A stretch of 59,995 nucleotides of DNA, taken from positions 1 through 59,995 of the forward strand of contig JAFDDB010000007.1 of the NCBI GenBank assembly GCA_019311115.1, given 5' to 3'. Shown here in pieces: positions 1 to 59,995 of this stretch. Every line of letters starts with the position of its first letter. The stretch's first letter is position 1. Origin of the DNA: Deltaproteobacteria bacterium. Lineage in GTDB: Bacteria; Myxococcota_A; UBA9160; SZUA-336. The notes beneath the pieces are model-generated. The model saw nothing but the letters and a program-made list of their open reading frames with translations. It did no database searches and was not told where the DNA came from. A program made the translations under genes and the position numbers.

Positions 1-759
1 GACAACGTCGACCAGCTGCAGAACCTGCAGATCTGGAGCCGCGTCGCGCAGCAGATGATCCCGCTGCAGCAGGTCACCCTGGGCGAAGAGACCCTCTACG
101 AGGACGAGATCATCTACCGGCGGGACCGCAGGCGCACGCTCACGGTACTGGCGGACCCGAAGACGATCCCCGCGACGGTGCTCTTCGACCGCCTGCGTCC
201 ACAGATCGAGGCGCTCGACTATCCGCCCGGCTACCGGGTGGAGTGGGGTGGCGACTACGAGGACACCAAGAACGCGCAGGAGCCGCTCCTGGCCAGCATC
301 CCGTACTTCATCGCGGCCATGTTCCTGATCACGGTCCTGCTCTTCAACTCGCTGAGGCAGCCGGCGGTGATCTGGCTCTGTGTCCCGCTCGCGGTCATCG
401 GCGTGACGGCCGGCCTGCTGGCGACGGGCCAACCGTTCGGCTTCATGGCGCTGCTCGGGTTCCTGAGCCTGATGGGCATGCTGATCAAGAATGCGGTCGT
501 GCTGGTGGACCAGATCAACCTCGAGATCCACGAGGGCCGCGAGCTTCTGCCCGCCATCATCGAGGCCGGTGTGAGCCGTCTGCGCCCGGTGTCGATGGCC
601 GCCGCGACGACGGCGCTGGGCATGATCCCGCTGATCTTCGATGCCTTCTTCATCGCCATGGCGGTCACGATCATCGGCGGCCTGGTCTTCGCGACCGTGC
701 TCACGATGGTCGTCGTCCCGACGCTCTACGCGCTGTTCTTCGGCGCCCCCTCCGAGTAG
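1..759 (+). CDS. RND-family efflux transporter, C-terminal part (truncated by window start)
   Basis: Frame open from base 1; TM-rich C-terminal AcrB-like sequence (GFMALLGFLSLMGMLIKNAVVLVDQIN...RPVSMAAATTALGMIPL). Confidence 0.9.
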   Translation, partial: DNVDQLQNLQIWSRVAQQMIPLQQVTLGEETLYEDEIIYRRDRRRTLTVLADPKTIPATVLFDRLRPQIEALDYPPGYRVEWGGDYEDTKNAQEPLLASIPYFIAAMFLITVLLFNSLRQPAVIWLCVPLAVIGVTAGLLATGQPFGFMALLGFLSLMGMLIKNAVVLVDQINLEIHEGRELLPAIIEAGVSRLRPVSMAAATTALGMIPLIFDAFFIAMAVTIIGGLVFATVLTMVVVPTLYALFFGAPSE

Positions 760-1991
760 CCGCCTCGCGCCGAAACGAACCCACGCCACTCGAACGCTTG
801 GCGATCGGCGCGGAGCGCGCGGCCCATGGCCTCGAAGACGGGCAAGGTGTGCGCGTAGAAGAGCTTGTAGCCCTCGCACAGGTGGTTGAGGCCGGGCTCA
901 CCCGCCGCCGTGCGGTCGGTCCGGTCGGCCGGACAGCCGCCGTGGCAGTAGCGGCGGTAGCGGCACTCCCGGCAGTCGCGGGGCAGCGTTTCCGACTTTG
1001 CGGCTCCGAAGCGAAGCGCCTGCTCCGAGTCGGCGAGTTCCGCCAGCGTCGTCTGCATCAGGTTTCCGATCCGGTGCTCCGGGGTCACGAAGTGATCGCA
1101 CGAGAACACGTCGCCGTTGTGCTCCATGGCGAGGCTCCGGCCGCACTCCGCGCTGTGCACGCAGAGCGATGAGGGCATGCCGAGGACGAGGCCGAGCATC
1201 ATGTCGAAGTGCTGAACGAACACGTGGCCGACGTCGCGCTCGAGCCAGCGGTCGAAGATCGCGTTCATGAAGCCCCCGAACTGGAGGCCACTGACGCTGC
1301 GTGGCGAGACCCCGGCCCCGTCGACCCGCTCCACGACGGGAATGAACTGCATGTACCGCGAGCCGAGGGACTTCAGGTAGTCGAAGATCCGCTCCCCACT
1401 GTCTCCGTTGTGCGCCTGGATGCAGGTCAGCGTGTTGAACTCGACGCCGTTGCGGACCAGCGCTTCGAGCCCCCGGAGCGCCGGCTGGTGGGAGCCCTTT
1501 CCGCGCTCGTCGACGCGATAGCGGTCGTGCAGGTCGGGAGGCCCGTCGATGCTGATCCCGACCAGGAAGCCCTCGTCGCGCAAGAAGCGCGCCCACTCGT
1601 CGTCGAGCCGCGTTCCGTTGGTCTGCAGGGCGTTGTGGATCTCGACTCCGTGCGGCGCGAAACGCCGCTGCAGGTCGAGCGCGCGGCGGAAGAAGTCGAG
1701 CCCCATCAGCGTGGGCTCGCCCCCCTGCCAGGCGAACTCCACTTGGCGCGCGCCCGCCGGCCGGCTCTCGATCCGCTCGCGCACGTAGCGCTCGAGCACG
1801 GGGTCCGGCATGCGGAAGTTCTCGTCGCGCGGGTAGAGCGACACCTTGTCCAGGTAGAAGCAGTACTCGCAGCGCAGGTTGCAGAGCGGGCCGATCGGCT
1901 TCGCCAAGACGTGGAAGGGCCGGCGCGCGTGTGCGCTGGGCTGGCCAGGGGCGGCGGCCTCGGGACTCCCTCGGGTCGTGTCCGCGTCCAT
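726..1991 (-). CDS. Radical SAM/SPASM protein, anaerobic sulfatase-maturating-enzyme-like
   Basis: CNLRCEYCFYLDK radical SAM motif, EFAWQGGEPTLMG, C-terminal SPASM cysteines (CRECRYRRYCHGGCPADR). Convergent 34-bp overlap with the RND gene. Confidence 0.88.
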   Translation of the reverse strand: MDADTTRGSPEAAAPGQPSAHARRPFHVLAKPIGPLCNLRCEYCFYLDKVSLYPRDENFRMPDPVLERYVRERIESRPAGARQVEFAWQGGEPTLMGLDFFRRALDLQRRFAPHGVEIHNALQTNGTRLDDEWARFLRDEGFLVGISIDGPPDLHDRYRVDERGKGSHQPALRGLEALVRNGVEFNTLTCIQAHNGDSGERIFDYLKSLGSRYMQFIPVVERVDGAGVSPRSVSGLQFGGFMNAIFDRWLERDVGHVFVQHFDMMLGLVLGMPSSLCVHSAECGRSLAMEHNGDVFSCDHFVTPEHRIGNLMQTTLAELADSEQALRFGAAKSETLPRDCRECRYRRYCHGGCPADRTDRTAAGEPGLNHLCEGYKLFYAHTLPVFEAMGRALRADRQAFEWRGFVSARGGYSEGAPKNSA

Positions 1992-2089
1992 GTCAGCCGC
2001 AGTGGAGACGAGACGGACGTCCCGGTCAAGCTCCGTCAGCAGCGCCAGCGGCGACGCCGCCGGGTCAAGTTGCCGCCCGGCTTCGGCCG

Positions 2090-2482
2090 ATGAACCACGC
2101 GATGAGCGTCGAGAACATCATGACCGCGAAGGTGGTTTCGATCGAGCCGGGCTGCCCGCTCGTCGAGGTCGTGAAGAAGCTCTACGCATACGGCGTCTCG
2201 TGCGTGCTGGTCTGCGAGGACGAGCTTCCGGTGGGCATCATCAGCGAGCGCGACATCATCGGCTACGCGCTGAACCTGGCCACTGGAAAGGCCGAGCCGC
2301 GCGAGACGGCCACCGACCTGATGACCTCTCCGCTGACGACGGTGCGATCCGATGCGCCGGTCGACGACGCCGTCGCGATCGTCACCGAGCACCGCATCCG
2401 GCACCTGCCGGTGGTCGACGCCGACGGCAAGCTCGTCGGGCTGCTCACCCAGAGCAACCTGCTGCACGCCCTGTCGGACTAG
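2090..2482 (+). CDS. CBS-domain protein (two CBS motifs)
   Basis: MNHAMSVENIMTAKVVSIEPGCPL...IITEHRIRHLPVVDADGKLVGLLTQSNLL; start chosen at internal ATG. Confidence 0.85.
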   Translation: MNHAMSVENIMTAKVVSIEPGCPLVEVVKKLYAYGVSCVLVCEDELPVGIISERDIIGYALNLATGKAEPRETATDLMTSPLTTVRSDAPVDDAVAIVTEHRIRHLPVVDADGKLVGLLTQSNLLHALSD

Positions 2483-2495
2483 GAGCTCCGCCCGG

Positions 2496-3356
2496 CTAGC
2501 TCTTCTCGCGCCTCTTCTTCATCAGCGCGATGATCGGAGACGGCTCGGCCGGGTGCCACTTCGTCTCCTTGGGCTCCTCGTGCCAGGTGAACGGCAGGTG
2601 CTCCACGTGTCCGGGCGCCTTCGCGCTATCGAACACGGCCAGGGCGGCGCGAAGAACCGCCATCTGCGTCTCCGCGTCACCGACGTCCCCGTAGGGACGG
2701 CCGAACGGGTGCTCGATGGCGGCGACGCGCGGCATTCCGACCAGCTTCTGGAACGGCCAGATCATGTTGAGCGTGACCGTCGGGATTCCCGCCTCTTCGA
2801 TCTTGCGTGCGACCAGTCCGACCGACCGGCAGCAGTCGGGTCAGACGGGTGCGAGCAGCACCAGGTCGACCTGCTCGGCGACCATGGACCGGGCGATCTC
2901 GGGCGCGCTCTCGTTCTCGAGCACGCTCGAGTCAGCGCCCTGGAACCCCATGATCGAGTAGTGGGTGTCGGCCATGGACCCGACCTCGCCGGAGCCGACA
3001 AGCTCGCGAAGCCGGTCGAGCGGCAGCGCCACATTGAGGTCGCGCTCGATGTAGCCCGTGTCGATGTGCAGGTGGTTCGACTCGATGGTGGCGCAGGTCG
3101 CGTCGCTGCGCAGGGCGCGCCAGCTCGGGTCTCCCCAGGTGGGGCGCTTGCGTTCGCCTTCCATGTCGAACGGCTTGTCGCCCTTCATCGAGATGCCCGC
3201 CGTCGAGAGCAGCGCCAGCTTCGACTCCGAGAGCGGCTTCTGCACCGGCGTCCACGGGATCTCGGCGTACGCCGGTTCGTCGGGAATGCTCCCCGAGAGC
3301 ACGTTCTCGAGGAACCGGCCCGCGAAGCGCCAGGGGTCCACCTGCCGTGTCGTCAT
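2496..3356 (-). CDS. GrdB-like selenoprotein (glycine/sarcosine/betaine reductase selenoprotein B family) with in-frame UGA=Sec at 2841-2843
   Basis: ORFs 2841..3356 and 2496..2765 are in the same frame; readthrough gives LLAPV-U-PDCCRSVGLVARKIEEAGIPTVTLNMIWPF. Paralogue of 7743..8501 with the same UGA position. Confidence 0.87.
2813..2829 (-). promoter_or_regulatory. Bacterial SECIS-like hairpin downstream of UGA 2841-2843
   Basis: UGA-11nt-CCGGUC(GGUCG)GACUGG; 6-bp stem, apical loop GGUCG, same spacing as in the paralogue. Confidence 0.75.
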
Positions 3357-3396
3357 CGTCTGTCTCCACTCCTTCCGATCAGGAGTCCAGGGGGAT

Positions 3397-4452
3397 TCAA
3401 GGTTCGAGCACGACCTTCAGCACGCCGTCGGCGTGCGACGCGAAGAGCTCGTAGGCCGCCGCGCCTTCGGCGAGCGGCATGCGGTGCGTGATCAGCTCGG
3501 ACGGATCGAGCCGTCCGCCCTGGATCAGCGCCAGGAGCTGCGCGGCGTACTGCTGAGGGTTCACCAGCCCGCCGCGGAGCGTCAGGTTCTTGAGCAGGAA
3601 GAGCGCCCACGGAAGGTCCACGTTGGCGACGATCACGCCGGCCACCGAGATCACGCCACCCGCGCGCAGCAGCAGCGCGGCCTGCGAAACCAGCTCCGCC
3701 CGGCCGACGGCCTCGATCACGCTGTCGGCGCCCTCGCCTCCGGTCAGCTCGAGGACGCGCTGCAGCACGTTCTCCTTCTCGGGGTGAATCACGTCGCAGC
3801 CGCGCTTGCCGGCGAGCGCGAGACGCCCCTCGTCGGGGTCGATCGCGATCACTCGCGCGGCCCCCCGAACCTGCGCGCAGCGCTGCGCGAGAGCCCCGAC
3901 CGGACCACACCCGAACACGACCACGTGAGAGCCGGCCTCGACGCGCGCGAAGTCCGCAGCCATGTACGCGGTCGGCAGGATGTCGGTCAAGAAGAGCGCC
4001 TGCTCGTCCGTCACGTCATCGGGAATCGCGAACACGTTGACGTCGGCGAACGGCACGCGAATGCGCTCGGCCTGTCCACCGGGGTACGCCGACCCGAAGC
4101 CCAGCACGTTGCTGCGCGTGCCTCCGGCCGTCGTCACGGCGCACGCGCTGTAGAGGCCGCGCCGGCAGCGCGGGCAGCTGCCACAGCCGAGCACGGCCGA
4201 GACGAACACGCGGTCGCCGGTCGCGAGCGTGTGCACGGCGCTGCCGACCTCTTCGACGACGCCTACCAACTCATGCCCGACGGTGAAGCCGGTCTCGGGC
4301 GACGGCATGGCCCCGTGCCACAGGTGGAGATCCGAGCCGCAGATCGTGCTGCGCGTGACGCGCAGGACCACGTCGGTCGCCGCCTCGACCTCGGGAGCGG
4401 GAACGTCCTGGAGCCGCATGTCCCGCGCGCCGTGGTAGGTGATCGCCTGCAT
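3397..4452 (-). CDS. Zn-dependent alcohol dehydrogenase (MDR family)
   Basis: TICGSDLHLWHG, GHELVGVVEEVG, structural Zn cysteines (CGSCPRCRRGLYSAC), Rossmann VFGCGPVG. Confidence 0.9.
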   Translation of the reverse strand: MQAITYHGARDMRLQDVPAPEVEAATDVVLRVTRSTICGSDLHLWHGAMPSPETGFTVGHELVGVVEEVGSAVHTLATGDRVFVSAVLGCGSCPRCRRGLYSACAVTTAGGTRSNVLGFGSAYPGGQAERIRVPFADVNVFAIPDDVTDEQALFLTDILPTAYMAADFARVEAGSHVVVFGCGPVGALAQRCAQVRGAARVIAIDPDEGRLALAGKRGCDVIHPEKENVLQRVLELTGGEGADSVIEAVGRAELVSQAALLLRAGGVISVAGVIVANVDLPWALFLLKNLTLRGGLVNPQQYAAQLLALIQGGRLDPSELITHRMPLAEGAAAYELFASHADGVLKVVLEP

Positions 4453-4470
4453 GCGCCGATGATACCCGGT

Positions 4471-5271
4471 TCAGACCACGAACATGAGCGCCCGCAGGAT
4501 CTCGAAGTAGCTGTCGTGCTCGATGCGGATCGTGTGCGGGTCTACCTGCTTCGCGCCGGGATACTGCGAAGCGGCGTAGGCGAGCGTGTGCGACTTGTAG
4601 GCGATCTCGAGCCGCGTGTGGCCGGGCGGCTCGATGCGCGCGCGTTCAAGGTCGCCCGAGAGCGCGCGGCCCACGCCGTCGCGAATGGCCTCGACAGCTT
4701 CGGCAGGATGAACGCTCTCCTGGGACGGCCCCTCTCCCCACTTGGTCGCGAACGTGACCGTCGCCGGGTTGAAGGCCATGACTTCGGCGCAGAGGGTGCG
4801 GTCGCCTGAGACGAAGACGACCGGCACGCCGGAGAGCGCGGCCGCCAGCGCGTGGATGCGGTACTCCGAGGCGGGCTCTCCGTTGAGCCGGATCTCCGCC
4901 ACCTTCATCGACGACATGGTGTGCGCCAGCGGGTTGCCGCCGGCGCCCGCCCGCGCGTGGTAGCCCACGAAGAGCGCGGCGTCGAAGTCGTCCTCGAGCC
5001 CCTGGACCATGCCGTAGGGGTGGCCGCTCCAGCCCCGGATCAGGCGCACACCGCGCGGAAGCTCACCGGCGCTCAGGTTGTTGGCGCCGGCGTGTGCGTC
5101 CTTGACGAGCACCTCGGTAGCGCCCGCGGCCTGCGCACCCTCGCACGCCGCCGCGACCTCGGCGGTCATCTGCCGCTGGAACGGATGGTAGACGGGGTTG
5201 GACTTGCGGGCCTCCTCCCAGCTGGTGATGCCGGTGACGCCCTCGATGTCCGCGCTGATGAAGACCTTCAC
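4471..5271 (-). CDS. M55-family D-aminopeptidase (DppA-like)
   Basis: MKVFISADIEGVTGI N-terminus, VKDAHAGANN, GYHARAG: M55 signatures. Confidence 0.88.
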   Translation of the reverse strand: MKVFISADIEGVTGITSWEEARKSNPVYHPFQRQMTAEVAAACEGAQAAGATEVLVKDAHAGANNLSAGELPRGVRLIRGWSGHPYGMVQGLEDDFDAALFVGYHARAGAGGNPLAHTMSSMKVAEIRLNGEPASEYRIHALAAALSGVPVVFVSGDRTLCAEVMAFNPATVTFATKWGEGPSQESVHPAEAVEAIRDGVGRALSGDLERARIEPPGHTRLEIAYKSHTLAYAASQYPGAKQVDPHTIRIEHDSYFEILRALMFVV

Positions 5272-5330
5272 GCCCTCAGGATAGCCTACGCCGTCCGACG
5301 GGTGACGGAAGACGTCGAGGGGCGCTGAGC

Positions 5331-6545
5331 TCAGGCGGAGACCAACTCCACGGCCAGTCGCTTGGGCCCGCGCAGGATGAAGCTAGGCGTGCGCTCGATC
5401 GGCTCGTCGTCGGTGCGCTCGAAGCTCTTGGTGCGCTTCAACAGCTCGTCCAGGGCCACGCGCGCCTCGAGGCGCGCCAGGTGCGAGCCCATGCAGTAGT
5501 GCACGCCGAACCCGAAGCTCAGGTGGTGGTTCGGGTCGCGCGTGACGTCGAAGCGGTCGGGATTCTCGAACACGGACTCGTCGCGGTTCGCGGAGCCTAG
5601 CCACGTGAGAACCGACTCGCCCTCGGCGATCTTCTCGGACCCGATCTGCGTCGGCCGGGTCGCGATGCGCACGGTGGACTGAACCGACGAGTCGAAACGC
5701 AGGACCTCGTTGATCGCGGTCGGGACGAGCCCCGGGTCGGCGCGCAGGCGCGCGAGCTCGCCCGGGTGCGCCAGCAGCTGGACGACGATGTTCCCGATCA
5801 GGTTGCGGGTCGTCTCGTTGCCGGCGATCAGCAGCACGCTCAGCATCGTCAGCATCTCGGCGCGCGTCAGGCGGTCGCCATCGCGCTCGGCCGACACCAG
5901 CTGCGTCAGCAGGTCCTCTCGCGGCTCACGGGTGCGCGCGTCGAGCAGGTGCGAGAAGTAGGCGTCCATCTCGCGCGACACCTCGGCTCGCTCGCGCGCC
6001 GCCACGGGGTCGATCGACATGCCGCCGAGTCCTTCGCCCAGGTTCTCGGCGATCTTGTCGGACCACTCCTTGAACTGGCGACGGTCCGCGGTCGGCACGC
6101 CGATCAGCTCGGCGATCACGATGACCGGCAGCGGGTAGCAGAACGCCTCGACGAAGTCGACGCGGCCCTGCGCCAGCGCGTCGTCGAGCAGCTCTGCGGC
6201 GATCTCGCGCAGGCGTCCCTCGAGCCCGCGGATCCTGCGCGGAGTGAAGCCACGGTTGACGAAGCCGCGCAGGCGGTCGTGCTCGGGGGGATCCTGCCCG
6301 AGCATGCTCTGCGCCCGCTCGCCGTCGATCCCGAGCTCCTCGGCGTTGGGCGGCTGCGGGAAGCGCGACGACCACAGGTCGGCGTCGCTCAGGACCGCCA
6401 TGATGTCCGCGTGGCGGAACAGCGAGAGCATCGGCAAGCCGGCGTGGCGGTGGACCGGGCTCTCTGCGCGGCCGCGCGCGTAGATCGGGAACGGGTCGTC
6501 GACGAAGGCGGGGTCCGCCGGATTGAAGTCGAATGGGCCGGCCAC
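5331..6545 (-). CDS. Cytochrome P450
   Basis: Heme-binding loop FGFGVHYCMGSHLAR, I-helix AGNETT, ExxR region. GTG start at 6545 preceded by GGGAGAG. Confidence 0.92.
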   Translation of the reverse strand: MAGPFDFNPADPAFVDDPFPIYARGRAESPVHRHAGLPMLSLFRHADIMAVLSDADLWSSRFPQPPNAEELGIDGERAQSMLGQDPPEHDRLRGFVNRGFTPRRIRGLEGRLREIAAELLDDALAQGRVDFVEAFCYPLPVIVIAELIGVPTADRRQFKEWSDKIAENLGEGLGGMSIDPVAARERAEVSREMDAYFSHLLDARTREPREDLLTQLVSAERDGDRLTRAEMLTMLSVLLIAGNETTRNLIGNIVVQLLAHPGELARLRADPGLVPTAINEVLRFDSSVQSTVRIATRPTQIGSEKIAEGESVLTWLGSANRDESVFENPDRFDVTRDPNHHLSFGFGVHYCMGSHLARLEARVALDELLKRTKSFERTDDEPIERTPSFILRGPKRLAVELVSA

Positions 6546-6596
6546 GTCAGCTCTCCCTGTTTGCGCCGTGCCCCGTGCCGGCAGCACCTTCTGGGC

Positions 6597-6640
6597 AGCG
6601 TATCTGGCCGGCCGGGATCTCCCGTATGACCGCGATCATG
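6597..6640 (-). promoter_or_regulatory. Putative Crp/Fnr-type class-II promoter P1 (P450)
   Basis: CATGAT-CGCG-GTCATA, 22-nt spacer, TACGCT (-10-like). Confidence 0.55.
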
Positions 6641-6716
6641 CGCGACCATCGGTCAGGGGTTCAGACATCGCGCGCGAGTACCGAGCGGAGTCCAGCAGCG
6701 GTGCAGCCCACGAGAT

Positions 6717-6745
6717 GCGGAAGCGGGCGGGCGGCCCGCTTCCGC
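6717..6745. terminator. Perfect 12-bp GC-rich hairpin (possible terminator, no U-tract)
   Basis: GCGGAAGCGGGC-GGGCG-GCCCGCTTCCGC. Confidence 0.4.
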
Positions 6746-6898
6746 GGAGGACGGCGCAGAGTGCAGGTGCATGAGTGCACTCCGGGCGAACGCGACGCGA
6801 GGACCAAACAGGCCGGGCGCAATCGCGGTCACGCCCAGGCCGATGGGTCAACTCGAGTCTTGCGCCATCCCCAATCCCGAGTGAAGTCTTCTCGAACC
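6717..6898 (-). ncRNA. Candidate small RNA from promoter P2, ending at a 12-bp hairpin
   Basis: Intergenic; promoter-like TATGAC-GCGA-GTCATA + TATCGT at 6948-6905; strong hairpin GCGGAAGCGGGC(loop)GCCCGCTTCCGC at 6717-6745; no convincing protein. Confidence 0.35.
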
Positions 6899-6904
6899 AG
6901 ACCC

Positions 6905-6948
6905 ACGATAGGAGACGCGCGTCGCCGGCAGGTATGACTCGCGTCATA
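6905..6948 (-). promoter_or_regulatory. Putative Crp/Fnr-type class-II promoter P2
   Basis: Perfect TATGAC-GCGA-GTCATA (minus strand), 22-nt spacer, TATCGT. Confidence 0.55.
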
Positions 6949-7022
6949 TCTGCGCGCACCTCTCCGGGCGAAGGGCCGGGCACTCCGAAGAAAACACCCA
7001 GTCGGGAAAAATCCGGGCCGGA

Positions 7023-7065
7023 CATGACCACCGTCATACTCGGCCACCCCGCCTCGGTCTAGCCT
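7023..7065 (+). promoter_or_regulatory. Putative Crp/Fnr-type class-II promoter P3
   Basis: CATGAC-CACC-GTCATA, 21-nt spacer, TAGCCT. Confidence 0.5.
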
Positions 7066-7071
7066 GCATCT

Positions 7072-7146
7072 ACTCCTGCGCGGGCAGGGAACGCAGGAGC
7101 AAGTGCTCCCCTGTGAGTGACAGATCGGTGTTGTTCACAGGGGAGC
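7072..7146 (+). ncRNA. Candidate structured small RNA from promoter P3
   Basis: Predicted start ~7072, followed at once by hairpins CTCCTGCG..CGCAGGAG (7073-7099) and GCTCCCCTGTGA..TCACAGGGGAGC (7105-7146, 12-bp perfect stem); antisense-side tail of 7180..7710. Confidence 0.35.
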
Positions 7147-7179
7147 CAACTCCTCGCCCCGAGTCGCCACGGCGATTCG

Positions 7180-7710
7180 TCACGACGGCTCGTCTCCGGA
7201 GTAGACGCGCACCAGCAAGCAGATCCCCGTCCCCGCCAGCCCGAGCGTGCACATGCCGGAGCCGGGAACCGCGAGCCAGATGAGCGCGTCCTTTGCGGCG
7301 GCCGTGCTTCCGATGCCCGGCGCGAGCAGCCCGGCGGCCAGCCAGAAGAAGCCGTACACCAGCGCTCCCGCGCCGAACAGCAAGCCCGAGCCCCGCGCAA
7401 GCCGACTCGGCGGACCGAGCAGCGCGAGCAGCAGCGACGCGGCCAGCGCGGCCGTCCCCAGGGCGTTCGCGTGCAGGTGCGCGCGCTTGAAGTAGGTCCA
7501 CGACTTGCGCACGACGGCCGCCGCAGCGTCGGTGTCCCCGTCGTAGGTGTCCTCGAGGACGGCCTGAGCCGAGTCCTCCAGGTAGCCCTTCATCAGACCT
7601 TCGGCGACTCCGAATGCGCCACCTAGCGTGAACCCGAACATGATCGCCGCAAGCGCGAGCAGGATTCCCGGTGCCAGGGGTCGAAGCCGTTCCCGTGCGA
7701 AGTCGTTCAT
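7180..7710 (-). CDS. Small integral membrane protein, function unknown
   Basis: Several hydrophobic segments (GILLALAAIMFGFTLGGAFG; GALVYGFFWLAAGLL); good ORF in operon orientation. Confidence 0.65.
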   Translation of the reverse strand: MNDFARERLRPLAPGILLALAAIMFGFTLGGAFGVAEGLMKGYLEDSAQAVLEDTYDGDTDAAAAVVRKSWTYFKRAHLHANALGTAALAASLLLALLGPPSRLARGSGLLFGAGALVYGFFWLAAGLLAPGIGSTAAAKDALIWLAVPGSGMCTLGLAGTGICLLVRVYSGDEPS

Positions 7711-7742
7711 GCGCTGCGTCCTCCTCTCGTGTCCTGTCTTGT

Positions 7743-8501
7743 CTAGCGGGCAGCCTGCCCTTCCGGCGCGAAATCGACCAGTACCCCCGCATCACTCTCA
7801 GGACGTTCGAGTAGGTTGAGTGCAGCTTCGATCACGGCGTGCTGTCGATCCGGCTCGTCGGCGGCGTCGAGCGGAAAGCCGTGCGCGAACGGAACCCAGA
7901 GAGCGCGCGGAGGCCTCACCCTCTCCGCCACGTACCGCAGCAGCTGCACGGTCACCGTCGAGATGCCCTGCCGCTCGAGCTCCGCCGCGACCAGGCCGAC
8001 CGCCTGGTTGCACATGGGTCAGACCGGGGCGAGCAGCGCGACGTCGACGCCGTCGTCGACGAGAGCGCGCGCGGCGGCGGGCGCGGTGTCGCGCACGAGC
8101 CGGCCAGGCGCCGTGATGCTCCCCATGAAGCTCAGGTGCCGGCGGTTCACGGAGCCGACCCGCCCCCGCGCTACCAGCTCGCGAATGCGGTCGAGCGGAA
8201 AGGCCAGGTTCGGATCCCGGCTCATCGCGGTGTGGTCGAAGGCCTCGCTGCGGTGCGTGTCGACGAGCACGTGAGCCTCGGTCTCCGACGGGATGTCGCG
8301 GAACGACGGATCTCCTCCCCGCCTGGACTCGTCGAACGGATCCTGGCCGGGGAGCACGAAGCCCGCGCTGGAGACGAGCGCCAGCCGGCTCTGCGAGAGT
8401 GGGCGGCGCAACGGCGTCCAGGGAATCGGATCGATCCGGCGCCAGCGGTACGTCCTCAGGAACGCGCGCAGGCCGAACGAGAACTCCGAGAGATCACCCA
8501 C
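7743..8501 (-). CDS. GrdB-like selenoprotein paralogue with in-frame UGA=Sec at 8019-8021
   Basis: ORFs 8019..8501 and 7743..8015 are in frame; readthrough gives ALLAPV-U-PMCNQAVGLVAAELERQGISTVTVQLL, aligning with 2496..3356. Confidence 0.87.
7991..8007 (-). promoter_or_regulatory. Bacterial SECIS-like hairpin downstream of UGA 8019-8021
   Basis: UGA-11nt-CCAGGC(GGUCG)GCCUGG. Confidence 0.78.
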
Positions 8502-8511
8502 GTCGACCGGC

Positions 8512-9093
8512 TCAGTCCCCCGGGGTCGCCTTCTTCCCGCGGTAGTGCTCGGCGTCGGCCCCGGTCGCCGGAGCGTGACGGACGTCGTCGGGCGTCAGGT
8601 CGCGCGTCCAGGCGGCGAACTCGAGCAGGATGCCGTCGGGATCGGCGAAGTAGATCGAGCGCACGAAGGTCGTGTCGTTGACGTCGTCGCTGACCTGGGA
8701 CGTGGTGTCGTCGTGGTTCACGACGCGAGTCACGCGAATGCCCCTCGCCTTCAGCCGCTCCCGATACTCCTCGATCTTCTCGGGCGCGACGTCGAACGCC
8801 ACGTGGTTCATCGAGCCGTGCGCCGACACGCCGTCGCCCTGCGCGACGCGCGGCGCCGCGATGCCCGGCGCCGCCTGCGGCGCGTCCGGAAACCAGAAGA
8901 ACGCCAGCGAATCACCGTTCCCGATGTCGAAGAAGAAGTGCTGACCGGATCCGTTCGGCAGGTCGATCGTCTTGGTGAGCGGCATGCCGAGCACGTTCGT
9001 GTAGAAGTCGACCGTGCGCGCCATGTCCTTGCAGACCAACGCCAGGTGGTTCACCCCGCGAAGCTCGAACTCCTTGTTGCCGCCCGGTGCCAT
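8512..9093 (-). CDS. VOC-family (glyoxalase/dioxygenase-like) protein
   Basis: GVNHLALVCKDMARTVDFYTNVLGMPL ... FADPDGILLEFAAW. Confidence 0.88.
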   Translation of the reverse strand: MAPGGNKEFELRGVNHLALVCKDMARTVDFYTNVLGMPLTKTIDLPNGSGQHFFFDIGNGDSLAFFWFPDAPQAAPGIAAPRVAQGDGVSAHGSMNHVAFDVAPEKIEEYRERLKARGIRVTRVVNHDDTTSQVSDDVNDTTFVRSIYFADPDGILLEFAAWTRDLTPDDVRHAPATGADAEHYRGKKATPGD

Positions 9094-9201
9094 CACGCGC
9101 CTCCTCGCCGGCGGATCGCCGGAAACCCGGGGGGCGGTTCGGGACCACCCCCGGCGCCCCAGTATGACAGGGCCCGGACGGGGCTGCCCTGCGCGTCCGC
9201 G

Positions 9202-9245
9202 TATGAGCGCGGTCATACCCGGGTCTGGCTCGCTGACAGTAGCGT
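9202..9245 (+). promoter_or_regulatory. Putative Crp/Fnr-type class-II promoter P4 (ferredoxin operon)
   Basis: TATGAG-CGCG-GTCATA, 22-nt spacer, TAGCGT; predicted start ~9252, just upstream of GGAGG and TTG 9271. Confidence 0.6.
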
Positions 9246-9270
9246 CAGTGACCCGGTTGGAGGCAATTCC

Positions 9271-9537
9271 TTGCGCCAGTTCAGCGTCGACGAATCCCTG
9301 TGCATCGGCTGCGGGCTGTGCCACGAGCGCGCGCCGGACAACGTCGAGATCCCCCCGGGGGCGGCCGCCGCGCGCGTGACGCTGCAGCCTCGGACCGACG
9401 AGGAAGAGGAGGCCTGCGAGGAGGCCGCCGACTACTGCCCGACGGGCGGCATCCACGAGGTCTCCGGCGACATGTCCGCGTCCACGCCCGATGACGAGAA
9501 GAGTTTGGCCGAGAACCTGGACGCGGCCGCATCCTAG
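9271..9537 (+). CDS. Small ferredoxin (CxxCGxC...CP type)
   Basis: FSVDESLCIGCGLCHERAPDNVEI...AADYCPTGGI; TTG start with GGAGG. Confidence 0.85.
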   Translation: MRQFSVDESLCIGCGLCHERAPDNVEIPPGAAAARVTLQPRTDEEEEACEEAADYCPTGGIHEVSGDMSASTPDDEKSLAENLDAAAS

Positions 9538-9589
9538 AAGCGACCGCCCTGCGCCCTACCCCTTCCGAACCACTCCGAGGGAGCACGAA

Positions 9590-10552
9590 ATGGCGACGAT
9601 CGAGGAGGTTCTCACCCCCGTCCGAACGCTCTGGAAGTTCGACTACGGGACCCACAACAAGGCGCTGCGCGACCTGTACGAGGTCGCGAAGAAGGAGCAG
9701 TGGAACGCGGCGACCGACGTGCCGTGGGACCGCGAGATCGACACGAGCGGCGACATCCTGGACCCGCGCCAGGACATGTTCCAGGACTTCGACTTCGTCA
9801 AGGCCCTGCCCGACGACCAGCGCACCGAGCTTTCGGTACGGCGCGCGGCCTGGACCCTGTCGCAGTTCCTGCACGGTGAGCAGGGAGCGCTGCTCTGCTG
9901 CGGCCAGTTGGTCGAGGTGGTGCCCGACATCGACGGCAAGCTCTACGCCGCCACGCAGGTGGTCGACGAGGCACGGCACGTCGAGGTCTTCTACCGCTAC
10001 ATCCAGCGGCTCGACCGGGTCTACCCGATCGACCCCAATCTGCAGGCCGTGATCAACGCGATCCTGCAGGCGGATCTCTGGCAGATGAAGTGCGTCGGCA
10101 TGCAGGTCATCGTCGAAGGGCTGGCGATGGGCTCCTTCAAGATCATGAAGGAGGGCACGCGCGACGAGCTGCTCAGGAAGATCGTGGAGCTGACGGCGAT
10201 GGACGAGGCGCGGCACGTCTCGTACGGCCTGATCTACATGAAGGACGAGCTGCCGCGTATGCCCGACCCGGACCGCGAGCGCGTCGAGGACTTCGCGCTC
10301 ATGGCCGTTCAGACGATGGTGAACAGTGGGCGTGGCAGCGGCGGCCAGAGCTCGCAGGCGGCGCTCTTCGCGGACCTCGACATCGACATGGCGGCCGCCG
10401 TGACCGAGGTCCAGGAGAAGATGGCCGACCCGGAGTTCCGGGCGCAGCGCCCCAACGCGTTCCGCGACTACGTGATTCCCCAGTTGCTCCGGCTCGGCAT
10501 CATCAGCGACCGGACCGCCCCGCAGTACCGCGAGATGGGCTTCGAGGTCTGA
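9590..10552 (+). CDS. Ferritin-like/diiron protein (R2/AurF-like fold)
   Basis: ATQVVDEARHVEVFYRYIQRL and AMDEARHVSYGL EXXH metal motifs. Confidence 0.75.
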   Translation: MATIEEVLTPVRTLWKFDYGTHNKALRDLYEVAKKEQWNAATDVPWDREIDTSGDILDPRQDMFQDFDFVKALPDDQRTELSVRRAAWTLSQFLHGEQGALLCCGQLVEVVPDIDGKLYAATQVVDEARHVEVFYRYIQRLDRVYPIDPNLQAVINAILQADLWQMKCVGMQVIVEGLAMGSFKIMKEGTRDELLRKIVELTAMDEARHVSYGLIYMKDELPRMPDPDRERVEDFALMAVQTMVNSGRGSGGQSSQAALFADLDIDMAAAVTEVQEKMADPEFRAQRPNAFRDYVIPQLLRLGIISDRTAPQYREMGFEV

Positions 10553-10575
10553 CCCTCCCCGGCGTGGCTCCAGCC

Positions 10576-10592
10576 TGTGGCGAGGCGTCGCA
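10576..10592 (+). promoter_or_regulatory. Putative enhancer (UAS) for sigma54 activator
   Basis: TGTGGCG-AGG-CGTCGCA, centre 46 nt upstream of -24 GG. Confidence 0.45.
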
Positions 10593-10628
10593 GTCGGGGC
10601 GTCAGCGTGCGTCTCCCCGCGCCACGAG

Positions 10629-10644
10629 CGGTACACTGCTTGCA
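10629..10644 (+). promoter_or_regulatory. Putative sigma54 promoter (CBS gene 10684)
   Basis: CGGTACACTGCTTGCA; GG-N10-GC. Confidence 0.55.
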
Positions 10645-10683
10645 ATCTGCCCCGGTGGGGAGAAACGCAGAGGAGACCGCGCC

Positions 10684-11067
10684 ATGCGCGTACAGGACGT
10701 GATGCAGAAGGGAATCATCTCGGTCAGCCCAGAGCTCGCGCTGAAGGACTTCGAAGAGCTGCTCACCGGCGAGGACATCAGCGGCGCGCCCGTCACGGGC
10801 TCCGACGGCAAGCTCGTGGGCGTCGCGTCCAAGACCGACATCGTCCGCGCCTTGGCCGAGGACGCCAGCCAGCGCGACATCCTCGCGCCCGAACTCTCGG
10901 TCGAGGACATCATGACGACCGACGTCATCACGGTGGCGCCCGACGCCGAGCTGCGCGCCGTGGCCCGCATGATGATCGACGGGAACCTGCACCGAGTGAT
11001 CGTCACCGACGGCGACGACGTGCTGGGGATCGTGACGACCTTCGACCTGCTCTCGGCCGTCTACTGA
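10684..11067 (+). CDS. CBS-domain protein
   Basis: MRVQDVMQKGIISVSPELALKDFEELL...VEDIMTTDVITVAPDAEL. Confidence 0.88.
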   Translation: MRVQDVMQKGIISVSPELALKDFEELLTGEDISGAPVTGSDGKLVGVASKTDIVRALAEDASQRDILAPELSVEDIMTTDVITVAPDAELRAVARMMIDGNLHRVIVTDGDDVLGIVTTFDLLSAVY

Positions 11068-11074
11068 AGCGGGA

Positions 11075-11536
11075 TCACTCCGGCTCGACCGACGTCGTGA
11101 CCACGTCCTCGCTGAGGACGCGCGGGTTGAGCGAGATGCGCTCCTCTTCGGCCATGTCCTCGCGCAGCATGCGCACGAAGCCCCACGCGATCAGCGCGAA
11201 CACCAGGATGTTCGGCGAGCCGCCGCTGCCCCTGTTCCACATCTCGGTCATGATCTCGCGCTGGCGCGCGTGCTCTTCGTGCATGCGCTCGACGCGCTCG
11301 GGACCCCACGCGTCCGCGTCGAGCAGGGCCGGGACCAGCACGCGTTCTTCCCGGTCCAGGTGCTGGTTGAAGCGGTTTCCGAGCTCGCGGACCTGCTCCT
11401 TCAGCTCGTCCGACGCGGCGTACCTTCCCTGCAGGACGCTGCGGGACAGCACTTCGACGCGGAGCAGCATGCTGCGGAGGACTTCGTGCTCGGCGAGCAC
11501 CTCTTCGAGCACCTCGATCGGGCCCAGCTTCTCCAT
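11075..11536 (-). CDS. Hemerythrin-like (HHE) domain protein
   Basis: EHEVLRSMLLRVE...FNQHLDREERVLVPALL...MHEEHARQREIM. Confidence 0.78.
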   Translation of the reverse strand: MEKLGPIEVLEEVLAEHEVLRSMLLRVEVLSRSVLQGRYAASDELKEQVRELGNRFNQHLDREERVLVPALLDADAWGPERVERMHEEHARQREIMTEMWNRGSGGSPNILVFALIAWGFVRMLREDMAEEERISLNPRVLSEDVVTTSVEPE

Positions 11537-11560
11537 GGATCCTCTTCCCACCAGTGCGAC

Positions 11561-11854
11561 TCAGTACGAGACGGTGGCCTCGAGCCGCCCGCCCTCGCCC
11601 TCGATCACGATCAGCCGCGACATGCAGGGCATGCAGTAGACGCGGTCGCCCGGCCGCAGCTCTCGCGTCGAGCGGATCACTACCTTGCAGACGGGACAGA
11701 CTACCTCGTTCGGGGCCAGCGGGTCGGGCGGTCCGCCCCAGCGCCGGTAGAAGCGACGGTACTTGACGGGCACCTCGTCGAAGCCGGTGTCTTCCAGGAT
11801 GAAGCGCTGGCGCGGCGCGGCCTTCTCTGCCTGCTCGAGCAGCGGATCAGTCAT
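11561..11854 (-). CDS. Small zinc-ribbon protein
   Basis: CPVC...CMPC in a 97-aa ORF, operonic with neighbours. Confidence 0.65.
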   Translation of the reverse strand: MTDPLLEQAEKAAPRQRFILEDTGFDEVPVKYRRFYRRWGGPPDPLAPNEVVCPVCKVVIRSTRELRPGDRVYCMPCMSRLIVIEGEGGRLEATVSY

Positions 11855-12626
11855 TCGTGAACCCCAGGCGCTCGACGGCGGCCAGGTAGAGGCGGCCCAG
11901 GTCGGTCTGCTCCGAGCGCTCGATTCCCAGGTCCGCGACGCTCTCCGAGAAGGTCTCGAGCACCAGGTAGTCGAGCTCCTTCTTCACCTCGCCGAGCCGC
12001 GAACGGACGTGCGGGGCGCGCGCCAGGCAGCGGCCGATCTCGTTCTCGCCGAAGCCCATGTGCCGCCGCTCGTCCTTGATGATCCCCTCGAGCACCTCGC
12101 GCGTCACGGGATCGGTGCGGCGCGCGTGCGTCTGGAAGGCGGCGAACTCCATCGCCTCGAGAATCACGTTCTGCGCGAACAGCGCGGCTTCCCAGTCTTT
12201 GCTCGCGACCAGCTCGAGCAGCCGGCGCTTGAAGAGCTTGAGCGGATGGGCGGCGCGGCGCTCGATCTCGCCCTCGGGGTCGCTCACCCCGATCGCCTGC
12301 AGGCGGTGGTAGAGGACTTCGAGGTGCCTCGCCTCGTCGACGACCTGCGTTGCCAGGAAGATCTTGGCCTCGCGGTTCGGCGCGAACAGGATCAGGCCAC
12401 TGGCACCCTCGAGCGCCGCGAGTTCGCCGACGCAGTAGTTGCAGAGCGTCGTGATGAGCCGGTCGCGCTGCGCTTCGTCGATCTCCGGCTCCTCCATCTC
12501 GTGGTGCCCATAGGGACGACCCGACAGGTAGCCCTCGACGGACTGGAACCAGAACTCGAAGGAGTGGACCTCTTCTAGGAACTCACTCGGCTCGAGCGCG
12601 TGAACCTCCTGGGTCGAGTCCGGCAC
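11847..12626 (-). CDS. Ferritin-like diiron protein, paralogue of 9590..10552
   Basis: FLATQVVDEARHLEVLYHRLQ; KDERRHMGFGENE. GTG start overlaps upstream uORF stop (TAGTG). Confidence 0.75.
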   Translation of the reverse strand: MPDSTQEVHALEPSEFLEEVHSFEFWFQSVEGYLSGRPYGHHEMEEPEIDEAQRDRLITTLCNYCVGELAALEGASGLILFAPNREAKIFLATQVVDEARHLEVLYHRLQAIGVSDPEGEIERRAAHPLKLFKRRLLELVASKDWEAALFAQNVILEAMEFAAFQTHARRTDPVTREVLEGIIKDERRHMGFGENEIGRCLARAPHVRSRLGEVKKELDYLVLETFSESVADLGIERSEQTDLGRLYLAAVERLGFTND

Positions 12627-12676
12627 TACGGCGTCGCCGGCGTCTGGATCGAGTACGCGGCCAGGGAATCGGACAT
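12626..12676 (-). CDS. Candidate 16-aa leader peptide (MSDSLAAYSIQTPATP)
   Basis: ATG preceded by GGAGG; stop TAG overlaps the GTG of the ferritin-like gene. Confidence 0.4.
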   Translation of the reverse strand: MSDSLAAYSIQTPATP

Positions 12677-12710
12677 CTCGCTTCCTCCGCTGGGAGACCG
12701 ACCCCCATGG

Positions 12711-12726
12711 AGCAATCGGCGTGCCG
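12711..12726 (-). promoter_or_regulatory. Putative sigma54 promoter (ferritin-like/Zn-ribbon/hemerythrin operon)
   Basis: Minus strand CGGCACGCCGATTGCT; GG-N10-GC. Confidence 0.6.
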
Positions 12727-12821
12727 CCCGCGCCGCAGCCGGGCAGCCGCGTGACGCCTCGACTGCCGCGTAATGTCCTATTTCTCCCCTAGAGATGGGC
12801 CATCCTGTCACGCATCTAGCC

Positions 12822-13520
12822 TCAGAGGAGCTCGGCGGCGGCGGTCACGGGCGCGGGCATCTCGAGCGAGGAGACGACCCGCAGCTCCCCGCGGCCGGCC
12901 AGAACGCGAGCCGCCAGCGCGTCGAGCACGTCGCCATCGCGGTCTTCCGCCGAGACGACCCGCCCCGTCTCGGGGTCGAGGCGTCCCCGGACCGAGGCGC
13001 TGGCCAGGACCCACAGCACCCGGACGCGCCCGCGGCGCGCGGCTTCGAGGATGCGGTCGAGGCCGACGATCACCGCCGCGCTGTCGGGCGGAGCCGGCTT
13101 GTCGGTCTGGAGCAGCGCCAGCTGGCGCGCCAGCTCGCGCAGCGCGAACCCGTCCGCCACGTACACCCGTTCTCGCGGCGGGACCCTCAGCCGGTACGCG
13201 CGGACGCCGCGGCGATCGAGAAAGACCGCCAGCCCGCGGAACGACTCGGGCGCGTCGCGCAGGTCGTGGTCGAGCTCGGTCAGGCGGTCGGCCCACGCGG
13301 GCACGTCCGCCGCGGGCACGCCCTCGGCCTCGAGCCGGTCCGCCGCGTGGGCCACGGCCTGGCCGTAGCGCAGCGCGTTCTGCATCCGCTCGGGGAATGC
13401 CGCCGGCATGGGCAGGTAGATCGTGACGCACGGGTGCGGCTCGCAGCCCGCGAGGGCTGCGAGATCCTCGAGCGCCGGCTCGCGAAGTTCGGTGGGGGAC
13501 GAGGCCCGAACGAGTGTCAC
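12822..13520 (-). CDS. Bacterial archaeo-eukaryotic release-factor-like (baeRF family) protein
   Basis: CVTIYLPMPAAFPERMQNALRYG...LAVFLDRRGVRAYRL; GTG start at 13520. Confidence 0.65.
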   Translation of the reverse strand: MTLVRASSPTELREPALEDLAALAGCEPHPCVTIYLPMPAAFPERMQNALRYGQAVAHAADRLEAEGVPAADVPAWADRLTELDHDLRDAPESFRGLAVFLDRRGVRAYRLRVPPRERVYVADGFALRELARQLALLQTDKPAPPDSAAVIVGLDRILEAARRGRVRVLWVLASASVRGRLDPETGRVVSAEDRDGDVLDALAARVLAGRGELRVVSSLEMPAPVTAAAELL

Positions 13521-13570
13521 GGCCGGACCGCGCGGATGGGTAGGCTGTGCGGCACGGTCCGCTCCGAAAG

Positions 13571-13586
13571 AGCAAGCTGCGGGCCA
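13571..13586 (-). promoter_or_regulatory. Putative sigma54 promoter (baeRF-like gene)
   Basis: Minus strand TGGCCCGCAGCTTGCT; GG-N10-GC. Confidence 0.55.
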
Positions 13587-13624
13587 GCCCTGGAAGCCGC
13601 TGCAGCGAGCCGCCCGGGCGGACG

Positions 13625-13641
13625 TGCGGCGCGGCGTCTCG
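13625..13641. promoter_or_regulatory. Putative shared UAS between divergent sigma54 promoters
   Basis: TGCGGCG-CGG-CGTCTCG; centre 13633 is 48 nt from the first G of both -24 elements (13585 and 13681). Confidence 0.45.
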
Positions 13642-13679
13642 GAGTGCACCCTTCCCGGGGCGTGCCGCCACACGCGCGC

Positions 13680-13695
13680 TGGCACCGACGTTGCA
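13680..13695 (+). promoter_or_regulatory. Sigma54 promoter (CBS gene 13731)
   Basis: TGGCACCGACGTTGCA, exact match to TGGCAC-N5-TTGCW. Confidence 0.75.
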
Positions 13696-13730
13696 GCTCC
13701 GCCTGGCGGGTCCGGCGGAAAAGGAGAGGT

Positions 13731-14151
13731 GATGAAGCACGTGAAGGACATCATGGTCCGGGAAGTGGCTACGTTGAAGCGCAACGACGAGCTCAGCCTC
13801 GCCGACGACGTGATGCGGCTCGGACGCATCCGGCACCTGCCGGTGGTGGACGAGGACACGGGCCAGCTCGTCGGCATCGTGAGCCAGCGCGACCTGTTCC
13901 GCGGGGCGCTGGTCCGCGCCTTCGGCTACGGCGAGAACGCCCAGCGCCGGGTCATGAAGACGATCCCCGTCAAGGAGGTGATGACGACCGAGCCCGTCAC
14001 CACCACTCCCGACACCGCGCTCCGTGACGCCGCCCGCCTGATGCTGGACAAGAAGATCGGGTGTCTTCCGGTGTTGGAAGGCGACAAGCTCGCCGGCATC
14101 CTGACCGAGGCGGACTTCGTGGCGCTCTCCGCTCACGACAAGGGCGCGTAG
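13731..14151 (+). CDS. CBS-domain protein
   Basis: MKHVKDIMVREVATLKRNDELSLADDVM...VKEVMTTEPVTTTPDTALRDAARLML. Confidence 0.88.
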
Positions 14152-14336
14152 CCGGCAGCGGCCTACACCGGGAGACGTCGGGCTCGCGACACGCGTGCTC
14201 GACACAGCTTGACACGAGACGCGACGTCCAAAGGGTTCTCTCACGAGAGATGAGCGGGCCGGGAGGCGAAGACTCCGCCGACCCCACTGAGACGAGTGCG
14301 AGCCCGATCCGGGTCTCGCTCAACTGGAGAGAGAAG

Positions 14337-14819
14337 ATGACACGAGAAGAGCCCAAGTCAGTCAGCCGCTGGACGCCGTTCGCGGACGAGTTCTTCCAGC
14401 CCGAGGGTCTGTTTCGTGAGCTCGGCGCGCCGTTCGGACGGCTGGTCCGTCACCTCGGTGATCCGGCCGCGGTTCGGAGCGGGGCGCGCGCGGGGTTCTT
14501 GGCGCCCGCGCTCGACGTGACCGAGAGCGCCGACGGCTACGTCGTGACGGTCGAGCTTCCGGGCGTCAACAAGGACGACGTCAGCGTCGAGATCCACGAC
14601 AACGTCCTGACCGTGCGCGGCGAGAAGCGCAGCGAGCACGAAGAGGACAAGGACAAGAAGCACTGGGTGGAGCGCACGTACGGTGCGTTCAGCCGGTCGA
14701 TCCGCCTGCCCGAGGGCGTGGGAGAGAAGGACCTGAAGGCGTCGTTCAAGGACGGCGTGCTCCAGATCGAGATCCCCAAGGCCGAGGAGACCAAGCCGCG
14801 AACCGTCTCGATCAAGTAG
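14337..14819 (+). CDS. Hsp20/alpha-crystallin small heat-shock protein
   Basis: PALDVTESADGYVVTVELPGVNKDDVSVEIHDNVLTVRGEKR...FKDGVLQIEIPK. Confidence 0.93.
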   Translation: MTREEPKSVSRWTPFADEFFQPEGLFRELGAPFGRLVRHLGDPAAVRSGARAGFLAPALDVTESADGYVVTVELPGVNKDDVSVEIHDNVLTVRGEKRSEHEEDKDKKHWVERTYGAFSRSIRLPEGVGEKDLKASFKDGVLQIEIPKAEETKPRTVSIK

Positions 14820-14892
14820 CGGCGCCCGGTTGACGCCCGCGCGCGGCCGCATGCCACGCATCCGGCCGTGCCGCGGGTTATCCTGAGCGGGC

Positions 14893-16419
14893 ATGACGAT
14901 CTTCCTGCTCGCCCTGCTCGGAATCGTGGTCGCGCTCGCGGCCTGGGACGTGTTCCAGCGCAAGCACTCGATCCTGCGCAACTTCCCGATCATCGGGCAC
15001 TTCCGCTACTGGCTCGAGTGGATCGGTCCCGAGGTCCGGCAATACCTCGTCACCGGCAACGACGCGGAGCGGCCGTTCAGCCGCGACCATCGCCGCTGGG
15101 TCTACGCCTCGGCGAAGCGCGAGAACCGCTACTTCGGCTTCGGAACCGACAACGACTTGGAGACATCGCCGAGCTACCTGATCATCAAGCACGAGACGCT
15201 CGGCTATCCCGGCCCGCCGCTCGAGGCGCACGCCGGCGCACCGCCCGCGCTCCCCTGCGCCAAGGTGCTGGGCGCGCACCGCGAACGGGCGCAGTCGTTC
15301 CGTCCGGCCTCGCTCGTCAACGTGTCGGGCATGAGCTTCGGCTCGCTCGGCGGCCACGCGATCGAGGCGCTCAACCGGGGGGCGAAGCTCGCGGGCTGCC
15401 TGCAGGTGACCGGGGAGGGCGGACTGTCACCCCACCACTGCCACGGAGGAGACCTCGTCTTCCAGGTGGGAACCGGCTACTTCGGCTGCCGCGACGAACA
15501 CGGCCACTTCGACCTGGAGCGGCTCGCCGCCGTCTGCGACGAGAACCCCGTCCGGGCCATCGAGATCAAGCTGAGCCAGGGCGCCAAGCCCGGGCTCGGC
15601 GGCTACCTGCCCGCGGCCAAGGTGACGCCCGAGATCGCGGCGGCTCGGGGCGTCCCGGTCGGCCGCGCCTGCGCCAGTCCGCCGCGCCACTCGGCGTTTG
15701 GCGACCCCGACGAGATGCTCGACTTCGTCGAGCGCGTGGCCGAGCGCACCGGATTGCCGGTGGGCGTCAAGTCCGCGGTCGGCGAAGTGGACTCCTGGCT
15801 CGAGATCGCGCGGCTGATGGCGACCACGGAGCGCGGCCTGGACTTCATCACCATCGACGGGGGCGAGGGCGGAACCGGCGCGGCGCCGCTGGTCTCGAGC
15901 GACCACGTCGCGCTGCCGTTCAAGCTCGCGTTCAGCCGCGTCTACCGCATCTTCGCGGAGCGCGGGCTGCACGAGAAGATCGTCTTCGCCGGCTCCGGAA
16001 GGCTCGGCTTTCCCGAGGAGGCGCTCCTCGCACTAGCGCTCGGCTGCGACCTGGTGCACGTGGGACGCGAGGCGATGCTCGCGCTGGGCTGCATCCAGGC
16101 GCAGCGCTGCCACACCGGCCGCTGCCCTGCGGGCGTCGCGACGCAGAACGCATGGCTTCAGCGCGGGCTCGATCCCGCGGACAAGGCCCAACGAGTCGCC
16201 AACTACGTGTCGACGCTTCGCTTCGAGCTGATCCAGCTGGCACAGAGCTGCGGCGTGGCGCACCCCGCACTGGTCCCGACGGATCGCCTGGAGTTCGTCG
16301 ACGACCGCTTCGGGTCGCGAACCGCGCGCGAGGTCTTCGACTACCGCGAGAGCTGGGGACTGCCGGCGGCGGCCGACCGCGAGCGGATCGAGAAGCTCAT
16401 GGAGCACCCCGCGAGCTGA
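14893..16419 (+). CDS. FMN-binding glutamate-synthase-family protein (GltB C-terminal-like)
   Basis: MSFGSLGGHAIEALNRGAKLAGC, TGEGGLSPHH, FITIDGGEGGTGAAPL, CHTGRCPAGVATQ. Confidence 0.9.
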   Translation: MTIFLLALLGIVVALAAWDVFQRKHSILRNFPIIGHFRYWLEWIGPEVRQYLVTGNDAERPFSRDHRRWVYASAKRENRYFGFGTDNDLETSPSYLIIKHETLGYPGPPLEAHAGAPPALPCAKVLGAHRERAQSFRPASLVNVSGMSFGSLGGHAIEALNRGAKLAGCLQVTGEGGLSPHHCHGGDLVFQVGTGYFGCRDEHGHFDLERLAAVCDENPVRAIEIKLSQGAKPGLGGYLPAAKVTPEIAAARGVPVGRACASPPRHSAFGDPDEMLDFVERVAERTGLPVGVKSAVGEVDSWLEIARLMATTERGLDFITIDGGEGGTGAAPLVSSDHVALPFKLAFSRVYRIFAERGLHEKIVFAGSGRLGFPEEALLALALGCDLVHVGREAMLALGCIQAQRCHTGRCPAGVATQNAWLQRGLDPADKAQRVANYVSTLRFELIQLAQSCGVAHPALVPTDRLEFVDDRFGSRTAREVFDYRESWGLPAAADRERIEKLMEHPAS

Positions 16420-16428
16420 CGAGCCGCG

Positions 16429-18111
16429 TCAGCCGGCCAGCATGTCGGCGCGGAACAGGCCCGGCAGGACCTCGAAGGCGATCACGCCCGCGTTCACGAG
16501 TTCGAGCGCGCTCTCGCGCATCGGCTGCAGGCCGGCGCCCTGCGCGACGGCGCGCAGCTCGTCGAGCGCCGCGTGGCGCGAGACCGCCAGCCGGAGCTCG
16601 CGCGACGAGGGAAGCAGCTCACCCACGGCGGTGCGGCCGAAGTGGCCGAGCCCACGGCAGCGCTCACAGCCCTCTCCGCGAAACGTCCGGAAGCCCTCGG
16701 GGGCTCCCCGGGGGAAGACCTCGGACAGCAGCTCCGCGTCCGGCTCGCACTCCGCGCGGCAGCCCTCGCAGATCCGGCGCGCCAGGCGCTGCGCGAACAC
16801 GGCCAACAGCTCGCCGGCGATCGAGTTCGGATGCATGCCCAGGTCGTAGAGCCGCTGCACGGCGTCCACGGAGTCGTTCGCGTGCACGGTGGAGAGCACC
16901 AGGTGGCCCGTCTGCGCGGCGCGCAGGGCCTCGAGCGCGGTCTCGGGATCGCGGATCTCGCCGACCATGATCACGTCCGGGTCCTGGCGCACGAAGTGGC
17001 GCATGGCGTCGGCGAAGCCGAAGCCCAGCTCGGGGCGGACCTGCGTCTGCTCGACGCCGTCGACCGAGTACTCGATCGGGTCCTCGACCGAGATGATCTT
17101 GCGCGTGGTGTCGGCGGCGAGTACCTGGAGTCCCGCGTAGAGCGTGGTCGACTTTCCGCTCCCGGTGGGCCCCGCCACCAGTACGAGACCGGACGGACTG
17201 CGGAGCAGCCGCCGGCAGCGCGCCGCGAGCCCGGGCGAGAAGCCGAGCGTTTCGATCGAGAACAGGTCGCGGCCCTGCGGCAGCAGGCGCACGATCGCGT
17301 ACTCGCCGTGCAGCGTCGGCTGGGTCTGCACGCGCAGGTCGAAGTCGCGCCCGCCGATTCGCGCCGCCATCCGTCCGCCCTGCGGCCGGCGGCGCTCCGC
17401 GATGTCGAGCCTCGCCCGCACCTTGAGCACGTTGACGATGCCCTGCAGCTGGTGCGACTGGATCTGGTAGTGCGACACCTCGCGCAACGCACCGTCTACA
17501 CGCAGCCGGACCTGCACCCGGTCCCGGAACCGCTCCAGGTGCACGTCGCTGGCGCGCTCGCCGGCGGCGTCGGCCAGGATCGCGTCGAGCAGTCCCACGT
17601 GTGCGGGCTCTACGCGCACGTCGTGGTCGAGCAGGTCCGACCCGTACGCCACCTGTGGCCGCACCGGCCGTCCGGTCCCGAGCTGCCCCAGGTCGAGGGC
17701 CCACTGCACGCGCCGGAAGTCCGTCGGCGTGACGAGCTTCAGCTCGACGCTCTCGCACGCGAGCGCGTCGGCCAGGTCGAGCACGCGCGCGTCGGGATCG
17801 CAGGTCACGACGACCAGCACACCCTGCCTGCGCAGCACCGGGATCACGCGCTTGCGGTCCTGGTACGGCCGCGGGACCGAGCGCACGACCTGCGGGTCGA
17901 TCGAGTCGAGCAGCGCCTCGAACTCCGCGAAGGCGATCCCGCAGTGGCCCGCCAGGCGCCGGTAGGCCTCGCGTTCGTCCAGGAAGCCGCGGCGGATCAG
18001 CACCTCGCCCAGCAGCTCGCCGCTCTCCTCGGCGGCCTCCTCTGCGCTCTCGACGTCGGCCGGCTTGACCAGCCCCGACGACTCGAGCCACGCCTCGAAG
18101 CGGTCGCTCAC
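16429..18111 (-). CDS. GspE/PilB-type secretion ATPase
   Basis: GPTGSGKSTTLYAGL Walker A, EDPIEYSVDGVEQTQV, RQDPDVIMVGEIRDPETA. GTGA overlap with upstream gene stop. Confidence 0.93.
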   Translation of the reverse strand: MSDRFEAWLESSGLVKPADVESAEEAAEESGELLGEVLIRRGFLDEREAYRRLAGHCGIAFAEFEALLDSIDPQVVRSVPRPYQDRKRVIPVLRRQGVLVVVTCDPDARVLDLADALACESVELKLVTPTDFRRVQWALDLGQLGTGRPVRPQVAYGSDLLDHDVRVEPAHVGLLDAILADAAGERASDVHLERFRDRVQVRLRVDGALREVSHYQIQSHQLQGIVNVLKVRARLDIAERRRPQGGRMAARIGGRDFDLRVQTQPTLHGEYAIVRLLPQGRDLFSIETLGFSPGLAARCRRLLRSPSGLVLVAGPTGSGKSTTLYAGLQVLAADTTRKIISVEDPIEYSVDGVEQTQVRPELGFGFADAMRHFVRQDPDVIMVGEIRDPETALEALRAAQTGHLVLSTVHANDSVDAVQRLYDLGMHPNSIAGELLAVFAQRLARRICEGCRAECEPDAELLSEVFPRGAPEGFRTFRGEGCERCRGLGHFGRTAVGELLPSSRELRLAVSRHAALDELRAVAQGAGLQPMRESALELVNAGVIAFEVLPGLFRADMLAG

Positions 18112-19250
18112 TGGGACACCTGCGGCATGTCGATCAGGGCGCGCAGCTCGTCGAGCTCGGCTTGAACGTCGGGCGGGACGTTCACGCCGCCCGAGCCGGA
18201 GTAGCCAAGCACGGTGTACTCCTCGAGCAGCAGGTAGGCCTCGCGCGCGACCGGCTCGCGCGGGGCCATGCGGATGGCCGTCTTCAGCGCGAACTCGGCC
18301 TCGGACACCCAGTACGAGCGCTGGGTCCAGGCGTCGGTGATGCCGATCAGGTAGAGCGCCTCGGCGGTCTCCGCGCCCGGCTCGGGGTCCGAGTCCAGGT
18401 AGCGGTGCAGCACGCTCGAGGCCGCCAGGTCGTAGATGACGCCGGCGCGGTCGGCGGCGTAGCCGCGGGCCTTCTGTCCGTCGGCGATCAGGATGCGCGC
18501 GCGTCCGACGGTCGGCGCCAGCTGCAGCTGCCCCTGGATCTCGGGAAGCGCCACCAGCCACGCGCGGAGGTTCCGCTGCATGTAGTGGGGCACGTCCGGG
18601 CGCGCCGAGAGCCGCGCAAGCGCGGCTCTCGGGCGCTCGACGTCGCGGCGGACGCGCAGGCTGATGGTCAGGTAGTCGAGCAGGTCGCCGCCCAGGTCGA
18701 ACGTGACCGGCGAGGACTCCGGGTCGGCGAAGAGCACCTCGTAGGAACCGAGCGCCGCGTCGAAGCGGCGCGTCGCCATCTGGAGCCGAGCCCGCTGCCG
18801 CACGGACAGGCCGGCGACCTCGGCGCGCGCGAAGAGCCGGTCGGCCAGCGGCGACTCGCGGTCGCTCGGCAGGCGCGAGTGACACACGATGCAGGTGTTG
18901 GTCATCTGGTGCAGCGCGTAGCGCGCCTCGGGGTACTCGCCGCGCGCGAAGCGCTCGGCGGTGCGCGCGGCGTCCTGGGCCAGCGAGCCGCCCAGGTAGC
19001 GGAAGCCGGCGTCGCGCTTCGTCGCGTGCTTGCCGAGCTCGGCCGCGGCATCGGCGAGCTCGTCCACGGCCGCTCCGATCTCCTCGCGCCGTGCGGGATC
19101 GGCGAAGGTCTCCTCTTCGAGACTCGCGGGCAGGACCCGAACCAGCGGCTCGACGATCCGGTTCATCAGCGCACGCGTCCCGTCCTCTCCGCGGACGGCG
19201 TGCGCCGCAACCACGAGGCAGACCACTGAAACGACCCCGGCAACGCGCAT
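18108..19250 (-). CDS. Exported protein with single CxxCH (cytochrome c-like)
   Basis: Signal-like N-terminus MRVAGVVSVVCLVVAAHAVRG; TNTCIVCHSR heme motif. Confidence 0.7.
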   Translation of the reverse strand: MRVAGVVSVVCLVVAAHAVRGEDGTRALMNRIVEPLVRVLPASLEEETFADPARREEIGAAVDELADAAAELGKHATKRDAGFRYLGGSLAQDAARTAERFARGEYPEARYALHQMTNTCIVCHSRLPSDRESPLADRLFARAEVAGLSVRQRARLQMATRRFDAALGSYEVLFADPESSPVTFDLGGDLLDYLTISLRVRRDVERPRAALARLSARPDVPHYMQRNLRAWLVALPEIQGQLQLAPTVGRARILIADGQKARGYAADRAGVIYDLAASSVLHRYLDSDPEPGAETAEALYLIGITDAWTQRSYWVSEAEFALKTAIRMAPREPVAREAYLLLEEYTVLGYSGSGGVNVPPDVQAELDELRALIDMPQVSQ

Positions 19251-19337
19251 TCTGTCTCCCCCTTCCCCTGTCTTATCGGCGAAGGGTGCAGGCGACCTGT
19301 GATCCCGCAAGTCCCGTCGGCGTGACCGGCGCCCCGA

Positions 19338-19354
19338 TGTGGCGTGTCGCCACA
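19338..19354 (+). promoter_or_regulatory. Putative UAS
   Basis: Perfect inverted repeat TGTGGCG-TGT-CGCCACA, centre 47 nt upstream of -24 GG. Confidence 0.55.
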
Positions 19355-19391
19355 GCCCGGAGCGCGTGGAGCGCACAGAGCACGGCGCGCC

Positions 19392-19407
19392 GGGCACGTC
19401 GCTTGCT
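19392..19407 (+). promoter_or_regulatory. Putative sigma54 promoter (cytochrome c/USP/kinase operon)
   Basis: GGGCACGTCGCTTGCT; GG-N10-GC. Confidence 0.65.
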
Positions 19408-19461
19408 CTTTCCACGTGTTGGCTCTTCAATGGGCACTCTCAATGGATGAAGGGGTGTGAG

Positions 19462-19890
19462 ATGCGCGTGTTCCCGGTCCTCGCGGCCGCCCTGCTGATC
19501 GCCTGCACTTCCGCCGAGCGAGGCGGCGGGTCCGAACCGTCCGCCGGGTCCGCTCCCCCCGCCGAGGTCGGAGGCCAGCTGTTCGGCGCCTACTGCGCCT
19601 CCTGTCACGGCATGGACGCCACTGGGAACGGGCCCGCGGCTGCGAAGCTCGACCCGCGACCCGCCAACCTGACACAGATCGCCCGGCGCAACGGGGGCCG
19701 ATTCGACGCCGAGCAGGTGGCCGCCTACATCGACGGGCGATCCTGGATCGAGTCTCACGGCTCGAGCGAGATGCCGGTCTGGGGCCGGCCGCTCGACGAC
19801 CGCAACGAGAAGATCCTGACCACCGAGACGCTGCTCTCGCCCGTCTCGATCCACGACATCGTCGAGTACCTGCGCACGATCCAGCGCTAG
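19462..19890 (+). CDS. c-type cytochrome lipoprotein
   Basis: Lipobox-like LLIAC; YCASCHGMDATGNGP; SEMPVWG. Confidence 0.85.
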   Translation: MRVFPVLAAALLIACTSAERGGGSEPSAGSAPPAEVGGQLFGAYCASCHGMDATGNGPAAAKLDPRPANLTQIARRNGGRFDAEQVAAYIDGRSWIESHGSSEMPVWGRPLDDRNEKILTTETLLSPVSIHDIVEYLRTIQR

Positions 19891-19903
19891 CACGGAGGAG
19901 AAC

Positions 19904-20323
19904 ATGTTCTCGAAGATCCTGGTGCCGATCGACTTCTCTCCGCACTCGGACCACGCCCTCGAGTGGGCGATCGGACTCGCCAAGAACTCGGGCGGCTCAC
20001 TCGAACTGGTCCACGCGATCCACATGCCGCACGACATCCAGATGACGGGCGAGTGGTGGGCGACGCTACGCGCGCGCGCGGTCGAGCGTTTGGACGTGTG
20101 CATCGACGAGGCCGATCGGGCGGGGGTCCCGTGCCAGGCGCACCTGCTCGACGAGCCTCCGGCCGAGGCGATCCTGAAGGCGGCCGAGTCCTCGCACGCC
20201 GACCTGATCGTGATGGGAAGCCACGGGCGCGGAGCCATCGGGCACCTGCTGCTCGGCGGCGTGGCCTCGAAAGTGCTCCGCCTGTCCGAGATTCCGGTGC
20301 TGACGCTCCGGAAGGAATCCTGA
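19904..20323 (+). CDS. Universal stress protein (UspA family)
   Basis: KILVPIDFSPHSDHALEWA...DLIVMGSHGRGAIGHLLLGGVASKVL. Confidence 0.93.
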   Translation: MFSKILVPIDFSPHSDHALEWAIGLAKNSGGSLELVHAIHMPHDIQMTGEWWATLRARAVERLDVCIDEADRAGVPCQAHLLDEPPAEAILKAAESSHADLIVMGSHGRGAIGHLLLGGVASKVLRLSEIPVLTLRKES

Positions 20324-20330
20324 CCGGGGG

Positions 20331-22007
20331 TTGCCGGAAGGCTCCGCGCTGCGGGAGGCTGTCGCCGTGAAGCCGCCGGCCGACCCCATCGACCGCTCCT
20401 GGCCCGAGGCGCTCGGGCGCGCCGAGGCCTACCCGCACGATCCCGATGCAGGAACAGGGATCGAGCGGATCCAGACCCACCTGTCCTGGGTCTACCTGAC
20501 GGCGGAGCGCGTCTACAAGTTCCGCAAGGACGTGGACGTGGGCTTCGTGGACTTCAGCACGCGGGCGTCCCGCCGCCGCGACTGCCTGGACGAGGTGCGG
20601 CTGAACCGCCGGCTGGCGCCCGACGTGTACCTGGGAGTGGCCGAGGCGCGGATCGTCGACGGTGCGCTGCGCGTCGGCGAGGTGGGCGAAGAGTTCTCGG
20701 GCCCCGAAGGCGAGGACGCGGAGCCCTGCGTCGTCATGCGGCGCCTGCCCGATGGCCGCGACGCCCTGAGCCTGCTGGACCGCGGCGACCTGACGCCCGG
20801 ACAGATCGACGTGCTCGCGGCGCGGATCGCGCGGTTCCACGGCGAGCACGCGCTCGTGCAGGCCATCGACGACGAAGCCTGGGCGCGGCGGATCTGCGGC
20901 CCGGTGCACGACAACTTCGAGGCGCTGTCGGCCTTTCCCGAGGCGATCGTGCCGCGCGCCGCGCTCGCCCGCATGCAGCGGCGCAACGCCGCGTTCGAGC
21001 AGACACGGCTGCCGAGACTGCTCTCGCGCGTGCGATCGGGACACGCCGTCGACGGACACGGAGACCTGCACCTGCAGCACGTCTGGTACGAGGCCGGCTC
21101 TGCGGAGCCCCGGATCATCGACTGTCTCGAGTTCGACGAAGAGCTGCGCCAGTTCGACACCGCCTGCGACGTGGCCTTCCTGGCCATGGACCTGCGCTAC
21201 CGGGGACGCGCCGGCTGGGCCGAGCGCCTGCTGCGCCGCTACGCCCGGGACGCGGACGACTTCGGGCTCTACGCGGTGGTCGACTACTACGCGGCATACC
21301 GCGCCGCGGTCCGCGCCAAGGTGGCGGCCATCGCGTCACAGGACGAGCGCGTGTCGCGCCAGCAGCGCGCGGCCTCCGGACCGAGCGCGCGCCGGCACGT
21401 ACTGCTGGCCGACCGCCTGCTCGAAGCGCGCGCACCCGGCCCGCTGATCGCCGTGTGCGGGATCGTGGGCGCGGGCAAGACCACCGTCGCGGAGCTGATC
21501 GCCGACGAGCTTCGCGGAGCGGTCGTCTGCGCGGATCGGGTGCGAAAGCGCAGCGCCGGGCTCGATCCGCTGGCGAGCGCGCGGGCCGCGCCAGACGCCG
21601 GCCTCTACACGCCCGACCAGCGCGCGCGCACGTACACGGCGCTGCTCGAGCGCGCGCGGGACGTCGTCGGCTCGGGGCGCGTGGCGGTGCTCGACGCCAC
21701 ATTCAGCGAGACCGCGGAGCGCGACCGCTGCCGGGCCTGGGCCCGTGAGCACGGCGTGACCGCACTGCTGGTACAGGTGGAGTGCGACCGTGCGGTTGCG
21801 CTGCGGCGGCTCGAGGCGCGCCGCACACGCGGAGGCGATGCCTCGGACGCCGGGCCCGAGCTGCATGCGCGCAGTGCCGAGCGCTTCGAGAAGCCGACCG
21901 AGTGGCCCGGGGAACTCCACATGCGCGTGGACACGTCGCGGCGCGGTTGGCGCCGTGACGCGCGAGCGGCCGTGCGGCGGCTCGCCGCCGGCAAGGGATC
22001 CGCGTGA
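20331..22007 (+). CDS. Bifunctional aminoglycoside-phosphotransferase-like/ATP-binding (AAA_33) protein
   Basis: VDGHGDLHLQHVW (APH loop) plus CGIVGAGKTTVAELIADEL Walker A. Confidence 0.85.
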   Translation: MPEGSALREAVAVKPPADPIDRSWPEALGRAEAYPHDPDAGTGIERIQTHLSWVYLTAERVYKFRKDVDVGFVDFSTRASRRRDCLDEVRLNRRLAPDVYLGVAEARIVDGALRVGEVGEEFSGPEGEDAEPCVVMRRLPDGRDALSLLDRGDLTPGQIDVLAARIARFHGEHALVQAIDDEAWARRICGPVHDNFEALSAFPEAIVPRAALARMQRRNAAFEQTRLPRLLSRVRSGHAVDGHGDLHLQHVWYEAGSAEPRIIDCLEFDEELRQFDTACDVAFLAMDLRYRGRAGWAERLLRRYARDADDFGLYAVVDYYAAYRAAVRAKVAAIASQDERVSRQQRAASGPSARRHVLLADRLLEARAPGPLIAVCGIVGAGKTTVAELIADELRGAVVCADRVRKRSAGLDPLASARAAPDAGLYTPDQRARTYTALLERARDVVGSGRVAVLDATFSETAERDRCRAWAREHGVTALLVQVECDRAVALRRLEARRTRGGDASDAGPELHARSAERFEKPTEWPGELHMRVDTSRRGWRRDARAAVRRLAAGKGSA

Positions 22008-23233
22008 GCGAGCCCCCTTCGCTCCGGCGCAGCCTGAACCTCCCCCTGCTCGTCCTGTACGGACTGGGCACGACGGTCGGAGCGGGCATCTACGCGCTGC
22101 TCGGCGAGGTAGCGAACCGGTCGGGCATGTACGCGCCGGTGTCGTTCGCGGTGGCGGCGGGAATGGCCGCGGCCACCGCGTTCTCGTTCGCGGAGCTGTC
22201 GTCGCGCTTCCCGCGCAGTGCCGGCGAGGCCGTCTACGTGCGCGAGGGCCTCGGAACGCGCGTGCTGCCGATCGCGGTCGGTGTGCTCGTCGTGCTCTCG
22301 GGGAGCGTGTCGTCGGCCACGATCGCGAACGGCTTCGTCGGCTACCTGGGCGAGCTGGTCGAGGTCCCGCGCGAGGTGGCCATCCTCGGACTGCTGCTCG
22401 CGCTCGGCGGGATCGCCGCCTGGGGCATCCGCGCTTCGGTCGTGACGGCGGCGGTGGTCACGCTGCTCGAGGTCGCGGGCCTGCTCGCCGTACTCTGGGT
22501 GTGCCGCGACGGGTTCTCGACGCTTCCCGAGCGCTGGGTGGAGCTCGTCCCGGGGTTCGAGCTCGGCGCCTGGCAGGGGATCTTCGCGGCCTCGTTCCTG
22601 GCCTTCTACGCGTTCCTGGGCTTCGAGGACATGGTGAACGTGGCCGAGGAGGTCCGCGACGCCCCGCGCACGCTGCCGGTCGCGATCATCGCGACGCTGC
22701 TGCTGACGACCGTCCTGTACATGGGGATCGCGACGGCGGCGGTGCTGAGCCTGCCCCCGCAGGACCTGGCCCGAAGCGCGGCTCCGCTCGCCACGCTCTG
22801 GCAGCGGGCCACCGGAGGATCGGGCGCCCTGATCGGCTCGATCGGCGTGCTCGCCATGCTGAACGGAGCGCTGATCCAACTGATCATGGCCTCGCGCGTG
22901 CTGTACGGGCTGGCGGACCAGGGAGAGCTGCCGCGGAGCCTTGCCCGGATCCACCCCCGCACGCGAACCCCGGTGATCGCGACCGCGGCGGTGACGGTGG
23001 TCGTCTGCGCGCTCGCCATCGGCTTTCGCCTGGCGTTCCTGGCGGGGATCACGTCGCTGCTCACGCTGATGGTCTTCGCGCTGGTGAACCTGTCGCTCTG
23101 GCGCGTGAAGCTCCGCGACCCGGATCCGGGGGCCGGCGTGCGGACGTACCCGATCTGGGTGCCGGTGACGGGCTTCGTGGTGAGCGCGGGATTCCTGGCG
23201 ATCGAAGCCTCGCGGCAGCTCTTCGGCGGGTAG
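22004..23233 (+). CDS. APC-family amino acid permease
   Basis: GLGTTVGAGIYALLGEVA, many TM helices; ATGA-type overlap with the kinase gene. Confidence 0.88.
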   Translation: MSEPPSLRRSLNLPLLVLYGLGTTVGAGIYALLGEVANRSGMYAPVSFAVAAGMAAATAFSFAELSSRFPRSAGEAVYVREGLGTRVLPIAVGVLVVLSGSVSSATIANGFVGYLGELVEVPREVAILGLLLALGGIAAWGIRASVVTAAVVTLLEVAGLLAVLWVCRDGFSTLPERWVELVPGFELGAWQGIFAASFLAFYAFLGFEDMVNVAEEVRDAPRTLPVAIIATLLLTTVLYMGIATAAVLSLPPQDLARSAAPLATLWQRATGGSGALIGSIGVLAMLNGALIQLIMASRVLYGLADQGELPRSLARIHPRTRTPVIATAAVTVVVCALAIGFRLAFLAGITSLLTLMVFALVNLSLWRVKLRDPDPGAGVRTYPIWVPVTGFVVSAGFLAIEASRQLFGG

Positions 23234-23237
23234 CCGG

Positions 23238-23265
23238 TTGACGGCGCGCCGACGGCGCGAATAAT
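23238..23265 (+). promoter_or_regulatory. Putative sigma70 promoter giving a near-leaderless mRNA
   Basis: TTGACG-N16-AATAAT ending 9 nt before ATG 23275; no SD visible. Confidence 0.45.
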
Positions 23266-23274
23266 GAGCCCCCG

Positions 23275-24540
23275 ATGGCCTTCTCCGATGACATGGCAAG
23301 CCGCCTCGGCTACCTCGACCTGACCGACGATGACCGGGACGCTCTCCGCGGCCTACGGCCGCTGCTCGAGGAGCACGCGGAGTCGTTCGTCGCGGCGTTC
23401 TACCGCCACCTGCTCTCGTTCGAGGCCACGCGCGTGTTCCTCTTGGATCCACAGGTCAAGGACCGGCTGCTCGACAAGCAGCGCGAGTACCTGCTGAGCC
23501 TGGGCGACGCCAGCTTCGATGACGACTACGTCGACGGGCGCATCAAGATCGGTGAGGCGCACGAGCGCGTCGGCCTCGAGCCGCGCTGGTACCTGGGCGC
23601 GTACGCGCTCTACCTGCGCCTGCTCACACCGATCGTCATCGAGCACTACGCGCAGCGTCCGGGCGCCGCCGAAGGCACGTTGAACGCGCTGATCAAGGTC
23701 CTGATGCTCGACGCGCAGATAGCGATGGAAGCGTACATCCGGAGCCGGCAGCAGCAGCTCGAGTTCCTGACGCAGGAGCTCGCCGAGTCGAGCCGCCAGC
23801 TCGGCCGGGCGCACGAAGAGCAGAGCCTGGCGCTGCGCGCGACCACGCAGCGCGCCGTCGCCGCCGAGCGCCTGGCGTCGATCGGCACGCTCGTGGCCGG
23901 ACTCGCGCACGAGATCGGGACGCCCATGGGCGTGATCCAGGGCCACGCCGAGATGCTGGAGTCGTCGGTCCCCGTCTCGGACGAGCGCGGACGCTGGCGG
24001 CTGCGCACGATCCGCGACCAGATCGAGCGCATCTCGGGGATCATCCAGACGCTGCTCAACATCGCCCGGCCCCGTGAGCCCGAGCACGCGCCGGTCGAGC
24101 TACGCGAGACGGTGTCGGGGTGCCTGGAGTTCCTGGCCGAGAAGCTGCGCCGCCGCGGGATCGAGGTCTGCACCGACATGCCCTTCGCCGCGACCCTGGA
24201 CGGCGACCGGCAGAAGCTGCAGCAGGTCTTCCTGAACCTGTTCCTGAACGCCGCCGACGCCATGCCCGAGGGCGGCAAGCTCAGCGTAAGCATGGTGGCG
24301 GCCGGGGCGGACGGAGAGATCGAGATCCACATCTCCGACACGGGCCACGGGATCCCCGAGGCCTCGCTGACCCGCATCTTCGAGCCCTTCTACAGCACGA
24401 AGCCGGCGGGCCAGGGCAGCGGGCTCGGGCTGATGGTCGCCCAGGACATCGTGCACGAGCACGGCGGCTCGATCCGGGCCCACAGCGACCCGGACCAGGG
24501 GACCGAGTTCGTACTCCAGGTCCCCGCGCGCCGGGAGTAG
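23275..24540 (+). CDS. Globin-coupled (protoglobin-domain) sensor histidine kinase
   Basis: IKIGEAHERVGLEPRWYLGAYALY (proximal-His motif of globin-coupled sensors), LAHEIGTPMGVIQGH (HisKA), SDTGHGIPEA...GSGLGLMVAQDI (HATPase). Confidence 0.88.
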   Translation: MAFSDDMASRLGYLDLTDDDRDALRGLRPLLEEHAESFVAAFYRHLLSFEATRVFLLDPQVKDRLLDKQREYLLSLGDASFDDDYVDGRIKIGEAHERVGLEPRWYLGAYALYLRLLTPIVIEHYAQRPGAAEGTLNALIKVLMLDAQIAMEAYIRSRQQQLEFLTQELAESSRQLGRAHEEQSLALRATTQRAVAAERLASIGTLVAGLAHEIGTPMGVIQGHAEMLESSVPVSDERGRWRLRTIRDQIERISGIIQTLLNIARPREPEHAPVELRETVSGCLEFLAEKLRRRGIEVCTDMPFAATLDGDRQKLQQVFLNLFLNAADAMPEGGKLSVSMVAAGADGEIEIHISDTGHGIPEASLTRIFEPFYSTKPAGQGSGLGLMVAQDIVHEHGGSIRAHSDPDQGTEFVLQVPARRE

Positions 24541-24665
24541 CCGACCCGCTGCGGGCGTGAAGTCTGGCCCCAGGGTTGTGCCAAATCACCACATAGGGCC
24601 ATAATAGCTCACATGAAAGGCATGACGCCTCGCCTGCTGCGCTCCTGCGGCCCGGTGGACGAGGC

Positions 24666-26069
24666 ATGAGTCCTGCTATGGAGCACCCCATGGCCATCCC
24701 ACACTCCGTGCTCGTAGTCGACGATGACGCGCCCATGCGCGAAATGCTGGTCTCGCTCCTCGATGAGGAGGGCATAGAGAGCACTACCGCCAACGGCGCC
24801 GAGCAGGCGCTCGAGCTGCTCGGCGAGCGGGACTTCGAGGTCATCCTCTCCGACATCCGCATGCCCGGGAAGGACGGCGTCGAGTTCACCGGCGAGCTGC
24901 GCGAGCTGCGGCCGCTCACGCCCGTGATCCTGATGACGGCGTTCGGGAGCATCGACTCGGCGGTCGACGCGATGCGCGCCGGCGCCTTCGACTACATCAC
25001 CAAGCCCTTCCGGCGCGACGTGATCCTGGCCAGCCTGGAGCGCGCCTTCGAGCGGCGGGTGCTCGAGGACGAGAACCGCCGGCTGCGCCGCGCGGTCGAC
25101 CGTTCGACCTCGTTCGGTGACCTGATCGGGGCGAGTCCCGCCATGCACGAGCTCTTCGCGCTGATCCGCAAGGTCTCGAGCAACCGCAGCAGCGTGCTGA
25201 TCACGGGAGAGAGCGGGACGGGCAAGGACGTGGTCGCGCGCACGCTGCACTTCACCGGCGCGCGCGCGGACCAGCCGTTCGTGCCCATCAACTGCACCGC
25301 GATGCCCGAGGGTCTGCTCGAGAGCGAGCTCTTCGGTCACGTGCGCGGCGCGTTCACCGGCGCGCACACCGCGAAGAAGGGACTCTTTGAGGAGGCCGCC
25401 GGCGGCACGCTGTTCCTGGACGAGATCGGCGACATGCCGATCGGCCTGCAGGGCAAGCTCCTGCGCGTGGTCCAGGACGGCGAGGTCCGCCCCGTGGGCA
25501 GCAACCGCTCGGTGAAGGTAGACGTCCGCGTGATCACGGCGACGAACCGCGACCTGAAGGCCGAGGTCGACGCCGGCCGCTTCCGCAAGGACCTGTACTA
25601 CCGTCTCAACGTGATCCCGATCCACATGCCGCCGCTCCGCGAGCGGCCCGAGGACATCCCACTGCTCGCCGAAGCCTTCGTGCGCAAGCACTCGGGCAGT
25701 GACGCGCGCGGGATCTCGCGCAGCGCGCTCGACCGGCTGACGCGCTGCGAGTGGGAAGGGAACGCGCGCGAGCTCGAGAACACGATCGAGCGCTCGCTGG
25801 CGCTGTCGTCGGTGCGCGAGCTGCACGCCGAGGACCTGTCCCTGCCGGACGACGGGCTGGCCTGCGACCGCCGTCCCGAGGACAGCCTGCTCGGCATGTC
25901 GGTAGACCGGCGGCTGACGCTGCGCGAGCTGGGAGACCTGTATATCGAACGCATCCTGGAGCTCTGCGACGGCAACAAGGTGCAGGCGGCGAAGATCCTG
26001 GGGATCAACCGCCGGACGTTGTACCGCCGCGGAGAGCACGCCGACCCGACGGCCGCACAGGCGGGCTGA
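24666..26069 (+). CDS. Sigma54-dependent (NtrC-family) response regulator
   Basis: REC domain ([12 protein letters not shown]...[11 protein letters not shown]), [14 protein letters not shown] motif, C-terminal Fis-type HTH. Confidence 0.95.
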
Positions 26070-26081
26070 AAGAAGGGAACC

Positions 26082-26969
26082 ATGAAACAGATTCTGGTCG
26101 CGACCGACTTCTCCGCGCACGCCGAGCGCGCCCTCGAGTACGCTCTTGCGCTGGCCAAGCTCTTCGACGCGAAGCTCGAGCTGATGACGTCGGCCTGGGT
26201 TCCGCCGATCGTGACTTCGGATCCCGTTCCGCTCAGCATCGGCGGCGTGACCGTCCCCGCGGGCTTCCTGCAGGCCGCCCGCGAGCAGGCTGCCGCGCGT
26301 CTCGACGCAGCGGCCGCTCCGCTGCGCGAGGCCGGGATCGACGTCACGTGTACGGTAATGCTCGAGGAGCCGTCCTCGGCCATCTGCGCGCACGCCGAGG
26401 AGATCCACGCGGACCTGCTCGCGCTCGGAACGCGCGGGCTGTCGGGCCTGAAGCACGTGTTGATCGGCAGCGTCGCCGAGCGCACCGCGCGGAACGCCCC
26501 CTGCCCGGTGTTGACCGCACACTCGGACTCGCCGCCTGCCGGCGCGTTTCAAAAGCTGCTGGTCCCGACGGATTTCTCGGACACCGCCCAGGGCGCGCTC
26601 CGCTTCGCACAGGCGATCGCCGCCAAGAGCGGCGGCACGCTGCTGCTCCAGCACGCGAGCCACATCCCGATCAGCCTCGAGACCGACGCATTCCGGCTCG
26701 ACGCTCCGGTGTTCGAGGGGCTCGAGCGAGAGGCCCAGCGCAAGCTGGCCGAGGTCGAGAAAGGCCTCGACGTGGCGACCGAAAGCTTCGTCACGCGCGG
26801 GATCCCCGACGTCGAGATCGTCGAGCAGGCGCGGGAGCAGGGCGCCGACCTGATCGTGATGGGAACGCGCGGCCGCACCGGCCTGGCCCACCTGCTGCTG
26901 GGCAGCACCGCGGAGCGCGTGATCCGCCGCGCCACCGCGCCGGTCATCTCGGTCGGCAGGCACGGCTGA
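26082..26969 (+). CDS. Tandem-domain universal stress protein
   Basis: Two UspA repeats (ILVATDFSAHAERALEYA; LLVPTDFSDTAQGALRFA...VMGTRGRTGLAHLLLGSTAERV). Confidence 0.93.
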   Translation: MKQILVATDFSAHAERALEYALALAKLFDAKLELMTSAWVPPIVTSDPVPLSIGGVTVPAGFLQAAREQAAARLDAAAAPLREAGIDVTCTVMLEEPSSAICAHAEEIHADLLALGTRGLSGLKHVLIGSVAERTARNAPCPVLTAHSDSPPAGAFQKLLVPTDFSDTAQGALRFAQAIAAKSGGTLLLQHASHIPISLETDAFRLDAPVFEGLEREAQRKLAEVEKGLDVATESFVTRGIPDVEIVEQAREQGADLIVMGTRGRTGLAHLLLGSTAERVIRRATAPVISVGRHG

Positions 26970-28527
26970 CGCCCCGGACACGGGTGCAGCGGCGGGCGCG
27001 CCCGGAGTCGAAGCGGGGACGGCGTCGGCCGGCGGCTCCGAGCTGCCGGCCTGGCTGCGGACGGTAGCAGCACGTCTGCCGAGTGCCGGCTCGGGCGCAC
27101 TCGTCGCGCGCGCCTTCCACTGCGCACTGGCGCTGCTCTTCGGCATCGCCTTCGCGTCCCTCGCCGCGCAGGTAGACGTCCTGATCGGCAGCCGCGGCCT
27201 GCTGCCGATCGCCTCGCTGCTCGACGAGCTGCGCGCGGCGGGAACGGTCGGCTTCTTCGACTTCCCGACGCTGTTCTGGCTCGGCGCGGACGACTCCTGG
27301 ATCTCGGCGGGCATCGGTCTCGGCCTGGCGCTCTCGACACTCGCGATGTTCGGGATCTTCCCGCGCGCGTGCTTCGCGCTCCTCGTCCCGCTCTACCTGA
27401 GCTACGCGGCCGCCGGCCGGGACCTGCTCGCGTTCCAGTGGGACAGCCTGCTGCTCGAGTGCGGACTGCTCGCGGTCTTCCTGCCGCGCGACCGCGAGGC
27501 CTCCTGGATCCACCTGCTCTTCCGCGTGCTGCTCTTCAAGGTGTACTTCGAGTCGGGCCTGGCCAAGTGGCAGTCGTCGCTCGGAGACTGGCACGACGGC
27601 TCGGCTATGACGCTGTACTACGAGACCGCTCCGCTCCCGACGCTGCTCGCCTGGTACGCGCACCAGCTTCCGGAGTGGTGGCACCACCTGGAGAGCCGCG
27701 CGACGCTGGTGCTCGAGCTGGCGGTCCCGTTCGGAGTGTTCGGCGGCCGCCGGCTGCGCCTGGCCGCGTTCTTCGCGCTGACCGGCTTTCAGCTGCTGAA
27801 CCTGGCGACGGCGAACTACGGCTTCTTCGTCTACCTGGTGCTGTCGCTGCACCTCTTCCTGCTGGACGACCGCGACCTGCGCTGGCTGCCGGAGTGGCTT
27901 CGCAGACCGCGCGCACCCGCTGCACCGCGACGCGTACCACGGCGCTGGGAGCCGGCGCGGCGCGCGGCCGCGATCGCCCTCTGCGTCTTCTTCGCGGTGG
28001 CTTCGTCGGTCCAGGCGCTGCGCACGTTCACCGACCTGCCCCGCCTGCGTGAGCTGACCGAGCCGCTCCAGTCCGCCTGGGAGCCGTTCCGCCTGGTGAA
28101 CACCTACCACCTGTTCGGACACATCACGCGCGAACGCATCGAAGCCGAGTTCCAGACGCGCCAAGGCGACACCTGGACGCCCCACGACTTCTGGTACAAG
28201 GCGGGCCCACTCGACCGCGCCCCGCCGTTCGTGGCGCCTCACCAGCCGCGCGTCGACTTCCGGCTCTGGTTCTACGGACTCGGCTTCCGGCGCGGCGTGC
28301 CGCGCTACGCGGGCACGTTGCTCCACCGCATGTGCACGGACCCCGCGGCGGTCGAGCCGCTCTTCACGTCTCCCCTGCCGGCCTCCCCCGAGGCCGTGCG
28401 CATCGTCTTCGGCCGCTACCACTTCACCACGCCCGACGAACGCGAGGCCACCGGCGCCTGGTGGAAGAGGAGATGGCTCGCCATGATCCCCGAGGTCTCC
28501 TGCGCCGAAGCGCGTGGGGACCCCTGA
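26968..28527 (+). CDS. Lipase-maturation-factor (LMF1)-like membrane protein; start codon uncertain
   Basis: In-frame sequence upstream of ATG 27346 (LIGSRGLLPIASLLDELRA...PTLFWLGADD) is LMF1-like, but no ATG/GTG/TTG occurs between 26923 and 27346. Confidence 0.75.
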   Translation, partial: DAPDTGAAAGAPGVEAGTASAGGSELPAWLRTVAARLPSAGSGALVARAFHCALALLFGIAFASLAAQVDVLIGSRGLLPIASLLDELRAAGTVGFFDFPTLFWLGADDSWISAGIGLGLALSTLAMFGIFPRACFALLVPLYLSYAAAGRDLLAFQWDSLLLECGLLAVFLPRDREASWIHLLFRVLLFKVYFESGLAKWQSSLGDWHDGSAMTLYYETAPLPTLLAWYAHQLPEWWHHLESRATLVLELAVPFGVFGGRRLRLAAFFALTGFQLLNLATANYGFFVYLVLSLHLFLLDDRDLRWLPEWLRRPRAPAAPRRVPRRWEPARRAAAIALCVFFAVASSVQALRTFTDLPRLRELTEPLQSAWEPFRLVNTYHLFGHITRERIEAEFQTRQGDTWTPHDFWYKAGPLDRAPPFVAPHQPRVDFRLWFYGLGFRRGVPRYAGTLLHRMCTDPAAVEPLFTSPLPASPEAVRIVFGRYHFTTPDEREATGAWWKRRWLAMIPEVSCAEARGDP

Positions 28528-28558
28528 TATACTCGGCCCTCGCAGGGAGGAGAGCACA

Positions 28559-29398
28559 ATGGCCGCGAGCGCCGATCGGATCATCGAGACGGGAACCGAC
28601 CACCTTCAGGCACGCGTCACGGAACGCGTCGCCATCCTGACCATGAACCGGCCCGAGCGGCGCAACGCGCTGTCGGGCGAGATGCTCGCGGGACTGGAGC
28701 AGGCGCTTCGCGACGCCGAGACGGCCGCCGACGTGGGCTGCGTCGTGCTGACGGGCGCGGGCGGCGGGTTCTGCTCCGGCGGGGACGTGAAGGGCATGGC
28801 CGCGGGCGGCGGTGGCGAGGGACCGCGGCCGACGCTCGACGAGGCGATCCACTCGCAGCGGCTGTCCCAGCGGAACACCGCGGGGCGACTCTGGGCGATG
28901 CCCAAGCCGACCCTCGCCTCGCTCCCGGGTCCGGCCGCCGGCGCCGGACTGTCCCTGGCACTCGCCTGCGACCTCCGGATCGCGTCCGAGAACGCGATCA
29001 TGACCACGGCCTTCGCGAAGGTCGGCTTCAGCGGGGACTACGGCGGGACGTTCTTCCTGACCCAGCTCGTCGGCGCCGCGAAGGCGCGCGAGCTGTACCT
29101 GCTCTCGGATCGCGTGGACGCCAAGGAAGCCGAGCGGCTCGGCCTGGTGAACCGCGTGGTGCCGGAGAGCGCGCTCGAGGAGCAGACCCTCGAGCTGGCG
29201 AAGCGGCTCGCTCACGGCCCGACGGTCGCGTACCGCTACATGAAGGAGAACATCAACCGCGCACTGACCGGAGCCGGCATGGAGGAGTGCCTCGACCTGG
29301 AGGCGACCCACCACGTGCACGCGGGGCTGACCGAGGACCACCGCGCGGCGGTGCGCGCGTTCGTCGAGAAGAAGACGCCGACCTTCAAGGGGCGCTAG
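28559..29398 (+). CDS. Enoyl-CoA hydratase/isomerase family
   Basis: VAILTMNRPERRNALSGEML, GGGFCSGGDVKG; AGGGAGG before ATG. Confidence 0.92.
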   Translation: MAASADRIIETGTDHLQARVTERVAILTMNRPERRNALSGEMLAGLEQALRDAETAADVGCVVLTGAGGGFCSGGDVKGMAAGGGGEGPRPTLDEAIHSQRLSQRNTAGRLWAMPKPTLASLPGPAAGAGLSLALACDLRIASENAIMTTAFAKVGFSGDYGGTFFLTQLVGAAKARELYLLSDRVDAKEAERLGLVNRVVPESALEEQTLELAKRLAHGPTVAYRYMKENINRALTGAGMEECLDLEATHHVHAGLTEDHRAAVRAFVEKKTPTFKGR

Positions 29399-29418
29399 CC
29401 CGGCGCTGGAACTGGCGT

Positions 29419-29780
29419 GGAGACGGCGGTCGGTCCCGGAGCCTGTGGGCCGTGGGCCCCTGGCCCTTCGGGCCTGTCCCGCACTCGGCCCTCAGGCTCC
29501 GGGACCGACCGCCTCCGCACGTTCGAGAGCGGGCGCTTCTGGAGGGGGGGCACGGCTGCCGCGTTCGGCGGCTATGTGCGTCGATTCGAGCTTCTGTTCT
29601 CACCGCGGTGGTGCACGACCTGGTGCCTCTACGAAACCTGGGAGGTGCGGCGGGACGGGCCTGCCGCGGGGCGTGCAGAGGCGGTCGGGGCCCGGCGACT
29701 GAGGGCCGAGTGCGGGACAGGCCCATAGGGCCAGGGGCCCTGCTCTGGACCACAGGCGTCGGGCCCCGACCGCCGTCTCC
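29419..29780. repeat. MITE/REP-like pair of large hairpins in inverted orientation
   Basis: 21-bp perfect stem 29425-29445/29493-29513; related stem 29680-29697/29757-29774; hairpin loops are reverse complements of each other; outer ends GGAGACGGCGGTCGG/CCGACCGCCGTCTCC. Confidence 0.75.
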
Positions 29781-29798
29781 GCGCCTCTCAGGAGCAAG

Positions 29799-32117
29799 CT
29801 AGCCGCGGCGGAGGCTCTCTCGGTCGATCACCAGGTTGGACGTCGAGCGCAGCAGCTCGTCTGCCATTTCGGCGCGCTTCGCACGCGGCCGTTCGGCAGG
29901 ACGCGGGCGCTGCGCGGCTCGGGCGGGGTCGAGCCTGGGTCGAAGGGCGCGCGCAAGCTCCGGCGGCAGGGTCACGTCCAGGTACTCGAGCGCGGTTCCG
30001 CGCAGGTACGGGTCGCTCCCGAACAGGGCGGCGAGCGTGGACGCCATGACCTCGCGCTCGCCCGCCAGACCGAGCAGCGTGAATACGTGCTCGAGGCTGC
30101 GGTCGATCCGCTTCAGGGAAGCCTGCGAGCCCGAATCGAGCAGCACCGAGCGCGGGTCGGTCGGCCGACGGCGGCCCTGGCGCTCCCAGGTCCGGTCGTC
30201 GACGCCGAGCTCCTCGAGCGCGATCGCCTGCGCGTGCGCGACGGGCAGCACGCGATCCGGGTGACGCGCACCGATGCGCGCCGCGGACTGCGCCGCGTGG
30301 TAGCGCAGGTCGAAGTCCTCTAGCGCTTCGTGGGGATCGGAGAGCCGCCGTGGCTCGCGGAGCAGACGGCCGAGACCGTCGAGCGCCCGCGGCTCGTCGC
30401 AGCCCTCGAGCACGCGCGCCAGTCGCTGGCGCACGGGGTACGGCTGGGACGGATCGACCAGCCAGTCGACCAGCTGACCGGGCGCACGCGACGCGGCGCG
30501 CGCCAGGAACGCGGCGGCCTCGTCGGCGGAGGTTCCCGCGAGCAGCGAAACCGCGTGCGGTACCAGCAGCCTCGGGTCCCCCTTGAAGCCGCGCAGCGCC
30601 CGCCGCACCAGGCCGGCGTCGCCGGAGTGGAGCGCGGCGACGTGGTCGGCAACCGAGTCGAGCGCCGCCGGTCCGGCTCCGCCCTCTTCGGGCGGCGCCC
30701 CGTCGGAGTCGGGGACGGACTCAGAGCCGGACGGCTTCGGAATCCCGCCGCGCTGGCGGATTTCCTGCAGGATCGCCTCGCGGTCGAGGCCGACGCGGGT
30801 GCCCGCGATCGTGGCCGCCGTGGTGGCGTCGACGAGGCTCTCGTCGTGGAACTCGATCTGTCCGGCGCGCAGGCTTCCCGCCAGCTGGAGCACGTAGCCG
30901 CGCTCGAGCGAGCGCACCGCGACCAGCGCACCGGTAGCGGCGACCACGGCCGCACCCACCACGAGGGCGATCGGCAGCGACGGGAGAAACGTGAGCCCGG
31001 CCAGGATCAGGCCGCTGGTCACGAGGTCGCCGCCCCGCTGCGCGCCGATGTCTACGAAGATCTTCGTCGGCCGCTTCTTGGCCGGCGCGAGCGGGGTGTA
31101 GAGCAGCTCGAAGGCGCTGCGGAAGAGCGAGTTCGCCGCGATCATGCCGAGGCCGCGCGCCACCGCCGTGGTCCAGAGCCGCGTGAAGATCGTGGCCGCG
31201 ATCCCGCTCACCAGCACCAGGACGGGGAAGCTCAGCATGGCCACGCCCAGGCCGAAGCGGCGCAGCACGCGCGATCCGACCGAGGCCTGCAGCAGGAAGC
31301 CCAGGATCCCCGTCACCGTGTAGAAGACCGCGAAGAAGCGCAGCAGCGGCTCGCCGTCGGCGAACCGTGCGTCGGCCTCGAACTTGACCGCGTAGTCGAG
31401 CAGCGTGTCGGCCATGGCGCAGAGCGCCACGAGCACCATCATCTGCTGCAGGTAGGGAGTATCGCGCAGCGCGCGCAGTCCAGCCGGCACGCCGACGGCC
31501 GCGGGCGCCCCGCGGGCGGTGCGTGGCGGCGCACCGATCCCGCGTACGAAGAACGCGGAGGCCGCGTGCAGCAGCGCCATGAAGATCAGCATGGCAGGGA
31601 GCCCGAAGAAGACCGACATGCGCTCCGCGGCCAGTCCGCCGAGCACGCCGCCGGCGGCGGCCGCCGCGGCGACGCGCCCGATCGTCTGGCGCGCCGTGTG
31701 CGGGTCGAAGCGCTCGTTGATCACGGACCAGAACCCGCTGATGAGCACCGCACCGAAGAGGGCCAGGTGCACGTACAGCAGGACGGAGCCGGCCTCGGGC
31801 GAGACCTGGAGCAGCGCCCACTCCCCGACCAGGAACGCCGCGCTGGCCAGGAAGGCCAGCGGCAGCACCCGCGCCGGGCCGAACCGACCGAGCCAGTGCG
31901 AGAACGCGAACGCGCTGGCGATCGACGCGATGGCCGAGCCGATCATCACCTTGGGGAGATCCGTCGCGTCGAAGTACGACAGGAAGAGCGCGTCGCGGCT
32001 GGCGCGTCCCGCAACGTGGCCCGCGATCATGGTCCCGGCCCCGAGGATCGCGAAGACGACCTCGGGGCTCGTGCGGAGGAGCCGCCCGGCTCCGGGCTCT
32101 GGTGGCGCGGCGCTCAT
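29799..32117 (-). CDS. MFS-fold transporter (nucleotide-translocase-like) with C-terminal HEAT-like region
   Basis: N-terminal ~12-TM region (GRASRDALFLSYFDATDLPKVMIGSAI; SGFWSVINERFDPHTARQTIGR) then a soluble helical repeat region. Confidence 0.75.
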   Translation of the reverse strand: MSAAPPEPGAGRLLRTSPEVVFAILGAGTMIAGHVAGRASRDALFLSYFDATDLPKVMIGSAIASIASAFAFSHWLGRFGPARVLPLAFLASAAFLVGEWALLQVSPEAGSVLLYVHLALFGAVLISGFWSVINERFDPHTARQTIGRVAAAAAAGGVLGGLAAERMSVFFGLPAMLIFMALLHAASAFFVRGIGAPPRTARGAPAAVGVPAGLRALRDTPYLQQMMVLVALCAMADTLLDYAVKFEADARFADGEPLLRFFAVFYTVTGILGFLLQASVGSRVLRRFGLGVAMLSFPVLVLVSGIAATIFTRLWTTAVARGLGMIAANSLFRSAFELLYTPLAPAKKRPTKIFVDIGAQRGGDLVTSGLILAGLTFLPSLPIALVVGAAVVAATGALVAVRSLERGYVLQLAGSLRAGQIEFHDESLVDATTAATIAGTRVGLDREAILQEIRQRGGIPKPSGSESVPDSDGAPPEEGGAGPAALDSVADHVAALHSGDAGLVRRALRGFKGDPRLLVPHAVSLLAGTSADEAAAFLARAASRAPGQLVDWLVDPSQPYPVRQRLARVLEGCDEPRALDGLGRLLREPRRLSDPHEALEDFDLRYHAAQSAARIGARHPDRVLPVAHAQAIALEELGVDDRTWERQGRRRPTDPRSVLLDSGSQASLKRIDRSLEHVFTLLGLAGEREVMASTLAALFGSDPYLRGTALEYLDVTLPPELARALRPRLDPARAAQRPRPAERPRAKRAEMADELLRSTSNLVIDRESLRRG

Positions 32118-32140
32118 ACCGTCATATTGCCCCAGTCACG

Positions 32141-33118
32141 ATGACCCGCGCTAACACCTGCTTCACGTGCCTGCTGGCGCTGCTCCTCGCAGCGTTCGTC
32201 GGGCCGGGAACCTCGGCTCGGGCGGACCAGCCCGCCCGGAACGGCGACGTGCCGGTCCCGGCCGACCCGCTGCTCCAGGCGCTGCAGGAACAGGCGCGCG
32301 ACTCGCCCGCCCGCACCTTGGCCCAGCTCTGGGATTACCGCAGCGACACGCTACAGGCCCAGGTCGGCCGGGCGCTCGCACAGCTGGGGCTCGACCGCGA
32401 GGTCCGCGAGGGGGATCTGAGCGTCGTCCTAGTGGACGCCACGGACCCCAACCAGCCGCGCGTCGCCGAGTTCAACGGCGACGAGATGATGTACGCGGCG
32501 AGCCTGCCGAAGATCGCGGTGCTGCTGGCCGCGTTCCAGCAGATCGCCGGCGGCGAGATGCAGCTGGACGACGAGAACGAGCAGCTGATGATCCGAATGA
32601 TCCGCCGGTCGGACAACGCGGCCACCACCGAGCTGATGCACCGCGTCGGCAAGGAGAACATCGCCCGGATCCTGCTCTCGGTCCGCTACCGGCTCTACGA
32701 CCCGCGACACGGCGGGGGGCTCTGGGTCGGCAAGGACTACGGCAAGGCGGGCCTGTGGCGGCGCGACCCGCTGAACAACCTGTCGCACGGCGCCACCGCC
32801 ATGCAGGTGGCGCGCTTCTACTTCCTGCTCGAGAACGAGCAGCTCGTGACGCCCGAGCACAGCCGGAAGATGAAGGAGATCCTCTCGCACAGCGCGCTCA
32901 ACCACAAGTTCGTGAGCGGGCTGCGCCGCAGCAATCCCGATGCCCGCTTCTTCCGCAAGTCGGGCTCGTGGCGCACGTACCACTCGGACAGCGTGCTCGT
33001 GAAGCGCGACGGGCGGACGTACATCGCAGTGGCGCTGGCGAACGACCCGGGCGGGGCGGACTGGCTCTCCGAAATCATCGAGGCGCTCGACGAGATCGTC
33101 TTCCCCGGGCCTTCCTAG
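32141..33118 (+). CDS. Exported serine hydrolase (class A beta-lactamase-like fold)
   Basis: Signal peptide; YAASLPKIAVLLA (SxxK); MIRRSDNAAT (SDN). Confidence 0.8.
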   Translation: MTRANTCFTCLLALLLAAFVGPGTSARADQPARNGDVPVPADPLLQALQEQARDSPARTLAQLWDYRSDTLQAQVGRALAQLGLDREVREGDLSVVLVDATDPNQPRVAEFNGDEMMYAASLPKIAVLLAAFQQIAGGEMQLDDENEQLMIRMIRRSDNAATTELMHRVGKENIARILLSVRYRLYDPRHGGGLWVGKDYGKAGLWRRDPLNNLSHGATAMQVARFYFLLENEQLVTPEHSRKMKEILSHSALNHKFVSGLRRSNPDARFFRKSGSWRTYHSDSVLVKRDGRTYIAVALANDPGGADWLSEIIEALDEIVFPGPS

Positions 33119-34407
33119 TACGGGGCGGACGGAGTCGCATGTTCGGAGAGGAGCAGCTCGTGGAGCTTTCCGCCGAACCGCTCGTGTTGTTCGGCGGAGT
33201 TCTTGCGGAGGACGTTGGAGAGCACGGTCACGATGTAGTGCAGCGAGACGTCCTTGCGCTCGGTCTCCACCAGCGCGATGGAGTTCATGTAGTTGATGCG
33301 GTTGCCCATGAACTGGCCGCATTTGAAGCCGGGCTCGTCCTTGCAGCCGTAGAGTGAACCCGACTTGAAGTAGAGCGCCGAGTCGTTGAGCGCGCCCGCG
33401 GACGCGTAGCGGATGCGCGCGTCGGTCAGGTAGAGCAGGCGCTTGATCTCGAGGCTCGACCAGCGATCCACCAGGCGGCCCTGGTCCATGAGCAGCAGGT
33501 AGCGCGCCAGCTCGCGGCTGGTCGAGACGCTGTTCGTCCCCGGCAGGATCTTCTTGCCCTCGCGGGTGAAGAGGCTGCCCTGGCGCAGCTTCGCCGGGTC
33601 GAGGCCGTTCGAGCGGAGCGGCGACTGGAGCGCGTCGGCGAGCCGCCGCGTGAGCTCGGCCTTGGGCGTCTCGTCGAACCACTTCGCCGACGCCTCCGGC
33701 GACAACGGGTACTCCGCGCCGAACTCCCGGAACAGCACCAGCTCGGCCATCAACATGCTCGCGCCCGCGTTGGAGCTAGCCGAGCACATCCAGTCGAGAA
33801 AGGTGTAGAGCGTGGCCGAGTCCCCTTCCTGGAGGGGACGCCGGATCACCGCCGCCTGCCCCGGCTTCCAGAACGGGACGACGTGGTGGTCACGGTTGAC
33901 GAAGCGGTTCGCGGTGATCACCGTCTTGCGCAGCATCCGGGCCCGAGCCTCGGTGTCGTCCGGGTAGCGATCGGCGAGCGCCTGGAACCAGCCCAGCGCC
34001 ACCACGATCTTGCCCACGCTGCCCGGGTTCTGGATCGAGCCACCGTTGACGTCCGCGTAGCGCGGGCGCTTCGGATCGGAAAGGTCGAGGACCGTCACGC
34101 CGTAGTGCTTGGCGTGCTCGCCGATCAGGGAGCGGACCTGTGCGGTGAACGCCTCGTCCGGAGTCGGCAGGTCGAAGGGCTCACCGTCGGCGAGTCGGAG
34201 CTTCACGCGGTCCATGCCCCAGAGCGAGCCCGGTACCAGCGTGCCAGTCCGGATCAGCCAGTCGCGAGCCAGGTCGTAGGCGCGCAGCCGGTTGATGCCG
34301 GTCGAATCGTAGCCGTCGAGCGGGTAGGCCGCGGCGTCGGTTGCCGCGGCGAGCAGCAGGAGCAGCGAGAACACGCCTGCGAGCGTGCGGGCGGCGGCTC
34401 GTCTCAT
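33115..34407 (-). CDS. Exported serine hydrolase (beta-lactamase-like fold), divergent
   Basis: Signal peptide MRRAAARTLAGVFSLLLLLAAATDAAA; NPGSVGKIVVAL (SxxK); CSASSNAGASM. ATGA overlap with 34404..37382. Confidence 0.7.
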   Translation of the reverse strand: MRRAAARTLAGVFSLLLLLAAATDAAAYPLDGYDSTGINRLRAYDLARDWLIRTGTLVPGSLWGMDRVKLRLADGEPFDLPTPDEAFTAQVRSLIGEHAKHYGVTVLDLSDPKRPRYADVNGGSIQNPGSVGKIVVALGWFQALADRYPDDTEARARMLRKTVITANRFVNRDHHVVPFWKPGQAAVIRRPLQEGDSATLYTFLDWMCSASSNAGASMLMAELVLFREFGAEYPLSPEASAKWFDETPKAELTRRLADALQSPLRSNGLDPAKLRQGSLFTREGKKILPGTNSVSTSRELARYLLLMDQGRLVDRWSSLEIKRLLYLTDARIRYASAGALNDSALYFKSGSLYGCKDEPGFKCGQFMGNRINYMNSIALVETERKDVSLHYIVTVLSNVLRKNSAEQHERFGGKLHELLLSEHATPSAPY

Positions 34408-37382
34408 TCCTCTACTCCCTTCTCTTCTTCGTTGGGCTCTTCCTCGGACGGCTCTTCCTCGGGGAAGCCCCGCAGGTTCACGGGCGTGCCGCCGCGCTCG
34501 GCCGCGGCGGCGTCGAGGCGCGTCAGGAAGGCACTGCTCTGCGCGCGGCGGCTCTCGACGAACGGCCGGATCTGGAGCAAGGCCAGCTTCTCGTTGCGGA
34601 ACGCGAACTCGATGTCGGCGGGCGCGGGCTGTCCATCCGCGCCGACCAGCGACGGGAAGCGCTCGGGCACGGACAGCGCGAGCTCGACGAGCTGGGGGAT
34701 CTCGCTCGGCAGCAGGACGGTCTCGCTGCCGCTGGCCGCGACCTCGATCATCCCGCCCCCGGGCCGGACCTCGGCGCGGCGCGGCGCGGTGGCGCGCGCC
34801 AGCAGGCGGGCCTCTCCGCTCGCGGTGTCGACGCGCAGCGACTCGGTCGCCTGCCCGTCGACGGCGCCGCCGACGCCCTCGCTCACCGCGACCGAGATCC
34901 AACCTGGCTCGCCCTGCTCGACGTCGGTGGTGACCATGACGCCGGACTTCTCGGCGGGAAACGCGAGCTGCACGACGACCGCGGGAAAGACGTACTCGGG
35001 ATCTTCCATGTGCGCCTGGCGCCACTGCCACGATCGGTCGCTGAAGGGCGACGCCCAGACCTCGTGCACTGCGCGCTGGATCACCCTGAAACCGACGGCG
35101 TTGGGAACCGTCAGGTTGAGACCGGCGCCGGTGAACCCCGGAAGGTCCTCGACGTTCGTGTCGCTGCGCAGGAACACGCCATAGCTGCCGTCCTCCCCGA
35201 AGCTCGACTGCAGTGCCGCGCGGAGCGACGCCGCGAACTCGGGACCCGGGTCGGCGGCACGGATCCACGCGCGCAGCCGCGCGAGGAACCGCGCGGCCAG
35301 CGCGTCGCGTCGCTCCGTTGGCGCGGCGGCGATCTCGTCGTAGCTCGCGCGCATCCACTCCCAGACGGAGGGTCCGCCGTTCGCGCCGGGCTCGAGCGGC
35401 TGGTCCAGCAGCGCGCGGAACGAGCCGAACGGAATCACGAACCCGTTCGGAACCGCCTCGCCGAAGGCGTGCCGAAGCTCGCCCAGGTTCGCGCCCTTGG
35501 GCCCGCTGGTGCGCCCGGAATCGGTCGCGCGAAGCGTGTCGAGCGGCAGGGGACTGCGTACCGACAGGTCGAGCTTCTCCAGGTCGGGCCGGATCGTGAT
35601 CTGCGAGCCCGGCTCCTCTTCCACGCCGAAGACCGGGTCCCACTGTGGACCGTCGTCGACCAGGTGCACGACGCCGCCGGGACTCACGGCCAGCACGACC
35701 GCCGAGCCGGACCGCTCGCCGACGGCGTTCAGGTGCGTCTCGCCGACGACGACGTTCGGGATGCCGAGATTGCGCGCCAGCAGCTGCACGTGGGACAGGG
35801 AGCTGCCCTCGCCCCGCGTGAGGATCCCCGCTACGGGCGTCAGCTCCGACGTGGTCTGCGGCAGCAGGTAGATGCCCGCGGCGTCGAGTGCTTCGCCGTG
35901 CGCGGCGGCCTGCTGCGCGTGCAGCGTCCCGCGTGCGAGCCCCGGGTTGAGCGCGCGCAGCCCCGCCCCGACTCGCGCACCGAAGAGGTCGTGCTCGACT
36001 CCCGCCATGCGGTTCGCGTCGACGACGAGTCCGTCGATCAGGATGCCGTAGAGCAGCAGCGGACTGCCGCGCAGGCGGTCCTGGGGGTAGAGCAGCACCC
36101 GCGGCTCCAACGTGTCCAGGTGCGCGACGTTCTCCCCGAAGTTGAACTCGAGCCAGCGCCCGGCCCACTCGGGCACGCGCGCCAGGTAGCGAAGCTCCTT
36201 GCGGTACTCGCTGAGCGACGGCGTGCGCGCCCGCTCGATGCGCAGGATCGCCTGCTTGGCCGAGACGGCTTCGCGCGTACCGAGCAGCCCCGAGCCGTAC
36301 AGAGCGTCCGCGCCGTAGAGCAGCAGCCAGAGCCGCTGTCGCCGCGGCAGGTCGGGGATGATCCCGACGACCTCGCCGCCGCGCGCGTAGACCTCGCGCT
36401 CCATCACCAGGCTCGTCTCGAGCACGGCCAGCGCCTGCACGGGATCGGCGATGTCGGGGAACGCGTCTCGCAGCGCGGCCAGCAGGCGCGTCGCGTGCGC
36501 GAGGCGTCCGGCCGGGCGAGGCTCGGCGGAGAGCGCCGCCGCACGCTGGCGCAGCAGCGTCGAGAGCGGACCCGGACCGAGCCGCTCGGCCAGCGCCAGG
36601 CTCGCGGCGCTCGCGGCTTCGGGCGCGTAGAGGGCGTCGATGCTCGCGGCCAGCGCCTCGTACTCGTCCGCGAGCTCGGGCTTTCCGACGGGCGCGTACT
36701 CGCGTACGCGGGCCGCGTCGCCACTGTCGGGCGTGTTGTGGATCTTGATCCGCAGCGGCATGAAGCCGTCGTCGCGCTCCGCGATCAGCAGCGCCTCGGC
36801 GCGGACCTTCGCTGCCGACTCGACGTCGGCGAAGAGCGGCAGCAGCCGCACGGTCTCGCGCAGCAACGTGAAGCGGACCGGGTCGCGCCACGCGGGGTCC
36901 GCGAGCAGCGCCAGCACCAGGCGGCGCGCGCCCTCCTCCTCGTCCTCGCTCTGCAACGCGCCGCGGTAGCCGCGGGCGGCGCGGAAGATCCAGCCATCGT
37001 CCCAGCCGATCAGGAACCGCTCGAGCAGGATCTGCTCGAGGCCCGACAGGTCTGCGGCGTCCCCGACGAAGCGGCTCTCGTCCACCCCCGCCAGCACGGT
37101 CGCGATCTCGTAGCCGCCGCCGCGCAGAGAGAGCGCGCGCGCGTTCAGCGCGCCGTGTTGGATCCCGCCGCCGTGCTTCTGGCAGGCGTAGGCCTTGGGC
37201 TCGAGCACGGTCCCGTCGGCACAGAACCAGCGAATGTTCTCGAAGGGCCCGCGCGGCGCGGTCTTGAACTCCTCGATCCAGCTGCGGAGCTCCGCGCTGC
37301 CGGGCAGCTCCGCGGCCGCGCCGAATACCGGCGGAGCACAGAGCAGGATCAAGGCGGCGAACGCTCGCATTCGGCGGAGCAT
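34404..37382 (-). CDS. Exported PEP-synthase/dikinase-like protein (phospho-His swivel domain followed by ATP-grasp)
   Basis: Signal peptide; GEGSSLSHVQLLARNLGIPNVVVG (His swivel); GPKGANLGELRHAF...VPNGFVIPFGSF; FLRSDTNVEDLPGFTGAGL; LALLQIRPF. Confidence 0.8.
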   Translation of the reverse strand: MLRRMRAFAALILLCAPPVFGAAAELPGSAELRSWIEEFKTAPRGPFENIRWFCADGTVLEPKAYACQKHGGGIQHGALNARALSLRGGGYEIATVLAGVDESRFVGDAADLSGLEQILLERFLIGWDDGWIFRAARGYRGALQSEDEEEGARRLVLALLADPAWRDPVRFTLLRETVRLLPLFADVESAAKVRAEALLIAERDDGFMPLRIKIHNTPDSGDAARVREYAPVGKPELADEYEALAASIDALYAPEAASAASLALAERLGPGPLSTLLRQRAAALSAEPRPAGRLAHATRLLAALRDAFPDIADPVQALAVLETSLVMEREVYARGGEVVGIIPDLPRRQRLWLLLYGADALYGSGLLGTREAVSAKQAILRIERARTPSLSEYRKELRYLARVPEWAGRWLEFNFGENVAHLDTLEPRVLLYPQDRLRGSPLLLYGILIDGLVVDANRMAGVEHDLFGARVGAGLRALNPGLARGTLHAQQAAAHGEALDAAGIYLLPQTTSELTPVAGILTRGEGSSLSHVQLLARNLGIPNVVVGETHLNAVGERSGSAVVLAVSPGGVVHLVDDGPQWDPVFGVEEEPGSQITIRPDLEKLDLSVRSPLPLDTLRATDSGRTSGPKGANLGELRHAFGEAVPNGFVIPFGSFRALLDQPLEPGANGGPSVWEWMRASYDEIAAAPTERRDALAARFLARLRAWIRAADPGPEFAASLRAALQSSFGEDGSYGVFLRSDTNVEDLPGFTGAGLNLTVPNAVGFRVIQRAVHEVWASPFSDRSWQWRQAHMEDPEYVFPAVVVQLAFPAEKSGVMVTTDVEQGEPGWISVAVSEGVGGAVDGQATESLRVDTASGEARLLARATAPRRAEVRPGGGMIEVAASGSETVLLPSEIPQLVELALSVPERFPSLVGADGQPAPADIEFAFRNEKLALLQIRPFVESRRAQSSAFLTRLDAAAAERGGTPVNLRGFPEEEPSEEEPNEEEKGVEE

Positions 37383-37395
37383 AACGCGCCGCGGA

Positions 37396-38076
37396 TCAGC
37401 GGCGCTCGACGACTGCCAGACGGTCCCGATCGTTGAAGACGATCAGCGGCGTCCAGCCTTCCAGCCTGGACAGCGGGCGGAGGGTACGGGACGCCGCGCC
37501 GGTCGCGTCGACCACCCAGGGATCGTCACTCGACTCGAACCAGAGCGTGACCATGTGGAAGATGCCGTCGCGGTCGCGGCGGATGATGGCGCGCCACACC
37601 TCCTCTCGCTCGAAGCCGAAGGAGCGCATCAGGCGGTAGGAAATCAGGTCCAGGCCGTCGCAGTCGTCCCCGTTGGTCGCGATCAGCTCGGCAAAGGTCG
37701 GCCAGTGGTCGCGCGCCGGATCGGTGTCCTCCTCGACGAGATAGTGCTGGCGCGCCTGCACCTGGGTCCAGGCGTGGATGCGCTCGAGCAGGACGCGCTT
37801 CTCCCCGCGCTCGAACTCCTCGAGCTTTCCGTGCAGCCAGCCGACCACCGGGGTCGCCCCTTCAGGGGCCACCAGCGGCGCGTCCTGGCGTTCGTCTCGC
37901 GTGCGCTCCTGCCACTCCTCTACCTTTCCGACCCACGGGTTGTCGGGGTCGGAGGGCTCGACGAAGCGGTACTCCCGCGGGGGCGCACCGGGGCTGACGC
38001 AGGCGAGCGCCAGCAGCCCGACCAGCCCCGACCTGCGCAGTAGCCTCAGGCCGGGGCGCGCGATCTGCTGCGACAT
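37396..38076 (-). CDS. Transglutaminase-like cysteine-peptidase-type lipoprotein
   Basis: Lipobox LLALAC; NGDDCDGLDLISYRLMRSFGF, DGIFHMVTL, DPWVVDATG (Cys-His-Asp order). Confidence 0.6.
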   Translation of the reverse strand: MSQQIARPGLRLLRRSGLVGLLALACVSPGAPPREYRFVEPSDPDNPWVGKVEEWQERTRDERQDAPLVAPEGATPVVGWLHGKLEEFERGEKRVLLERIHAWTQVQARQHYLVEEDTDPARDHWPTFAELIATNGDDCDGLDLISYRLMRSFGFEREEVWRAIIRRDRDGIFHMVTLWFESSDDPWVVDATGAASRTLRPLSRLEGWTPLIVFNDRDRLAVVERR

Positions 38077-38128
38077 GCCGGGCAGGATAGCCCCGGGGAG
38101 CCGCTCGCGGCCCCCCGGGGATCCGGAA

Positions 38129-38662
38129 CTACTGCAGCGACAGGCTCAGCGCCTGCGTGCCGAGGGCCAAGCGCGCGCCGCGCTGGCTCGAGCGCAGCGT
38201 GATCACGACGCCGTGCTCGTTCCGCATGGTCACTACGCCCGCGCCGCGCACGGCGACGGCTGCCGCCTCGACCGCGACGTAGCGGCCTTCGAAGTCCTCG
38301 AGGCGCTCGAGGCCGGTGACGCTGCCGATCCCGTCGGAAGCGGCGGCGCCCACGTCGAGCAGGCTCAGACCGCGGACCTCGAAGCCGTGATTGCGGCCTT
38401 CGAAGTTGAGCACTCCCTGTCCCCAGCGTAGACCGAGGCCGGCTGCGAGAGTGCGGCTCTCCATCTCGACCTGGGCCGGCGGCGCGGCCGTCACGGGCTC
38501 GATGGCCTGCTCCTGCATGGTCTCGACCTCGACGGGTGCCGGGACGGGAGTCGGCGCCGTCTTCGCGGGCTCGTCGGCGAGCGCAGCGGTCGCCCCGAAC
38601 CCGGCCAGGCCGGCCGTCACCAATGCCGTCCTCACGGCCGTAGCTACGACGTTCCTCTTCAT
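38129..38662 (-). CDS. Small exported protein, function unknown (possibly DUF1134/EipA-like)
   Basis: Signal peptide MKRNVVATAVRTALVTAGLAGFGATAALADE; C-terminal glycine/beta-rich domain. Confidence 0.55.
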   Translation of the reverse strand: MKRNVVATAVRTALVTAGLAGFGATAALADEPAKTAPTPVPAPVEVETMQEQAIEPVTAAPPAQVEMESRTLAAGLGLRWGQGVLNFEGRNHGFEVRGLSLLDVGAAASDGIGSVTGLERLEDFEGRYVAVEAAAVAVRGAGVVTMRNEHGVVITLRSSQRGARLALGTQALSLSLQ

Positions 38663-38773
38663 GTCAGTCTCCTCTGCGGGGCTCTCGGGGCCCGTTGAGC
38701 CGCAGACTATCACGGGACGAGCGCGTGGACGCACCCGCTTGACACGGACGCGAGCGGTGTGCGGAGCTTGCGC

Positions 38774-40264
38774 ATGACTCGCGACAACTCCGCGGCCCGC
38801 GGGCAGGTTCGGGCCGGCTGGCCCTGGCTGGCGCTGACCTTCCTGCTGGCCTTCGTCTCGAGCGGCAGATTCGCGGTTCCGCTCGCGCCCTGGCTGCAGC
38901 CGGTCTTCGCGCTGCGCTTCGCGCGGGGCCACGGCCCGCTTCGCGGCTACGCGATGCTGGTGGCCGCGCTCTGGGTGCCGAACATGGTCGGGTGGTGGGG
39001 CGTGCAGCCGTTCCCGCCGCCCGTGTACTACGTGTCGATGCTCGTGACCGTGGCGGTCGCGGCGCTGCCCGTGCTGGCGGACCGCCTGCTCGCACACCGG
39101 GTCGGCGGACTGGCCGGAACGCTGGTCTTCCCGCTCGCGGCCACCGCTCTCGAGTTCGCGCTGATGAGCACGAACCCGCTCGGCAGCTTCGGCGCCTCGG
39201 CCTACACGCAGTACCCGAACCTGGCGCTGATCCAGTTGGTCTCGCTGACCGGGCTCTGGGGCCTCACCTTCCTCATCTCCTGGCCCGCGTCGATCGCGAA
39301 CCTGGCCTGGGAGCGCGGCACGGCGGACCGGCAGGTCCGGCGCGCGGCGGCGCTGTGTGCGGCCACCCTGGCGGGGGTCCTGCTCTACGGCGGCCTGCGC
39401 CTCGCACTTCCGGCCGCGGACGTCGAGACGGTCCGCGTCGCGGGCGTGACATCGGAGTCGGTCGACATGTCGGAGCTGATGGCGCTGCTCGAGAGCGACC
39501 GTGAGGGCTTCCGCGACCGGACGCGCGCCGCGCACGCGCGCTACCTGGACGACACCGCGCGCGAAGCGGACGCCGGAGCGCGCATCGTGGTCTGGCCGGA
39601 ACTCGCGGGCATCGGAGTGCAAGAGGACGTGCTCGCGCTGATCGAGCGGGCGGGCGCGTTGGCGCGCGACCGCGGCATCCACCTGGCCGTCCCCGTCTTC
39701 GTGCTGCATGACGACGAGCGGCCCGCGGTCAACGAACTTCTCCTCATCGGACCGGACGGCGAGGTCGGTCTCCGCCACGTCAAGTTCGGAGGCAACATGT
39801 TCGAGGGATCGCAGGTGGGCGACGGCGTCGTGCGCGCGCTCGCCAGCGAGCACGGCGGACTCGCCGGCGTCATCTGCTGGGACACCGACTTCCCCGCGGC
39901 CGTGCGGCGCGCCGAGGGTCACGTCGACATCCTCCTGTCGCCGAGCCACGAGTGGCGCGCCATCGACCCGATGCACGCCGAGATGGCGGTGTTCCGTGCG
40001 ATCGAGAACGGGGTCTCCGTGTTCCGGCAGGCGGACCTGGGGCGCTCGATCGCGGTCGACCCGCTCGGACGGGTGCTCGCGGCGACCGACCACTTCACGT
40101 CGCCGGACCGCACCCTGGTCGCGCAGCTTCCGGTCCGCGGCGTCACGACGTTCTACTCGCTCGCCGGGGACTGGTTCGGCTGGCTCGCGGTGGCGGGGCT
40201 GGCGGGCCTCGTCGGGCTTGCGTGGCTCCGCCCGTCCCCGAGTCAGTCGAGCCCCGAGGCGTGA
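38774..40264 (+). CDS. Apolipoprotein N-acyltransferase-like (Lnt) membrane nitrilase
   Basis: TM N-terminus; nitrilase Glu-Lys-Cys candidates (VVWPELAG; RHVKFGG; GVICWDTDFP). Confidence 0.8.
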   Translation: MTRDNSAARGQVRAGWPWLALTFLLAFVSSGRFAVPLAPWLQPVFALRFARGHGPLRGYAMLVAALWVPNMVGWWGVQPFPPPVYYVSMLVTVAVAALPVLADRLLAHRVGGLAGTLVFPLAATALEFALMSTNPLGSFGASAYTQYPNLALIQLVSLTGLWGLTFLISWPASIANLAWERGTADRQVRRAAALCAATLAGVLLYGGLRLALPAADVETVRVAGVTSESVDMSELMALLESDREGFRDRTRAAHARYLDDTAREADAGARIVVWPELAGIGVQEDVLALIERAGALARDRGIHLAVPVFVLHDDERPAVNELLLIGPDGEVGLRHVKFGGNMFEGSQVGDGVVRALASEHGGLAGVICWDTDFPAAVRRAEGHVDILLSPSHEWRAIDPMHAEMAVFRAIENGVSVFRQADLGRSIAVDPLGRVLAATDHFTSPDRTLVAQLPVRGVTTFYSLAGDWFGWLAVAGLAGLVGLAWLRPSPSQSSPEA

Positions 40265-41757
40265 CCTCCGCGGCGCGGGTCGCCCGCGCCGGCGCCCGAG
40301 CCCGGCGAGACCGCGTTCACGCCGCCGAAGTAGACGTCGCACACGTCCCACACGTTGACCGGAGCCTGCTGCCGCAGCGGCGCGAGATGCGCGTCGTCGA
40401 AGCCGGGCTCCACCTGCAGACACTCCCCGTCCCAGTGCATCCGGGGGGAGTCGACCAGTGCGCGGACGTCCATGTCGAAGTCCACCGCGTTGCAGATCGC
40501 CTGGAGCAGCGCCGTGCGGATGCGCTTGCTGCCGCCGCTTCCCAGCACCAGGCGAGGCTGCCCGCCGCGCAGCAGGAGCGAGGGAGCCATCATCGACGCC
40601 ACGCGCAGTCCCGGAGGACTCGCGTGGAAGCCCTCGGGATGGAGGTCGTCCTCGCCCATCATGTTGTTCAGCATCACGCCGCTTCCGGGCGCGAAGTAGC
40701 CCGACCCCTCGCCGTTCGACGTCGTCATCGACGCCGCGTTGCCGGCCGCGTCGCAGACCGAGACGTGCGTGGTTCCTCCGCTGGCGCGGCGCAGACGGGC
40801 CACGCTCTCCTGCCAGTGCTCCGGCGCCACCCCGTCGCCGGTCTCGCTCTCGCGCAGGCGATCGGTCTCCCGCATGGCGGCGGCGAGTCGCAGCAGGTGC
40901 GTGGTGTCACCGAACCGAGGCGGCGGCGGGCCGGCGGCCTCGAGCAGACGGAGCGACAGGCCGAGCAGCGAGCCCCCGAATGACGGCGGCGGGTTGGTGA
41001 GCAGATCGTGCCCGCGGTAGGCGACCCGCAGCGGCTCGCGCTCGACGACCCGGTACGCGGCCAGGTCGGCCTCGGTGAGCAGCCCCGCCCCTTCGCGCAT
41101 GTCGCGCGCGATGGCCCGCGCGATCTCGCCCTCGTACAGCTCGCGGTCGCCGTCGCGCGGGAGCGTGTCGATGAAGGCCGCGAGCTCCGGGTTCGGCAGC
41201 CGGTCGCCGAGCGCGACGTAGCGGCCGCCGGCCTCGTAGAGCGAGCGCCCCTTCTCGGTGAGCGTCTTGATCGGGCGCAACAGGTCCAGGAAGTAGGCCT
41301 GGTGCTCGTTGAGCGCGACGCCCTCGCGCGCCATGTCGACGGCGGGCGACAACACGTCGGCCAGCGGCATGCGCCCGAGCCGACGGTGCACCTGCAGCAG
41401 GCCGCGCAGGTTTCCCGGCACGGCCGCGGAGCCGAGCCCGACGTGGAAGACCTGCGAGGAGCCCGGGAACTCGACGGTCACCGGAACCAGGTGCGGGTCG
41501 AGGTCGCGCGAAGCCAGCCCGCGTCCGGGCGTGTCGACGAAGAAGTCGAAGAGCACGGGCGGTCCCTCGGCCGGCCGCGCGAGCAGGAAGCCGCCGCCTC
41601 CCAGGCTGGTGAGCGCCGGCTCGGCGACCGCCGACGCGAACCCGGCCGCGACCGCGGCGTCGAACGCGTTGCCTCCGGCTCGCAGGATGCCGCACGCGGC
41701 GCCGGTCACCCGCTCGTGACCACTCGCGACCGCGGCTCTCGCCCCAGGGGCCATCAT
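40243..41757 (-). CDS. Gamma-glutamyltransferase family
   Basis: GTTHVSVCDAAGNAASMTTSNGEGSG; GGGGFLL; GNAFDAAVAAGFA. Confidence 0.92.
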   Translation of the reverse strand: MMAPGARAAVASGHERVTGAACGILRAGGNAFDAAVAAGFASAVAEPALTSLGGGGFLLARPAEGPPVLFDFFVDTPGRGLASRDLDPHLVPVTVEFPGSSQVFHVGLGSAAVPGNLRGLLQVHRRLGRMPLADVLSPAVDMAREGVALNEHQAYFLDLLRPIKTLTEKGRSLYEAGGRYVALGDRLPNPELAAFIDTLPRDGDRELYEGEIARAIARDMREGAGLLTEADLAAYRVVEREPLRVAYRGHDLLTNPPPSFGGSLLGLSLRLLEAAGPPPPRFGDTTHLLRLAAAMRETDRLRESETGDGVAPEHWQESVARLRRASGGTTHVSVCDAAGNAASMTTSNGEGSGYFAPGSGVMLNNMMGEDDLHPEGFHASPPGLRVASMMAPSLLLRGGQPRLVLGSGGSKRIRTALLQAICNAVDFDMDVRALVDSPRMHWDGECLQVEPGFDDAHLAPLRQQAPVNVWDVCDVYFGGVNAVSPGSGAGAGDPRRGGHASGLD

Positions 41758-41837
41758 GCGCGGAGAATGCGCACACGTTGCCGGCCTGTCCAGCCGGGCG
41801 CATTGCGCAGGGGCCCGCTGCGTATAGACTATCGGCC

Positions 41838-41868
41838 GTTCCCGTTCGCGTTCCCGTTCGCGTTCCCG
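41838..41868 (+). repeat. 12-bp tandem repeat (GTTCCCGTTCGC)~2.6 in a 5' UTR
   Basis: GTTCCCGTTCGC GTTCCCGTTCGC GTTCCCG just upstream of GGAGGGAG and ATG 41882. Confidence 0.8.
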
Positions 41869-41881
41869 GAGGGAGAAGTCG

Positions 41882-42763
41882 ATGGCAGACCGCGATACCG
41901 AAGGCTCGAAGGACTACCAGGTAGACGTGCCGGCGCGCAGCGAGCCCTTCTTCCTGAAGGGATCGAACGAGCTGGACTGGGGCCTCAAGAACCGGCTCGC
42001 GAACATCTTCGACCCGTCGTCCGGACGCACGGTGATGCTCGCGTTCGATCACGGCTACTTCCTCGGGCCCACGAGCGGCCTCGAGCGCATCGACCTGTCG
42101 ATCGTCCCGCTCACGCGCTGGGCCGACACGCTGATGTGCACACGCGGGATCCTGCGCACGACCATCCCGCCAACCTACACCGGCGGCATCGTGCTGCGCG
42201 CGAGCGGCGGGCCGAGCATCTTGAAGGAGCTCTCCGATGAGCAGCTCGCCCTTTCGATCGACGAGGCGGTGCGCCTGAACGCCGCCGCCATGGCCGTCCA
42301 GGTCTTCGTCGGCGGCGAGCGCGAGACCCAGTCGATCCACAACCTGACGCGGCTGGTCGACATGGGGAACCAGGCGGGCATCGCCACGCTCGGCGTGACC
42401 GCGGTGGGAACCGACATGGTGCGCGACGCCAAGTACATGCGCCTGGCGACTCGCATCTGCGCGGAGCTCGGAGCCACCTACGTGAAGACCTACTACGTCG
42501 AAAAGGGCTTCGACACGGTCGCCGCCGCCTGCCCGGTGCCGATCGTCGTGGCCGGCGGCAAGAAGGTCCCCGAGCAGGACGCCCTGCGCATGGCCTACGG
42601 CGCGGTACAGGAGGGAGCGGCCGGCGTCGACATGGGCCGCAACATCTTCCAGTCGGAGAACCCCTCGGCCATGATCCAAGCGGTTCGCAAGGTCGTGCAC
42701 GAGGACTTCAAGCCGCACGAGGCTTACGAGTTCTACCAGACGCTCAAGCACGAGACGGCGTAG
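41882..42763 (+). CDS. DeoC/LsrF-type class I aldolase (3-hydroxy-5-phosphonooxypentane-2,4-dione thiolase-like)
   Basis: [57 protein letters not shown]. Confidence 0.88.
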
Positions 42764-42778
42764 CTGGAGTCCCTGGGG

Positions 42779-44566
42779 GTGGGCGCGGAGGCCTGGACGA
42801 CCTTCGGCGTGCTGCTGCTCGTCATCGGCGGGCTCGTGTTCACGCGCGCCGCTCCCTACCTGGTGTTGGTCGGCGGCCTCGTCCTGCTGCTGACGGTCGG
42901 CGTGATCGACGAGAGCGACCTGCTGAGCGGCCTGGCGAATCCCGGCATGCTGACGGTCGGCGTGCTCTTCGCGGTCGCCGCCGGCCTGCGCGAGACGCAG
43001 GCCATGGCCTGGCTCACGTCGCGGCTGCTCGGCAGCCCGCGAAGCGCCAGATCGGCCCAGGTGCGGATCGCCGGACCGGTGGCCGTGCTGAGCGCCTTCA
43101 TGAACAACACCCCGCTCGTCGCGGTCATGATGCCGGTCGTCGGCGACTGGGGCCGCAAGCACGGTATCTCGGTGTCGAAGCTGCTGATCCCCCTCTCCTA
43201 CGCGTCGATCCTGGGCGGCGCGTGCACGCTGATCGGCACGAGCACGATCCTGGTCATGAACGGCCTGATCATCTCGGAGCTGGGGCGCGAGCACGGACTC
43301 GACATGTTCGAGATCGCGGCCGTGGGCGTGCCCTGCGCAGTGGTCGGCCTGGTCTACCTGTTCTCCGTCGGGGGCTGGCTGCTCACCGACCGCAAGCCCG
43401 TACTGAGCCCACAGGACGACGCCCGGGAGTACGTGGTCGAGATGCTCGTCGAGGAGGGCAGCCCGCTCCACGGCCGCACCATCGAGCAGGCGGGACTGCG
43501 CCACCTGCCGGGTCTCTACCTGATCGAGATCGATCGCGGGGACCAGATCCTGCCTGCGGTCTCGTCCAGCGTGGAGCTGCGCGAGAACGACCGGCTCGTC
43601 TTCGCGGGGATCGTCGAGTCCGTCGTCGACCTGCGGCGCATCCGGGGGCTGGTGCCGGCGACGGACCAGGTCTTCAAGCTCGACGCGTCCCACACGAACC
43701 GGAGCCTGGTCGAGGCCGTGGTGTCGCAGTCGTGCCCGATCGTCGGCATGTCGATCCGCGAGGGCGAGTTCCGCACGCGCTACAACGCTGCGGTGATCGC
43801 CGTGGCGCGCAACGGCGAGCGCGTCAACCAGAAGATCGGAGACATCGTGCTGCGTGCGGGCGACACGCTGCTGCTCGAGGCACGCGCTTCGTTCGCGGCG
43901 CAGCACCGCGACAGCCGCGACTTCTTCCTGGTCTCGCGCGTCGAGGACTCCGCTCCGCCACGCCACGACCGGGCCTGGATCTCGCTCGCGATCCTCGCGG
44001 CAATGGTGGCAGTGGTCACGCTCGGGAACATGAGCATGCTGAACGCGTCACTTCTCGCGGCCGGAGCCATGATCCTGGCCCGCTGCACCAGCGCAGCGAC
44101 GGCCCTGCGGAGCGTCGACTGGCAGGTCCTGATCGTCATCTCCGCTGCGTTCGGGATCGGGCGGGCCATGGACACGAGCGGGGCGGCCCAGGCCGTGACG
44201 ACGTGGCTGATCTCGCTGGCCGGGCAGGACCCGCACGTGATCCTGGCGGTCCTCTGCGGCGTGACGATGATCTTCACCAACCTGATGAACGCCAACGCGG
44301 CGGCCGTCCTGATGTTCCCGATCGCCGTCTCGACCGCGCACGGACTGGGCCCGACGCCCGACGCGGTCAGCGTCATGCCGTTCGCGATCGCGATCACGAT
44401 GGGAGCGGCAGGGAGCTTCGCCACGCCCATCGGATACCAGACCAACCTGATGGTCATGGGGCCCGGCGGCTACCGGACCGTGGACTACCTGAAGATCGGC
44501 CTGCCGTTGAGCGTGCTCTTCTGGCTCACGGCCACGCTACTGATCCCTCAGATCTGGTCGTTCTGA
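42779..44566 (+). CDS. SLC13/DASS-family permease with TrkA-C domains
   Basis: TM-rich halves (AFMNNTPLVAVMMPVV; TNLMNANAAAVLMFPIA) flanking two RCK_C-like segments. Confidence 0.9.
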   Translation: MGAEAWTTFGVLLLVIGGLVFTRAAPYLVLVGGLVLLLTVGVIDESDLLSGLANPGMLTVGVLFAVAAGLRETQAMAWLTSRLLGSPRSARSAQVRIAGPVAVLSAFMNNTPLVAVMMPVVGDWGRKHGISVSKLLIPLSYASILGGACTLIGTSTILVMNGLIISELGREHGLDMFEIAAVGVPCAVVGLVYLFSVGGWLLTDRKPVLSPQDDAREYVVEMLVEEGSPLHGRTIEQAGLRHLPGLYLIEIDRGDQILPAVSSSVELRENDRLVFAGIVESVVDLRRIRGLVPATDQVFKLDASHTNRSLVEAVVSQSCPIVGMSIREGEFRTRYNAAVIAVARNGERVNQKIGDIVLRAGDTLLLEARASFAAQHRDSRDFFLVSRVEDSAPPRHDRAWISLAILAAMVAVVTLGNMSMLNASLLAAGAMILARCTSAATALRSVDWQVLIVISAAFGIGRAMDTSGAAQAVTTWLISLAGQDPHVILAVLCGVTMIFTNLMNANAAAVLMFPIAVSTAHGLGPTPDAVSVMPFAIAITMGAAGSFATPIGYQTNLMVMGPGGYRTVDYLKIGLPLSVLFWLTATLLIPQIWSF

Positions 44567-45963
44567 TCGACCTTCGTCATGTGCGACATCAGCGTGAGCA
44601 TCAGCTCGCGCCGGTCGAGCGGCTTGGTGGCGAAGTCGTCGCAGCCCGCCTCGAGGCACTTCTCGCGGTCGCCGCGCATGGCATGTGCGGTCAACGCGAT
44701 GATCGGACGCGTGTAGCCGGCCTCGCGCAGCTTCTGCGTGGCCCCGTATCCGTCGAGCACCGGCATCTGCATGTCCATCAGGATCAGGTCGAAGGGCTCA
44801 GCCTCGGCGCTCGCGACGAGAGCCATCTCGACGCCGATCGCGCCGTTCTCGGCGCAGGTGACTTCGAAGCCGCCCTTCTCGAGCGTGAGCGAGATGAGCT
44901 TCCGGTTGTCGGGGCCGTCCTCGACCAGCAGGACGCGACCGCGCGTGCCCGAGTGCTTGATTCCGTCCAGGAACGTGGCCGTCGATGGCCCCGCCTCGGT
45001 GGACACGTCTTCGGCCTCGTGGACCGTCGGGTCGACGAGGCACGTGGTGGCGACGGCACCCGCGTCGATGGTGAGCGTGAACGTGCTCCCGTGTCCCTCG
45101 ATGCTCTCGACGGAGACGTCGCCGCCCAGGATCCCCGCGAGCTGCTTGCAGATAGTGAGCCCTAGACCCGTACCGCCGAACTCGCGCGTCGTCGAAGCGT
45201 CAGCCTGGCTGAAGGCGTCGAAGATGCGGTCGCACGCGGCGGGGGAGAGGCCCACCCCCGTGTCCGCGACGGCGAACTGGAGCATGGGACTCTCGCCGTC
45301 GCCCGAGCCCAGGAACTCGATCGCGAGCCGCACGCCGCCCTGCTCGGTGAACTTGATGGCGTTCCCGATCAGGTTCATCAGGACCTGTCGTAGCCGCGTC
45401 GGATCGGTCTGGATGGTCACCGGGACCTTGCCCGTGTAGCTCACGTCGAAGCCGATGCCCTTGTTCGAGGCGGCCTGGCGCATGACGCCGAGAACGTCGT
45501 CGACGATCTCCTGCAGCGAGACCGGCAGGCGCTCCGCGTCGACGCGGCCCGCCTCGATCTTGGAGACGTCGAGGATGTCATTCAGGATCGTGAGCAGGTG
45601 GCGCCCGTTGCGGCGGATCGTCTCGAGGTGCTCGACGTAGACCTGCGGCAGCGCCGGCAGATCCTCGCCCTCGAGCATCAGGTCCGTATAGCCGACGATC
45701 GCGGTGAGCGGTGTGCGGATCTCGTGGCTCATGTTCGCCAGGAACTGGCTCTTTGCCTTGACCGCGGTCTCCGCGCGACGCTTCGCCTTGCGCAGCTCCT
45801 GGGTGGACTTGTTCGACAGCTCCGTCGTCGAGCGCAACAGCTCCGCATTGCGCTTGGCGTTCTGCGACAGCAAGAGGTTCTCCTTGCGGATCCTCTTGAT
45901 CTCCTCGAGACGCTCCGCAAGCTCCTGGGCGAGCGTCTCGGCGCTGCGTTCGGTCTTGTCCAT
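44548..45963 (-). CDS. Hybrid sensor histidine kinase/response regulator
   Basis: FLANMSHEIRTPLTAIVGYTDLM; FDAFSQADASTTREFGGTGLGL; C-terminal REC (DLILMDMQMPVLDGYGA). Confidence 0.94.
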   Translation of the reverse strand: MDKTERSAETLAQELAERLEEIKRIRKENLLLSQNAKRNAELLRSTTELSNKSTQELRKAKRRAETAVKAKSQFLANMSHEIRTPLTAIVGYTDLMLEGEDLPALPQVYVEHLETIRRNGRHLLTILNDILDVSKIEAGRVDAERLPVSLQEIVDDVLGVMRQAASNKGIGFDVSYTGKVPVTIQTDPTRLRQVLMNLIGNAIKFTEQGGVRLAIEFLGSGDGESPMLQFAVADTGVGLSPAACDRIFDAFSQADASTTREFGGTGLGLTICKQLAGILGGDVSVESIEGHGSTFTLTIDAGAVATTCLVDPTVHEAEDVSTEAGPSTATFLDGIKHSGTRGRVLLVEDGPDNRKLISLTLEKGGFEVTCAENGAIGVEMALVASAEAEPFDLILMDMQMPVLDGYGATQKLREAGYTRPIIALTAHAMRGDREKCLEAGCDDFATKPLDRRELMLTLMSHMTKVDQNDQI

Positions 45964-46092
45964 CCTCGTCGTCTGATTCGGACTCTGGCCCCGGACTCTG
46001 AAGGTCCGTCCAGTCGGAGCCCAGGCCGGAGCGGCTGCCTAGCCCCGAAGCAGGCGTGGGGCCAAGGGCCCGGCAACACAGCGGAATCGTCG

Positions 46093-46794
46093 TCAGGCGA
46101 GGTGCGTGTGCAGCCAGGCGACGCAACGGCCCCAGGCGTCGGTCGCGGCCTGCTCGCGGTAGCTGGGACGCTGGGCGTTCAGGAAGGCGTGCCCCGCCCC
46201 CTTGTATCCGTGGAACTCGTGCGGCTTGCCCAGCTTCGCCAGCTCGGCGTCGATCTTCGCCACGTCCTCGGAGCTCGGGTTCTGGTCCTCTTCACCGAAG
46301 AGGCCGAGCACCGGGCAGGCGATCCGGTCGCTGCGGTCGAACGGCGCGGGACCGTCGCCCCACGCCACCATGATGTTCCCGCCGTAGAAGACCACCGCCG
46401 CGCAGAGCGCATCGTCGTGCGAGGCATACAGGTACGACAGCCGGCCCCCCATGCAGAACCCGACCACGGCGCAGCGCGCCGCGTCGACTCCGGGCAGCTC
46501 CCGGAGACTGGCCGCTGCCGCCGACAGGTCGCGCACGACCTCGTCGTCGCGCAGCCGGCCCATCTGCTCGAGCGGGTTGGCGCCGTCGCTCGGCTGGCGG
46601 TGGTAGAGCTCGGGGGCGACCGCGGCGAAGCCGCTCTCCGCCAGGCGCGCTCCGATGCCCTGGATGAACCCGTCGACGCCGGGCCCGTGCATGCACACGA
46701 GCACGCCCGGAAACGGGCGCTTCGAATCGGGAGTGGAAACATGACAGCGCATCTCCGAGCCGTCGACCGTCAGTGAGTCCCAGTGTGCACTCAT
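46093..46794 (-). CDS. Dienelactone hydrolase family protein
   Basis: VVGFCMGGRLSYLYA nucleophile elbow; KGAGHAFLN. Confidence 0.9.
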   Translation of the reverse strand: MSAHWDSLTVDGSEMRCHVSTPDSKRPFPGVLVCMHGPGVDGFIQGIGARLAESGFAAVAPELYHRQPSDGANPLEQMGRLRDDEVVRDLSAAAASLRELPGVDAARCAVVGFCMGGRLSYLYASHDDALCAAVVFYGGNIMVAWGDGPAPFDRSDRIACPVLGLFGEEDQNPSSEDVAKIDAELAKLGKPHEFHGYKGAGHAFLNAQRPSYREQAATDAWGRCVAWLHTHLA

Positions 46795-46843
46795 GCTCGG
46801 AGGGTACTGCCGCCGCACCGGACGGGTCCAGCACCGTGCTAGC

Positions 46844-48250
46844 ATGGCCGCTCCGTCCGCTCGCCCCTCGAGCACGCTTGGAGCTGGCTTGAACTCTGCC
46901 GAGAGACGGCGCCAGCAAGAACGGGTCGCGGACGACCTGCGGGCGCCCGAAGTGACGTCCGACGCGCGCGCCGCGGCCGAGTCCCGGCCGTCGACCCACG
47001 GAGGCCCGCCGGGGGGCCGCACACGCCTCTTCGAGTCGCTGCGCGACCGGAACTTCCAGTGGTACTTCGCGTCCCTGCTCGGAAACTTCTCGTCGATGAA
47101 CATGCAGATGTTCATCCGCGGCTGGCTGGTCTTCGAGCTGACCGGATCCTTCGCCGCGCTGGGAGTCATGTCGCTGGCCAACGGCGTGTCGGGGCTGGCA
47201 CTCGCCATGGTCGGCGGCGTCATGGCCGACCGCGTGCGTCAGCGGAAGTACGTGGTGCAGATCGGCCAGGCGATCAACGCGGCGGTCGCCCTCGGCGTGG
47301 GCGGGCTGATCGCCACGGACGCGCTCCGCTTCGAGCACCTGATCGTGGCTGCGGTCATCCAGGGAGCGGTGCAGAACACGATCATGCCCTCGCGCCAGGC
47401 GCTCACGCCCGAGGTGGTCGGCATGGATCGCCTGATGAATGCGCTGGCGCTCAACACGGCCGGCATGAACTCGGCGCGCCTGCTGATGCCCGGGCTGGCG
47501 GGCTGGATGGTCGGCGCACTCGGCGGGGGCGGCGGAGACATCGCGCCGGCGCAGTACGTCTACTACGCCATGTCGGGCCTGTACGTGTGGTCGATCGTCG
47601 CCCTGCTGCCCGTGAAGATCGAGGACCGGATCGCGCCGGCGGGCGAGCCACGGCCCGCGCTCGGCGACCTGGCCGACGGCTTCCGCTACATCGCGCACGA
47701 CCGCGTGATCCGCATGCTGCTGCTGGCCAACTTCTTCATGGTCTGGTTCTCGATGACGTACTTCATGCTGCTGCCGGGCTTCGCGAAAGAGGTGCTCGAC
47801 ACGGGCCCGGAACGGCTCGGCCTGATGACGAGCCTGTCGGGCGTGGGCTCGCTGGCCGGCTCGCTGATCGTGGCGACGCTTCCCAACCGCAACCGCGCGC
47901 GCATCCTGCTGCTGAGCTCGCTGCTGCTCGGCGTGGCGCTGCTCGCCTTCTCGATGTCGACGTCGTACTGGCTGTCGGTCGCGATCCTGATGGTGGTCGG
48001 CCTGGGCCAGGCGGGACGCATGTCGCTCAGCAACGTGCTCGTGCAGAGCTACGTCGACGACGCCTACCGGGGGCGCGTCATGGCCGTGTACATGATGGAG
48101 TTCAGCCTGATGAGCATCGGCATCTTCGCCTTCGGCATGCTCGCGAACGTGATCGGGCCGCAGCTCACCGTCGGTGGCTCCGCGGTCGGCCTGCTGGTGC
48201 TGGCCGGGGGACTCCTGCTCTTCGCTCCGTCGTACCGCCGGCTGCAGTAG
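46844..48250 (+). CDS. MFS transporter
   Basis: FESLRDRNFQWYFASLLGNFSSMNMQMFIRGWLV; 12-TM pattern; GGVMADRVRQRK. Confidence 0.9.
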   Translation: MAAPSARPSSTLGAGLNSAERRRQQERVADDLRAPEVTSDARAAAESRPSTHGGPPGGRTRLFESLRDRNFQWYFASLLGNFSSMNMQMFIRGWLVFELTGSFAALGVMSLANGVSGLALAMVGGVMADRVRQRKYVVQIGQAINAAVALGVGGLIATDALRFEHLIVAAVIQGAVQNTIMPSRQALTPEVVGMDRLMNALALNTAGMNSARLLMPGLAGWMVGALGGGGGDIAPAQYVYYAMSGLYVWSIVALLPVKIEDRIAPAGEPRPALGDLADGFRYIAHDRVIRMLLLANFFMVWFSMTYFMLLPGFAKEVLDTGPERLGLMTSLSGVGSLAGSLIVATLPNRNRARILLLSSLLLGVALLAFSMSTSYWLSVAILMVVGLGQAGRMSLSNVLVQSYVDDAYRGRVMAVYMMEFSLMSIGIFAFGMLANVIGPQLTVGGSAVGLLVLAGGLLLFAPSYRRLQ

Positions 48251-48375
48251 GGGCTTCCGCCGGTTGACCGGCCCATGGCCTGTGGTAGCCTGCGACGCCC
48301 GCCGCGGCGCTCCCCTGGGACGCGTGCACCGGCGGGCGCGAGCCGCGGGTTTCTGCGGAGCTCCGGGGAGGGGTC

Positions 48376-50739
48376 GTGGCGAGAGGGACCGCCGACTGGC
48401 GGATCGGCAGCAAGCTGACGCATCCCTACGATCCGGACCTCGGTGTCGGCGTCGTGCGCGCGATCGAGGGGCGCTACCTCGACGTCTTCTTTCCGGCCGC
48501 GGATCGCGAGCTGATCATCGCCGCCGAGGGAGGGCTCAGCCGGCTCGTGCTCCAGCCGGGCGAGAGCGCGGAGCTGCTCGACTCCGGCGACGAGGTCGAG
48601 ATCGAGGCCGCACTCGGCCACGAGTACCGGCTGTCCGACGGCCGCGTGGTGCAGGACGCCGACCTGTGGCCGCACATCCGCCCCGACTCCGCTGTCGAGC
48701 GACTGGCGGCCCTGCGCGTCGACCGGCTGCCGGCCTTCCGCAACCGCATCGACGGCCTGCGCCTGATCGAGCTGCGCGAAGCGGGCGGACTGGGACCGTT
48801 CCTGGGTGGGAGGATCGAACTCTTCCCGCACCAGCTGCACACGGCCCTACAGGCCGTGAACCGCGATCCGGTGCGCTGGCTGCTGGCGGACGAGGTCGGC
48901 CTCGGCAAGACCATCGAAGCCAGCCTGATCCTGTCCGCGCTGGTGCGCACCGGCCGCTCCACGCGAGCGATCGTACTCGCGCCCGAGACCTTGACCGTGC
49001 AGTGGCTCGGCGAGCTCTACCGCAAGTTCCACCAGGTCTTCACGCTGATGGACGACGAGCGCCTGGCCCTCGTGGAGTCCGAGTTCGGCGAGGGCTTCAA
49101 CCCGTTCGTCGCGCGCCGCAACGTGGTCGTGGCGATCGAACGGCTGGCCCGCGACCCGGCGCTGCTGGCACAGGTGCTGGACTGCGAACCCGACCTGGTC
49201 GTCGTCGACGAGGCGCACCGCCTCTGCGACCCGAAGCTCGGCGAGGCGCTGGGTCCCCTCGTGCGCCACGCGAAGCACGCGCTGCTGCTCACCGCGACGC
49301 CGCTCCAGGCGGATCGCGAGGGATTCCACGCCCTGCTCGACATGCTGCACCCCGACGCCTTCGAGTCGTATGCCGCCTTCAGCCGGGCCGTCGACGCGGG
49401 CGAGGCCCAGCTCCCGTGCACGAGCTCGGTTCGGCGCGAGGACCTCGGCGGCCTGCCGCCGCGCGTTCCCGTGCCGATCGACCTGCCCGCCCGGACTGCG
49501 AGCCTCGACGACGATCCGCGCACGGCGTGGATCGCCGAGCACGCACCGGGCTGGCGCGAGCGCGGCGAGAAGGCACTCGTGTTCGTCCACGAGACCGCTG
49601 CGCTGGAGCGCCTGCGGCTCATCCTCGAGGCGCGCACGGGAACCCGGGCCACCGTCTTCCACCAGGACCTGGCCGTGGACGAGCGCGACATCGCGCTGGC
49701 GCGCTTCCGCGAGACCGACGCACCGCTGCTTCTCTGCTCCGAGGCCGGCGGCGAGGGGCGGAACTTCCAGTTCTGCGACCGCATGGTGCACTTCGACCTG
49801 CCGGACGATCCGATCCAGCTCGAGCAGCGCATCGGTAGGCTCGACCGCATCGGCCGCAAAAAGCCGGTCGAGGTCGTCTACTTCCGGCTCGCCGGCGAGC
49901 GACCCGACATCGCCCGGTTGTACGAGCGGCTCGAGCTCTTCTCGACGCCGTCGGCCGGAATCGACGCCGCGCTCGGCGGTGTGCGCGCCGCGATCACGGC
50001 GGCCGTCGAGCAGGGCAGCGCGATCGACGACGGCGGCCTCGAGGCGAGCGTCGCCGAGGCGCGGCGCGGGAAGACCCGCGCGGCGACGCGCGTCTTCTAT
50101 CCCGACGCCTACGACCGCTCGATGGCCGACGACGTGCTCGCCTTGGTACCGCCCGACCTGGACCAGCGCATGCGCGAGTACTGCGTAGCGGCCGCCGAGG
50201 AGCTGGGACTGATCGTCCAGCGCAAGGACGGCGTCGCGCGGTACTACATGGAGTTCGGCTCGTTCGCCAAGGTGGACAGCCTGCCGGGCGTGGGCATCGA
50301 CGGTCTTCCCGGACACGTGAACGAGGTGCGATTCCTCGGCACCTTCGATCGCCAAGAGGCAGTCGAGAACCAGAGCCTGGCCTTCTTCTCGAGCGGCCAG
50401 ATGCTGGTCGAGGGCCTGATCCTGGAGCTCGAGGACGGGCATCGCGGCCGCGCAGTGCTCTTCGACGTGCCGGACACGGGCCTCGAGGGCTCCGGGCTGC
50501 TCTGCATCTTCAAGCAGGGGCCGTCCTGGACGCCGGTCGTCGTCGACGCCGAGGGGACGTTGCGGCCGGAGTGGGTCGAGATCGTGATGGCGTCGCTCGA
50601 CTCGGCCGAGCCGCTGGAGACACCGCGGGGCGGAGCCACTCCTGAGTGGACGCAGGCCGTGCGCGAGCTGGGTGCGGCGGCCGCCTCGGGCGGGGCGCCG
50701 GGGCGGCCGCACGCCGCTGCCTACTTCCGGTTCGTCTGA
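48376..50739 (+). CDS. SNF2/RapA-like DEAD/DEAH helicase
   Basis: ADEVGLGKTIEASLIL, VVVDEAHRL, LLLTATPLQ, QRIGRLDRIGRK. Confidence 0.92.
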   Translation: MARGTADWRIGSKLTHPYDPDLGVGVVRAIEGRYLDVFFPAADRELIIAAEGGLSRLVLQPGESAELLDSGDEVEIEAALGHEYRLSDGRVVQDADLWPHIRPDSAVERLAALRVDRLPAFRNRIDGLRLIELREAGGLGPFLGGRIELFPHQLHTALQAVNRDPVRWLLADEVGLGKTIEASLILSALVRTGRSTRAIVLAPETLTVQWLGELYRKFHQVFTLMDDERLALVESEFGEGFNPFVARRNVVVAIERLARDPALLAQVLDCEPDLVVVDEAHRLCDPKLGEALGPLVRHAKHALLLTATPLQADREGFHALLDMLHPDAFESYAAFSRAVDAGEAQLPCTSSVRREDLGGLPPRVPVPIDLPARTASLDDDPRTAWIAEHAPGWRERGEKALVFVHETAALERLRLILEARTGTRATVFHQDLAVDERDIALARFRETDAPLLLCSEAGGEGRNFQFCDRMVHFDLPDDPIQLEQRIGRLDRIGRKKPVEVVYFRLAGERPDIARLYERLELFSTPSAGIDAALGGVRAAITAAVEQGSAIDDGGLEASVAEARRGKTRAATRVFYPDAYDRSMADDVLALVPPDLDQRMREYCVAAAEELGLIVQRKDGVARYYMEFGSFAKVDSLPGVGIDGLPGHVNEVRFLGTFDRQEAVENQSLAFFSSGQMLVEGLILELEDGHRGRAVLFDVPDTGLEGSGLLCIFKQGPSWTPVVVDAEGTLRPEWVEIVMASLDSAEPLETPRGGATPEWTQAVRELGAAAASGGAPGRPHAAAYFRFV

Positions 50740-50759
50740 CCCCGCTCGATCCGTCCCCT

Positions 50760-51944
50760 TCAGTCGCTGGTGGAGGAGAAGTCGAGTCCCGCGTCGGCGG
50801 CCTGCTCGCGCAGCATGTCGAGGACCTTCAGGTCGAAGGCGTCGGCCTTGCCTCCGCCGCTTCGCTCGCGCTCGTCGGCGATCCAGGCGTCCCGCTCTGC
50901 GACGAGCTGCGCCACCTTCTTCTGGATTCGCTCGCGCTCGTCCTTCTTGCCGGCGATCAGAGCGCGCTGCTCCTCGGGCTCGAGCGACCGCAGCTCCGCC
51001 GGCAGCTCCGCCTCGGGCACCGAGTCCAGATCGACCTCGCCGGCGTCGAGCGCGCCAATCAGGTCGCGCCGTCCGGACGCCACGCCCCGCTCGGGACTCT
51101 TGGCCATGTACGCCAGGCGCGCGGACGCGACGGAAGCCGGAGCGCTTCGGGCGCGGGCCACCTTGTCTTCGAACTCGTTGCGGCGCTCGACGGTGCCCCA
51201 GGCCATGGCCGTGTCGGCCAGCGCCTGGTTCAGAACGCCGAGCTCATCGTCCATCGGCGTGTGCACGGCCACCATGCCGCCGTTCTGGGGCACGGCCGCG
51301 TAGTGGCCGGCGCCGAGGCTCGCGATCGCCTGCCAGACGGGCCGCGTGGCGTCGAGCCCGCCGCACTGCACCGTGTTTACGACGATCCCGCGCTGGCGCG
51401 CGATCGCGATCGTCTCGGTGTACGGCACGTCGTCCGCGTAGTCCATATGGGGTGGAGCGTCACCGACCAGGAAGACCGCCCGGTACACGCCCGGACCCTC
51501 GGTCCAGCTCATCTGCGAGACGGCCTCGCCGAGCGCCTGGTTGACGGACTCGGGAGTGTCGCCCCCGCCGCCGGCCTGGAGCTGCAACAGGTGACCGTAG
51601 ATGGCGTCGAGATCGTCGGTCAGGTCGAAGCGCTGCGTCACGTACGCGTCGCCGCGGTCGCGGTACGCGACCAATCCCAGGCGGATGCGCGGCGACGGCT
51701 GGCCGCTCGCCATCTGGTTCGCGATCGACCAGATCTTCTGCTTGGCGCCGTCGATCAGTCCGCTCATGGAGCCGGTCGTGTCCAGCACGAAGACGGCGTC
51801 GATCGCAGGCGCCTGCGCGCGGGCCATCGGAACGGAGGGTGTGTTGGCGCGTTGCTGCGCTGCGCCGGCGAGGCCAGTCAGGCCGACGAGCGCGGCGAGC
51901 AGTGCGAGCTTGCGGACACGGGGAGGTGTGTTCTTGTCGGACAT
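50760..51944 (-). CDS. Exported von Willebrand factor A domain protein
   Basis: DAVFVLDTTGSMSGLIDGAKQ (MIDAS), signal peptide. Confidence 0.88.
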   Translation of the reverse strand: MSDKNTPPRVRKLALLAALVGLTGLAGAAQQRANTPSVPMARAQAPAIDAVFVLDTTGSMSGLIDGAKQKIWSIANQMASGQPSPRIRLGLVAYRDRGDAYVTQRFDLTDDLDAIYGHLLQLQAGGGGDTPESVNQALGEAVSQMSWTEGPGVYRAVFLVGDAPPHMDYADDVPYTETIAIARQRGIVVNTVQCGGLDATRPVWQAIASLGAGHYAAVPQNGGMVAVHTPMDDELGVLNQALADTAMAWGTVERRNEFEDKVARARSAPASVASARLAYMAKSPERGVASGRRDLIGALDAGEVDLDSVPEAELPAELRSLEPEEQRALIAGKKDERERIQKKVAQLVAERDAWIADERERSGGGKADAFDLKVLDMLREQAADAGLDFSSTSD

Positions 51945-52092
51945 TTCGGGCTCCTCTCTTCGAAGGGATCTGTTCCCCTCTTCGGAAGTACCGTAGTCCG
52001 AACCCGAGTCGATGGCGGTAAAGCGTCGGTAAAACGCGAGGCTCCGGGTTTACATGGGATTTACACGGCGCCGCCGTCGTCGAGGCACAGCG

Positions 52093-53517
52093 TCAGTAGT
52101 TCAGCTGAAAGCGGAGCTGGAAGACGTTGGAGTTGCCGACGCCGTGCAGGTGCGGACGCACCCAGTTGCCGCTCAGCTGGTGGTTCGCGGTCAGGTGCCA
52201 CGTGGCGCCGAGCGTGTAGCTGTTCAGCGTGCCGCCGCGCACGTCGCGGTTGTCGAGGTCGAGGTACGAGAAGCGCGCGCTCAGCTCGAACGCGCCCCAG
52301 CCACCGCTGGCCGGGTCGAAGGGGCGGTCGGGAGCCACGTTCCCGAAGGTCCCGCGGCGGCGCCGGTAGATGCGCTCCTCGCCGGTCACCATCCAGGTGA
52401 CCACCGCGTAGCTGCCCCAGAAGGCCACGTCGTCGCGATCGTGTCCCTCGACGCGGGAGCCCGTGAACTCGGCTTGCACCGCCCACGAGTGCCACTTGAA
52501 CGCGGCCTCGGCGCCGAACAGGTCGACTCCGTCCGACGCGATGTCGCCCGTGTCCACGTAGCGGTCCGCCAGGTGCGCCTCGGGACGCCGCCGGTAGCGC
52601 ACGTCGAAGTCGGAGCGGAACTGGTGGCTGTAAGACAGGCCGACGTGCAGGAGCTTCGCGTCCTCGTCCCGCGTCCAGGGGAGCGCCGTCACGCGCGCGG
52701 TCAGGTTGAGCCGCTTTCCACCGCCGCCGCGGCCCGAGTAACGGAAGGCGCCCACCCACCCGCTCACCCTGCGATCGAGCACCTGGCTGTTCAAGAGGAT
52801 GCCCAGGTTGTAGTTCGGGGCAAAGACCATCGGGAGCGGGCGCTCCATCATCGCCGTCGCCGTCGAGCTCGTGGTCTCGGCCATGGCGAAGGGCTCCTTC
52901 GTGAAGCCCACGCGCACACCGTCCAGCGTCCCGGGCCTCGTCCACCCGGCGTAGAGCTGGCGGATGTAGCGATTCCGATCGTCATCGCCCGAGGAGTTTC
53001 CCGCCAGGTCGATCTGGGCCTGGTAGATGAACCGGTCCCGGACTACGCCGCTCACGTCGAGCCAGCCGCGCCGCACCTCGTAGTCGGTCTCGTCGTCGAG
53101 CCCGCTCCCGCGGATCGAGCTGTCGCCGCGGATCCACGCCTGGTCGAGCTGCAGGCGTCCGCCGATCTTCATGCGGAAGCGCTTGTCGTTGCGCTCGAGG
53201 CGGATCCCGCGGCTCCAGAACAGGTTGAGCTCTTCGGGGTGGAGTTCCTCATAGGTGGGGCCGCGGATCGCCGCGGTGCGTTCCGCCTCCGCCTCCTGCT
53301 CTTTCCGCTCGCGTTCCTGGTCCTCGGTGAGGGGCGCCTCGTCGGTCAGCTCGCGGAACTCGTCCTCGGGAAGAACCTCCTTCTCGGCCGCCTCGGCGCG
53401 CTCCACCTGCTCCTCGGTGGCGACGGACTCCTCCGCGCGCACGCCGAGCGGCGCCGCGACCGCCAACGCGATCCAGCACACGCACGCACGCGCCCGGCGA
53501 TCTCCGTGAAGGGACAT
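52093..53517 (-). CDS. Porin (OprO/P-like)
   Basis: Signal peptide; KIGGRLQLDQAWI; beta-barrel with aromatic C-terminus (FQLRFQLNY). Confidence 0.82.
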   Translation of the reverse strand: MSLHGDRRARACVCWIALAVAAPLGVRAEESVATEEQVERAEAAEKEVLPEDEFRELTDEAPLTEDQERERKEQEAEAERTAAIRGPTYEELHPEELNLFWSRGIRLERNDKRFRMKIGGRLQLDQAWIRGDSSIRGSGLDDETDYEVRRGWLDVSGVVRDRFIYQAQIDLAGNSSGDDDRNRYIRQLYAGWTRPGTLDGVRVGFTKEPFAMAETTSSTATAMMERPLPMVFAPNYNLGILLNSQVLDRRVSGWVGAFRYSGRGGGGKRLNLTARVTALPWTRDEDAKLLHVGLSYSHQFRSDFDVRYRRRPEAHLADRYVDTGDIASDGVDLFGAEAAFKWHSWAVQAEFTGSRVEGHDRDDVAFWGSYAVVTWMVTGEERIYRRRRGTFGNVAPDRPFDPASGGWGAFELSARFSYLDLDNRDVRGGTLNSYTLGATWHLTANHQLSGNWVRPHLHGVGNSNVFQLRFQLNY

Positions 53518-53545
53518 CGCCGGGAGCGTAACACCGGGATTCGGC

Positions 53546-54967
53546 TCAGAACTTGAAGACGAGGTCCGTCTGCAGACGCGAGCGCTTCGACAGGAAGACC
53601 GAGCGCGCCAGCGGCATGTCGTTGTCGATGTAGGTGGCCTTGTAGTAGGCGAACTTGAACTCGGTGTTCTTCGCGATCCGCCTGGATCCGTAGATCACCC
53701 ACCCCTGGCGGTTCGTGAACCCGTCCAGGATGTCGCTGTCGCCGAACTGCGACATGATCGCGTTGGCCTCGATGTAGAAGTAGCCGAAGCCCAGCTTGAG
53801 CCACTTCTTCGAGCTGCCGACCTCGGCGCCGATCCCCCAGGCCATGTCCTCCTCGTCGACCGTGCCCTCACCGACGTTGACGCCTCCCATGGGGACCATC
53901 GCGCCCGGGCCCGTGCAGTCGGTGGGAAGAGCGTCGCCGGAGGCGTCGTCGAAGAGCGTGCAGTAGCCATCATCCGCGGTGAAGTTCTTCGCGTAGCGGC
54001 CGAAGATCCCGACCGGCCAGTCCTCGTGCGGCTCGAAGCGCGCGAAGGCGGTCACGTCGCCGATGCGCGACTTGCCGTTCGTGTAGGCGGTCGGCAGGTT
54101 GCCGAACTCCTCGGAACGGAAGACAAAGTCGCTGTCGAGCGACCGCCACCAGTACATCGACCCGCGGAGACCCAGCTCGAGCGGGCCGACCTCGGTGGTT
54201 CCGCCGACCTGCAAGGCAAAGAGCTTCGGGTCGGCACGGTTGCTGTTCTCGTCGACGATGAAGTACCCCGTGTTGGCGAACAGCTCCGAACGCTCATCGA
54301 CCGGGTAGGTGAACATCAGCGCGCCACCCTCAGGCTGGATGTCGCCATCCCAGATCAGGGCGTCCTTGCCGTTCTTCCACATGAAGGGATTCGGGATCTT
54401 CCCGGCGATGAACGTCGTCTGCAGCCCGTGCGTCTCCGGCAGCGCCCAGCGCACGTAGGCCCGGTCGATGCGGACCGAGTCGTAGTCGAAGTCGTCCTGG
54501 CGGCCGAGCGTCTGGTTCGTGCTTCGGTCCTCCGACGAACTCGGCGTGCCGCCAGTCGCGAAGCGCATGCCGAAGTCGACCGAGTCCAGCAGCTTCTTCT
54601 CGAAGCCCAGGCGCACGCGGTAGCGCCAGCGGTAGCGGTTGTCCTCGGTGTTGCCGTTCGTGTCGTGCCGGTACGTGAAGACCTCGTGGCGCAGGCGGAA
54701 GTCGCCGTAGAGGTCCCAGTCGTCGAGGAACCCGGCCGCGACGTCGATCTCGCTCCGCTGGTCGGCCTCGGCCGCGTTCTTCATCAGCAGCCGCTCCTGC
54801 TGCTCGCCGTCGATCAGGCCCTTCTCGTGCAGGATCTCGATGATCTGCTCGACGGTCGCGCCGTCGAGCGCGTCGTCTGCCACTGCCGTCGACGCGGGCG
54901 CGACCGCGGTGAGCCCTACGGCCAGCACGGCGGCCGCGAGCCCCTTCTTCATCTGCTTCGTACGCAT
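53546..54967 (-). CDS. Putative porin/outer-membrane beta-barrel protein
   Basis: Signal peptide, DLYGDFRLRHEVF, alternating beta-strand pattern, C-terminal LVFKF. Confidence 0.82.
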   Translation of the reverse strand: MRTKQMKKGLAAAVLAVGLTAVAPASTAVADDALDGATVEQIIEILHEKGLIDGEQQERLLMKNAAEADQRSEIDVAAGFLDDWDLYGDFRLRHEVFTYRHDTNGNTEDNRYRWRYRVRLGFEKKLLDSVDFGMRFATGGTPSSSEDRSTNQTLGRQDDFDYDSVRIDRAYVRWALPETHGLQTTFIAGKIPNPFMWKNGKDALIWDGDIQPEGGALMFTYPVDERSELFANTGYFIVDENSNRADPKLFALQVGGTTEVGPLELGLRGSMYWWRSLDSDFVFRSEEFGNLPTAYTNGKSRIGDVTAFARFEPHEDWPVGIFGRYAKNFTADDGYCTLFDDASGDALPTDCTGPGAMVPMGGVNVGEGTVDEEDMAWGIGAEVGSSKKWLKLGFGYFYIEANAIMSQFGDSDILDGFTNRQGWVIYGSRRIAKNTEFKFAYYKATYIDNDMPLARSVFLSKRSRLQTDLVFKF

Positions 54968-55171
54968 GATTCCCTCCATGGAGTCCACTTTCCGGCGAAC
55001 ATTCTGGGGCAACCCCGTCGCGAGATGGGGTCGATCTGATGAAGGAACCGTGACACCGCGTCACTCCGGGGGGAGTCCCTCGCGGGGGGGCGAGATCCGA
55101 TACGATGGGAGGCATGCGCACGCCACGAGAGCGGCCACCAGCCCCCGGGATGCGGGCCTAGCGGGACCGGC

Positions 55172-56311
55172 TTGGCGGTCTACGACTTCGCCGTCATCGG
55201 CGCCGGCATCGCCGGCGCTTCCGTCGCCTACGAGCTTCAGGCGTCCGGGCGCACGGTGTTGCTGGAGCGCGAGCCCCTGCCCGGCTACCACACGACCGGG
55301 CGCTCGGCGGCGTTCCTGGTCGAGAGCTACGGGAGCCAGGCCGCGCGCCTGCTCACGCGAGCGGGGCGCGGGTTTCTCGAGGAGCCGCCCGACGGCTTCG
55401 CCGAGCACCCACTCGTGGATCCGAAGCCCGTACTGTGGATCGCGCGCCCGGACCAGTGCGAGAGCCTCGAAGCGGCGCTCCAGACCGCCCTCCAGATGGG
55501 AGCCGACGTTCGGCGCATCGGCGTGCCCGCCGCGTTGGAGCTGTGTCCGGCGCTGCGCAGCGACTACTTGGCCGACGCGCTGGTCGAGCCCGGCGCGCGC
55601 AGCATCGACGTGGCGGGACTGCTCGAGTGCTTCCTGCGCGGCTTCCGCGGGCGTGGGGGCGACGTCGTGACCAAGTCGCCCGTCACACGCATCGAGCGCA
55701 CGGGCGAGGGCTGGCGGGTCGACGCCGGGCGCGAGAGCTACCGCGTCGGCGTGGTCGTGAACGCGGCCGGCGCCTGGTGCGACCCGGTGGCCGATATGGC
55801 GGGCGCGCGGCCGCTCGGCATCCAGCCTATGCGGCGCACGGCGATCACCTTCGATCCGCCCCCGGCGCAGGACATCTCGCGCTGGCCCTGCGTGATCGAC
55901 GCCGACGAGGACTTCTACTTCAAGCCCGAGGGCGGACAGGTCCTGGCGTCACCCTGCGACGAGACGCCATTCGAGCCGTGCGACGTCACGCCCGACGACT
56001 ACGAGGTGGCGCTCGCCGCAGACCGCGTCGAGCGCGCGACGACGATCTCGGTCAAGCACATCCGTCGTCGCTGGGCCGGGCTTCGGAGCTTCGCACCCGA
56101 TCGCTCGCCGGTCATCGGCATGGACCCCCGGCTCGACGGCTTCTTCTGGCTCGCCGGCCAGGGGGGCTTCGGCATCATGACCTCACCCGGTGCGTCGCGC
56201 AGCGCCGCGTCGCTGATCGTGGACGGCCGCCTCCCCGCGGACGTCGAAGCGCTGGGACTCGCCGCCGCACACCTCTCTCCCGCGCGGTTCGGGACCGGCT
56301 CGGCCCGCTAG
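55172..56311 (+). CDS. FAD-dependent oxidoreductase (DAO family)
   Basis: YDFAVIGAGIAGASVAYELQASGRTVLLERE; RRWAGLRSFAPDRSPVIG; TTG start. Confidence 0.9.
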   Translation: MAVYDFAVIGAGIAGASVAYELQASGRTVLLEREPLPGYHTTGRSAAFLVESYGSQAARLLTRAGRGFLEEPPDGFAEHPLVDPKPVLWIARPDQCESLEAALQTALQMGADVRRIGVPAALELCPALRSDYLADALVEPGARSIDVAGLLECFLRGFRGRGGDVVTKSPVTRIERTGEGWRVDAGRESYRVGVVVNAAGAWCDPVADMAGARPLGIQPMRRTAITFDPPPAQDISRWPCVIDADEDFYFKPEGGQVLASPCDETPFEPCDVTPDDYEVALAADRVERATTISVKHIRRRWAGLRSFAPDRSPVIGMDPRLDGFFWLAGQGGFGIMTSPGASRSAASLIVDGRLPADVEALGLAAAHLSPARFGTGSAR

Positions 56312-56379
56312 CCCCCCCCGCGATCAGGTTTCGCGGGGAGCCGCCCGATCCAGGGGTGTCGAATTTTGGGAGCCGTGCC

Positions 56380-56898
56380 GTGATCGAGAAGCTCACTCTC
56401 TGGGAAGTCGCGCTCGTGGGCGCGCTCCTCGTCCTGAACGGGACCGAGGTCGCCGCGCTCGCCGTCGCGCGCTGGAAGGGACGCACGACCAACGTGTCCC
56501 GCCTGCTCGTCCATGGCAGCGTACTCGTGTGCGCCCTCGTCTACGCCTGGCTCTCGATCGGCTTCGGCGACTCGCTGGCCGCAGTCGACTACGGGAACCT
56601 GGCGAACATGCCGGCCTCGAACTGGCCGTACATAGTGCTGCTCGGAGCGATCGGGGTGATGGTCGGCCACGAGCTGATCAGCCACCTGCGCGCGATTCGC
56701 TCGGGCCTGACGCGGAACGTCTCGCGTGTCGCAACGCGCGTCGCGATGCTCATCCTGCTCGTGGTCATGGTCGGCCTCAGCGAGCTGCGCTGGATGATCT
56801 ACCTGGAGAACCTGGAGACGCTCAGCCACTCGCCCGCCGCTGCGGCCGATACCGTTCATCCGACGCAGGGTGCCTGGGTAAAGCCGCCCGCGCGCTAG
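56380..56898 (+). CDS. Small integral membrane protein
   Basis: GTG start; four hydrophobic segments; 172 aa. Confidence 0.65.
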   Translation: MIEKLTLWEVALVGALLVLNGTEVAALAVARWKGRTTNVSRLLVHGSVLVCALVYAWLSIGFGDSLAAVDYGNLANMPASNWPYIVLLGAIGVMVGHELISHLRAIRSGLTRNVSRVATRVAMLILLVVMVGLSELRWMIYLENLETLSHSPAAAADTVHPTQGAWVKPPAR

Positions 56899-56963
56899 CG
56901 CGCGCGTCTCGCGGTCAGCCTTCGGCTCGGCAACCGACGAGCGCGATCCTGGCGTGGGTCGCT

Positions 56964-58082
<1,119 letters not shown>

Positions 58083-58512
58083 GCCCCCGACTCGCTCCGC
58101 GCCACCGCGAACTCGGCCGCTCGGCCGCTCGGCTCCCAGCCGGTCTTCCAGCGCGCGGCGCGAATCACCGCTACGCGGTGTCCCCCGGCCTCGGCCTGCG
58201 GCCGCAGCCAGCGCCAGGCGTCGTCCACCTCGGCCTGGAGTGCCGGCGTGTCGGAGAGGTCTACGTCACTGTGGTACTCGAGCAGCAACACCGGTTCATC
58301 TCCGGCATCCAGGGTCGAGACCGACTCGACGCGAAGCGGTCTCCCCGAGGGCGTGCGCACGACCCGGTAGTCCACGACGGCCGGCCCGCACGCCAACGCC
58401 AGCACCGCCAGGGCGGAAGCTGCGCGCAACCTGCGTGCTCGAGACCTCTCCACGATCTTCTGGTCGGCGCACCCCACGAGATCTGGAGAGTGGGACGGTC
58501 GCTATCCGGGGA

Positions 58513-59995
58513 TCAGCGCGCCGGAGCGGCGGGAACGGCCGAGGGCCAGTCCAGACGGAACGGATAGGACAGGCGCTCGGATCCCTCGGCGACCTGGATC
58601 TCGAGCTGCATGGGCTTCCCCGACACCTTGAAGTGACGCAGGACCGCCGACTCGTGCTGCTCGACGTCGAGCGGCTCGACGCGAAGCGGCTCTCCGTCCT
58701 CGTTGAGCGCGCCGACGGTGACGAGCCGGCTCACGTCGCCTTCGATGCGTGTCGAGAGGCGGTCACGGCCCAGTTCCACGACCTCGAGTCGCACGCCGCG
58801 GCTCTCGACGGAACGACCGGGCTCGACGACCGTCAGCCGGCTGGACTCGACTCCGCGCGCGAGGCGCAGCACTAGCTCGCCCTCGAGCTTCGGCTCGGGT
58901 TCGGTTCCCAGGTCGAGCGCGCAGGTCAGCTCTTCTCGCCCGAAGCGGTAGCGAGGGTAGAGGGGAGTGCGCGCGTCGCGCAGCCGCACCTCGAGCGCCG
59001 TCAGGTTGTAGCTCAGGTTCGGGATGTTCGGAGCCAGCACCTGCAGGCGTCGCGTCACGCCCTCGTCGGTCAGCTCGCCCTCGGCAAGGGCCAGCGTGAA
59101 CGGGCCGGCCGTCGTGCGCGCGCGGGGTCGCGGGTTGACGTCGAAGGGCACGCCGAAGCGATCGCTGTACTCGCGCGCGTACTGCTCGGCGCTGTACTCG
59201 ATGAAGCGGACCGACTGGCCCGCCTGCTCCTGCTTGTCGCTGCCCGGCCGCGCGGAGTCGAAGCGGAACGCGTACCGGGCCGAGGCCGCTTCGGCGACGA
59301 AGATCACGTCGATTCCCTCGAGCGTCCCGCGCACGCTGCGCGAGCCGACGCGTCCGCCGTCGAAGGCGAGGTCGGAGGTCCAGCTGTGGCTGGTGACGAG
59401 CCCGGATCCGAACGACCCGGTTCCCCTCAGGTCGAGGACCTTGTCCGCGGCGCCCGAGACCCGGTACGAGAAGAACCCCTGCGACACGCCCGTGATCTCG
59501 ACGCGCACGTCGTCGCGAACGGTCTCGGCGCCGACCTCGGCCGGCACGCCTACGACCTGGGTGCGCACCGGCAGGGAGAGCTCGACGTGTCCGCGGAGCG
59601 ACTCGACCGCGTCGAGCGGGGTGCCTTCGACGAGGCGCAGCGTCGCTCGGGCGTGCATCCAGTCACCCATCAGGTCGGGCTCCAGCTCGACGGGACGGCC
59701 GTTGCGGTCGGCGCCACAGGCCTCGTCGAGCAGCAACTCCTCGCCCCCGGAGCCGAGCGCCTGGTCGATGGCGATCCGCGGCAGGCGCCAACGCTCGCCC
59801 ATGTTCGCCATCGTCGCCGCGTAGACCTCGACTGCGACCTCGAGGCCGGCTCCCGCGCGCTCGCTCGCGCGCACCGAATCGACGTGGAGCCCGAACGGAC
59901 CGGCGACCACGTCGCCCGGGCCCGCGAGCGGCCGGTTGCTGTCGTAGCGGGACAGCGACGACAGCGGGTACTCGCGGCGGAAGTCGCGGCGGCGG
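58513..59995 (-). CDS. Large hypothetical protein, N-terminus beyond window
   Basis: Long ORF on minus; frame stays open to the window edge (...LSSLSRYDSNRPLAGPGDVVAGPFGLHVDSV). Confidence 0.65.
   Translation of the reverse strand, partial: RRRDFRREYPLSSLSRYDSNRPLAGPGDVVAGPFGLHVDSVRASERAGAGLEVAVEVYAATMANMGERWRLPRIAIDQALGSGGEELLLDEACGADRNGRPVELEPDLMGDWMHARATLRLVEGTPLDAVESLRGHVELSLPVRTQVVGVPAEVGAETVRDDVRVEITGVSQGFFSYRVSGAADKVLDLRGTGSFGSGLVTSHSWTSDLAFDGGRVGSRSVRGTLEGIDVIFVAEAASARYAFRFDSARPGSDKQEQAGQSVRFIEYSAEQYAREYSDRFGVPFDVNPRPRARTTAGPFTLALAEGELTDEGVTRRLQVLAPNIPNLSYNLTALEVRLRDARTPLYPRYRFGREELTCALDLGTEPEPKLEGELVLRLARGVESSRLTVVEPGRSVESRGVRLEVVELGRDRLSTRIEGDVSRLVTVGALNEDGEPLRVEPLDVEQHESAVLRHFKVSGKPMQLEIQVAEGSERLSYPFRLDWPSAVPAAPAR

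Follow-up and report, generated by a model that had tools for sequence, protein, structure and literature searches.

A phased palindrome paired with sigma54 promoters outlines a probable globin-kinase regulon in uncultured Deltaproteobacteria

The palindromes that precede a set of sigma54 promoters in a Deltaproteobacteria bacterium (Myxococcota_A; UBA9160; SZUA-336) are very probably enhancers of the NtrC-family regulator encoded at 24666..26069, driven by the adjacent globin kinase and defining a sigma54 regulon. The window, i.e. the whole stretch of DNA analysed, covers 59,995 nucleotides (contig JAFDDB010000007.1); about sixty related species carry this switch as well. The motif, its position and phasing, its specificity and its phylogenetic link to the regulator are established here. 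An observation made by eye thus becomes a predictive rule, by which an oxygen/stress regulon may be listed from sequence alone in about sixty uncultured species and the binding positions of its regulator predicted.

Three palindromes and their -24/-12 elements were located exactly at the positions given by the initial annotation (Table 1), and the near-fixed distance that it claimed between palindrome centre and GG was measured at the same 46, 48 and 47 nt. All three cores (GG 10630, 13681 and 19393) are exact matches to GGYACN5TTGCW. Under a motif model built from other families, finding a site at 45-51 nt has an empirical p value of 0.00075 for palindrome 1, 0.0047 for palindrome 2 and 0.0004 for palindrome 3. 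Palindrome 2 is the weakest of the three, and its promoter carries a second, stronger site, absent from the initial list, 17 nt before the GG and 31 bp from palindrome 2. Two further promoters, at 12726(-) and 24662(+), had also been missed; the latter matches sigma54 only weakly, and a second site there, at 60 nt, falls out of phase. The open reading frames 12773-13426(+) and 12822-13877(-) gave no Pfam match and were treated as non-coding or uncertain.

Table 1. Regulatory sites and genes of the putative regulon in the window. UAS scores marked "held-out" come from the class motif model trained without the window's family.
Feature	Position	Strand	Details
UAS palindrome 1, TGTGGCGAGGCGTCGCA	10576..10592	+	centre 46 nt before GG 10630; 12.1 bits, held-out
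sigma54 promoter CGGTACACTGCTTGCA	10629..10644	+	core GGTAC-N5-TTGCA, GG 10630
Paired CBS-domain protein, target gene	10684..11067	+	127 aa; Pfam PF00571
Hemerythrin, in minus-strand operon (putative)	11075..11551	-	Pfam PF01814
Ferritin-like di-iron protein (MiaE_2/aldehyde-decarbonylase-like), first in minus-strand operon (putative)	11847..12626	-	Pfam PF13794
sigma54 promoter CGGCACGCCGATTGCT	12711..12726	-	exact core, GG 12725(-)
UAS CGTGACAGGATGGCCCA for promoter 12711..12726	12796..12812	-	79 nt from the GG and helically in phase; 9.7-10.6 bits, class motif models
UAS palindrome 2, TGCGGCGCGGCGTCTCG	13625..13641	+	centre 48 nt before GG 13681; 7.7 bits, held-out
Second UAS of promoter 13680..13695, CGGGGCGTGCCGCCACA	13656..13672	+	11.2 bits, held-out
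sigma54 promoter TGGCACCGACGTTGCA	13680..13695	+	core GGCAC-N5-TTGCA, GG 13681
Paired CBS-domain protein, target gene	13732..14151	+	139 aa; Pfam
HSP20 small heat-shock protein	14061..14819	+	Pfam PF00011
UAS palindrome 3, perfect, TGTGGCGTGTCGCCACA	19338..19354	+	centre 47 nt before GG 19393; 15.5 bits, held-out
sigma54 promoter GGGCACGTCGCTTGCT	19392..19407	+	core GGCAC-N5-TTGCT, GG 19393
c-type cytochrome	19462..19890	+	Pfam PF13442/PF00034
Universal stress protein	19904..20323	+	Pfam PF00582
AAA_33 kinase-like protein	20331..22007	+	
Amino acid permease	22004..23233	+	
Globin-coupled histidine kinase, protoglobin-HisKA-HATPase	23275..24540	+	PF11563 (E=1e-37), PF00512, PF02518
UAS upstream of regulator gene, TGTGCCAAATCACCACA	24577..24593	+	78 nt before GG 24663; 16.5 bits
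Putative autoregulatory sigma54 promoter AGGCATGAGTCCTGCT	24662..24677	+	-12 = CTGC, as in many orthologues
NtrC-family response regulator, REC-AAA+ sigma54 activator-Fis HTH	24666..26069	+	PF00072, PF00158, PF02954
Tandem universal stress protein	26082..26969	+	12 nt after regulator gene

At a GC content of 70%, palindromes and GG-N10-GC elements might arise by luck. Taken by itself, the palindrome is indeed not enriched in the source genome (4.17 Mb): 22 sites with at most two mismatches against 24 for the reversed control, and 7 perfect TGNGGCN5GCCNCA against 12. It was consequently rejected as a genome-wide mark, its counts being at or below the control. The information sits in the pairing of palindrome and sigma54 core: the composite GGCGN3CGNC-N{30,50}-GGYACN5TTGC has three matches in the genome, all in the window, and none in the control, while upstream of the other 17 exact sigma54 cores no site anywhere exceeds 7.7 bits. 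The enrichment at -24/-12 promoters expected by the initial annotation does not hold up when the whole genome is scored, since other activators account for most of its sigma54 promoters. It does hold class-wide for the sigma54 promoters near orthologues of the regulator: a site of at least 8 bits is present at 64% of them and at 6% of random positions.

Blind palindromic motif discovery in 77 such promoters, taken class-wide, returned TGnGGC-N5-GCCnCA with a log likelihood of 165 (15-26 for shuffled sequences). The motif was reproduced without the window or its family, and a model so trained still picks the window's sites. The neighbourhoods of the orthologues contain 79 sigma54 cores (control, 15), and the composite is found 69 times class-wide, against 2 in the control. 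The type of palindrome first proposed is kept, but its exact form has to be widened to YGnGGC-N5-GCCnCR; the narrow core (GGCGN3CGNC with sigma54) was just mildly above control class-wide, about 73 against 48, because the true consensus is TGnGGC-N5-GCCnCA. Similarly, the spacing of about 47 nt stands, but not as a fixed single distance, since positions whole helical turns further are also used: 27 of 56 non-redundant sites lie at 46-50 nt from the GG, where 2.4 are expected, and the other 29 are in 10.5-bp phase with 47, with an offset of 0.1 nt (Rayleigh p = 3e-7, nominal). The p values over promoters treat related genomes as independent, which they are not. Against the composite, the held-out model, the phasing and the conservation across the class, an origin by luck is scarcely credible, and the class-wide result refutes it.

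The geometry also bears on whether the palindrome might instead be occupied by some other protein, a repressor or a nucleoid protein, that co-regulates these promoters. A protein bound at 13656..13672, just 17 nt from the -24 GG, could block the polymerase; the dominant place, some 72 nt ahead of the start site, and the 10.5-bp phased alternatives are rather those of an activator, and a pair of 6-nt half-sites separated by N5, with TG and CA at the outer ends, fits NtrC-family sites. We consider such a repressor or nucleoid protein very improbable.

That the activator is the product of 24666..26069, as the initial annotation had suggested, gains support from the phylogenetic distribution of the site, which is present upstream of 51 of 64 orthologues and of only 3 of 20 NtrC paralogues (about 41-48% identity, the better of both ends being taken). 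The composite likewise depends on the presence of the orthologue, occurring in 37 of the 61 genomes that have one and in 5 of the 30 that do not (Fisher p = 1e-4). The HTH recognition helix is kept among orthologues (GI[ND]R[RK]TLYRR), so that motif and HTH are co-conserved. These three lines argue against a different NtrC-type activator, encoded elsewhere, with the local regulator linked by position only. At least 15 NtrC-like matches occur in the genome at E<=1e-60, and another of these could in principle read the site; the three window promoters lie 5-14 kb away from the regulator gene; still, we regard this explanation as improbable, if less so than a repressor.

The regulator itself may be controlled in the same way. 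A sigma54-like core is found in 59 of 65 regulator upstream regions (chance, about 0.05 per region) and occurs together with the site in 55 of 65; its -12 element is VTGC, not TTGC. The reading that the site belongs to a sigma70 promoter was rejected, as a -10/-35 check of 52 orthologues found no fixed -10 outside the palindrome, and a sigma54 core explains the region better. As position 24666 falls inside the promoter, translation probably starts at the ATG at 24690 or later.

The regulator's presumed partner, the histidine kinase, has a globin domain that matches 5ohe, the globin chain of AfGcHK (E=3.6e-9); inspection by eye shows a candidate proximal His in GEAHERVGL and a Tyr in AAFYRHL. 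A minority of genomes have a kinase with PAS domains in place of protoglobin, which makes oxygen less than certain as the common signal. A sample of the phylum outside the class gave kinase-core matches only. The cytochrome gene opens a five-gene run that the kinase gene closes. HSP20 as called overlaps the preceding CBS gene and probably starts further downstream. CBS, Usp, HSP20, cytochrome c, hemerythrin, di-iron proteins and Coq4 are the target types recurring class-wide.

From this arrangement we infer binding, activation, oxygen as the signal and the operon structure as follows. Oxygen, or a haem ligand related to it, would be sensed by the kinase, which would control whether the regulator is phosphorylated. 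Once active, the regulator would bind TGnGGC-N5-GCCnCA at 47 nt ahead of the -24 GG, some 72 nt from the start site, or at places shifted upstream from there by one to several full turns of the helix, a placement in which its AAA+ ring would face sigma54-RNA polymerase, remodel it and open the promoter. The predicted targets are the CBS gene, CBS-HSP20, the di-iron/hemerythrin operon and the cytochrome c-Usp-AAA33-permease run including the kinase. The regulator gene and its Usp neighbour probably have their own weakened sigma54 promoter which, with the kinase in a target run, would place both halves of the sensor in a feedback loop.

It is tempting to go further, although we hold the following picture as a whole to be slightly short of an even chance: a class-wide, previously undescribed oxygen-response regulon using one palindrome type, set off from the -24 element by 47 nt with full helical turns added; a systematic weakening of the regulator's promoter at -12 (VTGC, not TTGC), giving autoregulation a higher threshold than the targets; protoglobin and PAS sensors interchangeable on one DNA code; and direct wiring from globin kinase to NtrC-type regulator which, without NmpS, inverts oxygen polarity relative to Myxococcus. 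Two testable claims about sigma54 follow, namely that a short-range enhancer must occupy one face of the helix and that an activator has its own promoter tuned down at -12. The polarity of the oxygen signal may depend on the presence of an NmpS-like inverter.

Enterobacterial NtrC/glnA enhancers are 17-bp dyads with an N5 spacer, read by an AAA+ activator of sigma54. All of these features are common to the present system, which differs in that the enterobacterial signal is nitrogen, the half-sites are others and the enhancers usually lie further upstream. The Desulfovibrio sigma54 regulome paper (PMC4641369) mentions neither TGTGGC nor these target types. Also close is NmpRSTU of Myxococcus xanthus (PMC11841059, PMC6211767), with which the system proposed here shares (i) an NtrC-like response regulator, a protoglobin histidine kinase and sigma54 promoters, (ii) a regulon with CBS, universal stress protein, hemerythrin and oxygen-respiration genes, and (iii) regulator and kinase genes inside their own regulon. 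However, NmpR recognizes GCGCA-N5-TGCGC, usually as two sites 14-15 bp apart (PMC11841059, PMC6211767), whereas TGnGGC-N5-GCCnCA is often single here, or paired with the two centres 20-21 or about 31 bp apart; the NmpR consensus has no exact match in the window and 153 with at most two mismatches, against 161 expected. Moreover, NmpU acts via the hybrid kinase NmpS and NmpT (PMC11841059, PMC6211767), whereas kinase and regulator genes are adjacent here, and the annotated genes of the locus include neither an NmpS hybrid kinase nor an NmpT double receiver; the pilR target is not seen here either. AfGcHK of Anaeromyxobacter sp. Fw109-5 (PMC8697598) has the same globin-coupled histidine kinase architecture; its phosphotransfer has been described to an NmpT-like double receiver (PMC6211767), and the genes under its control are unknown according to PMC11841059. 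The best reading is a regulon running from a globin kinase to an NtrC-type sigma54 activator, in parallel to Myxococcus NmpR and written in a different DNA site.

The initial annotation had proposed three palindromes as binding sites of one NtrC-type activator, and these, with their -24/-12 elements, were confirmed at the claimed coordinates (Table), their centres lying 46, 48 and 47 nt from the GG of the -24 element. All three plus-strand cores match GGYACN5TTGCW exactly, as does a fourth, previously unlisted core on the minus strand. Genome-wide, the palindrome by itself is not enriched: with up to two mismatches it gave 22 genome sites vs 24 in the reversed control, and perfect TGNGGCN5GCCNCA gave 7 vs 12, while the composite GGCGN3CGNC-N{30,50}-GGYACN5TTGC matched three times in 4.17 Mb, always inside the window (control, 0). 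The information is carried by the palindrome-core pairing, not by the palindrome alone. The only further full-rule match found in the genome, on another contig (C180:866-933, locus L275), is a perfect palindrome, TGTGGCATGTTGCCTCA, 46 nt before the sigma54 core TGGCACAGGGATTGC; it is a candidate regulon member only.

Of 91 genomes from the same class, 61 have a regulator orthologue, and the neighbourhoods of these genes (1.2 Mb in total) contain 79 exact sigma54 cores vs 15 in the reversed control. Palindromic motif discovery on the 77 upstream regions that could be used, seeded from random 17-mers, arrived at TGgGGCgnnncGCCcCA with a log likelihood of 165 vs 15-26 for shuffled sequences. A held-out model, trained on 61 promoters without the window and its family, yielded the same motif and scored UAS 1, 2 and 3 at 12.1, 7.7 and 15.5 bits and the site of the minus-strand promoter at 9.7 bits; the 17 other exact cores of the genome reached at most 7.7 bits. 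An additional palindrome (11.2 bits) lies 31 bp downstream of UAS 2, merely 17 nt from the -24 GG, and may serve either as a tandem site or for repression.

Position was analysed on the 56 sites left after removal of similar promoters. Nearly half (27) have a distance to the GG of 46-50 nt (2.4 expected), and the remaining 29 are displaced from 47 nt by whole helical turns (offset 0.1 nt for a 10.5-bp turn; Rayleigh p = 3e-7, nominal given the kinship of the compared genomes). Analysed apart, the regulator promoters, all but two of them outside the motif training set, cluster alike, at 46-51 nt and near 68, 78 and 89 nt. At one compared locus (L227:17199-17321), divergent sigma54 promoters have two palindromes in common, each placed to act in both directions, at distances of 46-47 and 77-78 nt.

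What links the site to the regulator? In the window (16.5 bits) and in 51 of 64 orthologues, the 200 nt before the regulator gene include a site scoring 8 bits or more, a level reached by 6% of 131-nt stretches at random positions and by 3 of 20 paralogous NtrC genes, the better of both ends being counted. GGYAYN6TGC is present in 59 of 65 regulator upstream regions (about 0.05 expected per region), 55 of which also carry the site. Across the class, the refined composite matched 69 times vs 2 in the control, and in 37/61 genomes with a regulator orthologue vs 5/30 without. The recognition helix is nearly invariant among orthologues. Binding, activation, signal and polarity we infer, in each case, from sequence.

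The regulator's own promoter differs at the -12 element. Class-wide, T is its first base in none of the 43 regulator promoters that have a phased site vs 46 of 80 other phased promoters (p = 5e-12). As motif training used TTGC promoters, this comparison is circular in part; over all such cores, a comparison free of that circularity, T occurs in 114 of 365. Absence of this T weakens sigma54 closed complexes, and the autoregulatory promoter may therefore be set for later or weaker firing; the missing first T of TTGC looks like a systematic tuning of autoregulation. Since the called ATG lies inside the putative core, regulator translation probably begins at 24690 or further downstream.

Features of the window and of compared loci
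Feature	Position	Strand	Remark
UAS 1	10576..10592	+	
CBS-domain gene	10684		behind UAS 1
UAS 2	13625..13641	+	
Additional palindrome	13656..13672		
CBS gene, then HSP20	13732, 14061		behind UAS 2
Fourth exact core	12725..12711	-	
Di-iron protein and hemerythrin operon		-	led by minus-strand promoter
UAS 3	19338..19354	+	
Cytochrome c, universal stress protein, AAA_33 protein, amino acid permease, protoglobin-HisKA-HATPase kinase run	19462 to 24540		behind UAS 3
Regulator site	24577..24593		
Putative regulator promoter core, AGGCATGAGTCCTGCT	24662..24677		covers ATG at 24666
NtrC-family regulator	24666..26069	+	directly after kinase run
Tandem universal stress protein	26082		after regulator
Sulfatase-like gene	C180, downstream of core		candidate target; sulfatase call by eye
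Sensor-swap loci	L245, L247, L252, L255, L257, L258, L227, L234, L165		PAS/GAF kinase, regulator kept

The gene content behind the sites is that of an oxygen or stress response. Immediately upstream of the island lie P450, glyoxalase-family and AurF-type di-iron oxygenase genes (5331..10552), and 15 of the orthologous regulator neighbourhoods also contain AurF homologues. A predicted 355-aa plus-strand ORF (18162..19229), with no Pfam match, overlaps minus-strand candidates. In the kinase, a protoglobin domain (PF11563, 1e-37) resembles that of AfGcHK (5ohe, 3.6e-9). Protoglobin occurs in 56 of the 91 class genomes, mostly adjoining the regulator. At about ten loci the partner kinase is of PAS, GAF-PAS or PAS-hybrid type and lacks protoglobin; the site is retained in most of them, and the DNA code is therefore more stable than the input domain: sensors are swapped upstream of a constant cis code.

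Among described systems the closest is NmpRSTU of M. xanthus, in which a protoglobin kinase works via NmpS, an NtrC-like regulator, NmpR, recognizes GCGCA-N5-TGCGC, the targets include CBS, Usp and hemerythrin genes, and one target is upregulated in hypoxia (PMC11841059). Protoglobin kinase, NtrC-like regulator and CBS/Usp/hemerythrin genes are common to both; however, the NmpR consensus is not enriched in the window and NmpS is absent from the annotated genes of the locus. With a different site and no annotated NmpS in the locus, the system is NmpR-like in its working rather than an established member of NmpRSTU. Should the kinase be active with oxygen bound, as AfGcHK is, and pass its phosphate straight to the regulator, oxygen would switch the regulon on, the reverse of the M. 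xanthus case.
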